From assembly GCA_016490735.1 (NCBI GenBank), contig JAEMWC010000055.1:1-64000 (forward strand): DNA of 64,000 nucleotides. The letters are read 5' to 3'. How positions within the stretch are numbered: position 1 is the first letter of the stretch; each line of letters opens with the position of its first letter. Below, piece after piece: positions 1 to 64,000 of the stretch. The translations under genes and the position numbers were made by a program. Source of the DNA: Pachyseris speciosa. Its lineage: Eukaryota > Cnidaria > Anthozoa > Scleractinia > Pachyseridae. The notes beneath the pieces are model-generated. The model searched no databases and was not told the DNA's origin. It saw only the letters and a list, made by a program, of their open reading frames with translations.

Positions 1-3000
1 TTTTTTCGCTGCCAACATGACTCATTGGACAACGTTGGCACAATAGCCTGGAAATATCTGTCTGAATTTGCAAGAACGTACCCGCAGAAATGTGGAGCCG
101 GTTGACCGAAATGGGTCCAGAACCGGCGTTTTTTGCATCGGACGGGCCCCGCAATAACTTTACAGCACTGAGAAGAAGGGAATGAGAGAGTGAGAAAGGA
201 GGAGGGACGGAGGACAAGAGAAAAAAGCACTAATCACTCTTTTAGTCTTTATAATGGCTACTTTGGAGATAGTTTTTGAACGAGAAAAAACCGCACCAAG
301 ATGCGCCTCTTTCGCGCAGGTACGTTTTTATCAAATCCAGACAGATAATTCACTGAAATAGCTCCAGAAGGCTGCAGAAGGCCCAAAAAGCCGTTTTTCG
401 CTGCAACATGACTCATTGGACAACGTTGGCACAATAGCCTGGAAATATCTGTCTGAATTTGCAAGAACGTACCCGCAGAAATGTGGAGCCGGTTGACCGA
501 AATGGGTCCAGAACCGGCGTTTTTTGCATCGGACGGGCCCCGCAATAACTTTACAGCACTGAGAAGGAGGGAATGAGAGAGTGAGAAAGGAGGAGGGACG
601 GAGGAGAAGAGAAAAAAGCACTAATCACTCTTTTAGTCTTTATAATGGCTACTTTGGAGATAGTTTTTGAACGAGAAAAAACCGCACCAAGATGCGCCTC
701 TTTCGCGCAGGTACGTTTTATCAAATCCAGACAGATAATTCACTGAAATAGCTCCAGAAGGCTGCAGAAGGCCCAAAAAGCCGTTTTTCGCTGCAACATG
801 ACTCATTGGACAACGTTGGCACAATAGCCTGGAAATATCTGTCTGAATTTGCAAGAACGTACCCGCAGAAATGTGGAGCCGGTTGACCGAAATGGGTCCA
901 GAACCGGCGTTTTTTGCATCGGACGGGCCCCGCAATAACTTTACAGCACTGAGAAGGAGGGAATGAGAGAGTGAGAAAGGAGGAGGGACGGAGGAGAGAG
1001 AAAAAAGCACTAATCACTCTTTTAGTCTTTATAATGGCTACTTTGGAGATAGTTTTTGAACGAGAAAAAACCGCACCAAGATGCGCCTCTTTCGCGCAGG
1101 TACGTTTTATCAAATCCAGACAGATAATTCACTGAAATAGCTCCAGAAGGCTGCAGAAGGCCCAAAAAGCCGTTTTTCGCTGCAACATGACTCATTGGAC
1201 AACGTTGGCACAATAGCCTGGAAATATCTGTCTGAATTTGCAAGAACGTACCCGCAGAAATGTGGAGCCGGTTGACCGAAATGGGTCCAGAACCGGCGTT
1301 TTTTGCATCGGACGGGCCCCGCAATAACTTTACAGCACTGAGAAGAAGGGAATGAGAGAGTGAGAAAGGAGGAGGGACGGAGGAGAAGAGAAAAAAGCAC
1401 TAATCACTCTTTTAGTCTTTATAATGGCTACTTTGGAGATAGTTTTTGAACGAGAAAAAACCGCACCAAGATGCGCCTCTTTCGCGCAGGTACGTTTTAT
1501 CAAATCCAGACAGATAATTCACTGAAATAGCTCCAGAAGGCTGCAGAAGGCCCAAAAAGCCGTTTTTCGCTGCAACATGACTCATTGGACAACGTTGGCA
1601 CAATAGCCTGGAAATATCTGTCTGAATTTGCAAGAACGTACCCGCAGAAATGTGGAGCCGGTTGACCGAAATGGGTCCAGAACCGGCGTTTTTTGCATCG
1701 GACGGGCCCCGCAATAACTTTACAGCACTGAGAAGAAGGGAATGAGAGAGTGAGAAAGGAGGAGGGACGGAGGAGAAGAGAAAAAAGCACTAATCACTCT
1801 TTTAGTCTTTATAATGGCTACTTTGGAGATAGTTTTTGAACGAGAAAAAACCGCACCAAGATGCGCCTCTTTCGCGCAGGTACGTTTTATCAAATCCAGA
1901 CAGATAATTCACTGAAATAGCTCCAGAAGGCTGCAGAAGGCCCAAAAAGCCGTTTTTCGCTGCAACATGACTCATTGGACAACGTTGGCACAATAGCCTG
2001 GAAATATCTGTCTGAATTTGCAAGAACGTACCCGCAGAAATGTGGAGCCGGTTGACCGAAATGGGTCCAGAACCGGCGTTTTTTGCATCGGACGGCCCCG
2101 CAATAACTTTACAGCACTGAGAAGGAGGGAATGAGAGAGTGAGAAAGGAGGAGGGACGGAGGAGAAGAGAAAAAGCACTAATCACTCTTTTAGTCTTTAT
2201 AATGGCTACTTTGGAGATAGTTTTTGAACGAGAAAAAACCGCACCAAGATGCGCCTCTTTCGCGCAGGTACGTTTTATCAAATCCAGACAGATAATTCAC
2301 TGAAATAGCTCCAGAAGGCTGCAGAAGGCCCAAAAAGCCGTTTTTCGCTGCAACATGACTCATTGGACAACGTTGGCACAATAGCCTGGAAATATCTGTC
2401 TGAATTTGCAAGAACGTACCCGCAGAAATGTGGAGCCGGTTGACCGAAATGGGTCCAGAACCGGCGTTTTTTGCATCGGACGGGCCCCGCAATAACTTTA
2501 CAGCACTGAGAAGAAGGGAATGAGAGAGTGAGAAAGGAGGAGGGACGGAGGACAAGAGAAAAAAGCACTAATCACTCTTTTAGTCTTTATAATGGCTACT
2601 TTGGAGATAGTTTTTGAACGAGAAAAAACCGCACCAAGATGCGCCTCTTTCGCGCAGGTACGTTTTATCAAATCCAGACAGATAATTCACTGAAATAGCT
2701 CCAGAAGGCTGCAGAAGGCCCAAAAAGCCGTTTTTCGCTGCAACATGACTCATTGGACAACGTTGGCACAATAGCCTGGAAATATCTGTCTGAATTTGCA
2801 AGAACGTACCCGCAGAAATGTGGAGCCGGTTGACCGAAATGGGTCCAGAACCGGCGTTTTTTGCATCGGACGGGCCCGCAATAACTTTACAGCACTGAGA
2901 AGGAGGGAATGAGAGAGTGAGAAAGGAGGAGGGACGGAGGAGAAGAGAAAAAAGCACTAATCACTCTTTTAGTCTTTATAATGGCTACTTTGGAGATAGT

Positions 3001-6000
3001 TTTTGAACGAGAAAAAACCGCACCAAGATGCGCCTCTTTCGCGCAGGTACGTTTTATCAAATCCAGACAGATAATTCACTGAAATAGCTCCAGAAGGCTG
3101 CAGAAGGCCCAAAAAGCCGTTTTTCGCTGCAACATGACTCATTGGACAACGTTGGCACAATAGCCTGGAAATATCTGTCTGAATTTGCAAGAACGTACCC
3201 GCAGAAATGTGGAGCCGGTTGACCGAAATGGGTCCAGAACCGGCGTTTTTTGCATCGGACGGGCCCCGCAATAACTTTACAGCACTGAGAAGGAGGGAAT
3301 GAGAGAGTGAGAAAGGAGGAGGGACGGAGGAGAGAGAAAAAAGCACTAATCACTCTTTTAGTCTTTATAATGGCTACTTTGGAGATAGTTTTTGAACGAG
3401 AAAAAACCGCACCAAGATGCGCCTCTTTCGCGCAGGTACGTTTTATCAAATCCAGACAGATAATTCACTGAAATAGCTCCAGAAGGCTGCAGAAGGCCCA
3501 AAAAGCCGTTTTTCGCTGCAACATGACTCATTGGACAACGTTGGCACAATAGCCTGGAAATATCTGTCTGAATTTGCAAGAACGTACCCGCAGAAATGTG
3601 GAGCCGGTTGACCGAAATGGGTCCAGAACCGGCGTTTTTTGCATCGGACGGGCCCCGCAATAACTTTACAGCACTGAGAAGGAGGGAATGAGAGAGTGAG
3701 AAAGGAGGAGGGACGGAGGAGAAGAGAAAAAAGCACTAATCACTCTTTTAGTCTTTATAATGGCTACTTTGGAGATAGTTTTTGAACGAGAAAAAACCGC
3801 ACCAAGATGCGCCTCTTTCGCGCAGGTACGTTTTATCAAATCCAGACAGATAATTCACTGAAATAGCTCCAGAAGGCTGCAGAAGGCCCAAAAAGCCGTT
3901 TTTCGCTGCAACATGACTCATTGGACAACGTTGGCACAATAGCCTGGAAATATCTGTCTGAATTTGCAAGAACGTACCCGCAGAAATGTGGAGCCGGTTG
4001 ACCGAAATGGGTCCAGAACCGGCGTTTTTTGCATCGGACGGGCCCCGCAATAACTTTACAGCACTGAGAAGAAGGGAATGAGAGAGTGAGAAAGGAGGAG
4101 GGACGGAGGAGAAGAGAAAAAAGCACTAATCACTCTTTTAGTCTTTATAATGGCTACTTTGGAGATAGTTTTTGAACGAGAAAAAACCGCACCAAGATGC
4201 GCCTCTTTCGCGCAGGTACGTTTTATCAAATCCAGACAGATAATTCACTGAAATAGCTCCAGAAGGCTGCAGAAGGCCCAAAAAGCCGTTTTTCGCTGCA
4301 ACATGACTCATTGGACAACGTTGGCACAATAGCCTGGAAATATCTGTCTGAATTTGCAAGAACGTACCCGCAGAAATGTGGAGCCGGTTGACCGAAATGG
4401 GTCCAGAACCGGCGTTTTTTGCATCGGACGGGCCCCGCAATAACTTTACAGCACTGAGAAGGAGGGAATGAGAGAGTGAGAAAGGAGGAGGGACGGAGGA
4501 GAAGAGAAAAAAGCACTAATCACTCTTTTAGTCTTTATAATGGCTACTTTGGAGATAGTTTTTGAACGAGAAAAAACCGCACCAAGATGCGCCTCTTTCG
4601 CGCAGGTACGTTTTATCAAATCCAGACAGATAATTCACTGAAATAGCTCCAGAAGGCTGCAGAAGGCCCAAAAAGCCGTTTTTCGCTGCAACATGACTCA
4701 TTGGACAACGTTGGCACAATAGCCTGGAAATATCTGTCTGAATTTGCAAGAACGTACCCGCAGAAATGTGGAGCCGGTTGACCGAAATGGGTCCAGAACC
4801 GGCGTTTTTTGCATCGGACGGGCCCCGCAATAACTTTACAGCACTGAGAAGGAGGGAATGAGAGAGTGAGAAAGGAGGAGGGACGGAGGAGAAGAGAAAA
4901 AAGCACTAATCACTCTTTTAGTCTTTATAATGGCTACTTTGGAGATAGTTTTTGAACGAGAAAAAACCGCACCAAGATGCGCCTCTTTCGCGCAGGTACG
5001 TTTTATCAAATCCAGACAGATAATTCACTGAAATAGCTCCAGAAGGCTGCAGAAGGCCCAAAAAGCCGTTTTTCGCTGCAACATGACTCATTGGACAACG
5101 TTGGCACAATAGCCTGGAAATATCTGTCTGAATTTGCAAGAACGTACCCGCAGAAATGTGGAGCCGGTTGACCGAAATGGGTCCAGAACCGGCGTTTTTT
5201 GCATCGGACGGGCCCCGCAATAACTTTACAGCACTGAGAAGAAGGGAATGAGAGAGTGAGAAAGGAGGAGGGACGGAGGACAAGAGAAAAAAGCACTAAT
5301 CACTCTTTTAGTCTTTATAATGGCTACTTTGGAGATAGTTTTTGAACGAGAAAAAACCGCACCAAGATGCGCCTCTTTCGCGCAGGTACGTTTTATCAAA
5401 TCCAGACAGATAATTCACTGAAATAGCTCCAGAAGGCTGCAGAAGGCCCAAAAAGCCGTTTTTCGCTGCAACATGACTCATTGGACAACGTTGGCACAAT
5501 AGCCTGGAAATATCTGTCTGAATTTGCAAGAACGTACCCGCAGAAATGTGGAGCCGGTTGACCGAAATGGGTCCAGAACCGGCGTTTTTTGCATCGGACG
5601 GGCCCCGCAATAACTTTACAGCACTGAGAAGGAGGGAATGAGAGAGTGAGAAAGGAGGAGGGACGGAGGAGAAGAGAAAAAAGCACTAATCACTCTTTTA
5701 GTCTTTATAATGGCTACTTTGGAGATAGTTTTTGAACGAGAAAAAACCGCACCAAGATGCGCCTCTTTCGCGCAGGTACGTTTTATCAAATCCAGACAGA
5801 TAATTCACTGAAATAGCTCCAGAAGGCTGCAGAAGGCCCAAAAAGCCGTTTTTCGCTGCAACATGACTCATTGGACAACGTTGGCACAATAGCCTGGAAA
5901 TATCTGTCTGAATTTGCAAGAACGTACCCGCAGAAATGTGGAGCCGGTTGACCGAAATGGGTCCAGAACCGGCGTTTTTTGCATCGGACGGGCCCCGCAA

Positions 6001-9000
6001 TAACTTTACAGCACTGAGAAGGAGGGAATGAGAGAGTGAGAAAGGAGGAGGGACGGAGGAGAAGAGAAAAAAGCACTAATCACTCTTTTAGTCTTTATAA
6101 TGGCTACTTTGGAGATAGTTTTTGAACGAGAAAAAACCGCACCAAGATGCGCCTCTTTCGCGCAGGTACGTTTTATCAAATCCAGACAGATAATTCACTG
6201 AAATAGCTCCAGAAGGCTGCAGAAGGCCCAAAAAGCCGTTTTTCGCTGCAACATGACTCATTGGACAACGTTGGCACAATAGCCTGGAAATATCTGTCTG
6301 AATTTGCAAGAACGTACCCGCAGAAATGTGGAGCCGGTTGACCGAAATGGGTCCAGAACCGGCGTTTTTTGCATCGGACGGGCCCCGCAATAACTTTACA
6401 GCACTGAGAAGGAGGGAATGAGAGAGTGAGAAAGGAGGAGGGACGGAGGAGAAGAGAAAAAAGCACTAATCACTCTTTTAGTCTTTATAATGGCTACTTT
6501 GGAGATAGTTTTTGAACGAGAAAAAACCGCACCAAGATGCGCCTCTTTCGCGCAGGTACGTTTTATCAAATCCAGACAGATAATTCACTGAAATAGCTCC
6601 AGAAGGCTGCAGAAGGCCCAAAAAGCCGTTTTTCGCTGCAACATGACTCATTGGACAACGTTGGCACAATAGCCTGGAAATATCTGTCTGAATTTGCAAG
6701 AACGTACCCGCAGAAATGTGGAGCCGGTTGACCGAAATGGGTCCAGAACCGGCGTTTTTTGCATCGGACGGGCCCCGCAATAACTTTACAGCACTGAGAA
6801 GGAGGGAATGAGAGAGTGAGAAAGGAGGAGGGACGGAGGACAAGAGAAAAAAGCACTAATCACTCTTTTAGTCTTTATAATGGCTACTTTGGAGATAGTT
6901 TTTGAACGAGAAAAAACCGCACCAAGATGCGCCTCTTTCGCGCAGGTACGTTTTATCAAATCCAGACAGATAATTCACTGAAATAGCTCCAGAAGGCTGC
7001 AGAAGGCCCAAAAAGCCGTTTTTCGCTGCAACATGACTCATTGGACAACGTTGGCACAATAGCCTGGAAATATCTGTCTGAATTTGCAAGAACGTACCCG
7101 CAGAAATGTGGAGCCGGTTGACCGAAATGGGTCCAGAACCGGCGTTTTTTGCATCGGACGGGCCCCGCAATAACTTTACAGCACTGAGAAGAAGGGAATG
7201 AGAGAGTGAGAAAGGAGGAGGGACGGAGGACAAGAGAAAAAAGCACTAATCACTCTTTTAGTCTTTATAATGGCTACTTTGGAGATAGTTTTTGAACGAG
7301 AAAAAACCGCACCAAGATGCGCCTCTTTCGCGCAGGTACGTTTTATCAAATCCAGACAGATAATTCACTGAAATAGCTCCAGAAGGCTGCAGAAGGCCCA
7401 AAAAGCCGTTTTTCGCTGCAACATGACTCATTGGACAACGTTGGCACAATAGCCTGGAAATATCTGTCTGAATTTGCAAGAACGTACCCGCAGAAATGTG
7501 GAGCCGGTTGACCGAAATGGGTCCAGAACCGGCGTTTTTTGCATCGGACGGGCCCCGCAATAACTTTACAGCACTGAGAAGGAGGGAATGAGAGAGTGAG
7601 AAAGGAGGAGGGACGGAGGACAAGAGAAAAAAGCACTAATCACTCTTTTAGTCTTTATAATGGCTACTTTGGAGATAGTTTTTGAACGAGAAAAAACCGC
7701 ACCAAGATGCGCCTCTTTCGCGCAGGTACGTTTTATCAAATCCAGACAGATAATTCACTGAAATAGCTCCAGAAGGCTGCAGAAGGCCCAAAAAGCCGTT
7801 TTTCGCTGCAACATGACTCATTGGACAACGTTGGCACAATAGCCTGGAAATATCTGTCTGAATTTGCAAGAACGTACCCGCAGAAATGTGGAGCCGGTTG
7901 ACCGAAATGGGTCCAGAACCGGCGTTTTTTGCATCGGACGGGCCCCGCAATAACTTTACAGCACTGAGAAGGAGGGAATGAGAGAGTGAGAAAGGAGGAG
8001 GGACGGAGGACAAGAGAAAAAAGCACTAATCACTCTTTTAGTCTTTATAATGGCTACTTTGGAGATAGTTTTTGAACGAGAAAAAACCGCACCAAGATGC
8101 GCCTCTTTCGCGCAGGTACGTTTTATCAAATCCAGACAGATAATTCACTGAAATAGCTCCAGAAGGCTGCAGAAGGCCCAAAAAGCCGTTTTTCGCTGCA
8201 ACATGACTCATTGGACAACGTTGGCACAATAGCCTGGAAATATCTGTCTGAATTTGCAAGAACGTACCCGCAGAAATGTGGAGCCGGTTGACCGAAATGG
8301 GTCCAGAACCGGCGTTTTTTGCATCGGACGGGCCCCGCAATAACTTTACAGCACTGAGAAGGAGGGAATGAGAGAGTGAGAAAGGAGGAGGGACGGAGGA
8401 CAAGAGAAAAAAGCACTAATCACTCTTTTAGTCTTTATAATGGCTACTTTGGAGATAGTTTTTGAACGAGAAAAAACCGCACCAAGATGCGCCTCTTTCG
8501 CGCAGGTACGTTTTATCAAATCCAGACAGATAATTCACTGAAATAGCTCCAGAAGGCTGCAGAAGGCCCAAAAAGCCGTTTTTCGCTGCAACATGACTCA
8601 TTGGACAACGTTGGCACAATAGCCTGGAAATATCTGTCTGAATTTGCAAGAACGTACCCGCAGAAATGTGGAGCCGGTTGACCGAAATGGGTCCAGAACC
8701 GGCGTTTTTTGCATCGGACGGGCCCCGCAATAACTTTACAGCACTGAGAAGGAGGGAATGAGAGAGTGAGAAAGGAGGAGGGACGGAGGACAAGAGAAAA
8801 AAGCACTAATCACTCTTTTAGTCTTTATAATGGCTACTTTGGAGATAGTTTTTGAACGAGAAAAAACCGCACCAAGATGCGCCTCTTTCGCGCAGGTACG
8901 TTTTATCAAATCCAGACAGATAATTCACTGAAATAGCTCCAGAAGGCTGCAGAAGGCCCAAAAAGCCGTTTTTCGCTGCAACATGACTCATTGGACAACG

Positions 9001-12000
9001 TTGGCACAATAGCCTGGAAATATCTGTCTGAATTTGCAAGAACGTACCCGCAGAAATGTGGAGCCGGTTGACCGAAATGGGTCCAGAACCGGCGTTTTTT
9101 GCATCGGACGGGCCCCGCAATAACTTTACAGCACTGAGAAGGAGGGAATGAGAGAGTGAGAAAGGAGGAGGGACGGAGGACAAGAGAAAAAAGCACTAAT
9201 CACTCTTTTAGTCTTTATAATGGCTACTTTGGAGATAGTTTTTGAACGAGAAAAAACCGCACCAAGATGCGCCTCTTTCGCGCAGGTACGTTTTATCAAA
9301 TCCAGACAGATAATTCACTGAAATAGCTCCAGAAGGCTGCAGAAGGCCCAAAAAGCCGTTTTTCGCTGCAACATGACTCATTGGACAACGTTGGCACAAT
9401 AGCCTGGAAATATCTGTCTGAATTTGCAAGAACGTACCCGCAGAAATGTGGAGCCGGTTGACCGAAATGGGTCCAGAACCGGCGTTTTTTGCATCGGACG
9501 GGCCCCGCAATAACTTTACAGCACTGAGAAGGAGGGAATGAGAGAGTGAGAAAGGAGGAGGGACGGAGGACAAGAGAAAAAAGCACTAATCACTCTTTTA
9601 GTCTTTATAATGGCTACTTTGGAGATAGTTTTTGAACGAGAAAAAACCGCACCAAGATGCGCCTCTTTCGCGCAGGTACGTTTTATCAAATCCAGACAGA
9701 TAATTCACTGAAATAGCTCCAGAAGGCTGCAGAAGGCCCAAAAAGCCGTTTTTCGCTGCAACATGACTCATTGGACAACGTTGGCACAATAGCCTGGAAA
9801 TATCTGTCTGAATTTGCAAGAACGTACCCGCAGAAATGTGGAGCCGGTTGACCGAAATGGGTCCAGAACCGGCGTTTTTTGCATCGGACGGGCCCCGCAA
9901 TAACTTTACAGCACTGAGAAGGAGGGAATGAGAGAGTGAGAAAGGAGGAGGGACGGAGGACAAGAGAAAAAAGCACTAATCACTCTTTTAGTCTTTATAA
10001 TGGCTACTTTGGAGATAGTTTTTGAACGAGAAAAAACCGCACCAAGATGCGCCTCTTTCGCGCAGGTACGTTTTATCAAATCCAGACAGATAATTCACTG
10101 AAATAGCTCCAGAAGGCTGCAGAAGGCCCAAAAAGCCGTTTTTCGCTGCAACATGACTCATTGGACAACGTTGGCACAATAGCCTGGAAATATCTGTCTG
10201 AATTTGCAAGAACGTACCCGCAGAAATGTGGAGCCGGTTGACCGAAATGGGTCCAGAACCGGCGTTTTTTGCATCGGACGGGCCCCGCAATAACTTTACA
10301 GCACTGAGAAGAAGGGAATGAGAGAGTGAGAAAGGAGGAGGGACGGAGGACAAGAGAAAAAAGCACTAATCACTCTTTTAGTCTTTATAATGGCTACTTT
10401 GGAGATAGTTTTTGAACGAGAAAAAACCGCACCAAGATGCGCCTCTTTCGCGCAGGTACGTTTTATCAAATCCAGACAGATAATTCACTGAAATAGCTCC
10501 AGAAGGCTGCAGAAGGCCCAAAAAGCCGTTTTTCGCTGCAACATGACTCATTGGACAACGTTGGCACAATAGCCTGGAAATATCTGTCTGAATTTGCAAG
10601 AACGTACCCGCAGAAATGTGGAGCCGGTTGACCGAAATGGGTCCAGAACCGGCGTTTTTTGCATCGGACGGGCCCCGCAATAACTTTACAGCACTGAGAA
10701 GGAGGGAATGAGAGAGTGAGAAAGGAGGAGGGACGGAGGACAAGAGAAAAAAGCACTAATCACTCTTTTAGTCTTTATAATGGCTACTTTGGAGATAGTT
10801 TTTGAACGAGAAAAAACCGCACCAAGATGCGCCTCTTTCGCGCAGGTACGTTTTATCAAATCCAGACAGATAATTCACTGAAATAGCTCCAGAAGGCTGC
10901 AGAAGGCCCAAAAAGCCGTTTTTCGCTGCAACATGACTCATTGGACAACGTTGGCACAATAGCCTGGAAATATCTGTCTGAATTTGCAAGAACGTACCCG
11001 CAGAAATGTGGAGCCGGTTGACCGAAATGGGTCCAGAACCGGCGTTTTTTGCATCGGACGGGCCCCGCAATAACTTTACAGCACTGAGAAGGAGGGAATG
11101 AGAGAGTGAGAAAGGAGGAGGGACGGAGGACAAGAGAAAAAAGCACTAATCACTCTTTTAGTCTTTATAATGGCTACTTTGGAGATAGTTTTTGAACGAG
11201 AAAAAACCGCACCAAGATGCGCCTCTTTCGCGCAGGTACGTTTTATCAAATCCAGACAGATAATTCACTGAAATAGCTCCAGAAGGCTGCAGAAGGCCCA
11301 AAAAGCCGTTTTTCGCTGCAACATGACTCATTGGACAACGTTGGCACAATAGCCTGGAAATATCTGTCTGAATTTGCAAGAACGTACCCGCAGAAATGTG
11401 GAGCCGGTTGACCGAAATGGGTCCAGAACCGGCGTTTTTTGCATCGGACGGGCCCCGCAATAACTTTACAGCACTGAGAAGGAGGGAATGAGAGAGTGAG
11501 AAAGGAGGAGGGACGGAGGACAAGAGAAAAAAGCACTAATCACTCTTTTAGTCTTTATAATGGCTACTTTGGAGATAGTTTTTGAACGAGAAAAAACCGC
11601 ACCAAGATGCGCCTCTTTCGCGCAGGTACGTTTTATCAAATCCAGACAGATAATTCACTGAAATAGCTCCAGAAGGCTGCAGAAGGCCCAAAAAGCCGTT
11701 TTTCGCTGCAACATGACTCATTGGACAACGTTGGCACAATAGCCTGGAAATATCTGTCTGAATTTGCAAGAACGTACCCGCAGAAATGTGGAGCCGGTTG
11801 ACCGAAATGGGTCCAGAACCGGCGTTTTTTGCATCGGACGGGCCCCGCAATAACTTTACAGCACTGAGAAGGAGGGAATGAGAGAGTGAGAAAGGAGGAG
11901 GGACGGAGGACAAGAGAAAAAAGCACTAATCACTCTTTTAGTCTTTATAATGGCTACTTTGGAGATAGTTTTTGAACGAGAAAAAACCGCACCAAGATGC

Positions 12001-15000
12001 GCCTCTTTCGCGCAGGTACGTTTTATCAAATCCAGACAGATAATTCACTGAAATAGCTCCAGAAGGCTGCAGAAGGCCCAAAAAGCCGTTTTTCGCTGCA
12101 ACATGACTCATTGGACAACGTTGGCACAATAGCCTGGAAATATCTGTCTGAATTTGCAAGAACGTACCCGCAGAAATGTGGAGCCGGTTGACCGAAATGG
12201 GTCCAGAACCGGCGTTTTTTGCATCGGACGGGCCCCGCAATAACTTTACAGCACTGAGAAGGAGGGAATGAGAGAGTGAGAAAGGAGGAGGGACGGAGGA
12301 GAAGAGAAAAAAGCACTAATCACTCTTTTAGTCTTTATAATGGCTACTTTGGAGATAGTTTTTGAACGAGAAAAAACCGCACCAAGATGCGCCTCTTTCG
12401 CGCAGGTACGTTTTATCAAATCCAGACAGATAATTCACTGAAATAGCTCCAGAAGGCTGCAGAAGGCCCAAAAAGCCGTTTTTCGCTGCAACATGACTCA
12501 TTGGACAACGTTGGCACAATAGCCTGGAAATATCTGTCTGAATTTGCAAGAACGTACCCGCAGAAATGTGGAGCCGGTTGACCGAAATGGGTCCAGAACC
12601 GGCGTTTTTTGCATCGGACGGGCCCCGCAATAACTTTACAGCACTGAGAAGGAGGGAATGAGAGAGTGAGAAAGGAGGAGGGACGGAGGAGAAGAGAAAA
12701 AAGCACTAATCACTCTTTTAGTCTTTATAATGGCTACTTTGGAGATAGTTTTTGAACGAGAAAAAACCGCACCAAGATGCGCCTCTTTCGCGCAGGTACG
12801 TTTTATCAAATCCAGACAGATAATTCACTGAAATAGCTCCAGAAGGCTGCAGAAGGCCCAAAAAGCCGTTTTTCGCTGCAACATGACTCATTGGACAACG
12901 TTGGCACAATAGCCTGGAAATATCTGTCTGAATTTGCAAGAACGTACCCGCAGAAATGTGGAGCCGGTTGACCGAAATGGGTCCAGAACCGGCGTTTTTT
13001 GCATCGGACGGGCCCCGCAATAACTTTACAGCACTGAGAAGGAGGGAATGAGAGAGTGAGAAAGGAGGAGGGACGGAGGAGAAGAGAAAAAAGCACTAAT
13101 CACTCTTTTAGTCTTTATAATGGCTACTTTGGAGATAGTTTTTGAACGAGAAAAAACCGCACCAAGATGCGCCTCTTTCGCGCAGGTACGTTTTATCAAA
13201 TCCAGACAGATAATTCACTGAAATAGCTCCAGAAGGCTGCAGAAGGCCCAAAAAGCCGTTTTTCGCTGCAACATGACTCATTGGACAACGTTGGCACAAT
13301 AGCCTGGAAATATCTGTCTGAATTTGCAAGAACGTACCCGCAGAAATGTGGAGCCGGTTGACCGAAATGGGTCCAGAACCGGCGTTTTTTGCATCGGACG
13401 GGCCCCGCAATAACTTTACAGCACTGAGAAGGAGGGAATGAGAGAGTGAGAAAGGAGGAGGGACGGAGGACAAGAGAAAAAAGCACTAATCACTCTTTTA
13501 GTCTTTATAATGGCTACTTTGGAGATAGTTTTTGAACGAGAAAAAACCGCACCAAGATGCGCCTCTTTCGCGCAGGTACGTTTTATCAAATCCAGACAGA
13601 TAATTCACTGAAATAGCTCCAGAAGGCTGCAGAAGGCCCAAAAAGCCGTTTTTCGCTGCAACATGACTCATTGGACAACGTTGGCACAATAGCCTGGAAA
13701 TATCTGTCTGAATTTGCAAGAACGTACCCGCAGAAATGTGGAGCCGGTTGACCGAAATGGGTCCAGAACCGGCGTTTTTTGCATCGGACGGGCCCCGCAA
13801 TAACTTTACAGCACTGAGAAGGAGGGAATGAGAGAGTGAGAAAGGAGGAGGGACGGAGGACAAGAGAAAAAAGCACTAATCACTCTTTTAGTCTTTATAA
13901 TGGCTACTTTGGAGATAGTTTTTGAACGAGAAAAAACCGCACCAAGATGCGCCTCTTTCGCGCAGGTACGTTTTATCAAATCCAGACAGATAATTCACTG
14001 AAATAGCTCCAGAAGGCTGCAGAAGGCCCAAAAAGCCGTTTTTCGCTGCAACATGACTCATTGGACAACGTTGGCACAATAGCCTGGAAATATCTGTCTG
14101 AATTTGCAAGAACGTACCCGCAGAAATGTGGAGCCGGTTGACCGAAATGGGTCCAGAACCGGCGTTTTTTGCATCGGACGGGCCCCGCAATAACTTTACA
14201 GCACTGAGAAGGAGGGAATGAGAGAGTGAGAAAGGAGGAGGGACGGAGGACAAGAGAAAAAAGCACTAATCACTCTTTTAGTCTTTATAATGGCTACTTT
14301 GGAGATAGTTTTTGAACGAGAAAAAACCGCACCAAGATGCGCCTCTTTCGCGCAGGTACGTTTTATCAAATCCAGACAGATAATTCACTGAAATAGCTCC
14401 AGAAGGCTGCAGAAGGCCCAAAAAGCCGTTTTTCGCTGCAACATGACTCATTGGACAACGTTGGCACAATAGCCTGGAAATATCTGTCTGAATTTGCAAG
14501 AACGTACCCGCAGAAATGTGGAGCCGGTTGACCGAAATGGGTCCAGAACCGGCGTTTTTTGCATCGGACGGGCCCCGCAATAACTTTACAGCACTGAGAA
14601 GGAGGGAATGAGAGAGTGAGAAAGGAGGAGGGACGGAGGACAAGAGAAAAAAGCACTAATCACTCTTTTAGTCTTTATAATGGCTACTTTGGAGATAGTT
14701 TTTGAACGAGAAAAAACCGCACCAGGATGCGCCTCTTTCGCGCAGGTACGTTTTATCAAATCCAGACAGATAATTCACTGAAATAGCTCCAGAAGGCTGC
14801 AGAAGGCCCAAAACGCCGTTTTTCGCTGCAACATGACTCATTGGACAACGTTGGCACAATAGCCTGGAAATATCTGTCTGAATTTGCAAGAACGTACCCG
14901 CAGAAATGTGGAGCCGGTTGACCGAAATGGGTCCAGAACCGGCGTTTTTTGCATCGGACGGGCCCCGCAATAACTTTACAGCATTGAGAAGAAGGGAATG

Positions 15001-15552
15001 AGAGAGTGAGAAAGGAGGAGGGACGGAGGACAAGAGAAAAAAGCACTAATCACTCTTTTAGTCTTTATAATGGCTACTTTGGAGATAGTTTTTGAACGAG
15101 AAAAAACCGCACCAAGATGCGCCTCTTTCGCGCAGGTACGTTTTATCAAATCCAGACAGATAATTCACTGAAATAGCTCCAGAAGGCTGCAGAAGGCCCA
15201 AAAAGCCGTTTTTCGCTGCAACATGACTCATTGGACAACGTTGGCACAATAGCCTGGAAATATCTGTCTGAATTTGCAAGAACGTACCCGCAGAAATGTG
15301 GAGCCGGTTGACCGAAATGGGTCCAGAACCGGCGTTTTTTGCATCGGACGGGCCCCGCAATAACTTTACAGCACTGAGAAGGAGGGAATGAGAGAGTGAG
15401 AAAGGAGGAGGGACGGAGGAGAAGAGAAAAAAGCACTAATCACTCTTTTAGTCTTTATAATGGCTACTTTGGAGATAGTTTTTGAACGAGAAAAAACCGC
15501 ACCAAGATGCGCCTCTTTCGCGCAGGTACGTTTTATCAAATCCAGACAGATA
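1..15552. repeat. Satellite array, ~40 tandem copies of a 389-390 bp monomer
   Basis: One monomer repeats head to tail from the window edge to 15552, so the array continues leftwards outside the window. Spacing of the landmark CTGCAACATGACTCATTGG is 390 bp in most copies, 389 or 388 where one or two bases are lost (for example near 993, 2090-2175 and 3331). Copies are almost identical; they differ mainly at two marker sites, AGAAGAAGGG/AGAAGGAGGG and GGACAAGAG/GGAGAAGAG. Each unit has a purine-rich GAGAGAGTGAGAAAGGAGGAGGG stretch and a CCGGTT...AACCGG hairpin. Because 390 is divisible by 3 the same open frames recur in every unit, but they stop once per unit and show no protein features. I read this as non-coding satellite DNA. 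Confidence 0.97.
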
Positions 15553-15574
15553 TATATATATATATATATATATT
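15549..15574. repeat. TA dinucleotide microsatellite at the satellite edge
   Basis: The last satellite monomer stops in the middle, at CAGACAGATA, and runs directly into about 12 TA repeats. The satellite itself contains GATA here, so the TA tract could have grown from this point or could mark a break and rejoin. Confidence 0.9.
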
Positions 15575-16200
15575 AAATTAACATTATATATTCATATCTC
15601 CGGGAAATCCGTCTTTTCCGTCTTTTCCGCCTTCATGGAAAAGTTTGTGCTCACTTAATGAATTGATTCAGCAGTCAGTCATTCCTGTAAGTTTTAAACA
15701 TTAATCATTCATGTTTCCGTGAAATCCGCCTTTTCCGCCATCATAAAAAAGTCTTGTGTTCACTCTATGAATTCCAGCAACAGTCAAGTCTTGATACAAC
15801 TTTTGTTTTACGTCCAACATCTTTTCAGCACACACGGAAAAGACGGATTTCTCGGATTTCTCGGGGACATTACACTTGAGCTTCTTGTTGGGATGAAAAG
15901 TTTAAGTCGGATGTTTTAGATGTTCAAATGTGTTTACTCTATGAATTCCACCAGCAGTCAAGTCTTGATACAACTTGTGTTTTATGTCAAACATCTTTTC
16001 AGTGCATAGGGAAAAGACGGATTTCTCGGATTTCTCGGAGACATGAAACTTGAGTTACTGTTTGGCGTGAAAAGTTTAAGTCTGATGTTTTAGATGTTCA
16101 GTTCTTGATTTGTCATGTGTGCGGAAAAGTCGGATTTCACGGAAACGTCAATTTTTAATGTCCGTTTAGTTTTTCTGTAAGTACGCTTAAAAGGAACAAG
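15575..16200. repeat. Tandem duplication (~174 bp period) with CGGATTTC/TTTTCCG short repeats
   Basis: The stretch starting CACTCTATGAATTCCA at 15761 recurs at 15935 and runs to about 16100, giving two diverged copies with a 174-bp period. Both include GGAAAAGACGGATTTCTCGGATTTCTCGG. Related ACGGATTT / GGAAATCCG words occur again at 51.3-53.1 kb, so this is a dispersed family. No gene is supported here. Confidence 0.75.
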
Positions 16201-16216
16201 GAACTACGGGAAACGA

Positions 16217-16832
16217 TCTTCTTCTTCTTCTTGCTCTTCTTGTTCTTCTTCATGCTCTTCTTGTTCTTCTTCTTGCTCTTCTTATTCTTCTTCTTGTTCT
16301 TATTCTTATTCTTCTTCTTGCTCTTCTTGTTCTTCTTCTTGCTCTTCTTGTTCTTCTCCTTGTTCTTCTTCTTGCTCTTCTTCTTCTTCTTTCTTCTCTT
16401 CTTCTTCTTCTTCTTCTTCTTCATGTTCTTCTTGTTCTACTTGTTGTTCTTGTTCTTCTTCTTGTTCTTCTTCTTATTCTTCTTCTTCTTGTTCTTCTTC
16501 TTGCTCTTCTTGTTCTTCTTCTTGTTCTTGTTCTTCTTGTTCTTGTTCTTCTTCTTGTTCTTCTTGCTCTTCTTATTCTTCTTCTTGTTCTTCTCCTTGT
16601 TCTTCTTCTTGCTCTTCTTCTTCTTCTTTCTTCTCTTCTTCTTCTTCTTCTTCATGTTCTTCTTGTTCTACTTGTTGTTCTTGTTCTTCTTCTTATTCTT
16701 CTTCTTCTTGTTCTTCTTCTTGCTCTTCTTGTTCTTCTTCTTGTTCTTGTTCTTCTTGTTCTTGTTCTTCTTCTTGTTCTTCTTGCTCTTCTTATTCTTC
16801 TTCTTGTTCTTCTTCTTGTTCTTCTCCTTGGT
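16217..16832. repeat. Long CTT/GTTCTT polypyrimidine microsatellite
   Basis: About 600 bp consist of CTTCTTCTTGTTCTTCTT-type sequence with internal larger duplications (the TTCATGTTCTTCTTGTTCTACTTG segment appears near 16421 and 16651). Open frames here encode only phenylalanine/leucine or lysine runs and are artefacts. The paralogous block at 53.3 kb holds only about 35 bp of the same tract, so the tract has expanded in this copy. Confidence 0.93.
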
Positions 16833-16837
16833 CTTTC

Positions 16838-17695
16838 TGGTTTCTTTCATTTTTATCGAGATACGAGTGACTAAACTTACCTGTTTTAGCTTCTATAAAA
16901 ATGGCGTTAGTAAAGGTAGCAGACTTAGAATTTCTTCCTCTTGCTAAAGTAAGACGTTCATAACCAAACCTCGCAGAACAAATCGTCGGTTTCCATTGCG
17001 CTTTGAAAATCCTTGAAGAAATGAAAACTCTTGACGATACCCAAAATCTTCAATGAGATATTTCTCCAATGAAGGATTTTTTTGTATAAAATGAGTTGGA
17101 TAATTTTCCTTACAGATCAGCCTGAGTTTACAGTTCATCCACTAAGCCAGGCCGTAATAGAAGGAAAGAGTGTCACATTATCCTGTAACGCCAGTGGAAA
17201 TCCAGGGCCGATTTTTTCATGGACCAAAGGTGGAAAAACTGTTAATACGAACGCCAATCCCAGGATCACCTTATCATCGCAAAACAAGGAGTTGACAATA
17301 AGCAATGTGACTAGAACAGACAGCGGACAATACCAATGCAGTGCAACAAACGCTCGTGGGACGGTCACCTCCAATGCTGCTACCCTTGATGTGCAGTGTA
17401 AGTACTAAGTTATGTTATTCTTCCTTTTCTTGTTGTTGTTGTTGTTGTTGTTGTTGTTCCTATACTTATTGTTGTTCTTCTGCTTTTTGTCTTTGTTCTT
17501 CTTTCCTCTTGTAGTTCTTTTTTTGTTGTTGCTGTTATTCTTACTCCTTGTTATATTTCGTCAATGTCGTCGTCGGTCGTATTTGTCCTTTTGTTGTTTC
17601 TTTGTTTTTTTGTTTTTGTTTTCAAGATATGAGTGTCTAAACGCACCGGTTTTAGCTTGTATGCAAACAATGTTAGTAAAGGTGGCAGACTTAGA
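16838..17695 (+). repeat. Duplicated Ig-exon block, copy 1
   Basis: This block, the Ig exon with its flanking introns, is about 95% alike by eye to 53360-54220. Within it, the sequence upstream of the exon (16845-17060, containing GCAGACTTAGAATTTC) has a diverged direct copy downstream (17625-17870). That pattern suggests the Ig exon unit has been multiplied in tandem with a period near 780 bp. Confidence 0.8.
17116..17397 (+). CDS. Immunoglobulin I-set domain exon (host gene)
   Basis: This is a single 282-nt exon (94 codons) flanked by a polypyrimidine/TACAG acceptor and a GTAAGTAC donor. Both borders are phase 1, typical of shuffled Ig exons. The product shows the Ig signature: first cysteine in VTLSCNASG, tryptophan in FSWTK, and the second cysteine in the DSGQYQCSA motif, with an I-set type G strand (AATLDVQ). 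It would be an extracellular adhesion or receptor domain. A near-identical exon lies at 53643. The two are splice-compatible and on the same strand, so they may belong to one gene with a ~36 kb intron. No start codon or signal peptide is visible in the window, so the exon is internal. Confidence 0.85.
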
Positions 17696-17868
17696 ATTTC
17701 CATGATGTTTCTCCAACATCTAGTTTATCCTAAAGTAGAAGAAAGTAAAATCAAAATTAGTGCTGGTTTTCTTCTTCTTGCTAAAGTGAGTCGTTAATAG
17801 CCAAACGTCGTAGAAGAAATCGTCGGTTTCTATTGTACTGTGGAAATCACTGAAGAAATTCCTCAGTT
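17398..17868 (+). other. Intron-like sequence with GTT microsatellite
   Basis: After the Ig donor there is a (GTT)n run at about 17426-17458, then T-rich sequence, then the diverged direct repeat of the upstream flank. No coding signal was seen. Confidence 0.6.
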
Positions 17869-20300
17869 TGAGTGGCCCTATTAGTATCAAAAGGAACAAA
17901 TTGTTGTTAAAAATAGGAACAAAGTGTTCATGTAGAGTTAAAAAGGCATCTTTTGTTCCGAATTTTTAACATTGAAAGGAACGTTTTATTCCCAAATGAA
18001 ACGCTTAGGAACAAGTCTTCCCATTGGTATTGTTCCTCTTTTTATCATTTTGGTCCTTTTTTTTTTGTTCACTTGAACAACAATTGTTCCTATCAATGCA
18101 TTCCGTTTTGAATGAAATGTCCCTTTTTACTAGCACATGGAACAGCTTGTTCCCAACCGTTCGTTCCTATTTATGTGAAATGGTTCGTGTTAAGAAAATG
18201 GCAGTTCCTTTGTACATGTTGTTCAACAGAACCATTCTTCTACTCTTGCCATCTATGTATTTATCGCTTTTAAATTGCGTGACAAAGCGTTTGGTGTAGT
18301 GTTCAGTTAAAAGGTTTGAAGCAACACGAAACAGAGTCAATAGCAGATTCGATTTACTTAAGAATAATGAACAGTGGCTAGCAGAGGCACGCTTAAGCAA
18401 GTCTGAACTGCAGCCATTGTTGTAGGCATGCACAGGCTTGCCCGAGAAGGCCCGAACCCATTTGAGACGTAACTCTCTGTTATAAATTTGACTACAATAG
18501 TAATAAGCTCGGGCAAGTAGGGCAACTATTGCTTTTTCAATTGGTCTGATTCTTTTGTGCGGTTTTGCTTATCGGTACAAACAAGTCTGTTGGCTAAATT
18601 GGTTGCTCTTTTTCAAGAATGAACAAGAAGGTCAAAGACGATTGGTCTACAATTGACGGTGCATCGCCAAAACCAAAACGGCTTCACTTAGAAAAAGAAG
18701 ATACGGACAGCTTGTATCATTGTCCAATTCAAGTGTGCGAACACGAAGGATTTCAAAGTCAGTGTGGATGCAGGGAACATGTCATTTCTAAGCACAGTTG
18801 GTTCTTTTATTTTGACGAAAAACCCGACCTTTCAGAACTTCAATATTCATCGCAAGTGCGGGACCACTACGAATGACTGCAAATCAAGCCAAAGGGGAAA
18901 AAATGGTGTCATAGTTGTTCCTTCGTCTCCGGCCAAATTAGCGAAGCATTCGCGAAATGGTTGACTGGAAGTGGTGGGGGTTGCAAAAAAGATCGCACAG
19001 CTCAACAAATAGTGAAGAGAAGCTCTCTGAAATTTTGTTGTGAAGACGAGGAAGAATTGATATTTTAAGTGATAGACTACAGTCTGTGCTCCCCAAATCT
19101 TTTGTTCAAGTTCATAGACTACTTGCAAGACGAGTGCAAACTGGGGCATGGTGGGCGATTGGGCTACATAGACGCAATTTCCGAACTAATGGACTATAGA
19201 AAAATCAATGGGGCATCAGTTGCAGTTCTGCAAAACCTATCTGCGACTGATGAATTGTACCTTAAGAGAGCTCGATAGACAGTAACAAAAATGATGAGAT
19301 TGCAGTGGACCCGAGAACTGGACATCGAGACATTAGAAGCTCGAGGTCACTGGGCGACAATGGAGGAATTGCTGCAAGTGGTGAAATTTCACTTGCCACG
19401 TTACGAAAACACCGTAAAGACGTGCAAGTGCAATCCAGGTCAAGTGAGTCCATCAGACTTAACATTTGCCACGAGAGTTGTGTCGGTTTACATGTTCATT
19501 AAAGTGAAGGGGTCGCGCCCTATGACTAATTAGCACTTGACAGTCGACATGGTTAGGGCAGCGAAGGAGAACGGGGGATTTATTTACCAGTTAAAAGTTC
19601 AAGACCGCCAGCAAATACGGATTTGACTCCTTGATTCTAACCGATGCAAGCATCCAGGTCCTCGATAGCTACATCAATTTCGTGAGGCCATTGCTAAAAC
19701 CTCAGTGTGAGTTCTTTCTTGTAACGAGAAATGGAGGTCAACACAGCAAATTGGGCGACGTCATGAGTAAACTAGTTTTTGACGTAATCGGAAAGTACAT
19801 TCACCCGACGCGCTATCATCAAATCGTCTAGACGAAAAGCCTCAATCATCTCACTAGCAAAGAACAAAGGATTTTGTCGGAAGATCAGAAACACAGCTCG
19901 CCAAAGTTCACTATCAAAAGCAAAGGTCGCGCGAAGTTGCTGTGAAGGCTCACGAGTGTCTGCAAAAGCTACAGGGTACCAAAGGGTCTGAGGTGGATAA
20001 CGAGGTGGGCGCAAGGTTTATCGAGGAACTTCAAGTCTTGCAGCACTGGCTGAAAGTACAGAATCGAAAAGCGTGCCCCCTAAGAGGAATACCCCACCGA
20101 CAAACCAATTGCGAATCCAAAGAAGTCATCGCCGGGTGTTGAAATTTACGGCGGATGAGGACGATTTTCTCGAGAAGGGCATAGGCAGATTTGGCCAGCT
20201 CAGTGGACAGCAATTTTTAGAGATCTAGATTTTCAACTTCAGGATGGAAGAATGGCTGACTCTTTAAAGAAAAGGGCGGAACTGAAATTTGTTTTCCGAT
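17869..20300 (+). mobile_element. Crypton-like (tyrosine recombinase + Myb) element, copy 1
   Basis: This segment matches 46490-49660 from AGTGGCCCTATTAGTATCAAAAGGAACAA onward. The first 400 bp are dense in GGAACAA and TTGTTCC words in both orientations. The rest holds a decayed gene (18619-20290). No terminal inverted repeats are evident, as expected if a tyrosine recombinase mobilises it. The ends are estimated from where the two copies stop matching. Confidence 0.55.
18619..20290 (+). pseudogene. Decayed tyrosine-recombinase-like / Myb-domain protein, copy 1
   Basis: Recognisable pieces lie in changing frames. An N-terminus begins MNKKVKDDWSTIDG at 18619. A middle segment near 19069-19270 contains LLFKFIDYLQDECKLG. 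A C-terminal segment at 19631-19831 contains YIHPTRYHQIV, which looks like an HxxR box of tyrosine recombinases. A Myb/SANT-like segment (RFTADEDDFLEKG-type) follows around 20121-20200. Stops and frameshifts separate every piece, for example the stops at about 19066, 19276 and 19831, so the copy is dead. The recombinase call is inference from the HPTRY box and the gene layout; the domain-level similarity needs a profile search. Confidence 0.5.
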
Positions 20301-20581
20301 TGTGATAATCCGAACTTGCAATCTTCTCGTTTGGGGGTTCTGTTTATTTCTTTATCGCTTTTGTGATAAAGGGGCAAATCAGGCATTAAATGATAAATGA
20401 TAGCTCAAACAACTTCTCAGAACTAATTTTATTCAGCCATACTAATTTTAAACTTGAACTGTCATTTTGGAGGCATATTAATCAAGAGTGGAAGTAAATG
20501 TCATTGACAAGACACTGTCTTAGTTCAGCCTGCGTTGAGAACACAAAAAAGGCCAAGTCAGTTGACTCAATGACTTTTAAA
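20301..20581. other. AT-rich spacer without gene signal
   Basis: The sequence between the end of the Crypton-like copy and the helicase-like pseudogene shows no convincing open frame, repeat or RNA signal. Confidence 0.5.
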
Positions 20582-21134
20582 CTACTCTTTTGTGCAATCC
20601 TGTGAGCTGAAAAAGCTGGTTTCTCGTGTCTGTCCCTTTGATAACTGGCTTCGCGAGAGTCGACGTCTCTTTGATGGTCTGCCTGGTGAAGGCAGCGGTA
20701 ACACTGGCGATGGACAAACATTGGCACTGACATAACTCGAAGGCACGTAAGAACGCGTCTTATGCGTTGGAGCCAATTCTTGGTCGTCGTATTCGACAGA
20801 TTCCTGGCTTGTCGGTGGACTGAACATTGCTTGTGGCTCGTTGGTGGACGGAACGTAAAAGGAGGTTTTCGGAGTGAGGAATAATGGGCAGTCGTCGTTG
20901 TCCATTTCAGGTGAAGTGATCACGGGTGGGTCTCTGTTGGGGTCGTTGAAATTGCGTACGTTGACGATCATTGGTAACGGGGAATAAACGTCACGCACGC
21001 AATTCACGCAGGCCCGCTCTACCAATCCACGCTCTAAACACCGTTTGTTTCCTTCCTCCACGGCCATCTGTAAGCCCAGCGTGCCTGGTTGCTGGTGGAA
21101 TGCCCGCAATTTGTCGCTGTCGATTTCCAACAAA
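20582..21134 (-). pseudogene. 3' part of the SF3-helicase-like gene interrupted by the Polinton
   Basis: This open frame reads from the insertion point (LLEIDSDKLRAF) to a stop at 20582. Its C-terminal tail is rich in basic residues and serine/proline (PSKRRRLSRS), suggesting a nuclear protein. The other side of the insertion (39771 onward) continues the same minus-strand host sequence, so the two parts formed one gene before the element inserted. The codons read between 21141 and 21193 belong to the inserted element's terminal repeat, not to this gene. Confidence 0.6.
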
Positions 21135-21140
21135 CTCTTT
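21135..21140. repeat. Target-site duplication CTCTTT (left)
   Basis: CTCTTT directly precedes the left terminal repeat and is repeated directly after the right one (39765-39770). Six base pairs is the hallmark length for Polinton/Maverick integration. Confidence 0.9.
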
Positions 21141-21514
21141 AGTAGTATAGTAATTGGGGGTACCAGCGCAAAATTTATTAAAGGGGGTTCCAACGCAAAA
21201 ATTTAATTAACTATATATTTAAATCTGCTGGTAAAATTTTTGACTATATCTGATGTTGATGAAATTCTTGTGTTTGGGGTACCAGCGCAAAATTTATTAA
21301 AGGGGGTTCCAACGCAAAAATTAATTTGATTGCAAACTAAAATTTGATGAACTATATATTTAAATCTGCTGGTAAAATTTTTGACTATATCTGGTGTTGA
21401 TGAAATTCTTGTGTTTGGGGTACCAGCGCAAAATCATGGTATCAGCGCGTGGTTTCAATGGAATCTGGCGTATAGTATCCTGCGCGTGGAATTCTAATCG
21501 CTTAATGGTTTCAG
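21141..21514 (+). repeat. Left terminal inverted repeat, internally expanded
   Basis: It matches the reverse complement of 39559-39764 but is about 170 bp longer. The extra length comes from duplication of a TACCAGCGCAAAA...TTTGGGG segment: the word TACCAGCGCAAAA starts at 21161, 21280 and 21421, with a related TTCCAACGCAAAAA in the first two units. GGGGTACC at the junctions is a short palindrome. Confidence 0.92.
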
Positions 21515-21667
21515 CACATTTTCCAATTTTTGTCAATCTATAGTTATTTTTATTTGATGGCAATCTATATTAAAATTCTCGGAAAACTACAGGGTGTAAC
21601 ATTCTTGGAAAACAGGAAATGAGTCATCGCCTATAGCTATTATTTCTCACGCGGAACCGTCAGATGG

Positions 21668-21699
21668 TTTAAAAATAAAATATCAAATAATATTATAGA
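21668..21699 (+). promoter_or_regulatory. Early-type promoter box before the VLTF3-like gene
   Basis: TTTAAAAATAAAA at 21668-21680 is followed by AATATTATAGAATG, whose ATG at 21700 is the start codon. The same box with the same ~32-33 nt spacing precedes the BRO/VRR-NUC, UBA-like and polymerase genes. Confidence 0.6.
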
Positions 21700-22263
21700 A
21701 TGAGTTGTAATTCAGAAATTCACAATGAATTAATGACTATGGAAGAGTATACTTGTCCTTTTTGTGATGAGAAATTGGTAGAAGTAAAAAGTAGTGGAGC
21801 TGCATCATGCTGTGACAATCGGAAAATGTTAAACGATGGTGGTATGAGCCTCTGCACAAATTGTGGTTCAGTTCATGGTTATGATTATGTTAAAGAGTAT
21901 GTTGACTTTTATGAGAATATGTATAAGATACGACGGAAATCGGTATATCATCGGAAGTACCATATCGAAAATATGATAAATGGTATATGCCGTGATAATG
22001 GTTTTCAAATTTCTGTAAAAGATAGTGGAAAAATATTAAAAATATTCGAAGAGATAGACAAAGTACTCCCATTAGTGAATAAGAATCGTAAACGGATGAT
22101 AAGTACAAAATTTGTTCTTAAGCAAATATTTATAATGCTTGGTCTTCCATTCGAGAGTATAACAATTACTAATTCAAAAAAGACGCTTAAATTTTATAAT
22201 CAATATTGGGTTGAAATCTTATTGTTGATATTTGATGTAATTACTGGTATTATTAGACAGTAA
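21700..22263 (+). CDS. VLTF3-like zinc-ribbon late transcription factor
   Basis: The intact 187-residue protein has a C-terminal fold and zinc-binding pattern like the poxvirus A2/VLTF3 family: CPFC (residues 19-22), CC (37-38) and CTNC (52-55). A basic YHRKYH segment follows, then a helical region with the family's RKR(M)IS and YNQYW motifs near 126-169. In large DNA viruses this factor activates late (structural) genes. It is the only rightward gene at the left end and its stop overlaps the tail of the converging membrane-protein gene by 11 bp. It carries the early-type promoter, as expected for a regulator of late genes. The family call is by motif pattern; a profile search would settle it. 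Confidence 0.75.
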   Translation: MSCNSEIHNELMTMEEYTCPFCDEKLVEVKSSGAASCCDNRKMLNDGGMSLCTNCGSVHGYDYVKEYVDFYENMYKIRRKSVYHRKYHIENMINGICRDNGFQISVKDSGKILKIFEEIDKVLPLVNKNRKRMISTKFVLKQIFIMLGLPFESITITNSKKTLKFYNQYWVEILLLIFDVITGIIRQ

Positions 22264-22741
22264 ATTTTTCATCATATTTTAGTAGGTACTTATCGATAAC
22301 AGGACTGTTGTCAGTCACATAATCATCAATGTTCTTCATTGTGTTATGGATGCTTGACTCATTGAAATTACCACTCCTCATTGTGTCTTTTATGGTATTA
22401 AGTAGATGTTGATAACTTTGATAAGCATATGTACAATTCTGTATTTTCAGATCAAGGTTTTTATGCTTCATCCACCCTTGTATCAATAGTGATGCAGTAC
22501 TGATGGCTACCAGACTGACACCACCAGTTGAAATGCTTGCAGCAAGACCACCAGTTGCAAAGATAATAGAAGCTGAATTACCAGCTAATTTCCATATTTT
22601 GAACCGTTTAACTGCTTGTTTATAAGCCCAACACTTTCTGTGATATGTATGGTAATAGGATTTAAGTTCCTTGACCTGGTCTTCAGTTAATTCACCTGAA
22701 ATATGATTCCAGTTGAATATATTCTTCCGTTTAACCGACAT
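22253..22741 (-). CDS. Two-helix membrane protein, SLATT-like
   Basis: The intact frame encodes 162 residues from the ATG at 22741; an ATG three codons upstream is possible. After a basic, aromatic N-terminal helix (YYHTYHRKCWAYKQA), two hydrophobic segments follow, one around SASIIFATGGLAASI and one around GVSLVAISTASLLIQGW, joined by a glycine turn. A long amphipathic helix with regularly spaced tyrosines comes next (CTYAYQSYQHLL). That plan resembles SLATT domains, which are membrane modules seen near nucleotide-signalling systems, but the match is structural impression only. It could instead be a viral membrane or viroporin-type protein. Its start sits in an ATATATG context like the other genes of the element. 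Confidence 0.5.
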   Translation of the reverse strand: MSVKRKNIFNWNHISGELTEDQVKELKSYYHTYHRKCWAYKQAVKRFKIWKLAGNSASIIFATGGLAASISTGGVSLVAISTASLLIQGWMKHKNLDLKIQNCTYAYQSYQHLLNTIKDTMRSGNFNESSIHNTMKNIDDYVTDNSPVIDKYLLKYDEKFTV

Positions 22742-22750
22742 ATATATCAT

Positions 22751-23173
22751 TTATATTATAATCCTCTTGAAAATACAGTAAATCAAACCAGAAATCTGTC
22801 CACACAATGGAGATCTCTTCATAAATCTTGATGTTGCATTTTCTGATAAGGCATATGTATACCCTCTATCAAGTGAGTAATAGTCATAGAATCTACCAAA
22901 AGCATCATGGAGAATACCGTGTGAGTTTAATATATCAATCCAACCAAGTGTTCTTTCAAGAAATCGTGTGAGTCAACCATTTCCCGGGCCAATAAGTCCT
23001 ATATCCTTATGAAGATGCAATATGTTTTCAACTGTGTGTATTTCATTGAAATGTTTGTGGTGTAAAAATTGGTATACAAGGCATGATTTAAGAATTGAGT
23101 CATCAACGTAAGGATATTGTTTTTTTGTTTCTTCAAATGAATATTCCACATATTTGATTATGTCTTCTATCAT
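22751..23173 (-). pseudogene. Unassigned Polinton protein with possible phospholipase-like HD motif
   Basis: The gene starts at the ATG at 23173, whose ATGA overlaps the stop of the upstream fibre gene. It runs about 140 codons to 22751 with one in-frame TGA at 22973-22975, shortly after GLIGPGNG. Past the stop, the frame continues with LGWIDILNSHGILHDAFG. GPGN followed by a histidine-aspartate pair recalls the calcium loop and catalytic HD of phospholipase A2 proteins, but the cysteine pattern is absent and I would not assign it on this alone. No transmembrane segment is clear. Confidence 0.45.
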
Positions 23174-24216
23174 ATATTATATCGTTGTATTAAAATTTGA
23201 TGATGATCTAAAATTGTTTTTTCATCTAACATGAAATCCAAGTATACACAGAAAAAAATAATACAACCGTCTAAAGGTGCGATGGAATTTGGATTTAAAT
23301 CACCAAAAGTCATTTGTTGACTACCGGTTCTGTTGGCAGATGTAAAACTTCCCACATGTTTTTTGTTCCAATAGATTTTACTTTTGTTTGTATTAGGAGA
23401 AGATAAATTATCCTAATGAACAGACAAGCAGTGCCAAATATTGATTTTACCCAGATCATTTACGGAATAATCTGCTAATTTTTTGAAATTTTGTATAGAT
23501 GCTGCTGGACCAAAATACACACAATTTGTTTGATCAACACCACTTATAGCTAAATTTGAACCATTGTAATAGCTGACAAACTTATCATAACCTCCATTAT
23601 CATGACCAAAAAGTCCATTTTTCCATGGATTTCCACCTGTATTTGAATTTAATTTGTAAACAATGAAAATATTAACAGCATTATTATTTAAATTAATTTG
23701 ACTCATCATTCTCTGTGATCCGCCAAATTTTAAAAAATAACGTCCATTAAGTTTCTCAGCCTTGGTACAAACAGTAGGTCTTGAATTTATGGTTGATTGT
23801 GTTGCATCATTTTCTTCATTTGAAAGATCGTATAATGTTTCAACTTTTCTGTTTGCATTCATATCTACAAAATCATCATTGGCTCTGTCAATTTGATAAA
23901 CACATTTTGAGTATAATCTGATAAATTCAGAAACCCACAAATCCAAAAAACTATCTCTAACAATGTCAGAAACTTGTGATTTGACAACAACATGATCAGA
24001 ATCATTGCCTGCTTTTACATTTGTCAAAAGTTTGTTTCCAAGATCATAGTGCCCATCTTGTGTCAAATTAAATCCATTTCCATTATCAGCTTTATCACCT
24101 TTTGGACCGATTAGACCTCTATCACCTTCATCACCTTTGTCACCTTTATCACCTTTAGGACCTGTTTTACCAGTTCTTATATTATCTTTATTTGGTGAAT
24201 AGTTGAATATACCCAT
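23170..24216 (-). pseudogene. Short fibre protein: collagen-like stalk and lectin-type head
   Basis: The start at 24216 lies in a TCTAA-N8-TATATG block. The first ~20 residues (MGIFNYSPNK...) match those of the longer fibre gene at 27155. A collagen-like run of Gly-X-Y triplets (GPKGDKGDKGDEGDRG) follows at about residues 19-45, then a linker and a beta-rich region with LNGRYFLKFGG and NIFIVYKL, which looks like a concanavalin/LamG-type lectin fold. One in-frame TAG (23413-23415) interrupts the head; the frame then continues to a stop at 23170. Together with the longer gene this would be the spike that contacts host cells. The head type is inference. Confidence 0.65.
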
Positions 24217-24232
24217 ATAATATTAATTTAGA
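24214..24232 (-). promoter_or_regulatory. Late-type promoter of the short fibre gene
   Basis: On the minus strand the block reads TCTAA-ATTAATAT-TATATG, its ATG being the start codon. It lies immediately after the stop of the long fibre gene. Confidence 0.6.
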
Positions 24233-27155
24233 TTAATTCATAATCACTTCAAGTGTGAATGCTGTATCGAAAGCACCTGTATTAGGATGAGAATAATCAA
24301 TGATAAAATAACCTTTGGATAATGATTTATTGACTGTAACTGTTCTTATGTTTCTACTCATAGAAGGAATTCTATATTCGAAAATAGTTGCTGGTAATGG
24401 CAATAACCCAGCACCTTCATTCTTTTTCTTGAAGTAGAACATTCCAGGTTTTGTTCCTTGTATGATATACATTTTCTTAATATAAAAGTTATTGTTATGA
24501 ATGACTAAATATTCAGAGCCATTTATCAATACAGGCTTCAAAGAATTCTTATTATGTCCTTGATTGGCTTTGACAAAGCAGTTTAAATATTGTATTTGAC
24601 CGATTATTCCATTCCCATTCAAATTTAGATCACCTCCTAATTTCGGACTGTAAAGAGCAAATCGACCCAAATCGAATGCCGTTTCCATAATTACACCTGT
24701 AACGCTTGAACGAAATAGTTTTAAAGCACCATTATGAATTCTATGGCCATTTAGATTTAAATCACCACCAAGTTTAGCCTCTTTTATTGAATATGTGTTC
24801 ATATTAATATCATTTAGCATTGTCAATTCACCATTTTGACCATCAAACAAGTTTCTTGATTCATTTATCAAAGCATGTCCATTCAAATCTAAATCAGTCT
24901 GTAATTGTAGTTTTTCATTCACGATGTTATAAGCTTCAGTGAAGTCGTAAACACTTGATGGAACGTCTGCAGCTTCGAAATCAATACCATATACAACACA
25001 AGGAACTTTGTACTTATTTGGATAAGTTGGGTTAGCATTAATATGAATCGTACAATATAAATATTCAGGTGGTGAACTTACTGAAGGTTTTTCAATCCAT
25101 AATAAATATCTCGAATGATCTTCATTTCTGTTATCAAATTTTCTCCCTACAGTTTTATGAATTGTGATTCCACCAGTTGCACTGAATGTTACACTACTAA
25201 GACTCATTCCTTCATAATCAGGAAATAGCCATTCAAGAATGAAAGTGTATTTTCCATCTTTTATTGTATACATATTAAATCCAATTCTAGCTCTGTAAAT
25301 ATGATTAGCTTCTTTATTCAAGTCTACATCAATGACCTTTTTTGAAATCGAATGTGGTGAACGAGGTAAATTGACATATCCATTAACTTTCAAGCCATAT
25401 TCAGTACTGACTTCATCGATATCATTCATCAAATATTTGAAAGCATTCTTTGGATGAGAAGCAGATGAAATATGACTTTTTTCTAATTGATCTAAATTTA
25501 CGGCATCGGTTTTATTTGTTCCTTCTTTTAAGTTAATGATTTTATGCCCTCCAAGTTTTAAGTCTGCTGCCATCGCATTTGTTCCATTCAATAATAAAGT
25601 ATTTGCTCTCATAACTATTCCAGCTCGATTTAAAACTCTGAAGTTCACTGCATCAGTTTCATTCGACGGGTTAGCTAAATTCGTCACTCTATTTCCACTC
25701 ATTGACAAATTTCCATACATCGCAGTCGAACCGTCTCGTCGAAGAAAATACTCGTCAGTATATCCTTTTGTAGCCGCATCATCTAAATTTACGGGTAGAG
25801 CAAGATCAGTAATGGCATTGTTGTTCATATTTAGATTTTGTTGTGCGATTGCATCAAGTTTGGTTTGCAACCTCTGGTCCACATATTTTTTATTAACTGC
25901 ATTTTCAGCTGGCGTACTGCTATCAATGTCTTTCAAATTTTCTATAGCGTATCCGTCCATGTCAAGATCACCCTCTGCTGGGTCGGTTCCGTCCCGTTTC
26001 AAACAGCTTGCAATTTGAGAGTCAACATAGCTTTTGTTTGTGCCGTCTAATATATCAACGGGATATTTCATGTTTTTGACAATATTCCGTCCCATGTCCA
26101 AATCTCCAGTCATTGCAACGCTTCCATTTAGTTTCAAAAAATTATTGTTCACATAGTTTCTATTGACAGCTGAATAACCAAATCTTGGGTTATCTGGTAT
26201 GCCAAATAGATCATTTCCATTCATGCTGACAGGTGCAAAAATTACACCACCAGTGTTTTTATTAAGGAAATCAGCCAGTTCATCATCAACATACTTTTTG
26301 TTTACAGCGTCTTGTGGGTTTGAGGGGGTATCCTGTAGGTTAAGGATTTTGTTCAATTTCATGTCAACATTACCACCAAAAACGACGTTGCCGTTTTCAA
26401 TTTCATAAGCTGGGTCATGGACAAAGTAAGACAAGTTGGTATGAAAGCCATAAGCTCCATAAACTATAATATGATGTTTCACATTTTTCAATATGTTTGG
26501 TGTAATAACTATTAATTTAATCCTTGAGGCTGCTTGACTTGTTTTTTCAATGAAGAATATTTTCTTAAGATAACCATCAACAACATGTGTCTTTGAAAAT
26601 GCTCTTTGTATTGGACTTTTTCTTGTATGTAAATTTGATGTCCTCATTTCAATTTCAATTGTCGCCTGCCCTGGATTATTTTCTGTATAAAATTCAACAA
26701 CAAAAGTGTACTTTGAAACTACCAATTGTGATACATTGAACACAAAATCAGATGTAATACTTTCATCAGGAGTTATAAAAGACAATGATTTTTTGTTGAT
26801 CTTGTATGGGCTTTTATTAAAGTCTTCTAATTGAAGATTATTCGCATTTTGTGTTACAGTTGTTTTTGATATGTCTTCGAGAAGAAATTTAAATGGATTT
26901 TCCCGAGTTCCTTCAATTGATAAAACAGCATCGTTTAAATATCCAAAAATTTGTGGAATCGCTATTATTTATTGGCGTGCCAACGTTTGTTATACGTTTA
27001 TTTTCGATATTATAATTACCATCTTGTGTTAATTTGAATCCATTTCCATTATCACCTTTATCACCTTTTGGACCAATTGGACCTCTTTCACCTTTTGGGC
27101 CTCTTTCGCCTGTTCTTACATCTTCTTGATTTAATGGAGAATTGAAAACACCCAT
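24233..27155 (-). pseudogene. Long fibre protein with collagen-like stalk and repeated tail-fibre motifs
   Basis: About 970 codons run from the ATG at 27155 to 24233. The N-terminus matches the short fibre and is followed by a short Gly-X-Y stalk (RGPKGERGPIGPKGDKG). Many copies then follow of a ~30-40 residue repeat of the type 'L-(D)M-x-G-x-x-I-x-N-L ... D-A-V-N-K-x-Y-V-D', as in phage and Polinton fibres (residues ~200-520), then beta-rich domains. One single-base frameshift near 26945 separates the first ~70 codons from the rest; the downstream frame is open for more than 850 codons. Downstream of the shift there is no ATG in a good context, so the gene really starts at 27155. It is the longest open reading frame in the element apart from the broken polymerase. 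Confidence 0.75.
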
Positions 27156-27171
27156 ATAATATTATATTAGA
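27153..27171 (-). promoter_or_regulatory. Late-type promoter of the long fibre gene, overlapping the ATPase stop
   Basis: The block reads TCTAA-TATAATAT-TATATG on the minus strand. The TAA of TCTAA is the stop codon of the upstream ATPase gene and the final ATG is the fibre start. Confidence 0.65.
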
Positions 27172-27808
27172 TAATACCATAAAAGTTTCTCTTAACTGTT
27201 TTCATTGGTTTGTCAACATAACAGAAAGAATATGGTTTTTTAGTTGCTTCGATATACTTTTGCTTATCAATTCCAAGTTCTTGAGAGATGATGTTTCTCT
27301 CTCTTGTTGATGGAAAATCATAAAGGCAGAAGTGGCTACAATTAAGCTTAACAGATTTTGGACATCCATAGAATGACTGTGTTAGGTACAGTACTGAACA
27401 ATTTTTATGGCGACCTTGAATGAAATAGCTGATGATTTGATCTTGTTTTTTATCAGTCACAAAATCATCAAACACAACCAACCGCTGCAATTCATTGTCT
27501 TTAATTTGTTCAACAGGTAAAATTTCATCTTGGCTACAAATTAAAACGGGGTAACCAACTTGTTTGCTTATTATATCCATAACTTGCTGTAAATATCGAT
27601 ACTTATCCTGATCTAAATTTTTGGCGTATAGATGGATCTGATCATAATAGACCAACGGTTCCATAATCAAGTGCATAAATAGTGTAGTCTTTCCAGATCC
27701 AGAATTCCCAGCCAATAACATTCTAAAAGTATCTTTCGGCATATACGGATACAACTGTCTAAAAGACTTGTTTGAATCCTGAATGATATCATAATTTGGA
27801 ATTTCCAT
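27167..27808 (-). CDS. A32/FtsK-HerA-type DNA packaging ATPase
   Basis: The intact 213-residue protein has a Walker A loop GNSGSGKTT (residues 34-42), a Walker B strand LVVFDD (110-115), a sensor LTQS (142-145) and a basic GRHKN segment (132-136) that may supply the arginine finger. Length and motif spacing match the packaging ATPases of Polintons, virophages and poxviruses, which pump the genome into the preformed capsid. It is divergently transcribed from the coiled-coil gene across only 36 bp. It is among the few genes of the element still open, with no internal lesions. Confidence 0.9.
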   Translation of the reverse strand: MEIPNYDIIQDSNKSFRQLYPYMPKDTFRMLLAGNSGSGKTTLFMHLIMEPLVYYDQIHLYAKNLDQDKYRYLQQVMDIISKQVGYPVLICSQDEILPVEQIKDNELQRLVVFDDFVTDKKQDQIISYFIQGRHKNCSVLYLTQSFYGCPKSVKLNCSHFCLYDFPSTRERNIISQELGIDKQKYIEATKKPYSFCYVDKPMKTVKRNFYGII

Positions 27809-27844
27809 ATGTTAATAGTTTAGATTAGTCTAACTCAATTATAT
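27809..27844. promoter_or_regulatory. Bidirectional late-type promoter
   Basis: The 36-bp gap between the divergent ATPase and coiled-coil genes holds two late-type blocks back to back: TCTAA on the minus strand at 27820-27824 and on the plus strand at 27829-27833. They form the inverted repeat TTAGA-TTAG-TCTAA, each placed 8 nt before the (C/T)ATATG of its gene. Confidence 0.65.
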
Positions 27845-28726
27845 ATGGATATTGAACGAATGAAAAGGCTTCTAAAAAGTGGAATTGAAGCTGGAAACAA
27901 GACTAAAGAAGTTCGTGAGGTTATCAAGACTTTTGAAAAAAGAAAACAGGATGCATATGATGAAACTTCAGAATTACTAAAACCCTCTATTGATGTCCAG
28001 AAGAGTGTGAAAGAAAGTGTCGACAAAAAACAGGATGAAGTCATTGAACAGTTGAAAAAGAATCAAAAAGCATTGACAAGTGGTTTTGAAGACTTAATAC
28101 TTATGGATGCATTGCCTGCATCAAAACCTTTGGAAACAACAAAATTACCAATTGATTATAAACCAAAAATGATGACTGAAACAGAACCAAAGTATAAGTC
28201 AAATCTTGATAAAGGTTTTTCAGTTGAGGATATTGAGGTATTAATGGAAAATGTATTATATCCTCCATCAATAGTTTTAGAAAAGATAATGGATGGAACA
28301 ATCGATATTAATGAGTATGATGCAAATATTGGTAAAATAACCCAAAAACTTGGAAGACAAAAAGCTCAACTATCAAGTAGTAAAAAATTGAGGGATAAAA
28401 ATAAAGAAAAAATTTATAAATTAACTCAAGAGATCAAATTACTACAAAAGTACCGAAAAAGAATTGGTGCTGTTGAGGAAGGTGCACAAACTGTTGGTTC
28501 AGGTATCAGAAAGAAAAAAAGACAATCTGGAGCAGGTGTTGTTCATTACAATAATATTAGTGACTTGCTTTCACGACTCCAGTTACTTGGTGGGTCTATT
28601 TTTGCTGGGAATAATAGTACTGGTGTCAGAGATGAGTTTGTGAATATATTGCATGTATTAAGCAGACTGGGTATTGTTTCAAACAAGGAGCTCAATAAAA
28701 TAATGATTAAATATCTAATGCAATAG
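27845..28726 (+). CDS. Coiled-coil structural protein of Polinton type (function unknown)
   Basis: The intact 293-residue protein starts in a TATATG block. Charged helices dominate residues 1-85 (MDIERMKRLLKSGIEA and a long Lys/Glu-rich coiled coil) and 150-205 (QKLGRQKAQLSSSKKLRDKN). A basic hinge KKKRQSGAG follows near 225, then a more ordered C-terminal domain with LSRLQLLGGSIFAGN and LSRLGIVSNKELN. It sits between the packaging ATPase and the capsid genes with no gap, so a virion or scaffold role is likely. I do not recognise a named family. Its stop codon lies inside the promoter block of the penton gene. Confidence 0.75.
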   Translation: MDIERMKRLLKSGIEAGNKTKEVREVIKTFEKRKQDAYDETSELLKPSIDVQKSVKESVDKKQDEVIEQLKKNQKALTSGFEDLILMDALPASKPLETTKLPIDYKPKMMTETEPKYKSNLDKGFSVEDIEVLMENVLYPPSIVLEKIMDGTIDINEYDANIGKITQKLGRQKAQLSSSKKLRDKNKEKIYKLTQEIKLLQKYRKRIGAVEEGAQTVGSGIRKKKRQSGAGVVHYNNISDLLSRLQLLGGSIFAGNNSTGVRDEFVNILHVLSRLGIVSNKELNKIMIKYLMQ

Positions 28727-28732
28727 TATATG
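28714..28732 (+). promoter_or_regulatory. Late-type promoter of the penton-like gene
   Basis: The block TCTAA-TGCAATAG-TATATG overlaps the last codons and the stop (TAG at 28724-28726) of the coiled-coil gene. Its ATG is the start of the capsid gene. Confidence 0.65.
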
Positions 28733-29516
28733 ACAGAAATATCATTACGATTCAACAGTAAAAACAGAGACAAGATTGGTGTCAGTAAGAGTCATGATTT
28801 TGAAAAAAGATTCAATACACCTCTTAAATTAACGAATGATTTGAAATATGAAATGGCTGTGAATGTTATCAATATGACATACAGTTGGTATAACATCAGA
28901 GAATCTTTAGGGAATAACCAAATTAAATATAGCTATAACAAAGGTGTAAACTGGGAAACAATAACATTCGTTGACGGGATGTATTCATACGACGATATCA
29001 ATAGTTACATTCACGAGTACATGAAAAAAAAATAGCCATGTACTGAATCCATCGGAAACAGACAAATCAAAATTCAAGTATGGTATTAATATATATTTTG
29101 TTTTATCAACATATCGTATTTTGATCGAACTTGATGAAAATTATCGAGTGGATCTGAGAGATCTTGATTTCAGAAAACTTATTGGGTTTGAGTCAAAATT
29201 AATTTCAGCCACAGAATATGGAACAAATCTACCTGATATTACAAGAGGAGTAGATGAAATTTATATCAATTGTGATATGGTGATAGATAGCATTGTTGAT
29301 GGCAATAGCACAAGTACAATCGCAGTTATTCCAGTCACAGATCTCGTCAGAAGTTTACCTTTCACTTACAAACCTCGTTTTCTTTCATGGAATCCCGTCT
29401 CAACACACACAATCAGCTCAATGCATTTTTATGTCACAGACTCTTCTGGAGCTCCAGTCGATTTAAATGGGATAGATTGGTATGTTGAGTTATTCTTGAG
29501 AGGGACTGAATTATAA
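28730..29516 (+). pseudogene. Penton-like minor capsid protein
   Basis: About 262 codons from the ATG at 28730. One base gained or lost in the A9 run at 29024-29032 shifts the frame; the downstream frame is open to 29516. The N-terminal half contains LRFNSKNRDKIG and YSWYNI. The C-terminal half contains RVDLRDLDFRKLIGF and ends in a strand-rich region (MHFYVTDSSGAPVDLNG, YVELFLRG). Size, position just before the major capsid gene and the conserved C-terminal pattern fit the single-jelly-roll minor capsid (penton) protein of Polintons and adintoviruses, which fills the five-fold vertices. Assignment is by context and pattern. Confidence 0.65.
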
Positions 29517-29529
29517 AACCTAATAGTAT

Positions 29530-29772
29530 ATGAAAAGGTTTGAATTAAAAAAATATGAACAAATTGGTGAAGGCATCTTTACTGACATTGCCAAAACAGC
29601 TGTAAAAAAAGCAGCTGAAAAAGCAGCTACAACAATTGGTGAACATGCTGGCAAAAAAGGTGGTGATAAAATAATAGAACTTTTAAGAAAGAGAAAGAAA
29701 AATGGTGGGAGTGAGATTAAGACTGGGGGTGAGATCAAAAGAGGCCGTGGCAGACCTCGCAAAATAAAGTAA
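29530..29772 (+). CDS. Small basic AT-hook protein (possible DNA-condensing core protein)
   Basis: The intact 80-residue protein is rich in lysine and alanine (AVKKAAEKAATTIGEHAGKK) and ends in a canonical AT-hook, RGRGRPRK. AT-hooks bind the minor groove of AT-rich DNA, and this element is AT-rich. The gene lies between penton and major capsid genes, so a role in packaging or condensing the genome, like adenovirus core proteins, is a reasonable inference. Its start sits in AATAGTATATG, but the usual TCTAA upstream is replaced by TAAAA. Confidence 0.65.
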   Translation: MKRFELKKYEQIGEGIFTDIAKTAVKKAAEKAATTIGEHAGKKGGDKIIELLRKRKKNGGSEIKTGGEIKRGRGRPRKIK

Positions 29773-29778
29773 CTTTTA

Positions 29779-29797
29779 TGTAACACAATAATATATG
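29779..29797 (+). promoter_or_regulatory. Late-type promoter of the major capsid gene
   Basis: The block TGTAA-CACAATAA-TATATG is a one-base variant of the TCTAA-N8-TATATG form, and its ATG is the start codon. Confidence 0.55.
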
Positions 29798-31081
29798 TCA
29801 AACTATCGCGACTCAAAATATATCGAACGATATGAAGATGCTGTCTTTGAGCTTGAGACAGCACTTAATACTGTAGTAGCAAATAATGCTCATCAGAGGA
29901 AAACAGGTTACCGATTTGTTGTTGATAACAGTGGAGAGACAACACCATTTGACTGGTATAATGCCCGTTTTAATGTTATTTTCAAAGAAAATAAGATTAT
30001 AGATGGAGCTAACATTGCTGCTGCAGATCGAAATGGTATTGTTAATCCAGTTCACGCTCTTATTAACACCATTAATGTAAAAATGAATGGTCTTGATGTT
30101 TATGAATGCCGAGACGCTAACCAAGCCACAAATATTAAGTCGTTGCTTGAGTATTCACAGGGTTATGCTGTAAGTCAGGGAACCAATTAGTTCTTCTATC
30201 TTGACACCAAAAGGCATGCCGAACACAGAACAGCTCAGGCGGCAAATTATAACAAAGGATTCACAGATCGTAAAGCTTTGCTTAATGATGGTGGTGAAGT
30301 AAATGCAGAGATAGCATTGAACAGATACAGTTTTTTCAAGAGCTTTTGGGATGAACTTATGCCTAACTCAAAAGTAGAGGTGAACCTAACACTTGAGAGT
30401 GATGACAATTTGATTTGGCAAGCTACTGATGAATGTCGTATGATACTAACTAAATTCCAGCTAATAGTTCCTCGCATTGTTTTCAATTCTGCGGGAAAGT
30501 CTTTATACATGAGTAAGTATCTTGACAACAGAAAGTGGACTAACATGAGAGAAATGGTTGAGAGAGGCAATTCAACAAGACAGCAGACTGCCAATTTCCG
30601 TATTTCCACAGGAATAAACAAACCCAGACATGTCTTTGTATTCATCATCAATGATGCAAATGATTCAGAACAGACAGAGAATAAATTTCTCTATAACACA
30701 TTCTCTGTTGGTAATGACAAAACTTTGACTGATTGTTATCTTGAAGTTGGCAACGGAAATGATTATCCAGAGGTTCATTATAAACCATCAACAGAACCAT
30801 CAAGAGTATTCAGAGATGTTCTCAAATATGTTCAAGTTGTAAATGACTTTAGTGACAATACCCTTCTCACAAGAGGAAACTTTGCTACAATATTCCCTTT
30901 CATTTACTTTGATCTGACAAAACAGAAGCAGGACATAAAAGATGGAATGACAAAACTGACTTTCAAATAAACTTTAAGTGCTGCAGCAGATCATGATTAC
31001 AGTGTGTATGCATTGGTACTCTATGAGCAGGATATTGAAATGAGAAAGACTGATGGAAAGTTGATTCTGAGATCCATGTAA
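29795..31081 (+). pseudogene. Major capsid protein, double jelly-roll type
   Basis: About 428 codons run in one frame from 29795 to 31081, interrupted by two in-frame stops: TAG at 30188-30190 and TAA at 30968-30970. The reading frame continues across both, so they are point lesions. The N-terminal part has TPFDWYNARFNV and VHALINTINVKMNG, strands typical of the first jelly roll. The C-terminal part has FPFIYFDLTKQ and the YSVYALVLYEQD ending. In this family the protein forms trimers that make pseudo-hexameric capsomers. It sits in the standard place after the penton gene. At ~430 residues it is shorter than many Polinton capsid proteins. Confidence 0.75.
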
Positions 31082-31194
31082 TTAAATAATTAAATAAATA
31101 AATTAAATAATTAAATAAACAATTAAATAAATTAAATAAATAAATTAAATTAATTGTTTTATATTAAATACAATTTAGTATAAACATATATTAT
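31082..31194 (+). other. AT-only spacer with late-type promoter
   Basis: The gap between capsid and pVI-like genes is a low-complexity ATTAAATAAATTAAA tract, followed at 31179-31197 by TATAA-ACATATAT-TATATG, a late-type block ending in the next start codon. Confidence 0.6.
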
Positions 31195-32042
31195 ATGACT
31201 ACTTATCATCCTCATGGAGTGAAACTTTCACAGGGTCAGAAAGATAAGCTTGCAAAAGCTTATAGAACCAATTCAGCTGTAACATTGAGGTTATCGCATA
31301 GTGAATTGTCTGGAAATGATCAACTTATGTTGACAAAGACACAAATCAACAAACTGATGAAATAAAAAAGATCAGGAAAAGGTTCAGATATCAAAATATC
31401 AAAAACTCAAATCAGAAAAGCTGTTGTACACGGAGGTTCTCTTTGGTCATCTCTGTTTTCTCTTGGAACAAGACTATTGCCTTATGCAGGTAAAGCAGTA
31501 GCAAAAGCGGCTCCAGCATTAGCCACTGGTGCTCTTTCTTCATTAGCAAGCCTTGGTATTGATAAATTGTTTGGAAAGAAACAAAAAGGAGGATTCATTA
31601 TTCCCAATCAAAACTTGTCCCAACTATTGAATTATAAAAATTTGTTAAATGTGAGACAAATGGCTGATCTTGTCAATGCGATGCAGTCTGGTGGACAACT
31701 TGCTATCAAACCAACAAAAACTCAGTCTGGTGGTTTTCTTGGAACACTTTTGGCAAGTATTGGAATTCCTCTGCTTATGAATGCCTTAACTGGAAAAGGT
31801 TTGCATGTTGAACACAGCCGTCCTAGACGGTCATTAACTGTGCATGTTCCAGATACCATTGCAATAAAAAATAAAAGTGGTGGAAAACATGCTATGATTC
31901 CATGGCAATCCCCACCTGTTTTTGGAACATGGGATAACCCAATCGGTTATGGAATGAAAAAAAAAAGACCAAAGGAAAAGGACTTCTACTGGGCAAAAAC
32001 AGTCCATTCAATTCAATCCCTATACTAGGAACAATACTGTAA
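31195..32042 (+). pseudogene. pVI-like minor capsid / membrane-active protein
   Basis: The gene starts MTTYHPHGVKLS at 31195. The N-terminal segment (SQGQKDKLAKAY, LRLSHSEL, TKTQINKL) has short repeats of a hydrophobic/charged pattern, followed by alanine/glycine-rich hydrophobic stretches (APALATGALSSLASLGI, GTLLASIGIPLLMNAL) that could insert into membranes. This resembles the Polinton protein often compared with adenovirus pVI. Lesions: an in-frame TAA at 31363-31365 and a frame change in the A10 run at 31957-31966, after which the likely native C-terminus is read to the stop at 32040-32042. It lies between the capsid and protease genes, as in relatives where the protease matures it. Confidence 0.6.
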
Positions 32043-32047
32043 GATTC

Positions 32048-32500
32048 ATCAATAAACCATTATCCAACTTTGATTTAATCAATTGGGTGAAACAACTTGG
32101 AATAAAAAATTTTAGAGGAGTATTTTCAAGAGACAATCTTCCTAGACAAATCAAAAACAAAGAATGTGGAATAGTCAATCTAGACAGTTGGATTGGACTT
32201 GGCACTCATTGGGTATGTTATAGGAATATGGATACATACTGTGAATACTTCGACTCATTCGGATTGATGATGCCAACAGAAGTTCAAATATATATGGCTA
32301 CAAGCGGGAAACAACTTGAATACTCTGGTGATGAGATACAATAAAGGGATTCAGTCTTGTGCGGATATTGGTGTTTGTACTATCTACTCGTGAGACAAAA
32401 AGGCAGATCAATTCTGGATACAATACACAATTCCAAATTCAGTTCAACAGATGTGAGTGTCAATCACAGATTCATCATAGACTACTTCAAAAATATCTAA
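32048..32500 (+). pseudogene. Adenain-type cysteine protease
   Basis: The frame contains the C5 peptidase signature: FRGVFSRDNLP, then GTHWVCY with the catalytic histidine, YFDSFG with the acidic residue, and CGYWCLYYL with the catalytic cysteine. An in-frame TAA at 32342-32344 lies between the acidic residue and the cysteine, so the protein is cut before its nucleophile. No ATG is present at the expected start; 32048 marks where the homologous frame becomes recognisable. In Polintons this protease cleaves virion proteins during maturation. Its stop codon (32498-32500) lies inside the TCTAA of the next promoter block. Confidence 0.8.
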
Positions 32501-32514
32501 CCCATTTGTATATG
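32496..32514 (+). promoter_or_regulatory. Late-type promoter of the zinc-ribbon/PLA2 gene
   Basis: The block TCTAA-CCCATTTG-TATATG contains the protease stop codon in TCTAA and the start codon of the next gene in TATATG. Confidence 0.65.
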
Positions 32515-33359
32515 AAATCATATTGTGTGAAACAGAAGAAGGTCACTGAATGCGTACCAGGTAGTGAGAGATATCAAAAGACAAAAAACGGTCAAACTAT
32601 GATGAAATGCACTTGTGCTGAGTGTGGGATAACGAAGACTAAATTCGTCAAGAGAATGGGAAACGGATTGGCCCGTCTGAAGGGGCGGGCATATTAACAA
32701 CTGGATTAGATCTAGCGGGAATGGCAATGAAGGATTTAATATTACCACAAGCTTGGAAAGCTGGGAGATATTATGCCAGTGAAGCATTACGTGATCCTAA
32801 AAAACAGCAATATTTGATTGATAAAGGACTTTCCCTCGTAAAACCAGCTATTAGTTTAGTTGGAAAAAAAGCATTATTTGATTTAAGTACAAAAATACGT
32901 CCCAAGCGTGCCGATAAGAGATAAACCCATAAAACAGATATTAAGGGCATTGATTACACACGTGGTGGTGCTATTGATATTCACAAAGCTATTGGCAAGC
33001 TTCCTAAACCAAAAAGCGGGTGGACACCCGGAAAATATAAATACATGGGTCCCTATAATCCTCTTCATGAACAGTTGGAATATGATCCAGTAACTGGAGA
33101 GGTATTGAAGTGGAATGTACAACCTTACAATAAAGTAGATGAAATAGCAGCTTATCATGATATTTGTTATGATATGGGAAAAAATAAAGGTGATTGTGAT
33201 TGAACAATGGTCGAGTCACTAGATCAAATACCGTATGGTGAGATGCCAAAATGGGGTCAAACAGCCAGATTCTTAATTGACAATAAACAGAAATTAGGTC
33301 TTGGTGTTTCAAAAAACGGAAAAAGCCGTCGAGTGAAGAAAACTGGCAAGAAAAACTAG
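32512..33359 (+). pseudogene. Zinc-ribbon protein with parvovirus-type phospholipase A2 domain
   Basis: From the ATG at 32512 the first ~50 residues carry a CxxC...C pattern (TECVPG, CTCAECG). A frameshift near 32690-32720 leads into a second frame with a helical segment (DLILPQAWKAGRYYASEALRD) and then the phospholipase domain: a YMGPYNPL calcium-loop motif and IAAYHDICYDMG with the catalytic histidine-aspartate pair. In-frame stops are TAA at 32922-32924, before the domain, and TGA at 33201-33203, just after GDCD. Such domains in parvovirus VP1 breach endosomal membranes, and similar ones are known in Polinton/adintovirus genomes. Joining the two frames into one gene is inference. Confidence 0.65.
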
Positions 33360-33406
33360 CTGATGAATTACATGCACCCATAAAACGAAATTTTACTCGG
33401 CGGCGT

Positions 33407-34273
33407 GTGATTGTAAATAAAATTGATGAAATATGGGCTGCTGATCTTGTTGAAATGCAACAGTTTAATAAATGGAATAAAGGTTATAAATATCTTTTGA
33501 TGGTTATTGATGTTTTCAGTAAATATGGTTGGATTGTTCCTCTGAAGGATAAAAAGGGTGAAACTGTAACTGAAGCATTTCAAACAATATTCAGAGATAG
33601 AACACCACAATATCTGTGGGTTGATAAAGGTAAAGAGTTTTACAACAAACACTTAAAGGACTTGCTAGAGAAACATAGTATACAGATGTACTCTACTGAA
33701 AATGAAGAAAAGTCCTCAGTGGTTGAAAGATGGAATCGAACAATGAAGTCCAAAATGTGGAAGCAGTTCACTGTTCAAGGTAATACACAGTATTTAGACA
33801 TGTTGCCAAAATTAGTGAAACAGTATAATAATACCAAACATTCAAGCATAAAGATGACACCCACAGAGGCTTCAAAGAAAAAGAATGAAGGAACTGTTTA
33901 CTTTAATCTATATGGTGATATGGAGCCATTATCAGCTAAACCAAAATTTAAGGTTGGTGATAAGGTCCGAATATCTAAGTATAAAAGAAAGACTTTTGAT
34001 AAAGGATACACACCAAATTGGACTGAGGAAGTGTTCACAGTTGATAAGATCCAATACACTAATCCAATAACATACAAAATAAAGGATCAGAGAGGTGAAG
34101 ATATTGAAGGGAGTTTTTATGAACCTGAATTATTAAAAGCCAGACAGGATGTTTTCCGTATTGATAAAGTAATTCGCAGGGATTACAAGAAGAAACAAGC
34201 TTTAGTAAAGTGGAAGGGGTATAGTGATGAATTTAACAGTTGGATACCAATGAAGGATTTAAAAGATATATGA
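33407..34273 (+). CDS. DDE integrase with C-terminal chromodomain
   Basis: The frame is intact. The retroviral-type core shows its catalytic triad: D13 in WAADLVEMQ, D73 in LWVDKGKEF and E107 in SVVERWNR, with NTKHSSIKMTP after it. An SH3-like DNA-binding segment (KFKVGDKVRISK) lies near residue 180. A chromodomain ends the protein (VFRIDKVIRRD, LVKWKGYSDEFNSWIP; ~249-288). Chromodomain integrases direct insertion to marked chromatin. The first codon shown is a GTG; the frame is open upstream to about 33302 with no ATG, so the true start may lie further left, overlapping or fused to the PLA2 gene. Enzymatically the core looks complete. Confidence 0.88.
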   Translation: MIVNKIDEIWAADLVEMQQFNKWNKGYKYLLMVIDVFSKYGWIVPLKDKKGETVTEAFQTIFRDRTPQYLWVDKGKEFYNKHLKDLLEKHSIQMYSTENEEKSSVVERWNRTMKSKMWKQFTVQGNTQYLDMLPKLVKQYNNTKHSSIKMTPTEASKKKNEGTVYFNLYGDMEPLSAKPKFKVGDKVRISKYKRKTFDKGYTPNWTEEVFTVDKIQYTNPITYKIKDQRGEDIEGSFYEPELLKARQDVFRIDKVIRRDYKKKQALVKWKGYSDEFNSWIPMKDLKDI

Positions 34274-34383
34274 AATTGTTTAAAGAGAAAATTATCTAAT
34301 GTATTAATAAGAAGTTACAGTGTTTGCTGTTATTTGCTACTGGTAGCCAAGAATATTATTTATTCCTGACTATTTAAAAGAGG
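34274..34383 (+). other. Intergenic spacer
   Basis: The AT-rich gap between integrase and BRO/VRR-NUC genes shows no open frame. It leads into the early-type promoter. Confidence 0.5.
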
Positions 34384-34416
34384 TTTAAAAAAATAAAAAA
34401 TAGTATAGTATTATAT
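34384..34416 (+). promoter_or_regulatory. Early-type promoter of the BRO/VRR-NUC gene
   Basis: TTTAAAAAAATAAAAAA at 34384-34400 is followed by TAGTATAGTATTATATATG, the last ATG being the start codon, 33 nt after the box begins. Confidence 0.65.
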
Positions 34417-35259
34417 ATGCAGAAATATTCATACGAGAATAAAGAATTAGATGTATCAATAGATTGTTATCTTGATGAAAAGAACAACATTTGGTTTAGA
34501 GGAAGAGACATAGCTAATATTCTTGACTATAAAAATCCACAAAGAGCGGTTAGAAATCATGTTGTATCTGATGAGAAAATCTTGATAGACCTCAAAATAA
34601 TCACAAATTCACGGGGGACCAAAACGGTCCCTCGTGCTGAGGCCACTGATTCACGGGGGACCAAAACGGTCCCTCGTGCTGAGACCATTGAAAAAACTTT
34701 CAAATGTTTTTTTATAAATGAATCAGGATTTTATTCACTCATATTATCTTCCTAAAATCAAGAAGCTGTAAAATTCAAACATTGGGTTACATCAAAAGTA
34801 TTACCATCAATCAGAAAACAGGGATATTACAATCAGTTTAATGATAGAAGTAATAACATGCTGATGATTGAAAGTGAAAATGATCTGCACTGCAAGATTG
34901 TATCATTCATCAGAAAAAAATATGAAGATGCTTTAATGATAGCTGGTTTAGGTGAGAATCAAATTAGTGCAAATATGAGAATCAAAAGTTATAACAAAGG
35001 ATATATGCCTGGACAATGTGATTTAATGCTGTTGAATCCCACAAGAAAATACAATGCTCTTTGTCTTGAATTTAAAAGCCCTACTGGTGTTTATCAAGTG
35101 TCGGATAAACAAACAATTATGAAGCAAATGTATGAGAAAAATAAGTGTAGATACATCATGAGCAGTTGTTTTGAAGATTTAATTCATGAAATAACCAAGC
35201 ACATGGAAGAAAGCAAATCATACTTATCAAGAAGAAGAACATACTTAAACGCAGATTGA
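34417..35259 (+). pseudogene. BRO-N domain protein fused to a VRR-NUC nuclease
   Basis: One frame runs from 34417 to 35259 with a single in-frame TAA at 34753-34755. The N-terminal half is a BRO-N (baculovirus repeated ORF) DNA-binding domain (FRGRDIANILDYKNP, FINESGFYSLIL, HWVTSKVLPSIRKQG). The C-terminal half is a VRR-NUC nuclease of the PD-(D/E)xK superfamily: PGQCDLML with the acidic residue, LEFKSP as the ExK motif, and an upstream conserved glutamate/histidine (ENDLHCKI). The fused linker contains two copies of a 14-residue repeat (SRGTKTVPRAE). Possible roles are recombination or replication-intermediate processing. It has an early-type promoter. Confidence 0.78.
34610..34690 (+). repeat. 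Two 42-bp tandem repeats, each a hairpin, inside the BRO linker
   Basis: CACGGGGGACCAAAACGGTC is followed by CCTCGTG, so each unit folds as CACGRGGGACC/GGTCCCTCGTG with an AAAAC loop. Units start at 34610 and 34652. They stay in frame because 42 is divisible by 3. Confidence 0.8.
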
Positions 35260-35264
35260 AACGA

Positions 35265-35297
35265 TTTAAAAAAATAAAATATATAGTAATATTATAT
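35265..35297 (+). promoter_or_regulatory. Early-type promoter of the AT-hook/UBA-like gene
   Basis: TTTAAAAAAATAAAAT at 35265-35280 is followed by ATATAGTAATATTATATATG ending in the start codon at 35298, with the same 33-nt spacing as the BRO promoter. Confidence 0.65.
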
Positions 35298-35654
35298 ATG
35301 GAAAATCAAAATGTCAAGAGAGGTCGAGGAAGACCAAGAGTTCTAACTGATGATGAAAGAAGAAAAAACAAGACTAAATGTATGCTAAAAAAGGAGTGGT
35401 ATTGTAGCATTTGTAATAATGGAAAAAATTACACACTTGCTGGAAAATGGTGCCACTTGAATACAAGGAAGCATATTAATAACAGGGTGACTGATGTTAG
35501 ACACATAAATTGTATGTTGGATTTGAATGATATTAGAAACATAAATTATATTATGGAATTGACTGGAGCAGATTTAAGTAAAACATTATATGCACTAAGA
35601 TGTAATAAATATGATGTTGAGGATGCTATAACAGAGATAAAACATTCAAGTTAG
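35298..35654 (+). CDS. AT-hook, zinc-finger and UBA-like regulatory protein
   Basis: The intact 118-residue protein starts at the ATG at 35298; an upstream in-frame extension to 35256 is untypical and lacks the promoter context. Residues 6-13 form an AT-hook (RGRGRPRV). A CSIC...CHLNTRKH segment follows, a likely C2H2/C2HC finger. The last ~45 residues (INYIMELTGADLSKTLYAL...DVEDAITEI) resemble the UBA domain of the nascent-polypeptide-associated complex alpha subunit. I infer a nucleic-acid-binding regulator; the UBA part could bind ubiquitin or serve dimerisation. It has an early-type promoter. Confidence 0.6.
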   Translation: MENQNVKRGRGRPRVLTDDERRKNKTKCMLKKEWYCSICNNGKNYTLAGKWCHLNTRKHINNRVTDVRHINCMLDLNDIRNINYIMELTGADLSKTLYALRCNKYDVEDAITEIKHSS

Positions 35655-35788
35655 GGTAATACAGTTCGAAGGATCCAAAATTTGGATCACTTGAATTTAA
35701 CCTATACTTAAACGCAATACAAAGCTACTTAAAAAATAAAAATATATAGATATTATATAGAATAGAAAATTTTATCTCACCCATTAGT
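35655..35788 (+). promoter_or_regulatory. Polymerase leader: palindrome plus early-type promoter
   Basis: GATCCAAA-A-TTTGGATC (35672-35688) is a perfect 8-bp-arm palindrome that could be a terminator of the preceding gene or an operator. CTTAAAAAATAAAAATATATAG at about 35728-35750 is the early-type box, followed by TATTATATAGAAT at ~35751. The start codon follows at 35789, giving a leader of about 28 nt, unlike the other early genes where the ATG sits in the TATTATAT element. Confidence 0.5.
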
Positions 35789-38700
35789 ATGAACAAGAGT
35801 GATCTTGAAAAACTAAGCAAAAATGAATTAATCAATTTGCTGTTGAAGCAGCAGCAGAAGAAACCAAAAATTGTTATCGTGGATGATTATAAACCAACCC
35901 CTCCACCTAGAACTAAAAAACTGAAGAGAACAACACAAAGACCAACAGTGAAGCAATTGGTTGATTATTTTGAGAGGAAAAGATTACCAGCCCCACCTGC
36001 TGAATGGTTGGAAGAAATAGAACAATTGAAAAAGAAACCTGTGCCAGCACCTAGAACCAAAAAGGTAGTTCAAAGGCCTGCGCCACTAGCAAGGACAAAG
36101 ATATTACAAACTGAAAAAGCTCTGAAAGGTTACACTAAGTCTTTTGAAATTGATATAAAAAATGACAAAGACCCGCTAGAGCAACTACTAAACACAAGAA
36201 TGGCAATCGAAACACGTATTAAAAAATTGTTGAATGAAATGAAAGGACTGAAATTTGTTGAAACACTCAAGGTAACATTCACAAAGATAACAGATGGTGC
36301 TTTAGAGTACAAGACAGCATACTTCAACAGTCAAGCTGAAACAATCATAAACAATCCAGAGATCAATGAATCATTACAAGTGTCAAAACAACAAATAATA
36401 AATAAGATAGCTCATGGGTATCTGAAGGTTCTGGTTGGACAATTGAATCTGTTGATAATCATTATCTTAATGTTGTCAAATATCAACCAATGAGAGGCTC
36501 CTCATATATTAAAATACCACAAGAACTTAGAAACAGTTCTAAAGGTTTGATCAACTTGAAAAATGAGGATAATGAATGCTTCCGGTGGTGTCACATCAGA
36601 CATTTAAACCCCCAAGACAAAGATCCACAGAGGATTAAAAAAGTTGATAAAAAATATGTGGACAACTTAAATTACACAGGAATTGAATTCCCAGTAACCA
36701 CTAAACAGTACAACAAGATAGAAAAACAGAATGAGATCAACATCAATGTTTTCGGTTATGAGAATAAACAACCATATCCAATTTATGTCTCAAAAGAAAA
36801 ATATGAAGACTGTATGAATCTCCTTCTGATAACTGAAGATGAAAACAAGCATTATGTGCTGATTAAAGATTTCAATAAATTCATGTACAATCAGACTAAA
36901 CACAATGAAAGAAAACATTTCTGTATGCATTGTCTGTTCTCATCTGAGAGAATATTGACAGATCACAAAGACAATTGAATCCAGGTAAATGGAAAACAAG
37001 CAATCAAAATGCCTGAAAAAGGTAAAAACATTTTGAAATTTAATAACTTTCATAAACAACAACCTGTTCCATTTGTGATATATGCTGATTTTGAAGCCAT
37101 AACTGAGAAAATACATGGTTGTCAACCTGGTGATAATAAATCATTTACAGAGGCTTATCAGAAGCACACTGACTGTGGATATGGTTATAAGGTAGTTTGT
37201 TGTTATGATGATAAGCATAGCAAACCTGCAACAGTTTACAGAGGTGAAAAGGCTGTTTACAAATTCATGGAAGCTATGTTAGAAGAAGTCAAATATTGCA
37301 AAAAGGTGATGAAAAAGGAATTCAACAAACCATTGAGAATGACAACAGAGGATGAAAAAGAATTCTAAAAAGCTGAGGAGTGTCACATCTGTGATAAGAA
37401 GTACACTGACAAAGATATAAGAGTTAGAGATCATTGTCACATTACTGGTAAATACAGAGGTTCTGCTCACCAAGATTGTAATCTGAAACTCAGAGTAAAC
37501 CCAGAAGAAATAAAAATACCAGTTGTATTCCACAATCTGAGAGGTTATGATAGCTATTTCATTATGCAAGAGATTGGAGCCATCGTCAAGAAGCACACAT
37601 ACAAAAATAAGAAAGGTGAAGACTGTCAAATGACAATCAATGCAATCCCCAATAACATGGAGAAATATATGGCATTCATGCTTGGTAATCACCTGACCTT
37701 CATTGATAGTTTCCAATTTATGAGCTCTAGTTTGGAAAAACTGGTCAATAATCTACCAAAAGAAGCCTTGAAATATACCTCTCAAGAGTTTAAAGGTAGG
37801 GATCTTGATTTGATGGCAAAGAAAGGTGTTTACCCCTATGACTACATGGACAGCTTTGACAAGTTCAATGACAAACTTCCAACCAAAGAAGACTTTTACA
37901 GCATACTGAACAATGAGCATATTAGTGATGAGGACTACATGCATGCACAAAATGTGTGGGATAAATTCTCTCTCAATAACATGGGAGAGTATCACGACCT
38001 ATACCTCAAATCGGATATATTACTATTAGCCGATGTATTTGAAAACTTTAGAAAAACATGTCTTGAATACTATAAACTGGATCCTTGTCACTATTTCACA
38101 TCTCCTGGACTATCCTGGGATGCAATGTTGAAAATGACAGACATAAAATTAGAATTGATGACAGATATTGATATGTTCCAATTCATTGAAAAAGGTATGA
38201 GAGGTGGTATATCATACATAGCCAATAGATATGGTAAAGCAAACAATAAATACATGAAAGATTACGATGAGAAGGCGTCCTCTAAGTATATCATGTATCT
38301 TGATGCTAACAATCTTTATGGTTGGGCTTGGATCTTGGATCTTTGGATCTTGCAATGTATAAAGAAGATAGCAGCAAAGGTTTGATTCTGGAAGTTGATC
38401 TGGAATACCCTGAAGAGTTGCATGATCTTCATAATGACTACCCACTTGGACCGGAAAAAATCAAAGTGACTGAGGATATGTTATCAGATTATTGTAAAAA
38501 CATAGCTAAGAAATTCAATATATCAACAGGCTTAGTTCATAAGCTGATCCCAACATTAAGCAATAAAGAGAAGTATGTTATACATTATAGGAACCTCCAA
38601 TTATACACCAATCTTGGTTTGAAAGTAACTAAAATCCATAGAGTGTTACAGTTCAATCAATCCCCATGGTTGAGACAGTATATTGATTACAACACTCAGA

Positions 38701-39524
38701 AAAGAACTAATGCCAAAAATGCTTTTGAGAAAGACTTCTTCAAGCTGATGAATAATTCAGTTTTTGGTAAAACAATGGAAAACCTTAGATAGAGAGTAGA
38801 TGTAAGACTAGTAACAGATGAGAATAAACTTACAAAACTAGTAAGTAAACCCACTTATGTAAGCAGTAAAATATTCAATGAAAATCTAGTAGCTGTGCAT
38901 AAGATTAAAGAAACACTAACTTTAAACAGGCCGGCATATGTAGGAATGTGTATTCTTGATCTAAGCAAGACATTGATGTATGATTTTCACTATAATTACA
39001 TTAAACAAAAGTATGGTAATAAAGCTAAGCTACTCTTCACAGACACAGACAGTTTAACATATGAAATTGAAGCTGAAGATGTCTACTCAGACTTCTGGAA
39101 TAATAAAGATAAATTTGACAACAGTGACTACTCTGAGAGTTCACCATATTTTGATAAGTCAAATAAAAAAGTAATTGGTAAAATGAAAGATGAAGCTGCT
39201 GGTATTCCAATTTGTGAATTCATAGGTTTGAGATCAAAGATGTACAGCTATATGAAAGATAATCAAAAAGGAGGAAAAACAGCCAAAGGAATCAAAAAGA
39301 TTGTAATCAAAAAGAGTATCAAACATGAGAATTATAAAGAGACACTACTAAATAATAAACAGTTGCACCACAAAATGAAAACAATCAGAAGTCAAAATCA
39401 TCAATTGGGAAGTTATGAAATCAACAAGGTATCACTCAGCTGTTTCGATGATAAGAGATATATATTAAAAGATGGAATCAACAGTTTTGCATATGGTCAC
39501 TATAGAACAAAACCAATTTGCTGA
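35789..39524 (+). pseudogene. Protein-primed family B DNA polymerase with N-terminal extension
   Basis: The gene spans about 1,245 codons in pieces. The N-terminal extension (35789-36410) is basic and proline-rich, with PxxPPRTKK motifs, and a frameshift near 36412 links it to the rest. The exonuclease DxE motif is YADFEAITE (~37080). A zinc-binding CHIC...HCH segment follows (~37384-37475), then FHNLRGYD (~37530) and the palm motif A LDANNLYG (38299-38322). Motif B is [11 protein letters not shown] and motif C is FTDTDS (~39035). In-frame stops: TGA 36976-36978, TAA 37366-37368 and TAG 38790-38792. A frameshift with GGATCTT repeats lies just after motif A (38322-38385), where residues also seem missing. 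It is clearly inactive. Confidence 0.9.
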
Positions 39525-39558
39525 ACCACCCCCCTAAATAAGTATGTGATTCCATTTA

Positions 39559-39764
39559 CTGAAACCATTAAGCGATTAGAATTCCACGCGCAGGAAACCA
39601 CACGCCAGATTTCATTGAAACCACGCGCTGATACCATGATTTTGCGCTGGTACCCCAAACACAAGAATTTCATCAACATCAGATATAGTCAAAAATTTTA
39701 CCAGCAGATTTAAATAAATAGTTCATTAAATTTTTGCGCTGGTACCCCCAATTACTATACTACT
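39559..39764 (-). repeat. Right terminal inverted repeat
   Basis: The 206 bp are the inverted counterpart of 21141-21514 without the left-end duplication. They end in CCCCCAATTACTATACTACT. Confidence 0.93.
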
Positions 39765-39770
39765 CTCTTT
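39765..39770. repeat. Target-site duplication CTCTTT (right)
   Basis: This is the right copy of the 6-bp duplication. Removing the element and one copy restores a continuous host sequence across the site. Confidence 0.9.
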
Positions 39771-41867
39771 AGTACGGCACACATTTCGGCGTCTTTGGTT
39801 TTTTCCAGTCGCCAGTTACACTCAGCCATCTCCTTTACCTTGTTTTCGAGCCATGCGCGTTGGAGAACGCTCGTCTAACTTTTTCTTAATCCCCTCGCCG
39901 TTTTTGCGCTTCCAGGCGCTTATTCCTGTCACGGATGGCCTGTTGTTGTTTTTGATCCAGGCTAGGTGGAAGTGGACCGTTGGAATCGGTGATTAGGTGG
40001 TCTGCCTGTGACTCGGTAACTACTGCCAAGTCAACTAGATGTCTTCGCCGCGCCGCCTGCTGTTGGTCCCGCCTGGCCCTCGTCAATCGCTTACTCTCCT
40101 TGCGACGAGCTTCGGCGTTTCTCAGTAGCATGGACAGCTGCCTGGGATCCCATCTGGTATTGCTTTAGCAACCTCGTAACGTAGCTTCATCAAATCACCA
40201 TCGTGGTCATCAGAGCTGTCATCTGTGGTGTTTTCCTCGTTCTCCGATGAGGCGTGGACTGTCTGAATCTCATCTTCCATGCAATTTGGCTGAGAAGAGC
40301 TTGGTAGTACATGTAGGTGTTCGTCGATTAAAGAGACAGCCAGGATCCTTTGAACATCTTCGCCTGCCAAAGCATCATCTTCGGAGATCTGTATTGTCAG
40401 CTTGCGATCAAGCTTTGGGCCCAGACAATGCAGTCCATAGCGTGCTCTCGCAGCCATTTGTTCGCCTCCAGCTCCACGTGGGGTAGACTGCGGAAGAAAT
40501 ATTTGTGAAGCCTCCGGTTCATGGCATCATTGTGTTCAGGGCCGAAATCCATTTCTTGCTGACAGGTTATGTACATGCTAGCACGACGTGGAACCCTTCT
40601 GCTTTCTCTCATTTAACATCGTGAGAGGTGAATCCGCCTTGGCATATGATCGTTCAATCATCGACGTCCAGGAGATCGCGATGTGCCTCGTCCAGAAAGA
40701 TCACCTCAGTTGAGCTATCTATCATAGCTTTGTTAAAGCTTTTGTGTTTGGTGACACGGGCTATACGACGGAGAGGAATAATCTGAAAAACTGGACCGAA
40801 CAGTCTTGTCTTTCCACTGTCGAAAGCCCCAATAGCACATGGAATGGGTATTTTATGTTCTTTCGGACGAATGAGAGCCAAGAAATCAGCACAAAACTGC
40901 TTTATCTGCTCTTCGGGAAGGCTATTCTCAAGTATTTGCTGGAAGTACTTAGGGTCTTGATCTGTTGCATTGCTGTAATAAACATAAGCCCGTGGAGAAG
41001 TAAGATCTTGCAGGGAAAGAAAAAAAAAAAAACGAAAAACCAAGCTTTTGTTTCAATTTGAGATGAAAATGAGGAGACCGTATACCTAAAACAATTTTTG
41101 ATCGTCATGGCATGGTTTTAGTAACAGCCCATCATCAGCAACCGTGGGCACGTAAGGTTATAAGAACTTGTATATGCAGTTTGCGCGAACACGATATCAA
41201 GAAATCTGGATGGAAGGCTTATGTGAATCAGAACAGACGACTTTCCTGCTCAGAGCTTTAGTTAAAACGCACAATTTTAATTATACTCACCTGGGATTCT
41301 GGGATGATTCCCTGTGAAAACGATCCTGCCGAAAAAGACCATAACCAGCCACCCTGTACTTCGACTAAGTCCCGGTCAATTTTTATTTGGCCGATGAGAC
41401 AGCTTTCGGGCTCGCTCAACAGAGGAAGAACACGTTGAAAATGTTGGACCAACCTGTCTTTAAAACATTGATTCCCTATAAGGTTCAACAAAAACGGCTT
41501 CATGGAACAAAGGAATTGGAAGGTGAATTGAGATTCGGGCACTTTCTTATAGACGTCTCCACGGTGAACTCTGAACTGAAGCTTTTTCATCGCAGCGTCA
41601 ATGTCGTGGCACAGAACTGTGATCGGAGAGGACAATGGCTTGTTTGGCGTGCAGGATGGCGTGGTGCTGGTGGTTTCCTGTACGTTAACGTGAAGGCCAA
41701 AACAGTCGAATTTTAAGCCAGCTCGGCGTAATTCTTGCGCAGATGCGGTCATCATGGGTTTGAAGTCGGAACTTAGTACTCGAAGACGAACTACATTTTC
41801 CGTTGCCGATATCTCTTGAGAATCGACATGCTTGTCATGACTGACTTCTATCTCGTCTTGAAGGGCC
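39771..41867 (-). pseudogene. 5' part of the SF3-helicase-like gene
   Basis: On the minus strand an exon at 41291-41867 (acceptor TTATGCAG, donor CAG|GTGAGTAT) precedes a helicase exon near 41006-40610. The helicase has a Walker A loop GAFDSGKTRLF, Walker B VIFLDEAH, and an ITCQ / RRL segment resembling motif C and the arginine finger of superfamily 3 helicases (parvovirus NS1 / papillomavirus E1 type). A TGA at 40654-40656 and another stop ~15 codons on, plus frame changes near 40400 and 40125, show decay. The downstream acidic and basic regions (39886-40457) are probably the tail. It may be a host gene domesticated from, or a relic of, a virus-like element. Confidence 0.55.
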
Positions 41868-42514
41868 CTGCATAAGGAAACAATGGTTTCATTTATCGTC
41901 AGTCTCGTACGAGGACGGGTGTTTCAATTCAATTAAGAAAATGCACACTTAATTTCTGCCATTTACTGTAGAGAGTTTGGCAAACACAATATTTTATTGC
42001 AAATGGTAATACACGCAGTCGCGATTTAACAATAAGCAAGCACGAAAATTCATTATATTTGAACTTAGTTGTGTTAAAAGCAAAAGCTCCAGGTGGTTTC
42101 ATCATAAGGAGCGTTTTGAGTACAACTCATTTGTATCCATCAGCTACTAATGCTAATCACATCGCGCTCCTTTGATTTGATGTTATGTCTCCTGAATTTG
42201 AAACCACGAATTCATTTGCCTGAGATCTTCAAGTAAAACAGTAAGACGATATCTGATAGCTTCAAGTGTTAATTGCGCTGATTCTTGATTGAAATATACA
42301 ACGATTCACTGTAAATTAAGTGTCAACTTCGATGAATGATTAGGCCGATATATTTTACTTGGTGGTTGAAACAATGCATTGCGACGGAAACTATTCGCAA
42401 ATGTGGGGAACAAGAAAACTGTTGATTACTTACCTCAGGCAATGTTGATAGACGCTTCAAAGAAACCCATCAAACAATGGTTTTTGTGATCCTTGAGGAC
42501 CTGGAAAAGCTGGT
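41868..42514 (-). other. Intron-like sequence
   Basis: This stretch between the two putative exons is AT-rich and has no open frame of note. Confidence 0.4.
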
Positions 42515-42940
42515 TTAGGGCGTAAGAATTTTTTTCCTTGACGCTCTCCAGAGGTAGAACTCGAGTCCACATTTTCCAAGGGCGCGTTGAATCTTAAATG
42601 GGTTCATTGCCGAGCCGTTGGGTGTTTGGCACGCCACCCAAGTTTTTCCAGCCATTTCTAAGGTAGAAATGGCTGGAAAAACTTGTTTCCCCGGTGTAGA
42701 AATCTGCGAAGGATTGATTGCAGATTCTTCATTGGAGTCGTCGCTCTCTCTAGGTTCAGTGCAGGGGTTTGCCTTTTTCTTTTTGCTGCCAAGTTGTGAT
42801 GTGCTTATCGCGGAAAAGAAAAAGCAAACCTCGCTCAGTTTAGACAAAGTTAAGTCGCGTTTATTTCTCTTTTCGCAGATCCACTTCCAGGCTCGTTCAA
42901 TTTCTCTATAATTTACTCTCCACACACACTTAAAAGCCAC
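42515..42940 (-). pseudogene. Possible first exon of the SF3-helicase-like gene
   Basis: A 141-residue frame starts MAFKCVWRVNYREIERAWKW and has a basic KKKK and acidic serine-rich middle. It lies on the same strand just upstream of the helicase exons, with the right polarity to be their N-terminus. I see no clear donor at its end and no recognised domain. It contains a perfect 21-bp palindrome (42640-42684), so both strands have open frames reading VFPAIS/EMAGKT. Linkage to the helicase gene is a guess. Confidence 0.35.
42640..42684. repeat. Perfect 21-bp inverted repeat with 3-nt loop
   Basis: AAGTTTTTCCAGCCATTTC-TA, then AGG, then its exact reverse complement. A transcript from either strand would form a 21-bp uninterrupted hairpin. 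Confidence 0.95.
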
Positions 42941-43299
42941 AACAAAACACGTATTCTCAATTGCAGTGATGATGTGGCATTCCGCTTTATCGCGTATCGC
43001 TTAACTGTTGAGTTGTGAGCAGGGCTTGCTCATTTTTCCTTGCTAAGAGGACTTAGAGAAATGCGATTTCATCAGGCTTTTCAGTGCTCAAATAGTCTGT
43101 CAGTACAATGACGCACCAAGGGAATAAAGAAAATCTGTTTCATTGGCCGATTTAACTAATTATTAATTATAGCGTCAATTAGCCTCACCCCTTCTCAAAT
43201 ATTCTGTACAAATACGCCACACACGCTTAAATCGGTACTACCTTTGATACATGGATAAGCCACACAGTAGATGCAATAGCTATGTGCAGAGCTTGAAAG
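42941..43299. other. Non-coding, no feature seen
   Basis: No open frame, splice pattern or repeat was convincing in this stretch. Confidence 0.4.
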
Positions 43300-43680
43300 C
43301 TTTGTTTCCTTAATTTATTCATTTCATACCCGTAGAACACGTTAAAATTGTTATAACTTTCACTTGTTTACTTAAACAGGAAAGTTCTTCTAATTGTCTC
43401 ACATCTTTCTCTGTGATGTTCAAGCGCAGAACTATTGTTGCGTGTAGGGTGTATATGGCCTGAATAACGTTAATACGAAACTGGTACATAGACCCGATGC
43501 TTAGTTTCTCTCAGTTTTGAGAAGTGTATGCCGTAATAAGCGTATACTACGGGCATAAGTTGAATACTAATGACTCTGTTGTATACTTTCATTCTGTGGT
43601 TGGAATGTACATCGAGTTTACCGGGTACTGCGGGTATCGCTTGAATAATAAAAATAATAACAACAACAACAATAATAATA

Positions 43681-43730
<50 letters not shown>

Positions 43731-43781
43731 GTACGCTACGGGTACTGCGGGTATCGCTTGAATGATAAAAATAATAATAAC

Positions 43782-43815
<34 letters not shown>

Positions 43816-43820
43816 CAGTA

Positions 43821-43853
<33 letters not shown>

Positions 43854-44195
43854 GTAAATAAATAATAATAAAAATAATAATAATAATAATGAAAGTCTTC
43901 AACAGAGTCATTAGTATTTAACTCATGCCGTAGTATACGCTTACTACGCCATACACTCCTAAAAACAAAGAGAAACTAAGCATAGGGTCTATGTACCAGT
44001 TCTGTATAAGTGTTATTCACGCCATATACGCCCTACACGCTAAAATAGTTATGCGCTTGAACATCACAGCGAAAGATGTGAGACAATTAATAGAACTTCC
44101 TGTTTACCTCAACAAGTGAAGATTATAACGATTTTAACGTTTGCTACGGGTATGAGCTGAATAAATTAAGGAAACAAATGAACAAAGCTTTTGAG
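43300..44195. mobile_element. Fold-back element with ~300-bp arms and AAT microsatellite core
   Basis: The left arm (about 43300-43603) and right arm (about 43889-44195) are inverted copies. TTTGTTTCCTTAATTTATTC, TGTCTCACATCTTTC and GTATACTACGGGCATA occur on the left, and their complements in reverse order on the right. The centre holds (AAT)n tracts and two direct copies of GGGTACTGCGGGTATCGCTTGAAT (near 43624 and 43741). There is no coding capacity; it is a non-autonomous fold-back/MITE-type insertion. Confidence 0.8.
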
Positions 44196-46489
44196 TGCTC
44201 CTCACGGTAGTTAAAGGGAATAACAATTTTGGCGTATCCTACGCGTATGAACAAAGTGCATGAAAATGTTATTCGTTTGTCCCTCCTCGTCTATATTCCT
44301 TAAGTTTCTCTCCTATAATCAAGCGGGTATAACGTAAACAACGTATTTTAAGAGAACAAAAAAATCAAAAAAATCTACGTTTCCCTAAAATTTTTACTTC
44401 CATGTTTCAACATGTCTCAGAAGGATTTTTTCAGCCCAAGTTTGGCTGCTGTATGTATTCGGCATAGAGATTCATAAGATTCTTTGGCATGTTTTCTTTA
44501 TCCCTAAACTGGCTTTTAAATTTACCTTTGCTTTTTTGGTCTGTTCCGTTTTACACTTAGAGAACGCTCCCATTATAAGACGATCGTATCAAACTTTGCC
44601 TATTGTTTTGGTTAGGATTTTTTAAGACAATGAAGCTTTGTTATCTGTCCTTAGGGATTTTTCTGTTCGGTGACGCGAACTTAGACTCGGGTTAAGTCGG
44701 ATCCAGTTCGCAAATTTTCAGTGATGACATTTTGTTCCCCACGGGAGCCTACTAGGGAAAACACAGACTGACTAGCAGGGAGTGAGTTAGTAAATGCATG
44801 ACGCTTCTGTCGAAAAGATGTTGAGTTACACGTCCAGTCCTACCGTGTATCGCCCAACTCCAGCACACAGAAAATAAAGAAAATATGCATGAAATCCTTA
44901 CGACGTATTTTATCAGTGAACGGAATTTATTTCAGTCATGTTATTGCGAGCAAGCGTTCTCCGAATGCCGGGAGCGTTCAGTTTTCCATTCGCGTTAAAT
45001 TTTTTATTTTTTAATTTTTTTTACTTTGCCCGCGCGACGCCGTTTTAAAATAAACTGGGGCAGGCAAAAAAAGACCTGATCCTGGAAATCGGCTCTTTAT
45101 GAAAAGAAAGGAAAGAACACTGCGTGCGTGTCTTTAGCCACTGACGCAAGAAATGTAAAAGAAACAACGCTGTTGTTGTCACGCCTCAGGAACAAAGAAA
45201 GTGTGATTTCACACCTTTTTACGTTTGAGCGATGTCGCTTTTTGGAAAGCGCAGATAGTTTGAAAGAGCATTTATCGTTCGTTTCGCGCACAAAGTGACA
45301 GATGATAACGTGAAAATAATGTGCTCATCAAGTTCAAAAAAAATATTTCTACCCACAAATTATTAAGAAAACCACCAAATCACAAAGAATGCGCTTTCAG
45401 CCTTACACTTTGCAATGCTAAAGACGTCTTTGAAATGAGAGTGTTATTAACAATTGCCCCTTAGGCTTTGTCTTATTAAACGTCAACCAACAATTTAATA
45501 AATGCAAATATTTCAATTCCGCTGAACAGTCTGCGCGGTTTTGTTTTATGGATTATCAATCAATTCACAATCATTGACGAAAATTTCAAAATTAAATGCG
45601 CGTGCCACTACAACATCGCGACCACAACTTCAAGTTATCATTCTACCCGCAACGTTAACTAGTAATTTATAGACATTTTAATTAATTTTAATTATGTTCT
45701 TTAAAACTTTCTGTGCCCCGTCCGAAAAGTGAGGTCACTCAAACGTAAAAAAGTGTGAAATCACACTTCCTTTGTTCCCTTTGGCTTGCGGACAACATAT
45801 TTTCTTTCATATTCATTGCGCCAGTGGCTGTGTATTTCAATACGGCGTCAAATTTTATAATCGCTTTGCACGTTATAAATGGAGTTAAGGAAAAGGAGCG
45901 AAAGGGAAAAGCGGAGGATTTGAACTTTGATTCACTGTTAGAGTTCTTGCCATGATAACGTGCCAACTTAACAGACACTTAAATGATTCGACTGTGAACT
46001 AGCCGTTTGTTAGTCAAATACAAATGTAACTTCCAAGTTTGATTGCGAAAGCGCTACTGCTCTTCCCAGTAGATCACGACACCCACGTATTTTTTTTTGT
46101 AATGGTTCATGAGTGTTTGAAAAGTTTTTATCAACATTCAGAGTCGTTTTATTGAAACTATTATGCGTAATTTTTCGCTTGGTTACTGTCCAGACCTCGC
46201 TCTTCTTGTCACAAACTTCCCCAACCCACCCCCTTTAGATGTGTCCAAGCTGCAACAATCGTTACAACACCCTCCCCCACAAAGGCAGTGTTTGTAACAC
46301 TTATCGCTTCCGAAGATATTTGAATTTCGCGCTCGGTGAGCTGGCTACGCGTTGGTGATTCCTAACCTTTGTCTTGCGAACAATAGAAACTCTTTCCTTC
46401 AAACAATAGATAAGGACATAAAAGGAGTGAAAGCTTAACTTATTTTTCTGCCAAATCCTAACCAAAAGTTTGATACGTGTCCCTTTTTT
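44196..46489. other. Non-coding region with one long-distance inverted repeat
   Basis: The only structure I see is a ~44-bp inverted repeat, GGAACAAAG(G)AAGTGTGATTTCACAC...ACGTTTGAG, at 45189-45232 and 45736-45779. It encloses 500 bp, possibly another non-autonomous element. Short open frames here have no domain features. Confidence 0.5.
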
Positions 46490-47309
46490 AGAGGTCCCAT
46501 TAATATCAAAAGGAACAAATTGTTGTGAAAGATAGGAAGAAAGTGTTCATTTAGAGCTAAAAAGGAATCTTTTGCCCTGAATTTCGAACATTGAAAGGAA
46601 CCCTTTCTTCCAAAATGAGTCGCTTAGGAACAAATGTTCCCATTGGTATTGTTCCTCTTTTTATCATTTTGGTTCTTTTTATTCATTTGAGGAACAATTG
46701 TTCCCATTAATGAGTTCCGTTTTGAATGAAATGTTCCTTTTTATTACCAAGAGGAACAATTTGTTCCTAACCATCAGTTCCCATTGATGTAAAATTGTTC
46801 TTTTTAAGAAAATGACAGTTCCTTCAACAGAATCGTTCTTCTTTTCTTGCCATCTATGTTTTTATCGCTATTTAATTGCACGGAAAGTCGTTTGTCATGT
46901 TTTAAGTTTGACTCAACACGAAACAGACTCAATAGCAGCCGATTCTAACAGACTTTTTGAGGCGCTTTTTGACTTGTCCGGGCAAGCTAAGGTTGAACAC
47001 TATCACACCAACGCCATACTAACGCCAACTTGGATTTACTTAAGAGTAGTGAAGAATGGCAAGCACAGGCATGCCTCAGCAAGTTTTAACTTGCACAGGC
47101 TTTCCCGGGCAGGACCGAACCGATTTGGGATGTAACTCTCTGTTATGAATTTGACTACAATAGTAATAAGCTCGGGAAAGTATAGGGCCAAGTGCTGACA
47201 AGCCCCAAATTAAATGATCGCTCTATTGTTTGCTAATGGGTGTGGTTGTTTCGACGGTTTTTGCTAAGCGATACAAACAAGTCGCCAAATACGTTCCTCT
47301 TTTTCAAGA

Positions 47310-49658
47310 ATGAACAAGAAGGTTAAAGTCGATTGGTCTACAATTGATGGTGCATCGCCAAAACCAAAACGGCTTCACTTAGAGAAAGAAGATACGGACA
47401 GTTTGTACCATGGTCCAATTCAAGTATGCGAACAAGAAAAATTCAAAGTCAGCGTGGATGCAGGAAACAAGTCAATTCTAAGCATAGCTGGTTCTTTTAT
47501 TATGACGAAAAACCCAACCTGACAGAACTTAAATATTCATTACTAGTTGCGGACACTACGTTATCAAAGACCACTACAAATGACTGCAAATCAAGCCAAA
47601 GGCCAAAACATGGTGTCATAGTTGTTCCCTCGTTCCCCTTCTCCGGTCAAATTGGCGAAGCATTCGCGAAATGGTTGACTGGTAGTGATGGGGGTTGCAA
47701 GAAAGATCGCACAGCTCAACAAATAGTGAAGAGAAGCTTTAAATTTCTGAAATTTTGTTGTGAAGAAGAGAAAGAATTAACGTTTGACGCAATAGACTAC
47801 AGTCTGTGCTCCACAAATCTTTTGTTCAAGTTCATAGACTACTTGCAAGACGAGTGCAAACTTGGACATGGTGGGCGATTAGGCTACATAGACGCAATAT
47901 CCGAACTAATGGACTATAGAAAAATCAATGGGGCATCAGTTGCTCTTCTGCGAAACCTATCTGCGACTGAATTGTACCTTAAGAGAGCTAGAAAGACAGT
48001 AGCAAAAATGATGAGATTGCAGTGGACTCGAGAGCTTGACATCGACATATTAGAAGCTCGAGGTAACAGGTCAATTTCGTGAGGCCATTGCTAAAACCCT
48101 AGTGCGAGTTCGTTCTTGTTACGAGAAATAGAGGCCAACACAGCAATATGGGCGACGTCATGACGAAACTAGTTTTTGACGCAATCGGAAAGTACATTCA
48201 CCCGACGCGCTATCGTCAAATCGTCTCACTAGCAAAGAGCAAAGGATTTTCTCGGAATATCAGAAACACAGCTCAGCCGTCGCCAAACTTCACTATCAAA
48301 AGCAAAGGTCGCGCGAAGTTGCTGACAAGGCTCACGAGTTTCTGCAAAAGCTACAAGGTACCAAAGGCTCTGAGGTGGATAAGGAGGTGAGCGCGAGGTT
48401 TAGCGATGAAACTTCACATGGCCAGAAATCACGGACATCACATTTCGTGCAGCTTACATTCACGCTGTCGCGTAATGGCCTTAACCGCTGGTTTGAGCAG
48501 TGACCTCCGGGCTCATATTTTTAGGACAGATGGAGGGGTGAAATACAAATATGTTTATGGTCAAATGAATGCCGGTGACAGAAGGTATTGCCAAAACGAG
48601 CAATGGCGGACAAAATCCACAAAAAAAAGCTATCGAATGATGCCTTTTGAGGGACATTTCAGGTGCATTTGGCCGAGATATCGCTTGTTGAACTCAGAGC
48701 ACAAACTTCCGGTTTATTTGTATTGTATAACGCAGCTTTACTTCTTTTTTATCATCGAAATGGAACGAGCTAATTTTCGTGAATCTCCTCGAGAATTAGT
48801 TTGTTTGTGATGCAAATATGCAGGTTTTGCGTGCGAGAATACGGTGCTAAGAGCGAGACTTTGTTGTCTTCTTCATGGAACGGACGTGGACCTGCGTGAC
48901 ATGTCGACCTTCCATTAGTCTTATTTCATTGTGTACGGTTTTTAGCAGGCGAAAGGAAAGGTACGTTTACAAGCTGAATATCTGTTTTTTATTCTGAAAA
49001 TAGCGATCTAACTGCATTTTTTTGACTCGATTTTGGCAACTTGCATAACCACTTTAGATTTCTGATTATTTGCTAGCAAATATCGTCTTCGCTTCTTGTT
49101 TCACTGATTTATAGTGTTTCGACTGGAGCTGAAGTTGCAAATTGACATCCTTCCGAAAGAAAGGTATGGAATTCGTTTTTTCGGTAGATTTCTTAACTAC
49201 AATATCGCTGGAATGTCTTTGAATAACGCTTGATTTTGGCAAACGGCAAAACGGTATTAATTGTACTTGTATTTTCCGTAACTCCATCACTTCTCATATA
49301 AAGCTTTGTAATTTCGTGCGCCATTTTTAATATTGATTGGGAAAGGCCGCTATTACCGTGCGGGCTCAAATGTCCGAACTTTTCGGCCATGAAGTTTGGC
49401 AGCACTGGCTGAAACTACAGAATCGAAAAGCGTGCCCCCTAAGAGTGATACCGATTGCAAATCCAAAGAAATTATCGCCGGGTGTTGAGATTTACGGCGG
49501 ACGAGGACTATTTTCTCGAGAAAGGGATGGATCGGCACGGATTTGGACAGTGGACAGCTATTCTAAGAGATCCTGATTTTAAGTTTCAAAACGGAAGAAG
49601 GGCGGACTCTCTGAATGAAAGGGCTGCAATCAAATTTTCTCAGGGGCAATGCACCTGA
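47310..49658 (+). pseudogene. Decayed tyrosine-recombinase-like / Myb-domain protein, copy 2
   Basis: This copy is better preserved in its first half: a 218-residue frame (47426-48082) includes GEAFAKWLTGSDGG, LFKFIDYLQDECKLG and TELYLKRARKTVAKM. The HxxR-like segment YIHPTRYRQIV is at about 48190-48225. After the inserted segment the C-terminal Myb/SANT-like domain is clear at 49455-49658 (RFTADEDYFLEKGMDRHG, GQWTAILRDPDF). The start and N-terminus (47310) are in a different frame from the middle. I infer a recombinase with a DNA-binding tail, mobilised as a Crypton-like element; it is inactive. Confidence 0.5.
48409..49395. mobile_element. ~1-kb insertion with imperfect terminal inverted repeats
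   Basis: Copy 1 of the recombinase gene is continuous here, whereas copy 2 is split by about 985 bp. The insertion edges read GAAACTTCACATGGCCAGAAA and, inverted, CAAACTTCATGGCCGAAAAG. No transposase is visible. Confidence 0.5.
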
Positions 49659-49660
49659 GC

Positions 49661-51240
49661 TGAACACTAATGTCTTTTCTGAATTGCGAGATACATTTGA
49701 CGTGCAAAAACAAAGGTCTTAAGGACTCGCGCTATTCATCAACTGAAACATTTTATTCTACCAAAGGAAGTTTACACTGTCATTGGAATGCGTTTACTAT
49801 CAAATAAAGCAAAAAGGTCAACGTTTCAATTTGTATTCTTGCAGCGATCTTGCTCGAGTGACAGACTTTTCGAGTTTGGTCTCGTCATTTTTCACTTTTG
49901 ACTAACGCTAAAGTACTTTAACAGCGTGTTATTCCTTCGTCTCTTCGCTTGAGCTTGGCTGAGCGGATGATCACTGCGCCTCTTGGTGCTACAGGATCGA
50001 AGCAATTCTTCTGAAATAGCACAGTCATTCACATTTCGAAGGGCAACCTTTGTAATCAATCCTGCGCTGCTCGGAATGGTTGTCTCTTCTGAGCTGTTTT
50101 CGTCGTGTGCTGGAGCTGCTTGGATGGTGCACCTGACTTACAGTTGCGTTGACTCCAAATTCCAGTAGCGCGCAATGGACTGTTATCGGGTTGCCGGAGC
50201 GCCATTAGGTGTTGTCAGTGCTATCCAATAGCTTAAGGCTGGCCTCAGCTTTTTATCAATTACGGCAGGATGAGTTGAAATCCATGCTTGGCTCGATGTA
50301 CTGGAAACTTGGCTTTCTGTAAAAGGTTCGCCATCGTTTTCAGCACCATTTCCCTCTGTTTTGTCTTTCGGAGCTTTCATCGGTCCTTGCGTACGTATAG
50401 CGCTAAAGAAGAAGGCTACGCTTTTAACACCTACGAGGACAAAATCGTAAACGTTTTCCTGTTAATTAACTTTTCATCCCCCAAATACCGAGGAAGAGAT
50501 TCTTGAAATTGAAAGTCAGCAAACAGTACTAACCAAGCATCTCTCGTCTTACACACCTCGTTCCATGCCTTTTGCAAACCATCGTCTATATTGCAAACAC
50601 ACTTAGCGCTCACTACGCTGCACTTATCGACGATTATCGGGCTTAAATAACACAATGCTGCTACTTTAATTTTCCCACTGTTGAGTTGCCGGCAGGGATA
50701 GTTGGCTGTCTGCGTCATCTTCAGACTGATATGGCCATGCGAAAGTGTTCCGCTTTTTAAAGCTGGTATGCTAGTAAGATAAATATTAATGCCGAAATGA
50801 AATGACCTCAAGAGACATATCTTAGCACACTCAAATGATACTCAGTGGATGTAAAAATGAGCATGAAAAGCACATCAGGTTAAAATCAATTGTTATTCAG
50901 CTCATTTATATGTAAATCAAACCGTTCCAGCGAGAGCGCAATAACCAAAAAGGTGTTAATGTTTTAGACTGAGATTTGACAGAATAAGAAACTGATTACA
51001 ATTACTTTTTCCAAAAAAACCGCACAATCCGTAATTAAAAATCCAACAGCACAGCAGAGTTTTGTTTCCGATGTATTCCAGCTACTAAAATCCACAGCTT
51101 CAAGTTCCATACCGTGGAAAGTTCTGTATCATAATTTATGCGATTGCAACGAGAGTTCCATAACCAACAAGGTGACAATTTGATAGCTGTAACTGTATGA
51201 GATTTGAGCAAAAATAGAGGCTGGTTTATAATTTCCCTTT
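49661..51240. other. Region without assignable genes
   Basis: A 126-residue minus-strand frame (50431-50811) and a shorter one (50183-50380) are open, but they show no motif, splice signals or paralog in the window. They could be exons of an unrecognised gene or chance. Confidence 0.3.
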
Positions 51241-51552
51241 CCATAAAATCCGCAAAATCCGTCAATGCAGACAGAGTTTTGTGCATGATATATTCCAGCT
51301 ACTGAAATCCTCAGCAGCTGCAAGTTCCACTCTGCGCATGGTTGACTGTTGCGGTCTCACGCAATTTACGGATAATTGGATTCAAAATGAGACTAAGCCA
51401 AAGACTTTCTCAGTGGGGGTGGATGTCACGGATTTTACGGTATTAACGGGATTTGAATTCAAATGAGACATAGTCAAAGACTTTCTCAGTAGGGCTGGAT
51501 ATTACGGATTTCACGGTATTAACGGAAACGTGAATTCAAATAGAGACTTAGT

Positions 51553-51787
51553 CAAAGACTCTCAGTAGAGGTGGATATGACGGATTTTACGGAATTACGG
51601 AAAAATGAATAATAGACAAGTAAATAAATAAAAATAAATTTATTTATGTAATAAATAAATAAATAAATATATATATATATTTATACTATTATTATTATTA
51701 TTAAATATTTATTTTTATTTATTTACTTGTTTATTATTCATTTTCCGTAAAATCCGTCATATCAACCTCTAGTGAGGAAGTCTTGAG
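51553..51787. mobile_element. Fold-back element with ~85-bp arms
   Basis: GATATGACGGATTTTACGGA...GAATAATAGACAAGTAAATA on the left is mirrored by the complement on the right, enclosing an AT-rich core of ~65 bp. Its arms belong to the ACGGATTTTACGG family that fills this region. Confidence 0.75.
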
Positions 51788-51798
51788 AGAGAAAGAGT

Positions 51799-51804
<6 letters not shown>

Positions 51805-51832
<28 letters not shown>
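51805..51832. repeat. GA microsatellite
   Basis: An uninterrupted GAGAGA tract of about 28 bp follows a GAGTGAGA lead-in. Confidence 0.9.
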
Positions 51833-51836
<4 letters not shown>

Positions 51837-52329
51837 TAGTAATTTTTTATTTTCCATCCAATCCATGAAATCCGTAGTATCCACCCTTAGTTATATAATA
51901 TTTGAGTACATTTCATTATATATTCATATTTCCGTTGAATCCGTAAGATCCTTAGTATCCACCTGGTGTAGATAATTTTTCGGGCTTGAAGTTACGTTGG
52001 AATGCTTGTTGGGAACAGTTTGTTTTGTCAGCAGATCATCCTAACTGTATTATTTTGGAGGAAGGTACAGTGGCTTTCCCGGATTTGGCGGATATTTCTT
52101 TTATTTTACCCTTTCAATTCAGAACCACACAACTGATTTCTAATCCGTCATATTGGCGTGTAGTAAAGAAATTTTTAGGAGAGACAAATGTTTTCATCCC
52201 ATGGTAGAAAAGCTGTTCAAGACTTTACAGGGTTCGTTTCGCGCAGTATACCCGAAGATGGGACGATATTGTTGTTTACTTAGGTCCAAGGCCTTGAACA
52301 TACAGTTTGATGGTGAAATTGCCGGGCAA

Positions 52330-52330
<1 letters not shown>

Positions 52331-52402
<72 letters not shown>
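52331..52402. repeat. GT microsatellite
   Basis: About 35 TG repeats. Frames through it (CVCVCV, HTHTHT) are artefacts. Confidence 0.95.
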
Positions 52403-52406
<4 letters not shown>

Positions 52407-53359
52407 CGTGTGCTTGGGTAACCTTTTTCTAAAACAAGGCGCGTTTTACGGATTTTACGGATTTCACGGAATAGCTTGATTTGATCAGTGTGATACATAA
52501 ATCTTTCCTTATCTCATTTGTAAATGCCTTGTTTTAAGAACACACATCTAATCCGTCATATTGGCTTGTACCAAAGAAATTTAAAGGAGAGACAAGTCTT
52601 TTCATAACATGGTAAAAAAGCTGTTCAAGACTTTAGAGGGTTCGTTTCGCACAGTACCCGAAGATCGGACGATATTGTTGTTTACTTAGGTCCAAGGCCT
52701 TGAACTTACAGTTTGATGGGGAAATTGCCGGGCAAATGTATGTGTGTGTTTTTGGGTAACCTTTTTCTAAAACAAGGCGGGTTTTACGGATTTTACGGAT
52801 TTCACGGAATAGCTTGATTTGATCAATGTGATACATATATCTTTCCTTATCCCATGTGTAAATTCATTGTTTTAAGAACACACATCACCGTGTGAATGAT
52901 ATATGAAATAAATCATACACATCACAGAACTATTCTGTTTCAAAGAGAAGCCGGTTAAACATGTAGAACGATTTTTATTTCGTGAAGTTGCGGGGATATC
53001 CATTCAAAATACTTCGACCATGTGCCGGATTTCACGGAATAGCTTGACTTGATCAATGTGATACATCTTTCTTATCTCATGTGTAAATGCCTTGTTTTAA
53101 AAACACACATCACAGTACTATTCTGTTTCAAAGAGAAACCGGTTAAAACATATAGAACGATTTTTTTATTCGCGAGGTTGCGGGGATGTCCATTCAAAAT
53201 ACTCCTCCCACGTGCCGAAACTAGATCTGTTTTTTTTTTTGCTATGCCTTTGTGCCAAAATTCGTCGCGCTTATGTGACCTGTACTGATGAGGGAACAGG
53301 AAGTTTGGGAAACGATCTTCTTGTTCTTCTTCTTCTTCTTCTTTGTGTTTTTTGGGTTT

Positions 53360-54220
53360 TCTGGTTTCTTTCATTTTTATCGAGATACGAGTGACTAAAC
53401 TTACCTGTTTTAGCTTCTATAAAAATGGCGTTAGTAAAGGTAGCAGACTTAGAATTTCTTCCTCTTGCTAAAGTAAGACGTTTATAACCAAACCTCGCGG
53501 AACAAATCGTCGGTTTCCATTGCGCTTTGAAAATCCTTGAAAAAATGAAAACTCTTGATGATACCCAAAATCTGCAATGAGATATTTCTCCAATGAAGGA
53601 TTTTTTTGTATAAAATGAGTTGGATAATTTTCCTTATTACAGATCAGCCTGAGTTTACAGTTCATCCACTAAGCCAGGCCGTAATAGAAGGAAAGAGTGT
53701 CACATTATCCTGTGACGCCAGTGGAAATCCAGGACCGACTTTTTCATGGACCAAAGATGGAAAAACTGTTAATACGAACGCCAATCCCAGGATCACCTTA
53801 TCATCACAAAACAAGGAATTGACTATAAGCAATGTGACTAGAACAGACAGCGGACAATACCAATGCAGTGCAACAAACGCTCGTGGGACGGCTACCTCCA
53901 ATGCTGCTACCCTTGATGTGCAGTGTAAGTACTAAGTTATGTTATTCTTCCTTTTCTTGTTGTTGTTGTTGTTGTTGTTGTTGTTCCTATACTTATTGTT
54001 GTTCTTCTGCTTTTTGTCTTTCCTCTTGTAGTTCTTTTTTTGTTGTTGTTGTTATTCTTGCTTCCTTTTTATTATTCGTCAATGTCGTCGTCGGTCGTAT
54101 TTGTCCTTTTGTTGTTTGTTTGTTTGTTTGTTATTGTTGTTGTTGTTTTCAAGATATGAGTGTCTAAGTGTACCGGTTTTAGCTTGTATGGAAACAACGT
54201 TAGTCAAGGTGGCAGACTTT
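53360..54220 (+). repeat. Duplicated Ig-exon block, copy 2
   Basis: This is the paralog of 16838-17695, with only a short CTT tract just upstream (53311-53345). Confidence 0.8.
53643..53924 (+). CDS. Immunoglobulin I-set domain exon (host gene), second copy
   Basis: The 282-nt exon has a TTATTACAG acceptor and GTAAGTAC donor, phase 1 at both ends. It has the same Ig landmarks as the first copy: LSCDASG, FSWTKDG, DSGQYQCSA. It differs from the 17116 exon at only a few codons, for example ND/GD choices around the first cysteine and in the CC' turn. Its last base plus the first two of the LRRNT exon at 54429 form a complete codon, so it should splice directly into the leucine-rich repeat part. 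Confidence 0.87.
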
Positions 54221-54428
54221 TTCCATCCGAATTTCCATCCGTCCACCCGCTGACCAAACAGATTGATCACGTAGCAGAAAAAAACTTTCCATAAGAAATG
54301 TAACGAGTCTTAAATGTCCTAAATGTCATATAAATAATACGTGATATACCTTTTATCACAACAACTATTTTCTCCGACAGCTGAACTATAATCTATCAAT
54401 TAAAGTTGGCTTTGATGTTTTTCATCAG
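53925..54428 (+). other. Intron with GTT microsatellite
   Basis: The intron opens with GTAAGTAC, carries a (GTT)n tract near 53958-53986 and GTTT repeats near 54115, and ends in a TTTTTCATCAG acceptor. Confidence 0.75.
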
Positions 54429-54552
54429 CATGTCCAGATGAGTGTAGCTGTAAGATATTAACGTGGTTGAGTCCCAGTTATCTACACGTCTCGTGTCAGG
54501 GACAAGAGCTAAAATCTGTTCCGAGTAACTTGCCACCAAATGCCAAAGGATT
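54429..54552 (+). CDS. LRRNT cap exon of the Ig-LRR gene
   Basis: The 124-nt exon encodes the cysteine-rich N-terminal cap of leucine-rich repeats: CPDECSC and a fourth cysteine in HVSCQGQ, followed by LKSVPSNLPPNAKGL, the typical lead into the first repeat. Borders are AG at 54427-54428 and GTGAGTAT. It begins phase 1 and ends phase 2, matching the Ig exon before it and the LRR exons after it. It was too short for simple open-frame detection. Confidence 0.8.
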
Positions 54553-54752
54553 GTGAGTATCAAACAGGAACACGCAAGAGTGCCGAAGTTTTCTTAAATG
54601 ATGGCGTAAACCGCCCCACAAATGCATATTACATTGCATATTACATTCTTCACTTGAGATCGCATTGAATAACAAGTTCACTTCTAAGAACGTCTTCCTT
54701 CGTAGAAAAACACATTGTGTTGAACTCATCTTTTGATCATTTGTTTTGGTAG

Positions 54753-54824
54753 GGACTTGTCACAAAATGAACTACAGCATTTTCCTCCAGGAGTCTTCAG
54801 TGAGAACATTCAGCTACAAAACCT
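54753..54824 (+). CDS. LRR exon 1 (one 24-residue repeat)
   Basis: The exon is exactly 72 nt, phase 2 to phase 2, with TTTTGGTAG acceptor and GTGAGCG donor. It encodes the LRR pattern DLSQNELQHFPPGVFSENIQL. The first base completes the leucine codon left open by the LRRNT exon. Confidence 0.82.
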
Positions 54825-55820
54825 GTGAGCGGGATTCAATCAATTACTAATTATTGATCAGTTACTGTACGTAATGTTTGCTTTGGTAACTGTTTGAAAA
54901 GATTTACAGGACTTGTTTCTATTCAGATCAGTTATTAAAACCATTAGTTGAAAAACCGGATTCTCGGTTGACCTTGAATTAATTTCTAGACTAACATCAA
55001 TCTCTTTGTTATTTCACTTGACACCACAATCCTGAAGATGAAGCAGCAATTGCACGTCCATTGAGCGTCTTCTATTCCTTCAAAGTAAAAAGTCAGAATT
55101 GTTCTCCTGTAAATCTTTTAAAGTCGTTTGCAGGCGTAAAACCCACCAATACCAGTAGGGGAATTGATGACAGCACTCGCCTCACACCAATATGGCCCGG
55201 ATTCGATCAATTCCCAGTCTTCATATGTGGGTTGAGTTTTTTGATAGCTCTAGTCCTTGTTCCGGGAGGGTTTCTCTCGCTATCGCGGTTTTCCACTTTC
55301 GTCAAAAGCCAACATTTCCAAATTTCAATTCGATCGGGAATCCGAGGACCACAAATATGTCAGTCTAAAGTGTCACCCTCGGTAACTGAAATCGATTTGG
55401 TCATTTTTATGGCCGCCATCTTACATTTTAAGACAGTTTTGCCGGAAACTCAGAAACGCGCCAAAATTACTATAATGTAAGTCGAACAGACAGAACAACG
55501 ATTATCTTTATCTGATGCAATACCTGACAGTTGCTGTAATAAAGATAATTTTTCTTCATCTAATATCTGATTTCTTCGAAGCGTGTCAGTCAAAATGTGG
55601 TTGCTACGATAGCTTCAATTTTAAGGTCGACTGACCGAGGATATCAAATTGTTCCCAGGAAAATTTTTTTATGACAAGTCACAAGCTTTGCTTCCTTTTG
55701 CTTACATATTGTAACAGTTATAAGGTTGAAAGTCTTCGCGCCTCCAGGAGTGAATAGGTTTAATACATGCGAATGCTATACCCGTTTTTATCAATTTTTT
55801 TTTTACTTTATCGTTGTTAG
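54825..55820 (+). other. Intron, part of an 8.8-kb-spaced duplication
   Basis: The first part of this intron, with the preceding LRR exon, is duplicated at 63470-64000. The 139-residue frame at 55061-55480 lies inside it and has no domain. Confidence 0.7.
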
Positions 55821-55892
55821 GCAATTGAACGATAACCAGCTGAAGGACTTACCTGCAGGAATTTTTAGCAAAAACATTGAGTTAGAAAACCT
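55821..55892 (+). CDS. LRR exon 2
   Basis: 72 nt, phase 2 to 2, acceptor CGTTGTTAG and donor GTAAGTAA. It encodes QLNDNQLKDLPAGIFSKNIE, with the standard LxxNxL core. Confidence 0.82.
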
Positions 55893-56179
55893 GTAAGTAA
55901 CATTCCTCTGAATGGTGCAGGCATGACATTTGCATAATATAATACAGAGGAATGTGTTTATGATTAGTCTTTCATGATTCGTCTATGGCCAAATAACAAT
56001 GAACGAGCTCACTCAAATATAATGTTAGTGTTATGAAGTCACAAGCTTTCGATCCTTTTGCTTACATATTGTAACAGTTATAAGGTTGAAAGTCTTCGCG
56101 CCTCCAGGAGTGAATAGGTTTAATACATGCGAATGCTATACCCGTTTTTATCTATTTTTTTTTACTTTATCATTGTTAG

Positions 56180-56251
56180 GCAATTGAACGATAACCAGCT
56201 GAAGGACTTACCTTCAGGAATTTTTAGCAAAAACATTGAGTTAGAAAACCT
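56180..56251 (+). CDS. LRR exon 3 (tandem duplicate of exon 2)
   Basis: It is nearly identical to exon 2, 359 bp downstream, with its flanking intron copied too. One codon differs (GCA to TCA). The donor is GTTAGTAA instead of GTAAGTAA, which may weaken splicing. Confidence 0.72.
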
Positions 56252-59200
56252 GTTAGTAACATTCCTCTAAAGGGTGCTGTCATGGCATTTGCATAATAAT
56301 ATATATATTTAGCCAAGGCTAAAAGCGGAGCTCCAAAAGCATTCTTTTTCTACTGGCATTAACATATAGTCTGCTTGTCATATCACCCATCTGACCTCAC
56401 TCAAGCTACAGACCCAATGCTGTAATGGAAAGGTGATCTGAGCCAGTGGCACAGTGGATTTAGACCCCCGCGGATTTTCACCCTCTAGTCCAGATCTGCT
56501 TGTGTGGATCAGATTTGGACCCCCTAGTCCAGAACTGCTAGCAGATATGAACCCCCTTTTACGGATTTGGACCCCCCACCCCTCCTAATAACAAGTGTTC
56601 TATTGAGTGAGGTAATAAAAATTCCTTTGCAAATTGAGTTTGGAGATGTTATAAAAGCAAAATAAAAATATTGACTTAGGTTTTAATACCTTGTGTAAAA
56701 AAGAACCTGCAACTCTAGTCTGCATCTATAAATTTTTAAAACAAAACATTTCTTAACAGCTTAGAGCAATACCTAAGGACAGGTCTGTTTCCCCGTTCAA
56801 CTGTAGGCTACTTAGTTATGGTTTAGAGCCACTAGAAATTGGTGGAGAAGCCTGCATGGTGATTGCTCCTTTGAATCAGTATCACAATTCAGATATATAG
56901 TGATTCAGATCATCACTTCATAATGAATGCAATTTCAATTATCCAGAGCCTTTCATGAGATAGTTGTAAATCAGAAATTGTGTATCCTCTGGATATATGT
57001 ATGCCTCAAAAAAAAAAATTTGAAAGAAAGTTACATGGAAATCAATAAAAATATTTAGATGATATGAATTAAGATCAAGATATTTCTTTGATCAATTACT
57101 TCTTGACCTTACTATCACAAAAAAAAAAACTGCTTGCATGCTAACATTAAGCTCATCAATCAATGCACCTACAGTGTTTTCAAAAAGAAATCCAGCTGCT
57201 CTTCTGGCCAGCCAAGTGCAAGACAAAGCAACTTGATAATAATATACTGGGCGTTTGGTTGATACCACTAACAATGTAGTATGAGGATTTAAGGTAATGA
57301 TTCATCAAAGCAAAAGTGCTGGAAATCCGTGTTAGCCAATTAACTTGATTTTCTATTTTGCAAGAAAGATAAGGACTAGTCTCACATTTCTCCATGTACA
57401 TTGAAATTGCACAACATACTTCATCAAACATCAGAAATCCCATTTAACATTAATGCCAAATGTCATTCAAACATCCCAAAAGATTAGTGTGACCAGCTAC
57501 CATAACTAATAAAATTAACTGAAAGACTATATGCAGGAGAAGGAAGTCCAAAGGATGTGTACATTGATGAGAAAGAGCTTACTTTAAGTTTAATTTTAAG
57601 TTTTAAGTTAAATAATACTTTGTCATGCGAATACAACTAAGTTGATACAAAACAAAAAAAGTGCATGACTGGAGAATAATTGGGAGAAACTAAATTCCCA
57701 TACAAAGAATATTATCTAATATTACACATTCTAAAAACTAAGAGGTGAAATTTAAACGTGGTCCAAAGCTAATCTAATCAAATTAAATCGAATACTTGTC
57801 TCTTACAAGTCACCCCAGATTTGAGATTGACATTAAAAGTTAAGAAGTAAAATTTAAATACAATCCAAAGCTAACCTAATTAAATTACATACTTGTCACT
57901 CACAAGCTACATCTGAAATAAAATTGACACAAATAATGTAATAGATAGGACTTAAAACTGCTTAAAGAAGGTGCATGCATGATGTTCGATGGAACACCAT
58001 TCCAGTCTGTTATGTGGTGATTAAAAAAAGAAAAGCTGAAGGCTATATATATATTTAGCCAGGCCAGGCCTAGAATCGGAGCTGCGCAATCTCACCGAGC
58101 AACTTCGCATGGCTTTATTTGGGCCAGTTTAATTTGTGTTCAAAACAATTGAGCAGCAGCGGGGAAAACGAAGGGTTTTCAATAGCAAACGTTTGCAGAA
58201 AAGAAAAGATAGACATTCTTGAGTCCTAACTACTTTCAGATGAAAGCGTAAGGAATTCAAAGAAAACTCTACAACTGAACAAAGTACGATGCGAGTGTTT
58301 GCTCGAAGAAGGAGAAAGTGGAGAAATTAAACAAGACTAGCTAGTAATGAAAATAGCTTGTACTGATTAAGTTACAAAAATTGGTATTTCTTTTGACAAA
58401 AATGTCCTTAGAAAAGAAAACAAAGGGTACAAACTGATCGTTTACAGCAGTCAACAGGAACTGACCGCGGTTCAGAAACAACAGAACAACAAACATATTA
58501 CAAGAAAACAAAGCACAATACGAATAATATTTCTTCGAAGATTCTTGGAGAAGGTGGAGAAATTAGACAAGTAACAAAAATATCTTTAAATTTAGACATA
58601 AACGTCTGTAGAAAAGACAAAAAAGACGTCCGTACCTGATCGTTAAGAGCAGTGAACAGGAATCACTGAGGCAGCAATTACTCAGAACGCGACAGAGCTG
58701 AATAATGGAGCCATTTCCCACAAAATCTTTCCTTGGCTTACACAAAGCACTAAAGTGCACTGATAGTTTTACTGTTACTTCCCATGTCTTCCGAAGAACC
58801 TTCTTCAATTAATGATTCTCAGTGGCAAAACATCATCCAGTTAACGAAGAAAGCGCTTGCCAAACCACACGAGCATTTATCTCGCAGACCCGTCCACTAT
58901 AAAATTTATCAAAGCCAGCCAGCCAGTCAACCCATTTCGCTGTTTTTAACATCCAAACGCTGATTCTTACCGGTTCAAACAAATTAAGACGACGTGTTTA
59001 TAGACGGCAAAACTTAATTGTTGTTTACAGGCCGCTTTCAACGAAGATCTCGCTAAAAATTTTTTCAAATGACGAGTGAAGCGCTCTCGTTTTTGACATT
59101 TTTGACAGCATTTTGAAACTTTATTTCAGATTTTGAGACGTGCACATGCACATGCATTTGATCCACTTTTTTTTCACTCGAGCTTGAGTTTCCGCCTTTA

Positions 59201-60241
59201 ATCCTTAATTTTACAAGGACTCATTGCGATTACGTGTTAATAAGATAAGGGCAAAAGTTTCTTAACGCTGTTGAGGCACTAAGTTTGAAAAACAGTAAGC
59301 CAAGCCAAGTAAAAACACTCGTTCGCTTGCAAAGAAAACAATGTAACAAAACAAACAAACAATTCAACTACTTCTTTGCGTCCAAAACGAGTTTATATCC
59401 ATTCGAGAGAAAAATACAAGTTTCATTTCTGAACAAAAGTAACAGCGATTAAACCAAATGTTAAGCTTCTATTTGTTTAATTTACCTCACTCTCCATCGC
59501 TGTGTTGTAGAGGTTTCTACCACTTGAAAATACGTAAGTTTCAGTATAAAGCAAAAATAAGCATCCGCAAAAATAGCAAACGGTTTGTCCAAAGAAAGAG
59601 TTCCTTCCACAGAGTTTAAGCTAGTCGTTCCTCGCATTAATACCATGAACTGTTAAGTGACCTTTCTTGGTGAGATGCAAGATGCCGCGGTAAAGTGAAA
59701 GCCCTTGAAGCGTTGAATTATACTGTTTTCAACCGCACAATCGATCCAAGTTTGAAGCTTTTCCTGGGAAAAATCTTTCACCCTTCTTTTCATCACTTGA
59801 AAATTCACCTTCCGGAGTATCTTTTGACAAGTTTTTGATTTTTCTACTTTTTACGCGAATTTAAAGACAAACTTCCATCGAAGAAGATGAAGTTGTTTTC
59901 CTCAAAATGAAGAAACCAACTGAATGTGAAATTACGTGCCGCAGAAAGCGCGCGAAAAATTTAAAAGCCTCGATTTGGTTTGGCTGTCCCACACCTGGCT
60001 TGAGCCTGCGATCCAATCGAAAGCAAGTACCTGGTCAGCGGTCAACTTCAAAAAAACAGCTGACCTCGATGAGTTCTTAACTTGAGCCCGCGATATGGTC
60101 ACGTGACACTGGTCAGCGGATACCTTGTTTTGACAGGTGTCAATTGGCTATAAGAGGAATGTCCAGTATCAAAGACGTACGCTGTAAACTAGCTTGTCAG
60201 GTTGGCCAGGTGGAGTATGGCCGCCATGTTGGATTATTATG

Positions 60242-60272
<31 letters not shown>

Positions 60273-60328
60273 GACTCCGTCGTCGTCGTCGTGCGTACGC
60301 GCCCACGAGCAATACCGCTAGCCATTTT

Positions 60329-60360
<32 letters not shown>

Positions 60361-60526
60361 AGGTATGGTGCTCCGCTTGGCGGCCCTTCGGGCCGCCGGA
60401 GCTCCGCTATAATTCAGAGCAATGTGTTTATGATTAGTCTTTCATGATTCGTCTATGGCCAAATAACAATGAACGAGCTCACTCAAATATAATGTTAGTG
60501 TTATCCTCTTTTTTATTTCTTGGTAG
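56252..60526 (+). other. Intron expanded by a ~4.1-kb non-coding insertion
   Basis: The ancestral intron sequence that follows exon 2 (GAGGAATGTGTTTATGATTAGTC) is found after exon 3 only at 60420. Between about 56299 and 60410 lies inserted DNA without coding capacity. Confidence 0.65.
56299..60410. mobile_element. Composite non-autonomous insertion with AGCGGAGCTCC ends
   Basis: The left edge has TATATATATTTAGCCAAGGC and AGCGGAGCTCC; the right edge has GGAGCTCCGCTATA, its inverse. A second left-type end (TATATATATTTAGCCAGGCC, ATCGGAGCT) at 58047 suggests one element nested in or abutting another. The right end carries a perfect GGCGGCCC-TTC-GGGCCGCC hairpin (60379-60397). No transposase frame is present. 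Confidence 0.55.
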
Positions 60527-60598
60527 GATCATGTCGCATAACCAACTAAAGGAATTAGCTGTAGGAGTTTTTAGAGACAACATTAAGCTTCAATACCT
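60527..60598 (+). CDS. LRR exon 4
   Basis: 72 nt, phase 2 to 2, acceptor TTCTTGGTAG and donor GTGAGTTC. It encodes IMSHNQLKELAVGVFRDNIK. Confidence 0.8.
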
Positions 60599-60948
60599 GT
60601 GAGTTCCTGTATTTCTAACCGGATTTCGTGCAGAGAGAGGTTTTACACAATTTAATGGCAATGATTACCTGATAGTTAGCTTGTGGAGGAGTGCGGGCAC
60701 AAATGAATTACGAACCACTCACTACATGGTAGAGAGACCAGACACGGCCAGTATAATTTAATCTCTACTAAGTTTCGTAACATTAGTGAAGCTGGAAGGT
60801 CTTTTCGAGTTAGCAGTAATTAAATTAATTAAATTAATTATAAGAAATTAGTATTAATTATTAATTTAATTTAATTAATTAATTAAATAAATTATACTTA
60901 TTATTATAATGATTGTAATAACAATAATAATAATAATTGTTATTATTA

Positions 60949-60991
<43 letters not shown>

Positions 60992-63577
60992 AAAGATGAA
61001 ATACGTTATTCCTAAAAAAATAAGGATACGAAAGAAATGTGAACATAAACCCTAGTTGACACTTGGATACCTCGTAACGTTGGAATATGAATAAAAAAAT
61101 TGATACATGCCTGTGTGGTATTCCGTATGTGAATCATTTCGCACAGAACGGGTCTGCTTGGTGGATTAAGTTCTGAAAGCGGCTACGTACCCTAGAAAAT
61201 GTATGAAAACCTTAGCTTTTTTGCTAAAAGCAATTTGGGGGAGGGAGAGGACAGGGAATTAAAACTCTTATTTCTCCAAAGATTATGGTCGAGGACTGGG
61301 TATTGCTATACATGCATCTTGTCTCATGACAGCTGGTCACATGGCTATACTCGGCTCATTTAAATTCTCTCTGTGGTCGGCCGAATTATTTGCAGAATTT
61401 ACTTTGGTATGTGTCAAAATTTCCCTAAATTACTGTGGTTTGGCTCAATTACTGGTGCATGAATTCATCATCAAGGGCAGAGAAGGCTTAAACCTTGCCA
61501 ACTTTAAAGAACTGCTTATTGGCCTGTGAATACAGCAAACTTTGTTCAAACGCTCGCTTCAATCTGCTGACGGTTTGTTGTCCATGGACAAGCGGCCTTG
61601 TCTCAGCAGGCTCCAATCTTCACTTGTGGAAGTTTCATTGAACGTTGAAGGTGCCTGGAGAACTGTTGGTGCAGGATTGAAGCCTGGTCAGAGACGTATA
61701 CAAAAAGTAATTTGTTTTCTGGGAGCCTTTCCCGCTCAATGGTATGTGGAATTTCCCACGGTGCAACAGGGTCAGATTCTTGCTGTTTGGCTGTTTGGCT
61801 TGGTTGAGGTTGCGGACAAAAAGGAGGCTGATAGAGCTCTTGTTTGCCGAAACTCCCTCTTTAATTTGGAAGCAAAAGCGCTGTTTTTAATGTTTACTTT
61901 CTGAATAAAGAATTCGGTTGAAAAAAAGATTTATTCACACTGCTCGTTTGCGAGGTAAGATTTTCATTTAATTCTTGCACTATTTTGGAACTGATATGTT
62001 GTTTTCAGCCCATCTATTACTATTACTTTGCTGGAGAAGTACAATGTCTTGCCTGTTTGATTGTTTCCCCTTTGCTTCATGTGTAACAATTAACAAACAC
62101 CTTTGCACTGATAGTGCTGGAAAAGATGGCAAAACCTGACCACAGCAATTTTTTCTTGACACAGGTTTGGCATGTAATTTGTAGATGGCAAAAATTATTT
62201 TCTTTCCATGATTTTACTTTTACCAGCTTTTTAGGGCTTAAATTTGAGGTAGACAAACCTTCTGTTCAATGAACCAGAATAAAGCTAAGCCAATCTGTTA
62301 AATTTTTCATTCTTTCGTAACATTTGAAAGGTCGATGGTAGGTCTAGGCAGAAAACACCCACTTTTAGCAAAGTGAAACTTTGAAGATTTTTCTCTCTAC
62401 AAACTAACCAGAGTCAGTCTACAAGTTCAGGTTCATATGATAGATCAATACAAACATAATTTGTAAAAAAAAAATTGTTTCTTGCCTCACTGATCATGAC
62501 TAAGTGTTTTTGCTAATTTATTGTTATCGAGGAAGCACTATTAAAGACTTCTGACAAAAGCTTGTTCTGTTTCATGGCAACAAGAGACTCAAAAATTATT
62601 GCGTTTGTCATCATTCATGGTAACGAGTTGCATGATGGTGGTTTCTTCTGCATGAGTTTGATTTTGGAGTAGTCTAGGGTACCACGTACCTTAACCCTTC
62701 TGGGCCGAACTAATTGGCCTTTTCAGTTTAGTAAACGTTCGATAATAATTAGCCTGGAGCACTAATCTTCACCATATAAGGAGTTGCGATGGAAATATTT
62801 GCGGTTTTGTGACACTGTGGGGTCATGGGAAAGTTTTACGTCACGCAAATTGGTGGTTGCTGCTGGGTTAATCGATCAACGAACATGCGTCGAGTACATT
62901 TGTCGCTTTATAAGTGTTTTTCGAGCCATATTCCTGACAAGCCTCTGAAAGAAACCAGAGAGGTAGTTTCATGTCGATTGAGACGCCAAACGTGCTTCGT
63001 AACAAATATGGCGGTCCAAAAGTGAAGTCCTCTCTCTGATCGTTTTGTGGACGGATTTCAGAACCTACCAAGGCAATTTGGATAGTTTTGACTGGTAAAA
63101 TATTCAATCGATGCCATATTTTGCTGGTAGTACTGAGTGGCCCGACACAAACACTGAAATGGGTATGGAAGAGTTGCATTACCAGAAATCCGCGTCACGT
63201 TTATCAGGAGATAATTTATTCATGCGTCACGCGGCCTTTAAAATGGCCGCCGGAGTTAGAAAAGAATGTATGAATTTCAACAGAAAACTTCACATAAATT
63301 TACCGGTGGCAATGCTGCTTATCTTCCGCATGTCGCATATAAAAAATAAATCTTTATTGGAGTGTTTTGTGTTAAGTTTTAGACAGAAAACGTTAGAAAA
63401 CAAGACCAAAAAAAGACAATTTTTAATTGAAAAACATCAGCTAGATCAGCTTCGAATTCTAGGATGTATTGATTCTTCACTTGAGATCGCATTGAATAAC
63501 AAGTTCACTTCTAAGAACGTCTTCCTTCGTAGAAAAAGACATTGTGTTGAACTCATCTTTTGATTATTTTTTGGTAG
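60599..63577 (+). other. Intron with AT repeats, no genes seen
   Basis: Features are an AATTAATT/ATT repeat tract (about 60820-60990) and scattered short frames. The frame at 61542-61904 has no domain or splice support. Confidence 0.55.
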
Positions 63578-63649
63578 GGACTTGTCACAAAATCAGCTAC
63601 AGCATTTGCCTCCAGGAGTCTTCAGTGAGAATCTTCAGCTACAAAACCT
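63578..63649 (+). CDS. LRR exon 5 (paralog of LRR exon 1)
   Basis: 72 nt, phase 2 to 2, acceptor TTTTTTGGTAG and donor GTGAGCGG. The product differs from LRR exon 1 at a few residues (SQNQLQHLPPGVFSENLQL). The flanking introns are duplicated as well, up to the end of the window. Confidence 0.82.
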
Positions 63650-64000
63650 GTGAGCGGGATTCAATCAATTATTAATTATTGATCAGTTACTGTACGTAAT
63701 GTTTGCTTTGGTAACTGTTTGAAAAGATTTACAGGACTTTTTGCTCTTCACATCTTCATTAAAACCATCAATTGACAAACCGGACTCTTATGTGTTGACC
63801 TTGGGTCAATTTCTAGATTAGCATCTCTTTATTATTTCACTTGACACCGCAATCCTGAAGATGAAGTAGCAATTGCACGTCCATCGAGCGCCTTCTATTC
63901 CTTCAAAGTAAAAAGTCAGAATTGTTCTCCTGTAAATCTTTTAAAGTCGTTTGCAGGCGTAAAACCCACCAATACCAGTAGGGGAATTGATGACAGCACT
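63650..64000 (+). other. Duplicated intron at the window edge
   Basis: It is a close copy of 54825-55180. The duplication continues past the window, so more LRR exons are expected to the right. Confidence 0.75.

Follow-up and report, generated by a model that had tools for sequence, protein, structure and literature searches.

The window, by which we mean the whole 64-kb stretch of DNA that was analysed, contains a Polinton/Maverick insertion of 18,624 bp with hallmarks of these elements: terminal inverted repeats with identical first 33 bp, the 6-bp target duplication CTCTTT at either end, and an rve integrase (PF00665) and an A32-like packaging ATPase (PF04665), both detected by Pfam. The host is an animal, as the flank of the element encodes an immunoglobulin I-set domain, and its genome holds very many copies and pieces of the element; the copy in the window is broken, with an interrupted capsid frame. 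The features discussed below are listed here, where exact sites derive from a motif search with shuffles as control, and one-base variants from a search with TNTAA.

21141..39764, no strand, Polinton/Maverick insertion
21669..21680, plus strand, A-rich block upstream of the VLTF3-like gene
21700..22263, plus strand, VLTF3-like late transcription factor gene (187 aa, PF04947)
24214..24232, minus strand, exact motif (TCTAA-N8-YATATG) at the short fibre gene start
27153..27171, minus strand, exact motif at the long fibre gene start
27806..27824, minus strand, exact motif at the packaging ATPase gene start
27829..27847, plus strand, exact motif at the coiled-coil gene start (divergent from the ATPase)
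28714..28732, plus strand, exact motif at the penton-labelled gene start
29514..29532, plus strand, TAAAA-N8-TATATG at the AT-hook gene start, a departing form
29779..29797, plus strand, TGTAA-N8-TATATG at the capsid gene start, a one-base variant
31179..31197, plus strand, TATAA-N8-TATATG at the pVI-like gene start, a one-base variant
32496..32514, plus strand, exact motif at the zinc/PLA2-labelled gene start
34385..34398, plus strand, A-rich block upstream of the Bro-N gene (34417; PF02498)
35266..35279, plus strand, A-rich block upstream of ORF 35298
35729..35741, plus strand, A-rich block upstream of ORF 35789

Four of these gene names (capsid, penton, pVI-like, zinc/PLA2) come as labels from an earlier sequence-only reading of this DNA, which had also regarded all genes with the motif as structural or assembly genes. 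This was supported for the packaging ATPase and, weakly, for the capsid, as PF21738 was matched by 2 of 20 capsid homologues scanned (but not by the window query itself), which weakly suggests a double-jelly-roll capsid; the penton and pVI-like proteins gave no informative Pfam match. Pieces at 36490-39524 look like PolB by eye, with no Pfam match for the three pieces scanned, and Rfam gave no match in 21000-40000.

Searching both strands of the window for the exact motif led to six matches versus 0.02 expected from 100 shuffles, all of them at start codons inside the Polinton and at the very six genes named before. With TNTAA as box, eight matches were obtained (0.54 expected), the extra two being the capsid and pVI-like starts, in agreement with their description as one-base variants of equal spacing, and the AT-hook start departs more, as had also been described. 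When up to two mismatches were allowed, 44 matches compared to 42.1 by chance, indicating that the signal sits in the near-exact form of the motif. The element contains 808 ATGs, 39 of them as YATATG, and the exact motif was found at six of the 808 (nine with up to one mismatch, eight of them named starts and the ninth lying at 27954), versus none of the 1,297 ATGs outside the element (20 as YATATG). In 500 first-order random versions of the element the exact motif occurred 0.05 times on average and at most once, and the motif with up to one mismatch 0.84 times and at most five times.

The same spacing stands out in the host genome (984 Mb), where TCTAA-N8-YATATG occurs 9,671 times and the reversed pattern 751 times. 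The corresponding numbers are 991 versus 905 for N7 and 1,023 versus 793 for N9, and strong enrichment is seen only at the 8-bp spacing, with little excess at 7 and 9. A spacing scan of 70,181 bases, which is given no weight because most of this DNA was fetched for holding the N8 motif and is thus biased, detected 45 sites at spacing 8, ten at spacing 3, one each at 9 and 18, and none at other spacings. The ten spacing-3 sites presumably reflect a second TCTAA within the fibre word TCTAATCTAATAT. Chance in A/T-rich DNA is rejected by the shuffles and by the reversed-pattern and N7/N9 spacing controls, confirming the earlier claim of a fixed, non-random 8-nt gap on both strands; in a test set beforehand, the motif proved to be far from common at random ATGs.

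All DNA copies compared derive from the genome of this one host, and those counted for the ATPase and coiled-coil starts were picked by ATPase homology alone. Among close copies, the motif was found at the same place in 18/20 ATPase starts and 16/20 coiled-coil starts, with two more coiled-coil starts not located. The exact TCTAA box also appears at the capsid start in loci L010, L011, L019, L030, L067, L109 and L110, at the pVI-like start in L067, L109 and L110, and at the AT-hook start in L067, so that a single related copy, L067, has the exact motif at all three starts that are exceptions in the window; the AT-hook start lacks the box in the window, L068 (TATAA), L109 and L110. Further exceptions among the copies are TCTAC at two penton starts and TAC for TAT at one zinc/PLA2 start. 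A divergent set showed TCYAA-N8-YAT at 18/20 ATPase starts, ten of the 20 with TCCAA, and at 17 of the 19 coiled-coil starts located among 20 examined. In 15/20 coiled-coil starts of this family the ATG lies two bases nearer, with the distance from the box to TAT kept, favouring a signal for transcription over one for translation. Box columns of these divergent coiled-coil promoters are 88-100% alike, and columns further upstream drop to 35-71%. Related copies within this genome thus bear the motif at corresponding genes, as set as a test beforehand, and the proposed fusion of block and start codon holds in the window but is not fixed in the divergent family. No relatives were found in IMG/VR or in GTDB genomes.

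The ORF at 21700-22263, which is absent from the sequence-only account, belongs to the VLTF3 family as judged from its match to PF04947 (E 3.4e-6; 27.3 bits, just over the curated cut-off of 25), and 28/34 scanned homologues matched the same model (E <= 0.001). CxxC pairs are located at residues 19-22 and 52-55, and the cysteines are invariant. A structure model of middling confidence (pLDDT 73) gave one viral match with E <= 0.001, to an uncharacterised protein; matches to named VLTF3 and TFIIB proteins had E values of 0.01 and above, African swine fever virus (ASFV) B385R was among the weak matches (rank 15, E 0.40), and PDB structure matches were non-significant (best E 0.29). A PDB sequence search with the profile led to a NusA chain as best match (E 0.017), from which no support is drawn. 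The gene was present in 3/3 divergent copies examined, with proteins 36-52% identical in pieces to that of the window. From this co-occurrence with the motif in the element, the VLTF3-like protein is likely the partner of the putative TCTAA promoter, and for a pairing with the TCTAA site itself we see about even chances.

Four regulatory or non-virion genes, including the VLTF3-like gene, are preceded by an A-rich block, a second class that the earlier reading had not seen. The separation of the two classes is not clean: the ATG of ORF 35789 also follows a TCTCA-N8-TATG stretch, by eye, a stretch with TCTAA that lies behind the integrase gene precedes 7/20 Bro-N starts, and in 22/30 close copies the VLTF3-like gene shows TCTNA-N8-YATA with the ATG further on.

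From the motif, its spacing, the gene classes and the conservation, the late promoter already suggested from the sequence is the best fit, where we infer both the promoter function, which is very probable, and the late timing, for which the gene content argues. As a whole, we regard the block as a rather probable bipartite late-type promoter of virion and assembly genes that would be read via the VLTF3-like factor. Its parts would be the TCTAA core and, after a spacer of 8 bp, a TATA initiator that shares bases with the start codon, which implies an mRNA with little or no leader. Reading of this promoter may follow the expression of regulatory genes, several of which have the A-rich promoter-like blocks. 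The reading complex would most likely be directed by the VLTF3-like, TFIIB-like factor of the element, which would have to recruit an RNA polymerase, either host Pol II or that of a co-infecting nucleocytovirus.

A possible but clearly less probable explanation is a dependence as in virophages, on the model put forward for mavirus and CroV, with the promoter serving the late machinery of a co-infecting giant virus and the VLTF3-like protein being accessory. TCTA as late motif of CroV, ChlorV, mavirus and type 4 EMALEs, as far as described in the sources consulted, is in line with this, as is the lack of an RNA polymerase among the 19 element ORFs scanned with Pfam; a pure borrower, however, would not need the VLTF3-like gene that both families examined possess. 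For this host, no partner among giant viruses is known to us. It is improbable that the block merely sets the start-codon context: it does end in ATG in the window, with YAT before the ATG in the exact form, but the shift of the ATG in the divergent coiled-coil starts and its more distant position at the VLTF3-like gene speak against a translation or mRNA-leader signal, and a box of five bases lying 16 bases away from the ATG would be unusual as a eukaryotic start context. Equally improbable is a frozen trait that goes back to a single ancestral element, was multiplied with its copies and has no function today. Many copies are indeed near-identical (ATPase identity 92-100% among the 150 matches listed), so copy counts are not independent; yet the motif is common to different genes of one element on both strands, and the divergent family keeps box and spacing, with variation in the columns upstream and in part of the spacer. 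A splice acceptor in cis or trans with TCTAA as CTAA-like branch point is most unlikely, since TCTAAC/T does resemble a branch-point sequence but a 3' splice site requires a downstream AG, which 27 of 32 distinct 19-base words lack between box and ATG. These last three readings are rejected on the evidence given for each.

The preferred reading, a late-type promoter, bears on whether Polintons are transposons or live viruses, which is described as open, no extracellular form having been seen according to the parts consulted of PMC8097293 and PMC7805220. A staged viral programme would be supported by an element that combines a shared promoter-like block on its particle and assembly genes with a gene for a late factor, and RNA 5' ends at TCTAA-N8-TAT would be a readable signature for catching an active element. 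Thus a built-in late-gene programme is suggested for an animal Polinton and can now be tested. In the literature consulted, VLTF3 serves as a diagnostic for Nucleocytoviricota, a use that is weakened by a VLTF3-like gene in a Polinton. The origin of the virophage TCTA promoter, borrowed from giant viruses or inherited, is also concerned. Tentatively, and with some doubt on our side, animal Polintons might possess a full late switch of the nucleocytovirus type, made up of the TCTAA core, the TATA initiator and a VLTF3/TFIIB-like factor of their own by which host Pol II is redirected; virion genes would then be expressed without a helper virus, and the TCTA promoters of mavirus and CroV might be relics of an ancestral Polinton-nucleocytovirus system rather than virophage mimicry.

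No report of a TCTA or TCTAA late motif in Polintons was found in the literature, and other systems share single traits with the element. Late factors of beta- and gammaherpesviruses are described as bringing host Pol II to TATT promoters, which is an analogy only (host Pol II directed to late genes by a factor of the virus acting with a short A/T core), as the viruses and factors are unrelated. With the poxvirus late promoter TAAAT(G), the element shares a promoter-like block fused to start codons of structural genes, and VLTF3 is a poxvirus late factor. Nevertheless, the block does not belong to the poxvirus late promoters: it lacks TAAAT, its shared letters before the ATG are YAT and not TAA, and it has a fixed element 13-16 bases upstream, which agrees with the initial view of a poxvirus-like element with its own sequence. 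The ASFV late promoter is similarly two-part, with a TATA-type sequence at the initiation site, to which TATATG may correspond here, but is described in the source consulted without a TCTAA core. Adintovirus-like, Polinton-related insertions with VLTF3, capsid and PolB genes are known from Amoebidium, a protist relative of animals, and, in the part consulted, are described without a promoter motif, unlike the element. TCTA itself is the published late motif of CroV, where 124 late genes have it upstream in A/T-rich DNA, and of its virophage mavirus, a small virus with a Polinton-type integrase; ChlorV and type 4 EMALEs, again as far as consulted, have it as well. The element resembles these four in its TCTA core in A/T-rich DNA upstream of putative late genes, and differs, as far as the descriptions consulted go, in its five-base box and in the constant 8 bp between this box and a TATA at the start codon, as well as in lying in the genome of an animal and having a VLTF3-like gene alongside.

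The block TCTAA-N8-YATATG, whose ATG is the start codon, had been put forward in the sequence-only reading as a late-type promoter of six genes (short fibre, long fibre, ATPase, coiled coil, penton and zinc/PLA2). It is a real and strong observation, as the 64 kb hold six exact matches where 0.02 are expected, all at the named starts. Three further starts had been described as weaker, and so they are, two being one-base variants and the AT-hook start reading TAAAA; with two mismatches allowed, the motif count in the window was that of chance. All motif-bearing genes of the window lie within a single Polinton insertion, where the exact motif stands at 6 of 808 ATGs, and none of the 1,297 ATGs of the window outside this element carries it. 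The features referred to below are:

21141-39764: Polinton insertion, 18,624 bp, with terminal inverted repeats and a 6-bp duplication (CTCTTT) on both sides
21700-22263 (+): VLTF3-like gene, candidate late transcription factor
22253-22750 (-): SLATT-like protein with two transmembrane segments (PF18181 at E 3e-4, short of the Pfam cut-off), adjoining the VLTF3-like gene
24233-27155 (-): fibre genes
29795-30190, then 30278-30970: capsid frame, interrupted in the window's copy
36490-39524: stretch in several pieces, read as a polymerase by eye
2-15552: 390-bp unit in about 40 tandem copies (99% match), occupying the left quarter of the window

Pfam identified an rve integrase with chromodomain, an A32-like packaging ATPase, a stalk-like fibre protein and a Bro-N protein among the element's products, and the matches of a collagen-like fibre protein and a VRR-NUC-like protein fell below the cut-off. 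Capsid, penton, pVI-like and zinc/PLA2 are names from the sequence-only reading, of which penton and pVI-like remain labels only; a double-jelly-roll-like Pfam match was obtained for 2 of 20 capsid homologues. The fibre genes vary greatly among copies while their promoter word is unchanged, often followed by an MG(I/V)FN start, which suggests that fibre modules are swapped.

The fixed 8-nt gap had been taken to argue against chance, and counts in the 984-Mb assembly containing the window bear this out. With the pattern read backwards as control, the N8 spacer gave 9,671 exact sites versus 751, N7 991 versus 905 and N9 1,023 versus 793, indicating strong enrichment for the 8-base spacing alone. 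Among the first 30 of 100 sites listed from these 9,671, all on one contig, 26 motif ATGs open frames matching the window's late genes, and the other four open short frames of 29-75 aa with no match.

A first look, with 150 places scored for each gene, put the candidate places at 3,832 (ATPase), 1,969 (VLTF3-like gene) and 1,785 (Bro-N). Twenty close ATPase places were sampled across the 150 listed, picked by homology and not by motif: TCTAA stands at -16 in 18 of these starts, and the divergent coiled-coil starts beside them show TCTAA in 16 and lack it in 2, with 2 starts not located; the motif thus recurs upstream of the same genes in related copies of this genome. For a divergent set the query was P0110, a database ATPase sharing 62% identity with that of the window. 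Four of the first 24 places were dropped, three because their N-terminal match was not complete and a fourth besides, which left 20; L108, the last of them, carries promoter words of the close family. TCYAA-N8-YAT was found at 18 of the 20 ATPase starts, ten of these being TCCAA, and at 17 of 19 located coiled-coil starts (20 examined). The place of the ATG, identical at the window's six starts, is less fixed in this set: at 15 of 20 coiled-coil and 2 of 20 ATPase starts TCTAA-N8-TATG replaces TCTAA-N8-TATATG, so that the ATG lies two bases nearer with the box-to-TAT distance unchanged. Three divergent copies offered 13 located late starts: eight with TCTAA-N8-YAT (one with the ATG turned ATA), two penton starts with TCTAC, a zinc/PLA2 start with TCTAA-N8-TAC, and two AT-hook starts without the box.

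The weaker boxes of the window are most simply explained as changes private to its copy or kin, because the exact motif is present at the AT-hook, capsid and pVI-like starts of L067, a copy picked since motif sites were seen there (late proteins 63-83% identical to the window's, fibre matches aside), and at the capsid start in 4 of the first 30 motif sites, themselves picked by motif. The AT-hook gene is without an exact box in three other copies as well (L068, L109 and L110).

The VLTF3-like product has a match to Pox_VLTF3 (PF04947) that narrowly clears the curated cut-off (E 3.4e-6); of 34 aligned homologues (from 120 listed among 684 found), 28 match this family and two a TFIIB zinc ribbon. 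When its structure was predicted (pLDDT 73), a single viral protein matched the model at E < 0.001. This uncharacterised protein comes from Tetraselmis viridis virus S1, an algal Polinton-like virus, which may thus also carry a VLTF3-like factor. At E >= 0.01 follow giant-virus TFIIB and VLTF3 proteins, ASFV B385R and cowpox VLTF3, with unrelated names mixed in further down. PDB structure matches were not significant; several near the top of the ranking come from Pol II initiation complexes, the chain being TFIIB. The gene is present in all three divergent copies examined (pieces 36-52% identical), and the TCTAA box is absent at its start in both with the start aligned. Its neighbour is the SLATT-like gene, whose domain is named after bacterial defence systems; the two lie side by side in 3 of 3 divergent copies and, judged by motif word, in 26 of 30 close ones.

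Other starts carry A-rich blocks. TTAAAAA-N0-2-TAAAA occurs five times in the window versus 0.48 expected, an enrichment overstated by a pattern written after the sites were seen; four blocks precede the VLTF3-like gene, Bro-N (34417), ORF 35298 and ORF 35789. The close VLTF3-like copies show TCTNA-N8-YATA in 22 of 30 (TCTAA in 5 of these 22), mostly ending TATAG right before the ATG. TCT(A/C)A-N8-YATATG was found in none of these 30 loci, nor at the SLATT-like start seen in 26 of them. By eye, Bro-N has an A-rich stretch of its own in 13 of 20 copies; in the other 7 it comes directly after the integrase gene and is preceded by a stretch that contains TCTAA, possibly a change of expression class. 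From these mixed VLTF3-like and Bro-N starts, two promoter classes are a tendency and not a rule. Speculatively, a third, intermediate class may be marked by TCTCA-N8-TAT, as at ORF 35789, or by TCTCA-N8-TATA, as in many copies of the VLTF3-like gene.

From the observed motif, spacing, gene classes, conservation and gene presence we infer how transcription would proceed. The promoter would be bipartite, with a core, a spacer and a TATA initiator at the start codon, leaving a very short leader or none. Since the box marks genes for the particle and its assembly, and the factor gene is in the same element, late activation of the boxed genes by the VLTF3-like factor is suggested, a good and testable pairing. 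Either the host or a virus infecting alongside would probably supply the polymerase, since none of the 19 element ORFs scanned gave a Pfam match to an RNA polymerase. The promoter reading is well supported at the level of sequence. It is of high interest that an animal Polinton holds a cis signal together with a candidate trans factor.

The earlier remark that no description of the motif was known for Polintons agrees with searches of openly licensed PMC papers, where none was found among the matches listed; term searches within papers on Polintons and their relatives turned up no promoter motif either. Passages on CroV describe a late motif, TCTA in A/T-rich flanks, upstream of 124 late genes, and state that late promoters of ASFV depend on a TATA lying at the initiation site or close to it (PMC5294985); an excerpt on ChlorV calls its late motif the same as that of CroV 'in sequence and position' (PMC13196603). 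The TCTA motif is given for mavirus and type 4 EMALEs, and not for other EMALE types, in the relevant passages of PMC8547959 and PMC10945749. By analogy, herpesvirus late factors, which bind both TATT promoters and host Pol II, show that a scheme of this kind can work.
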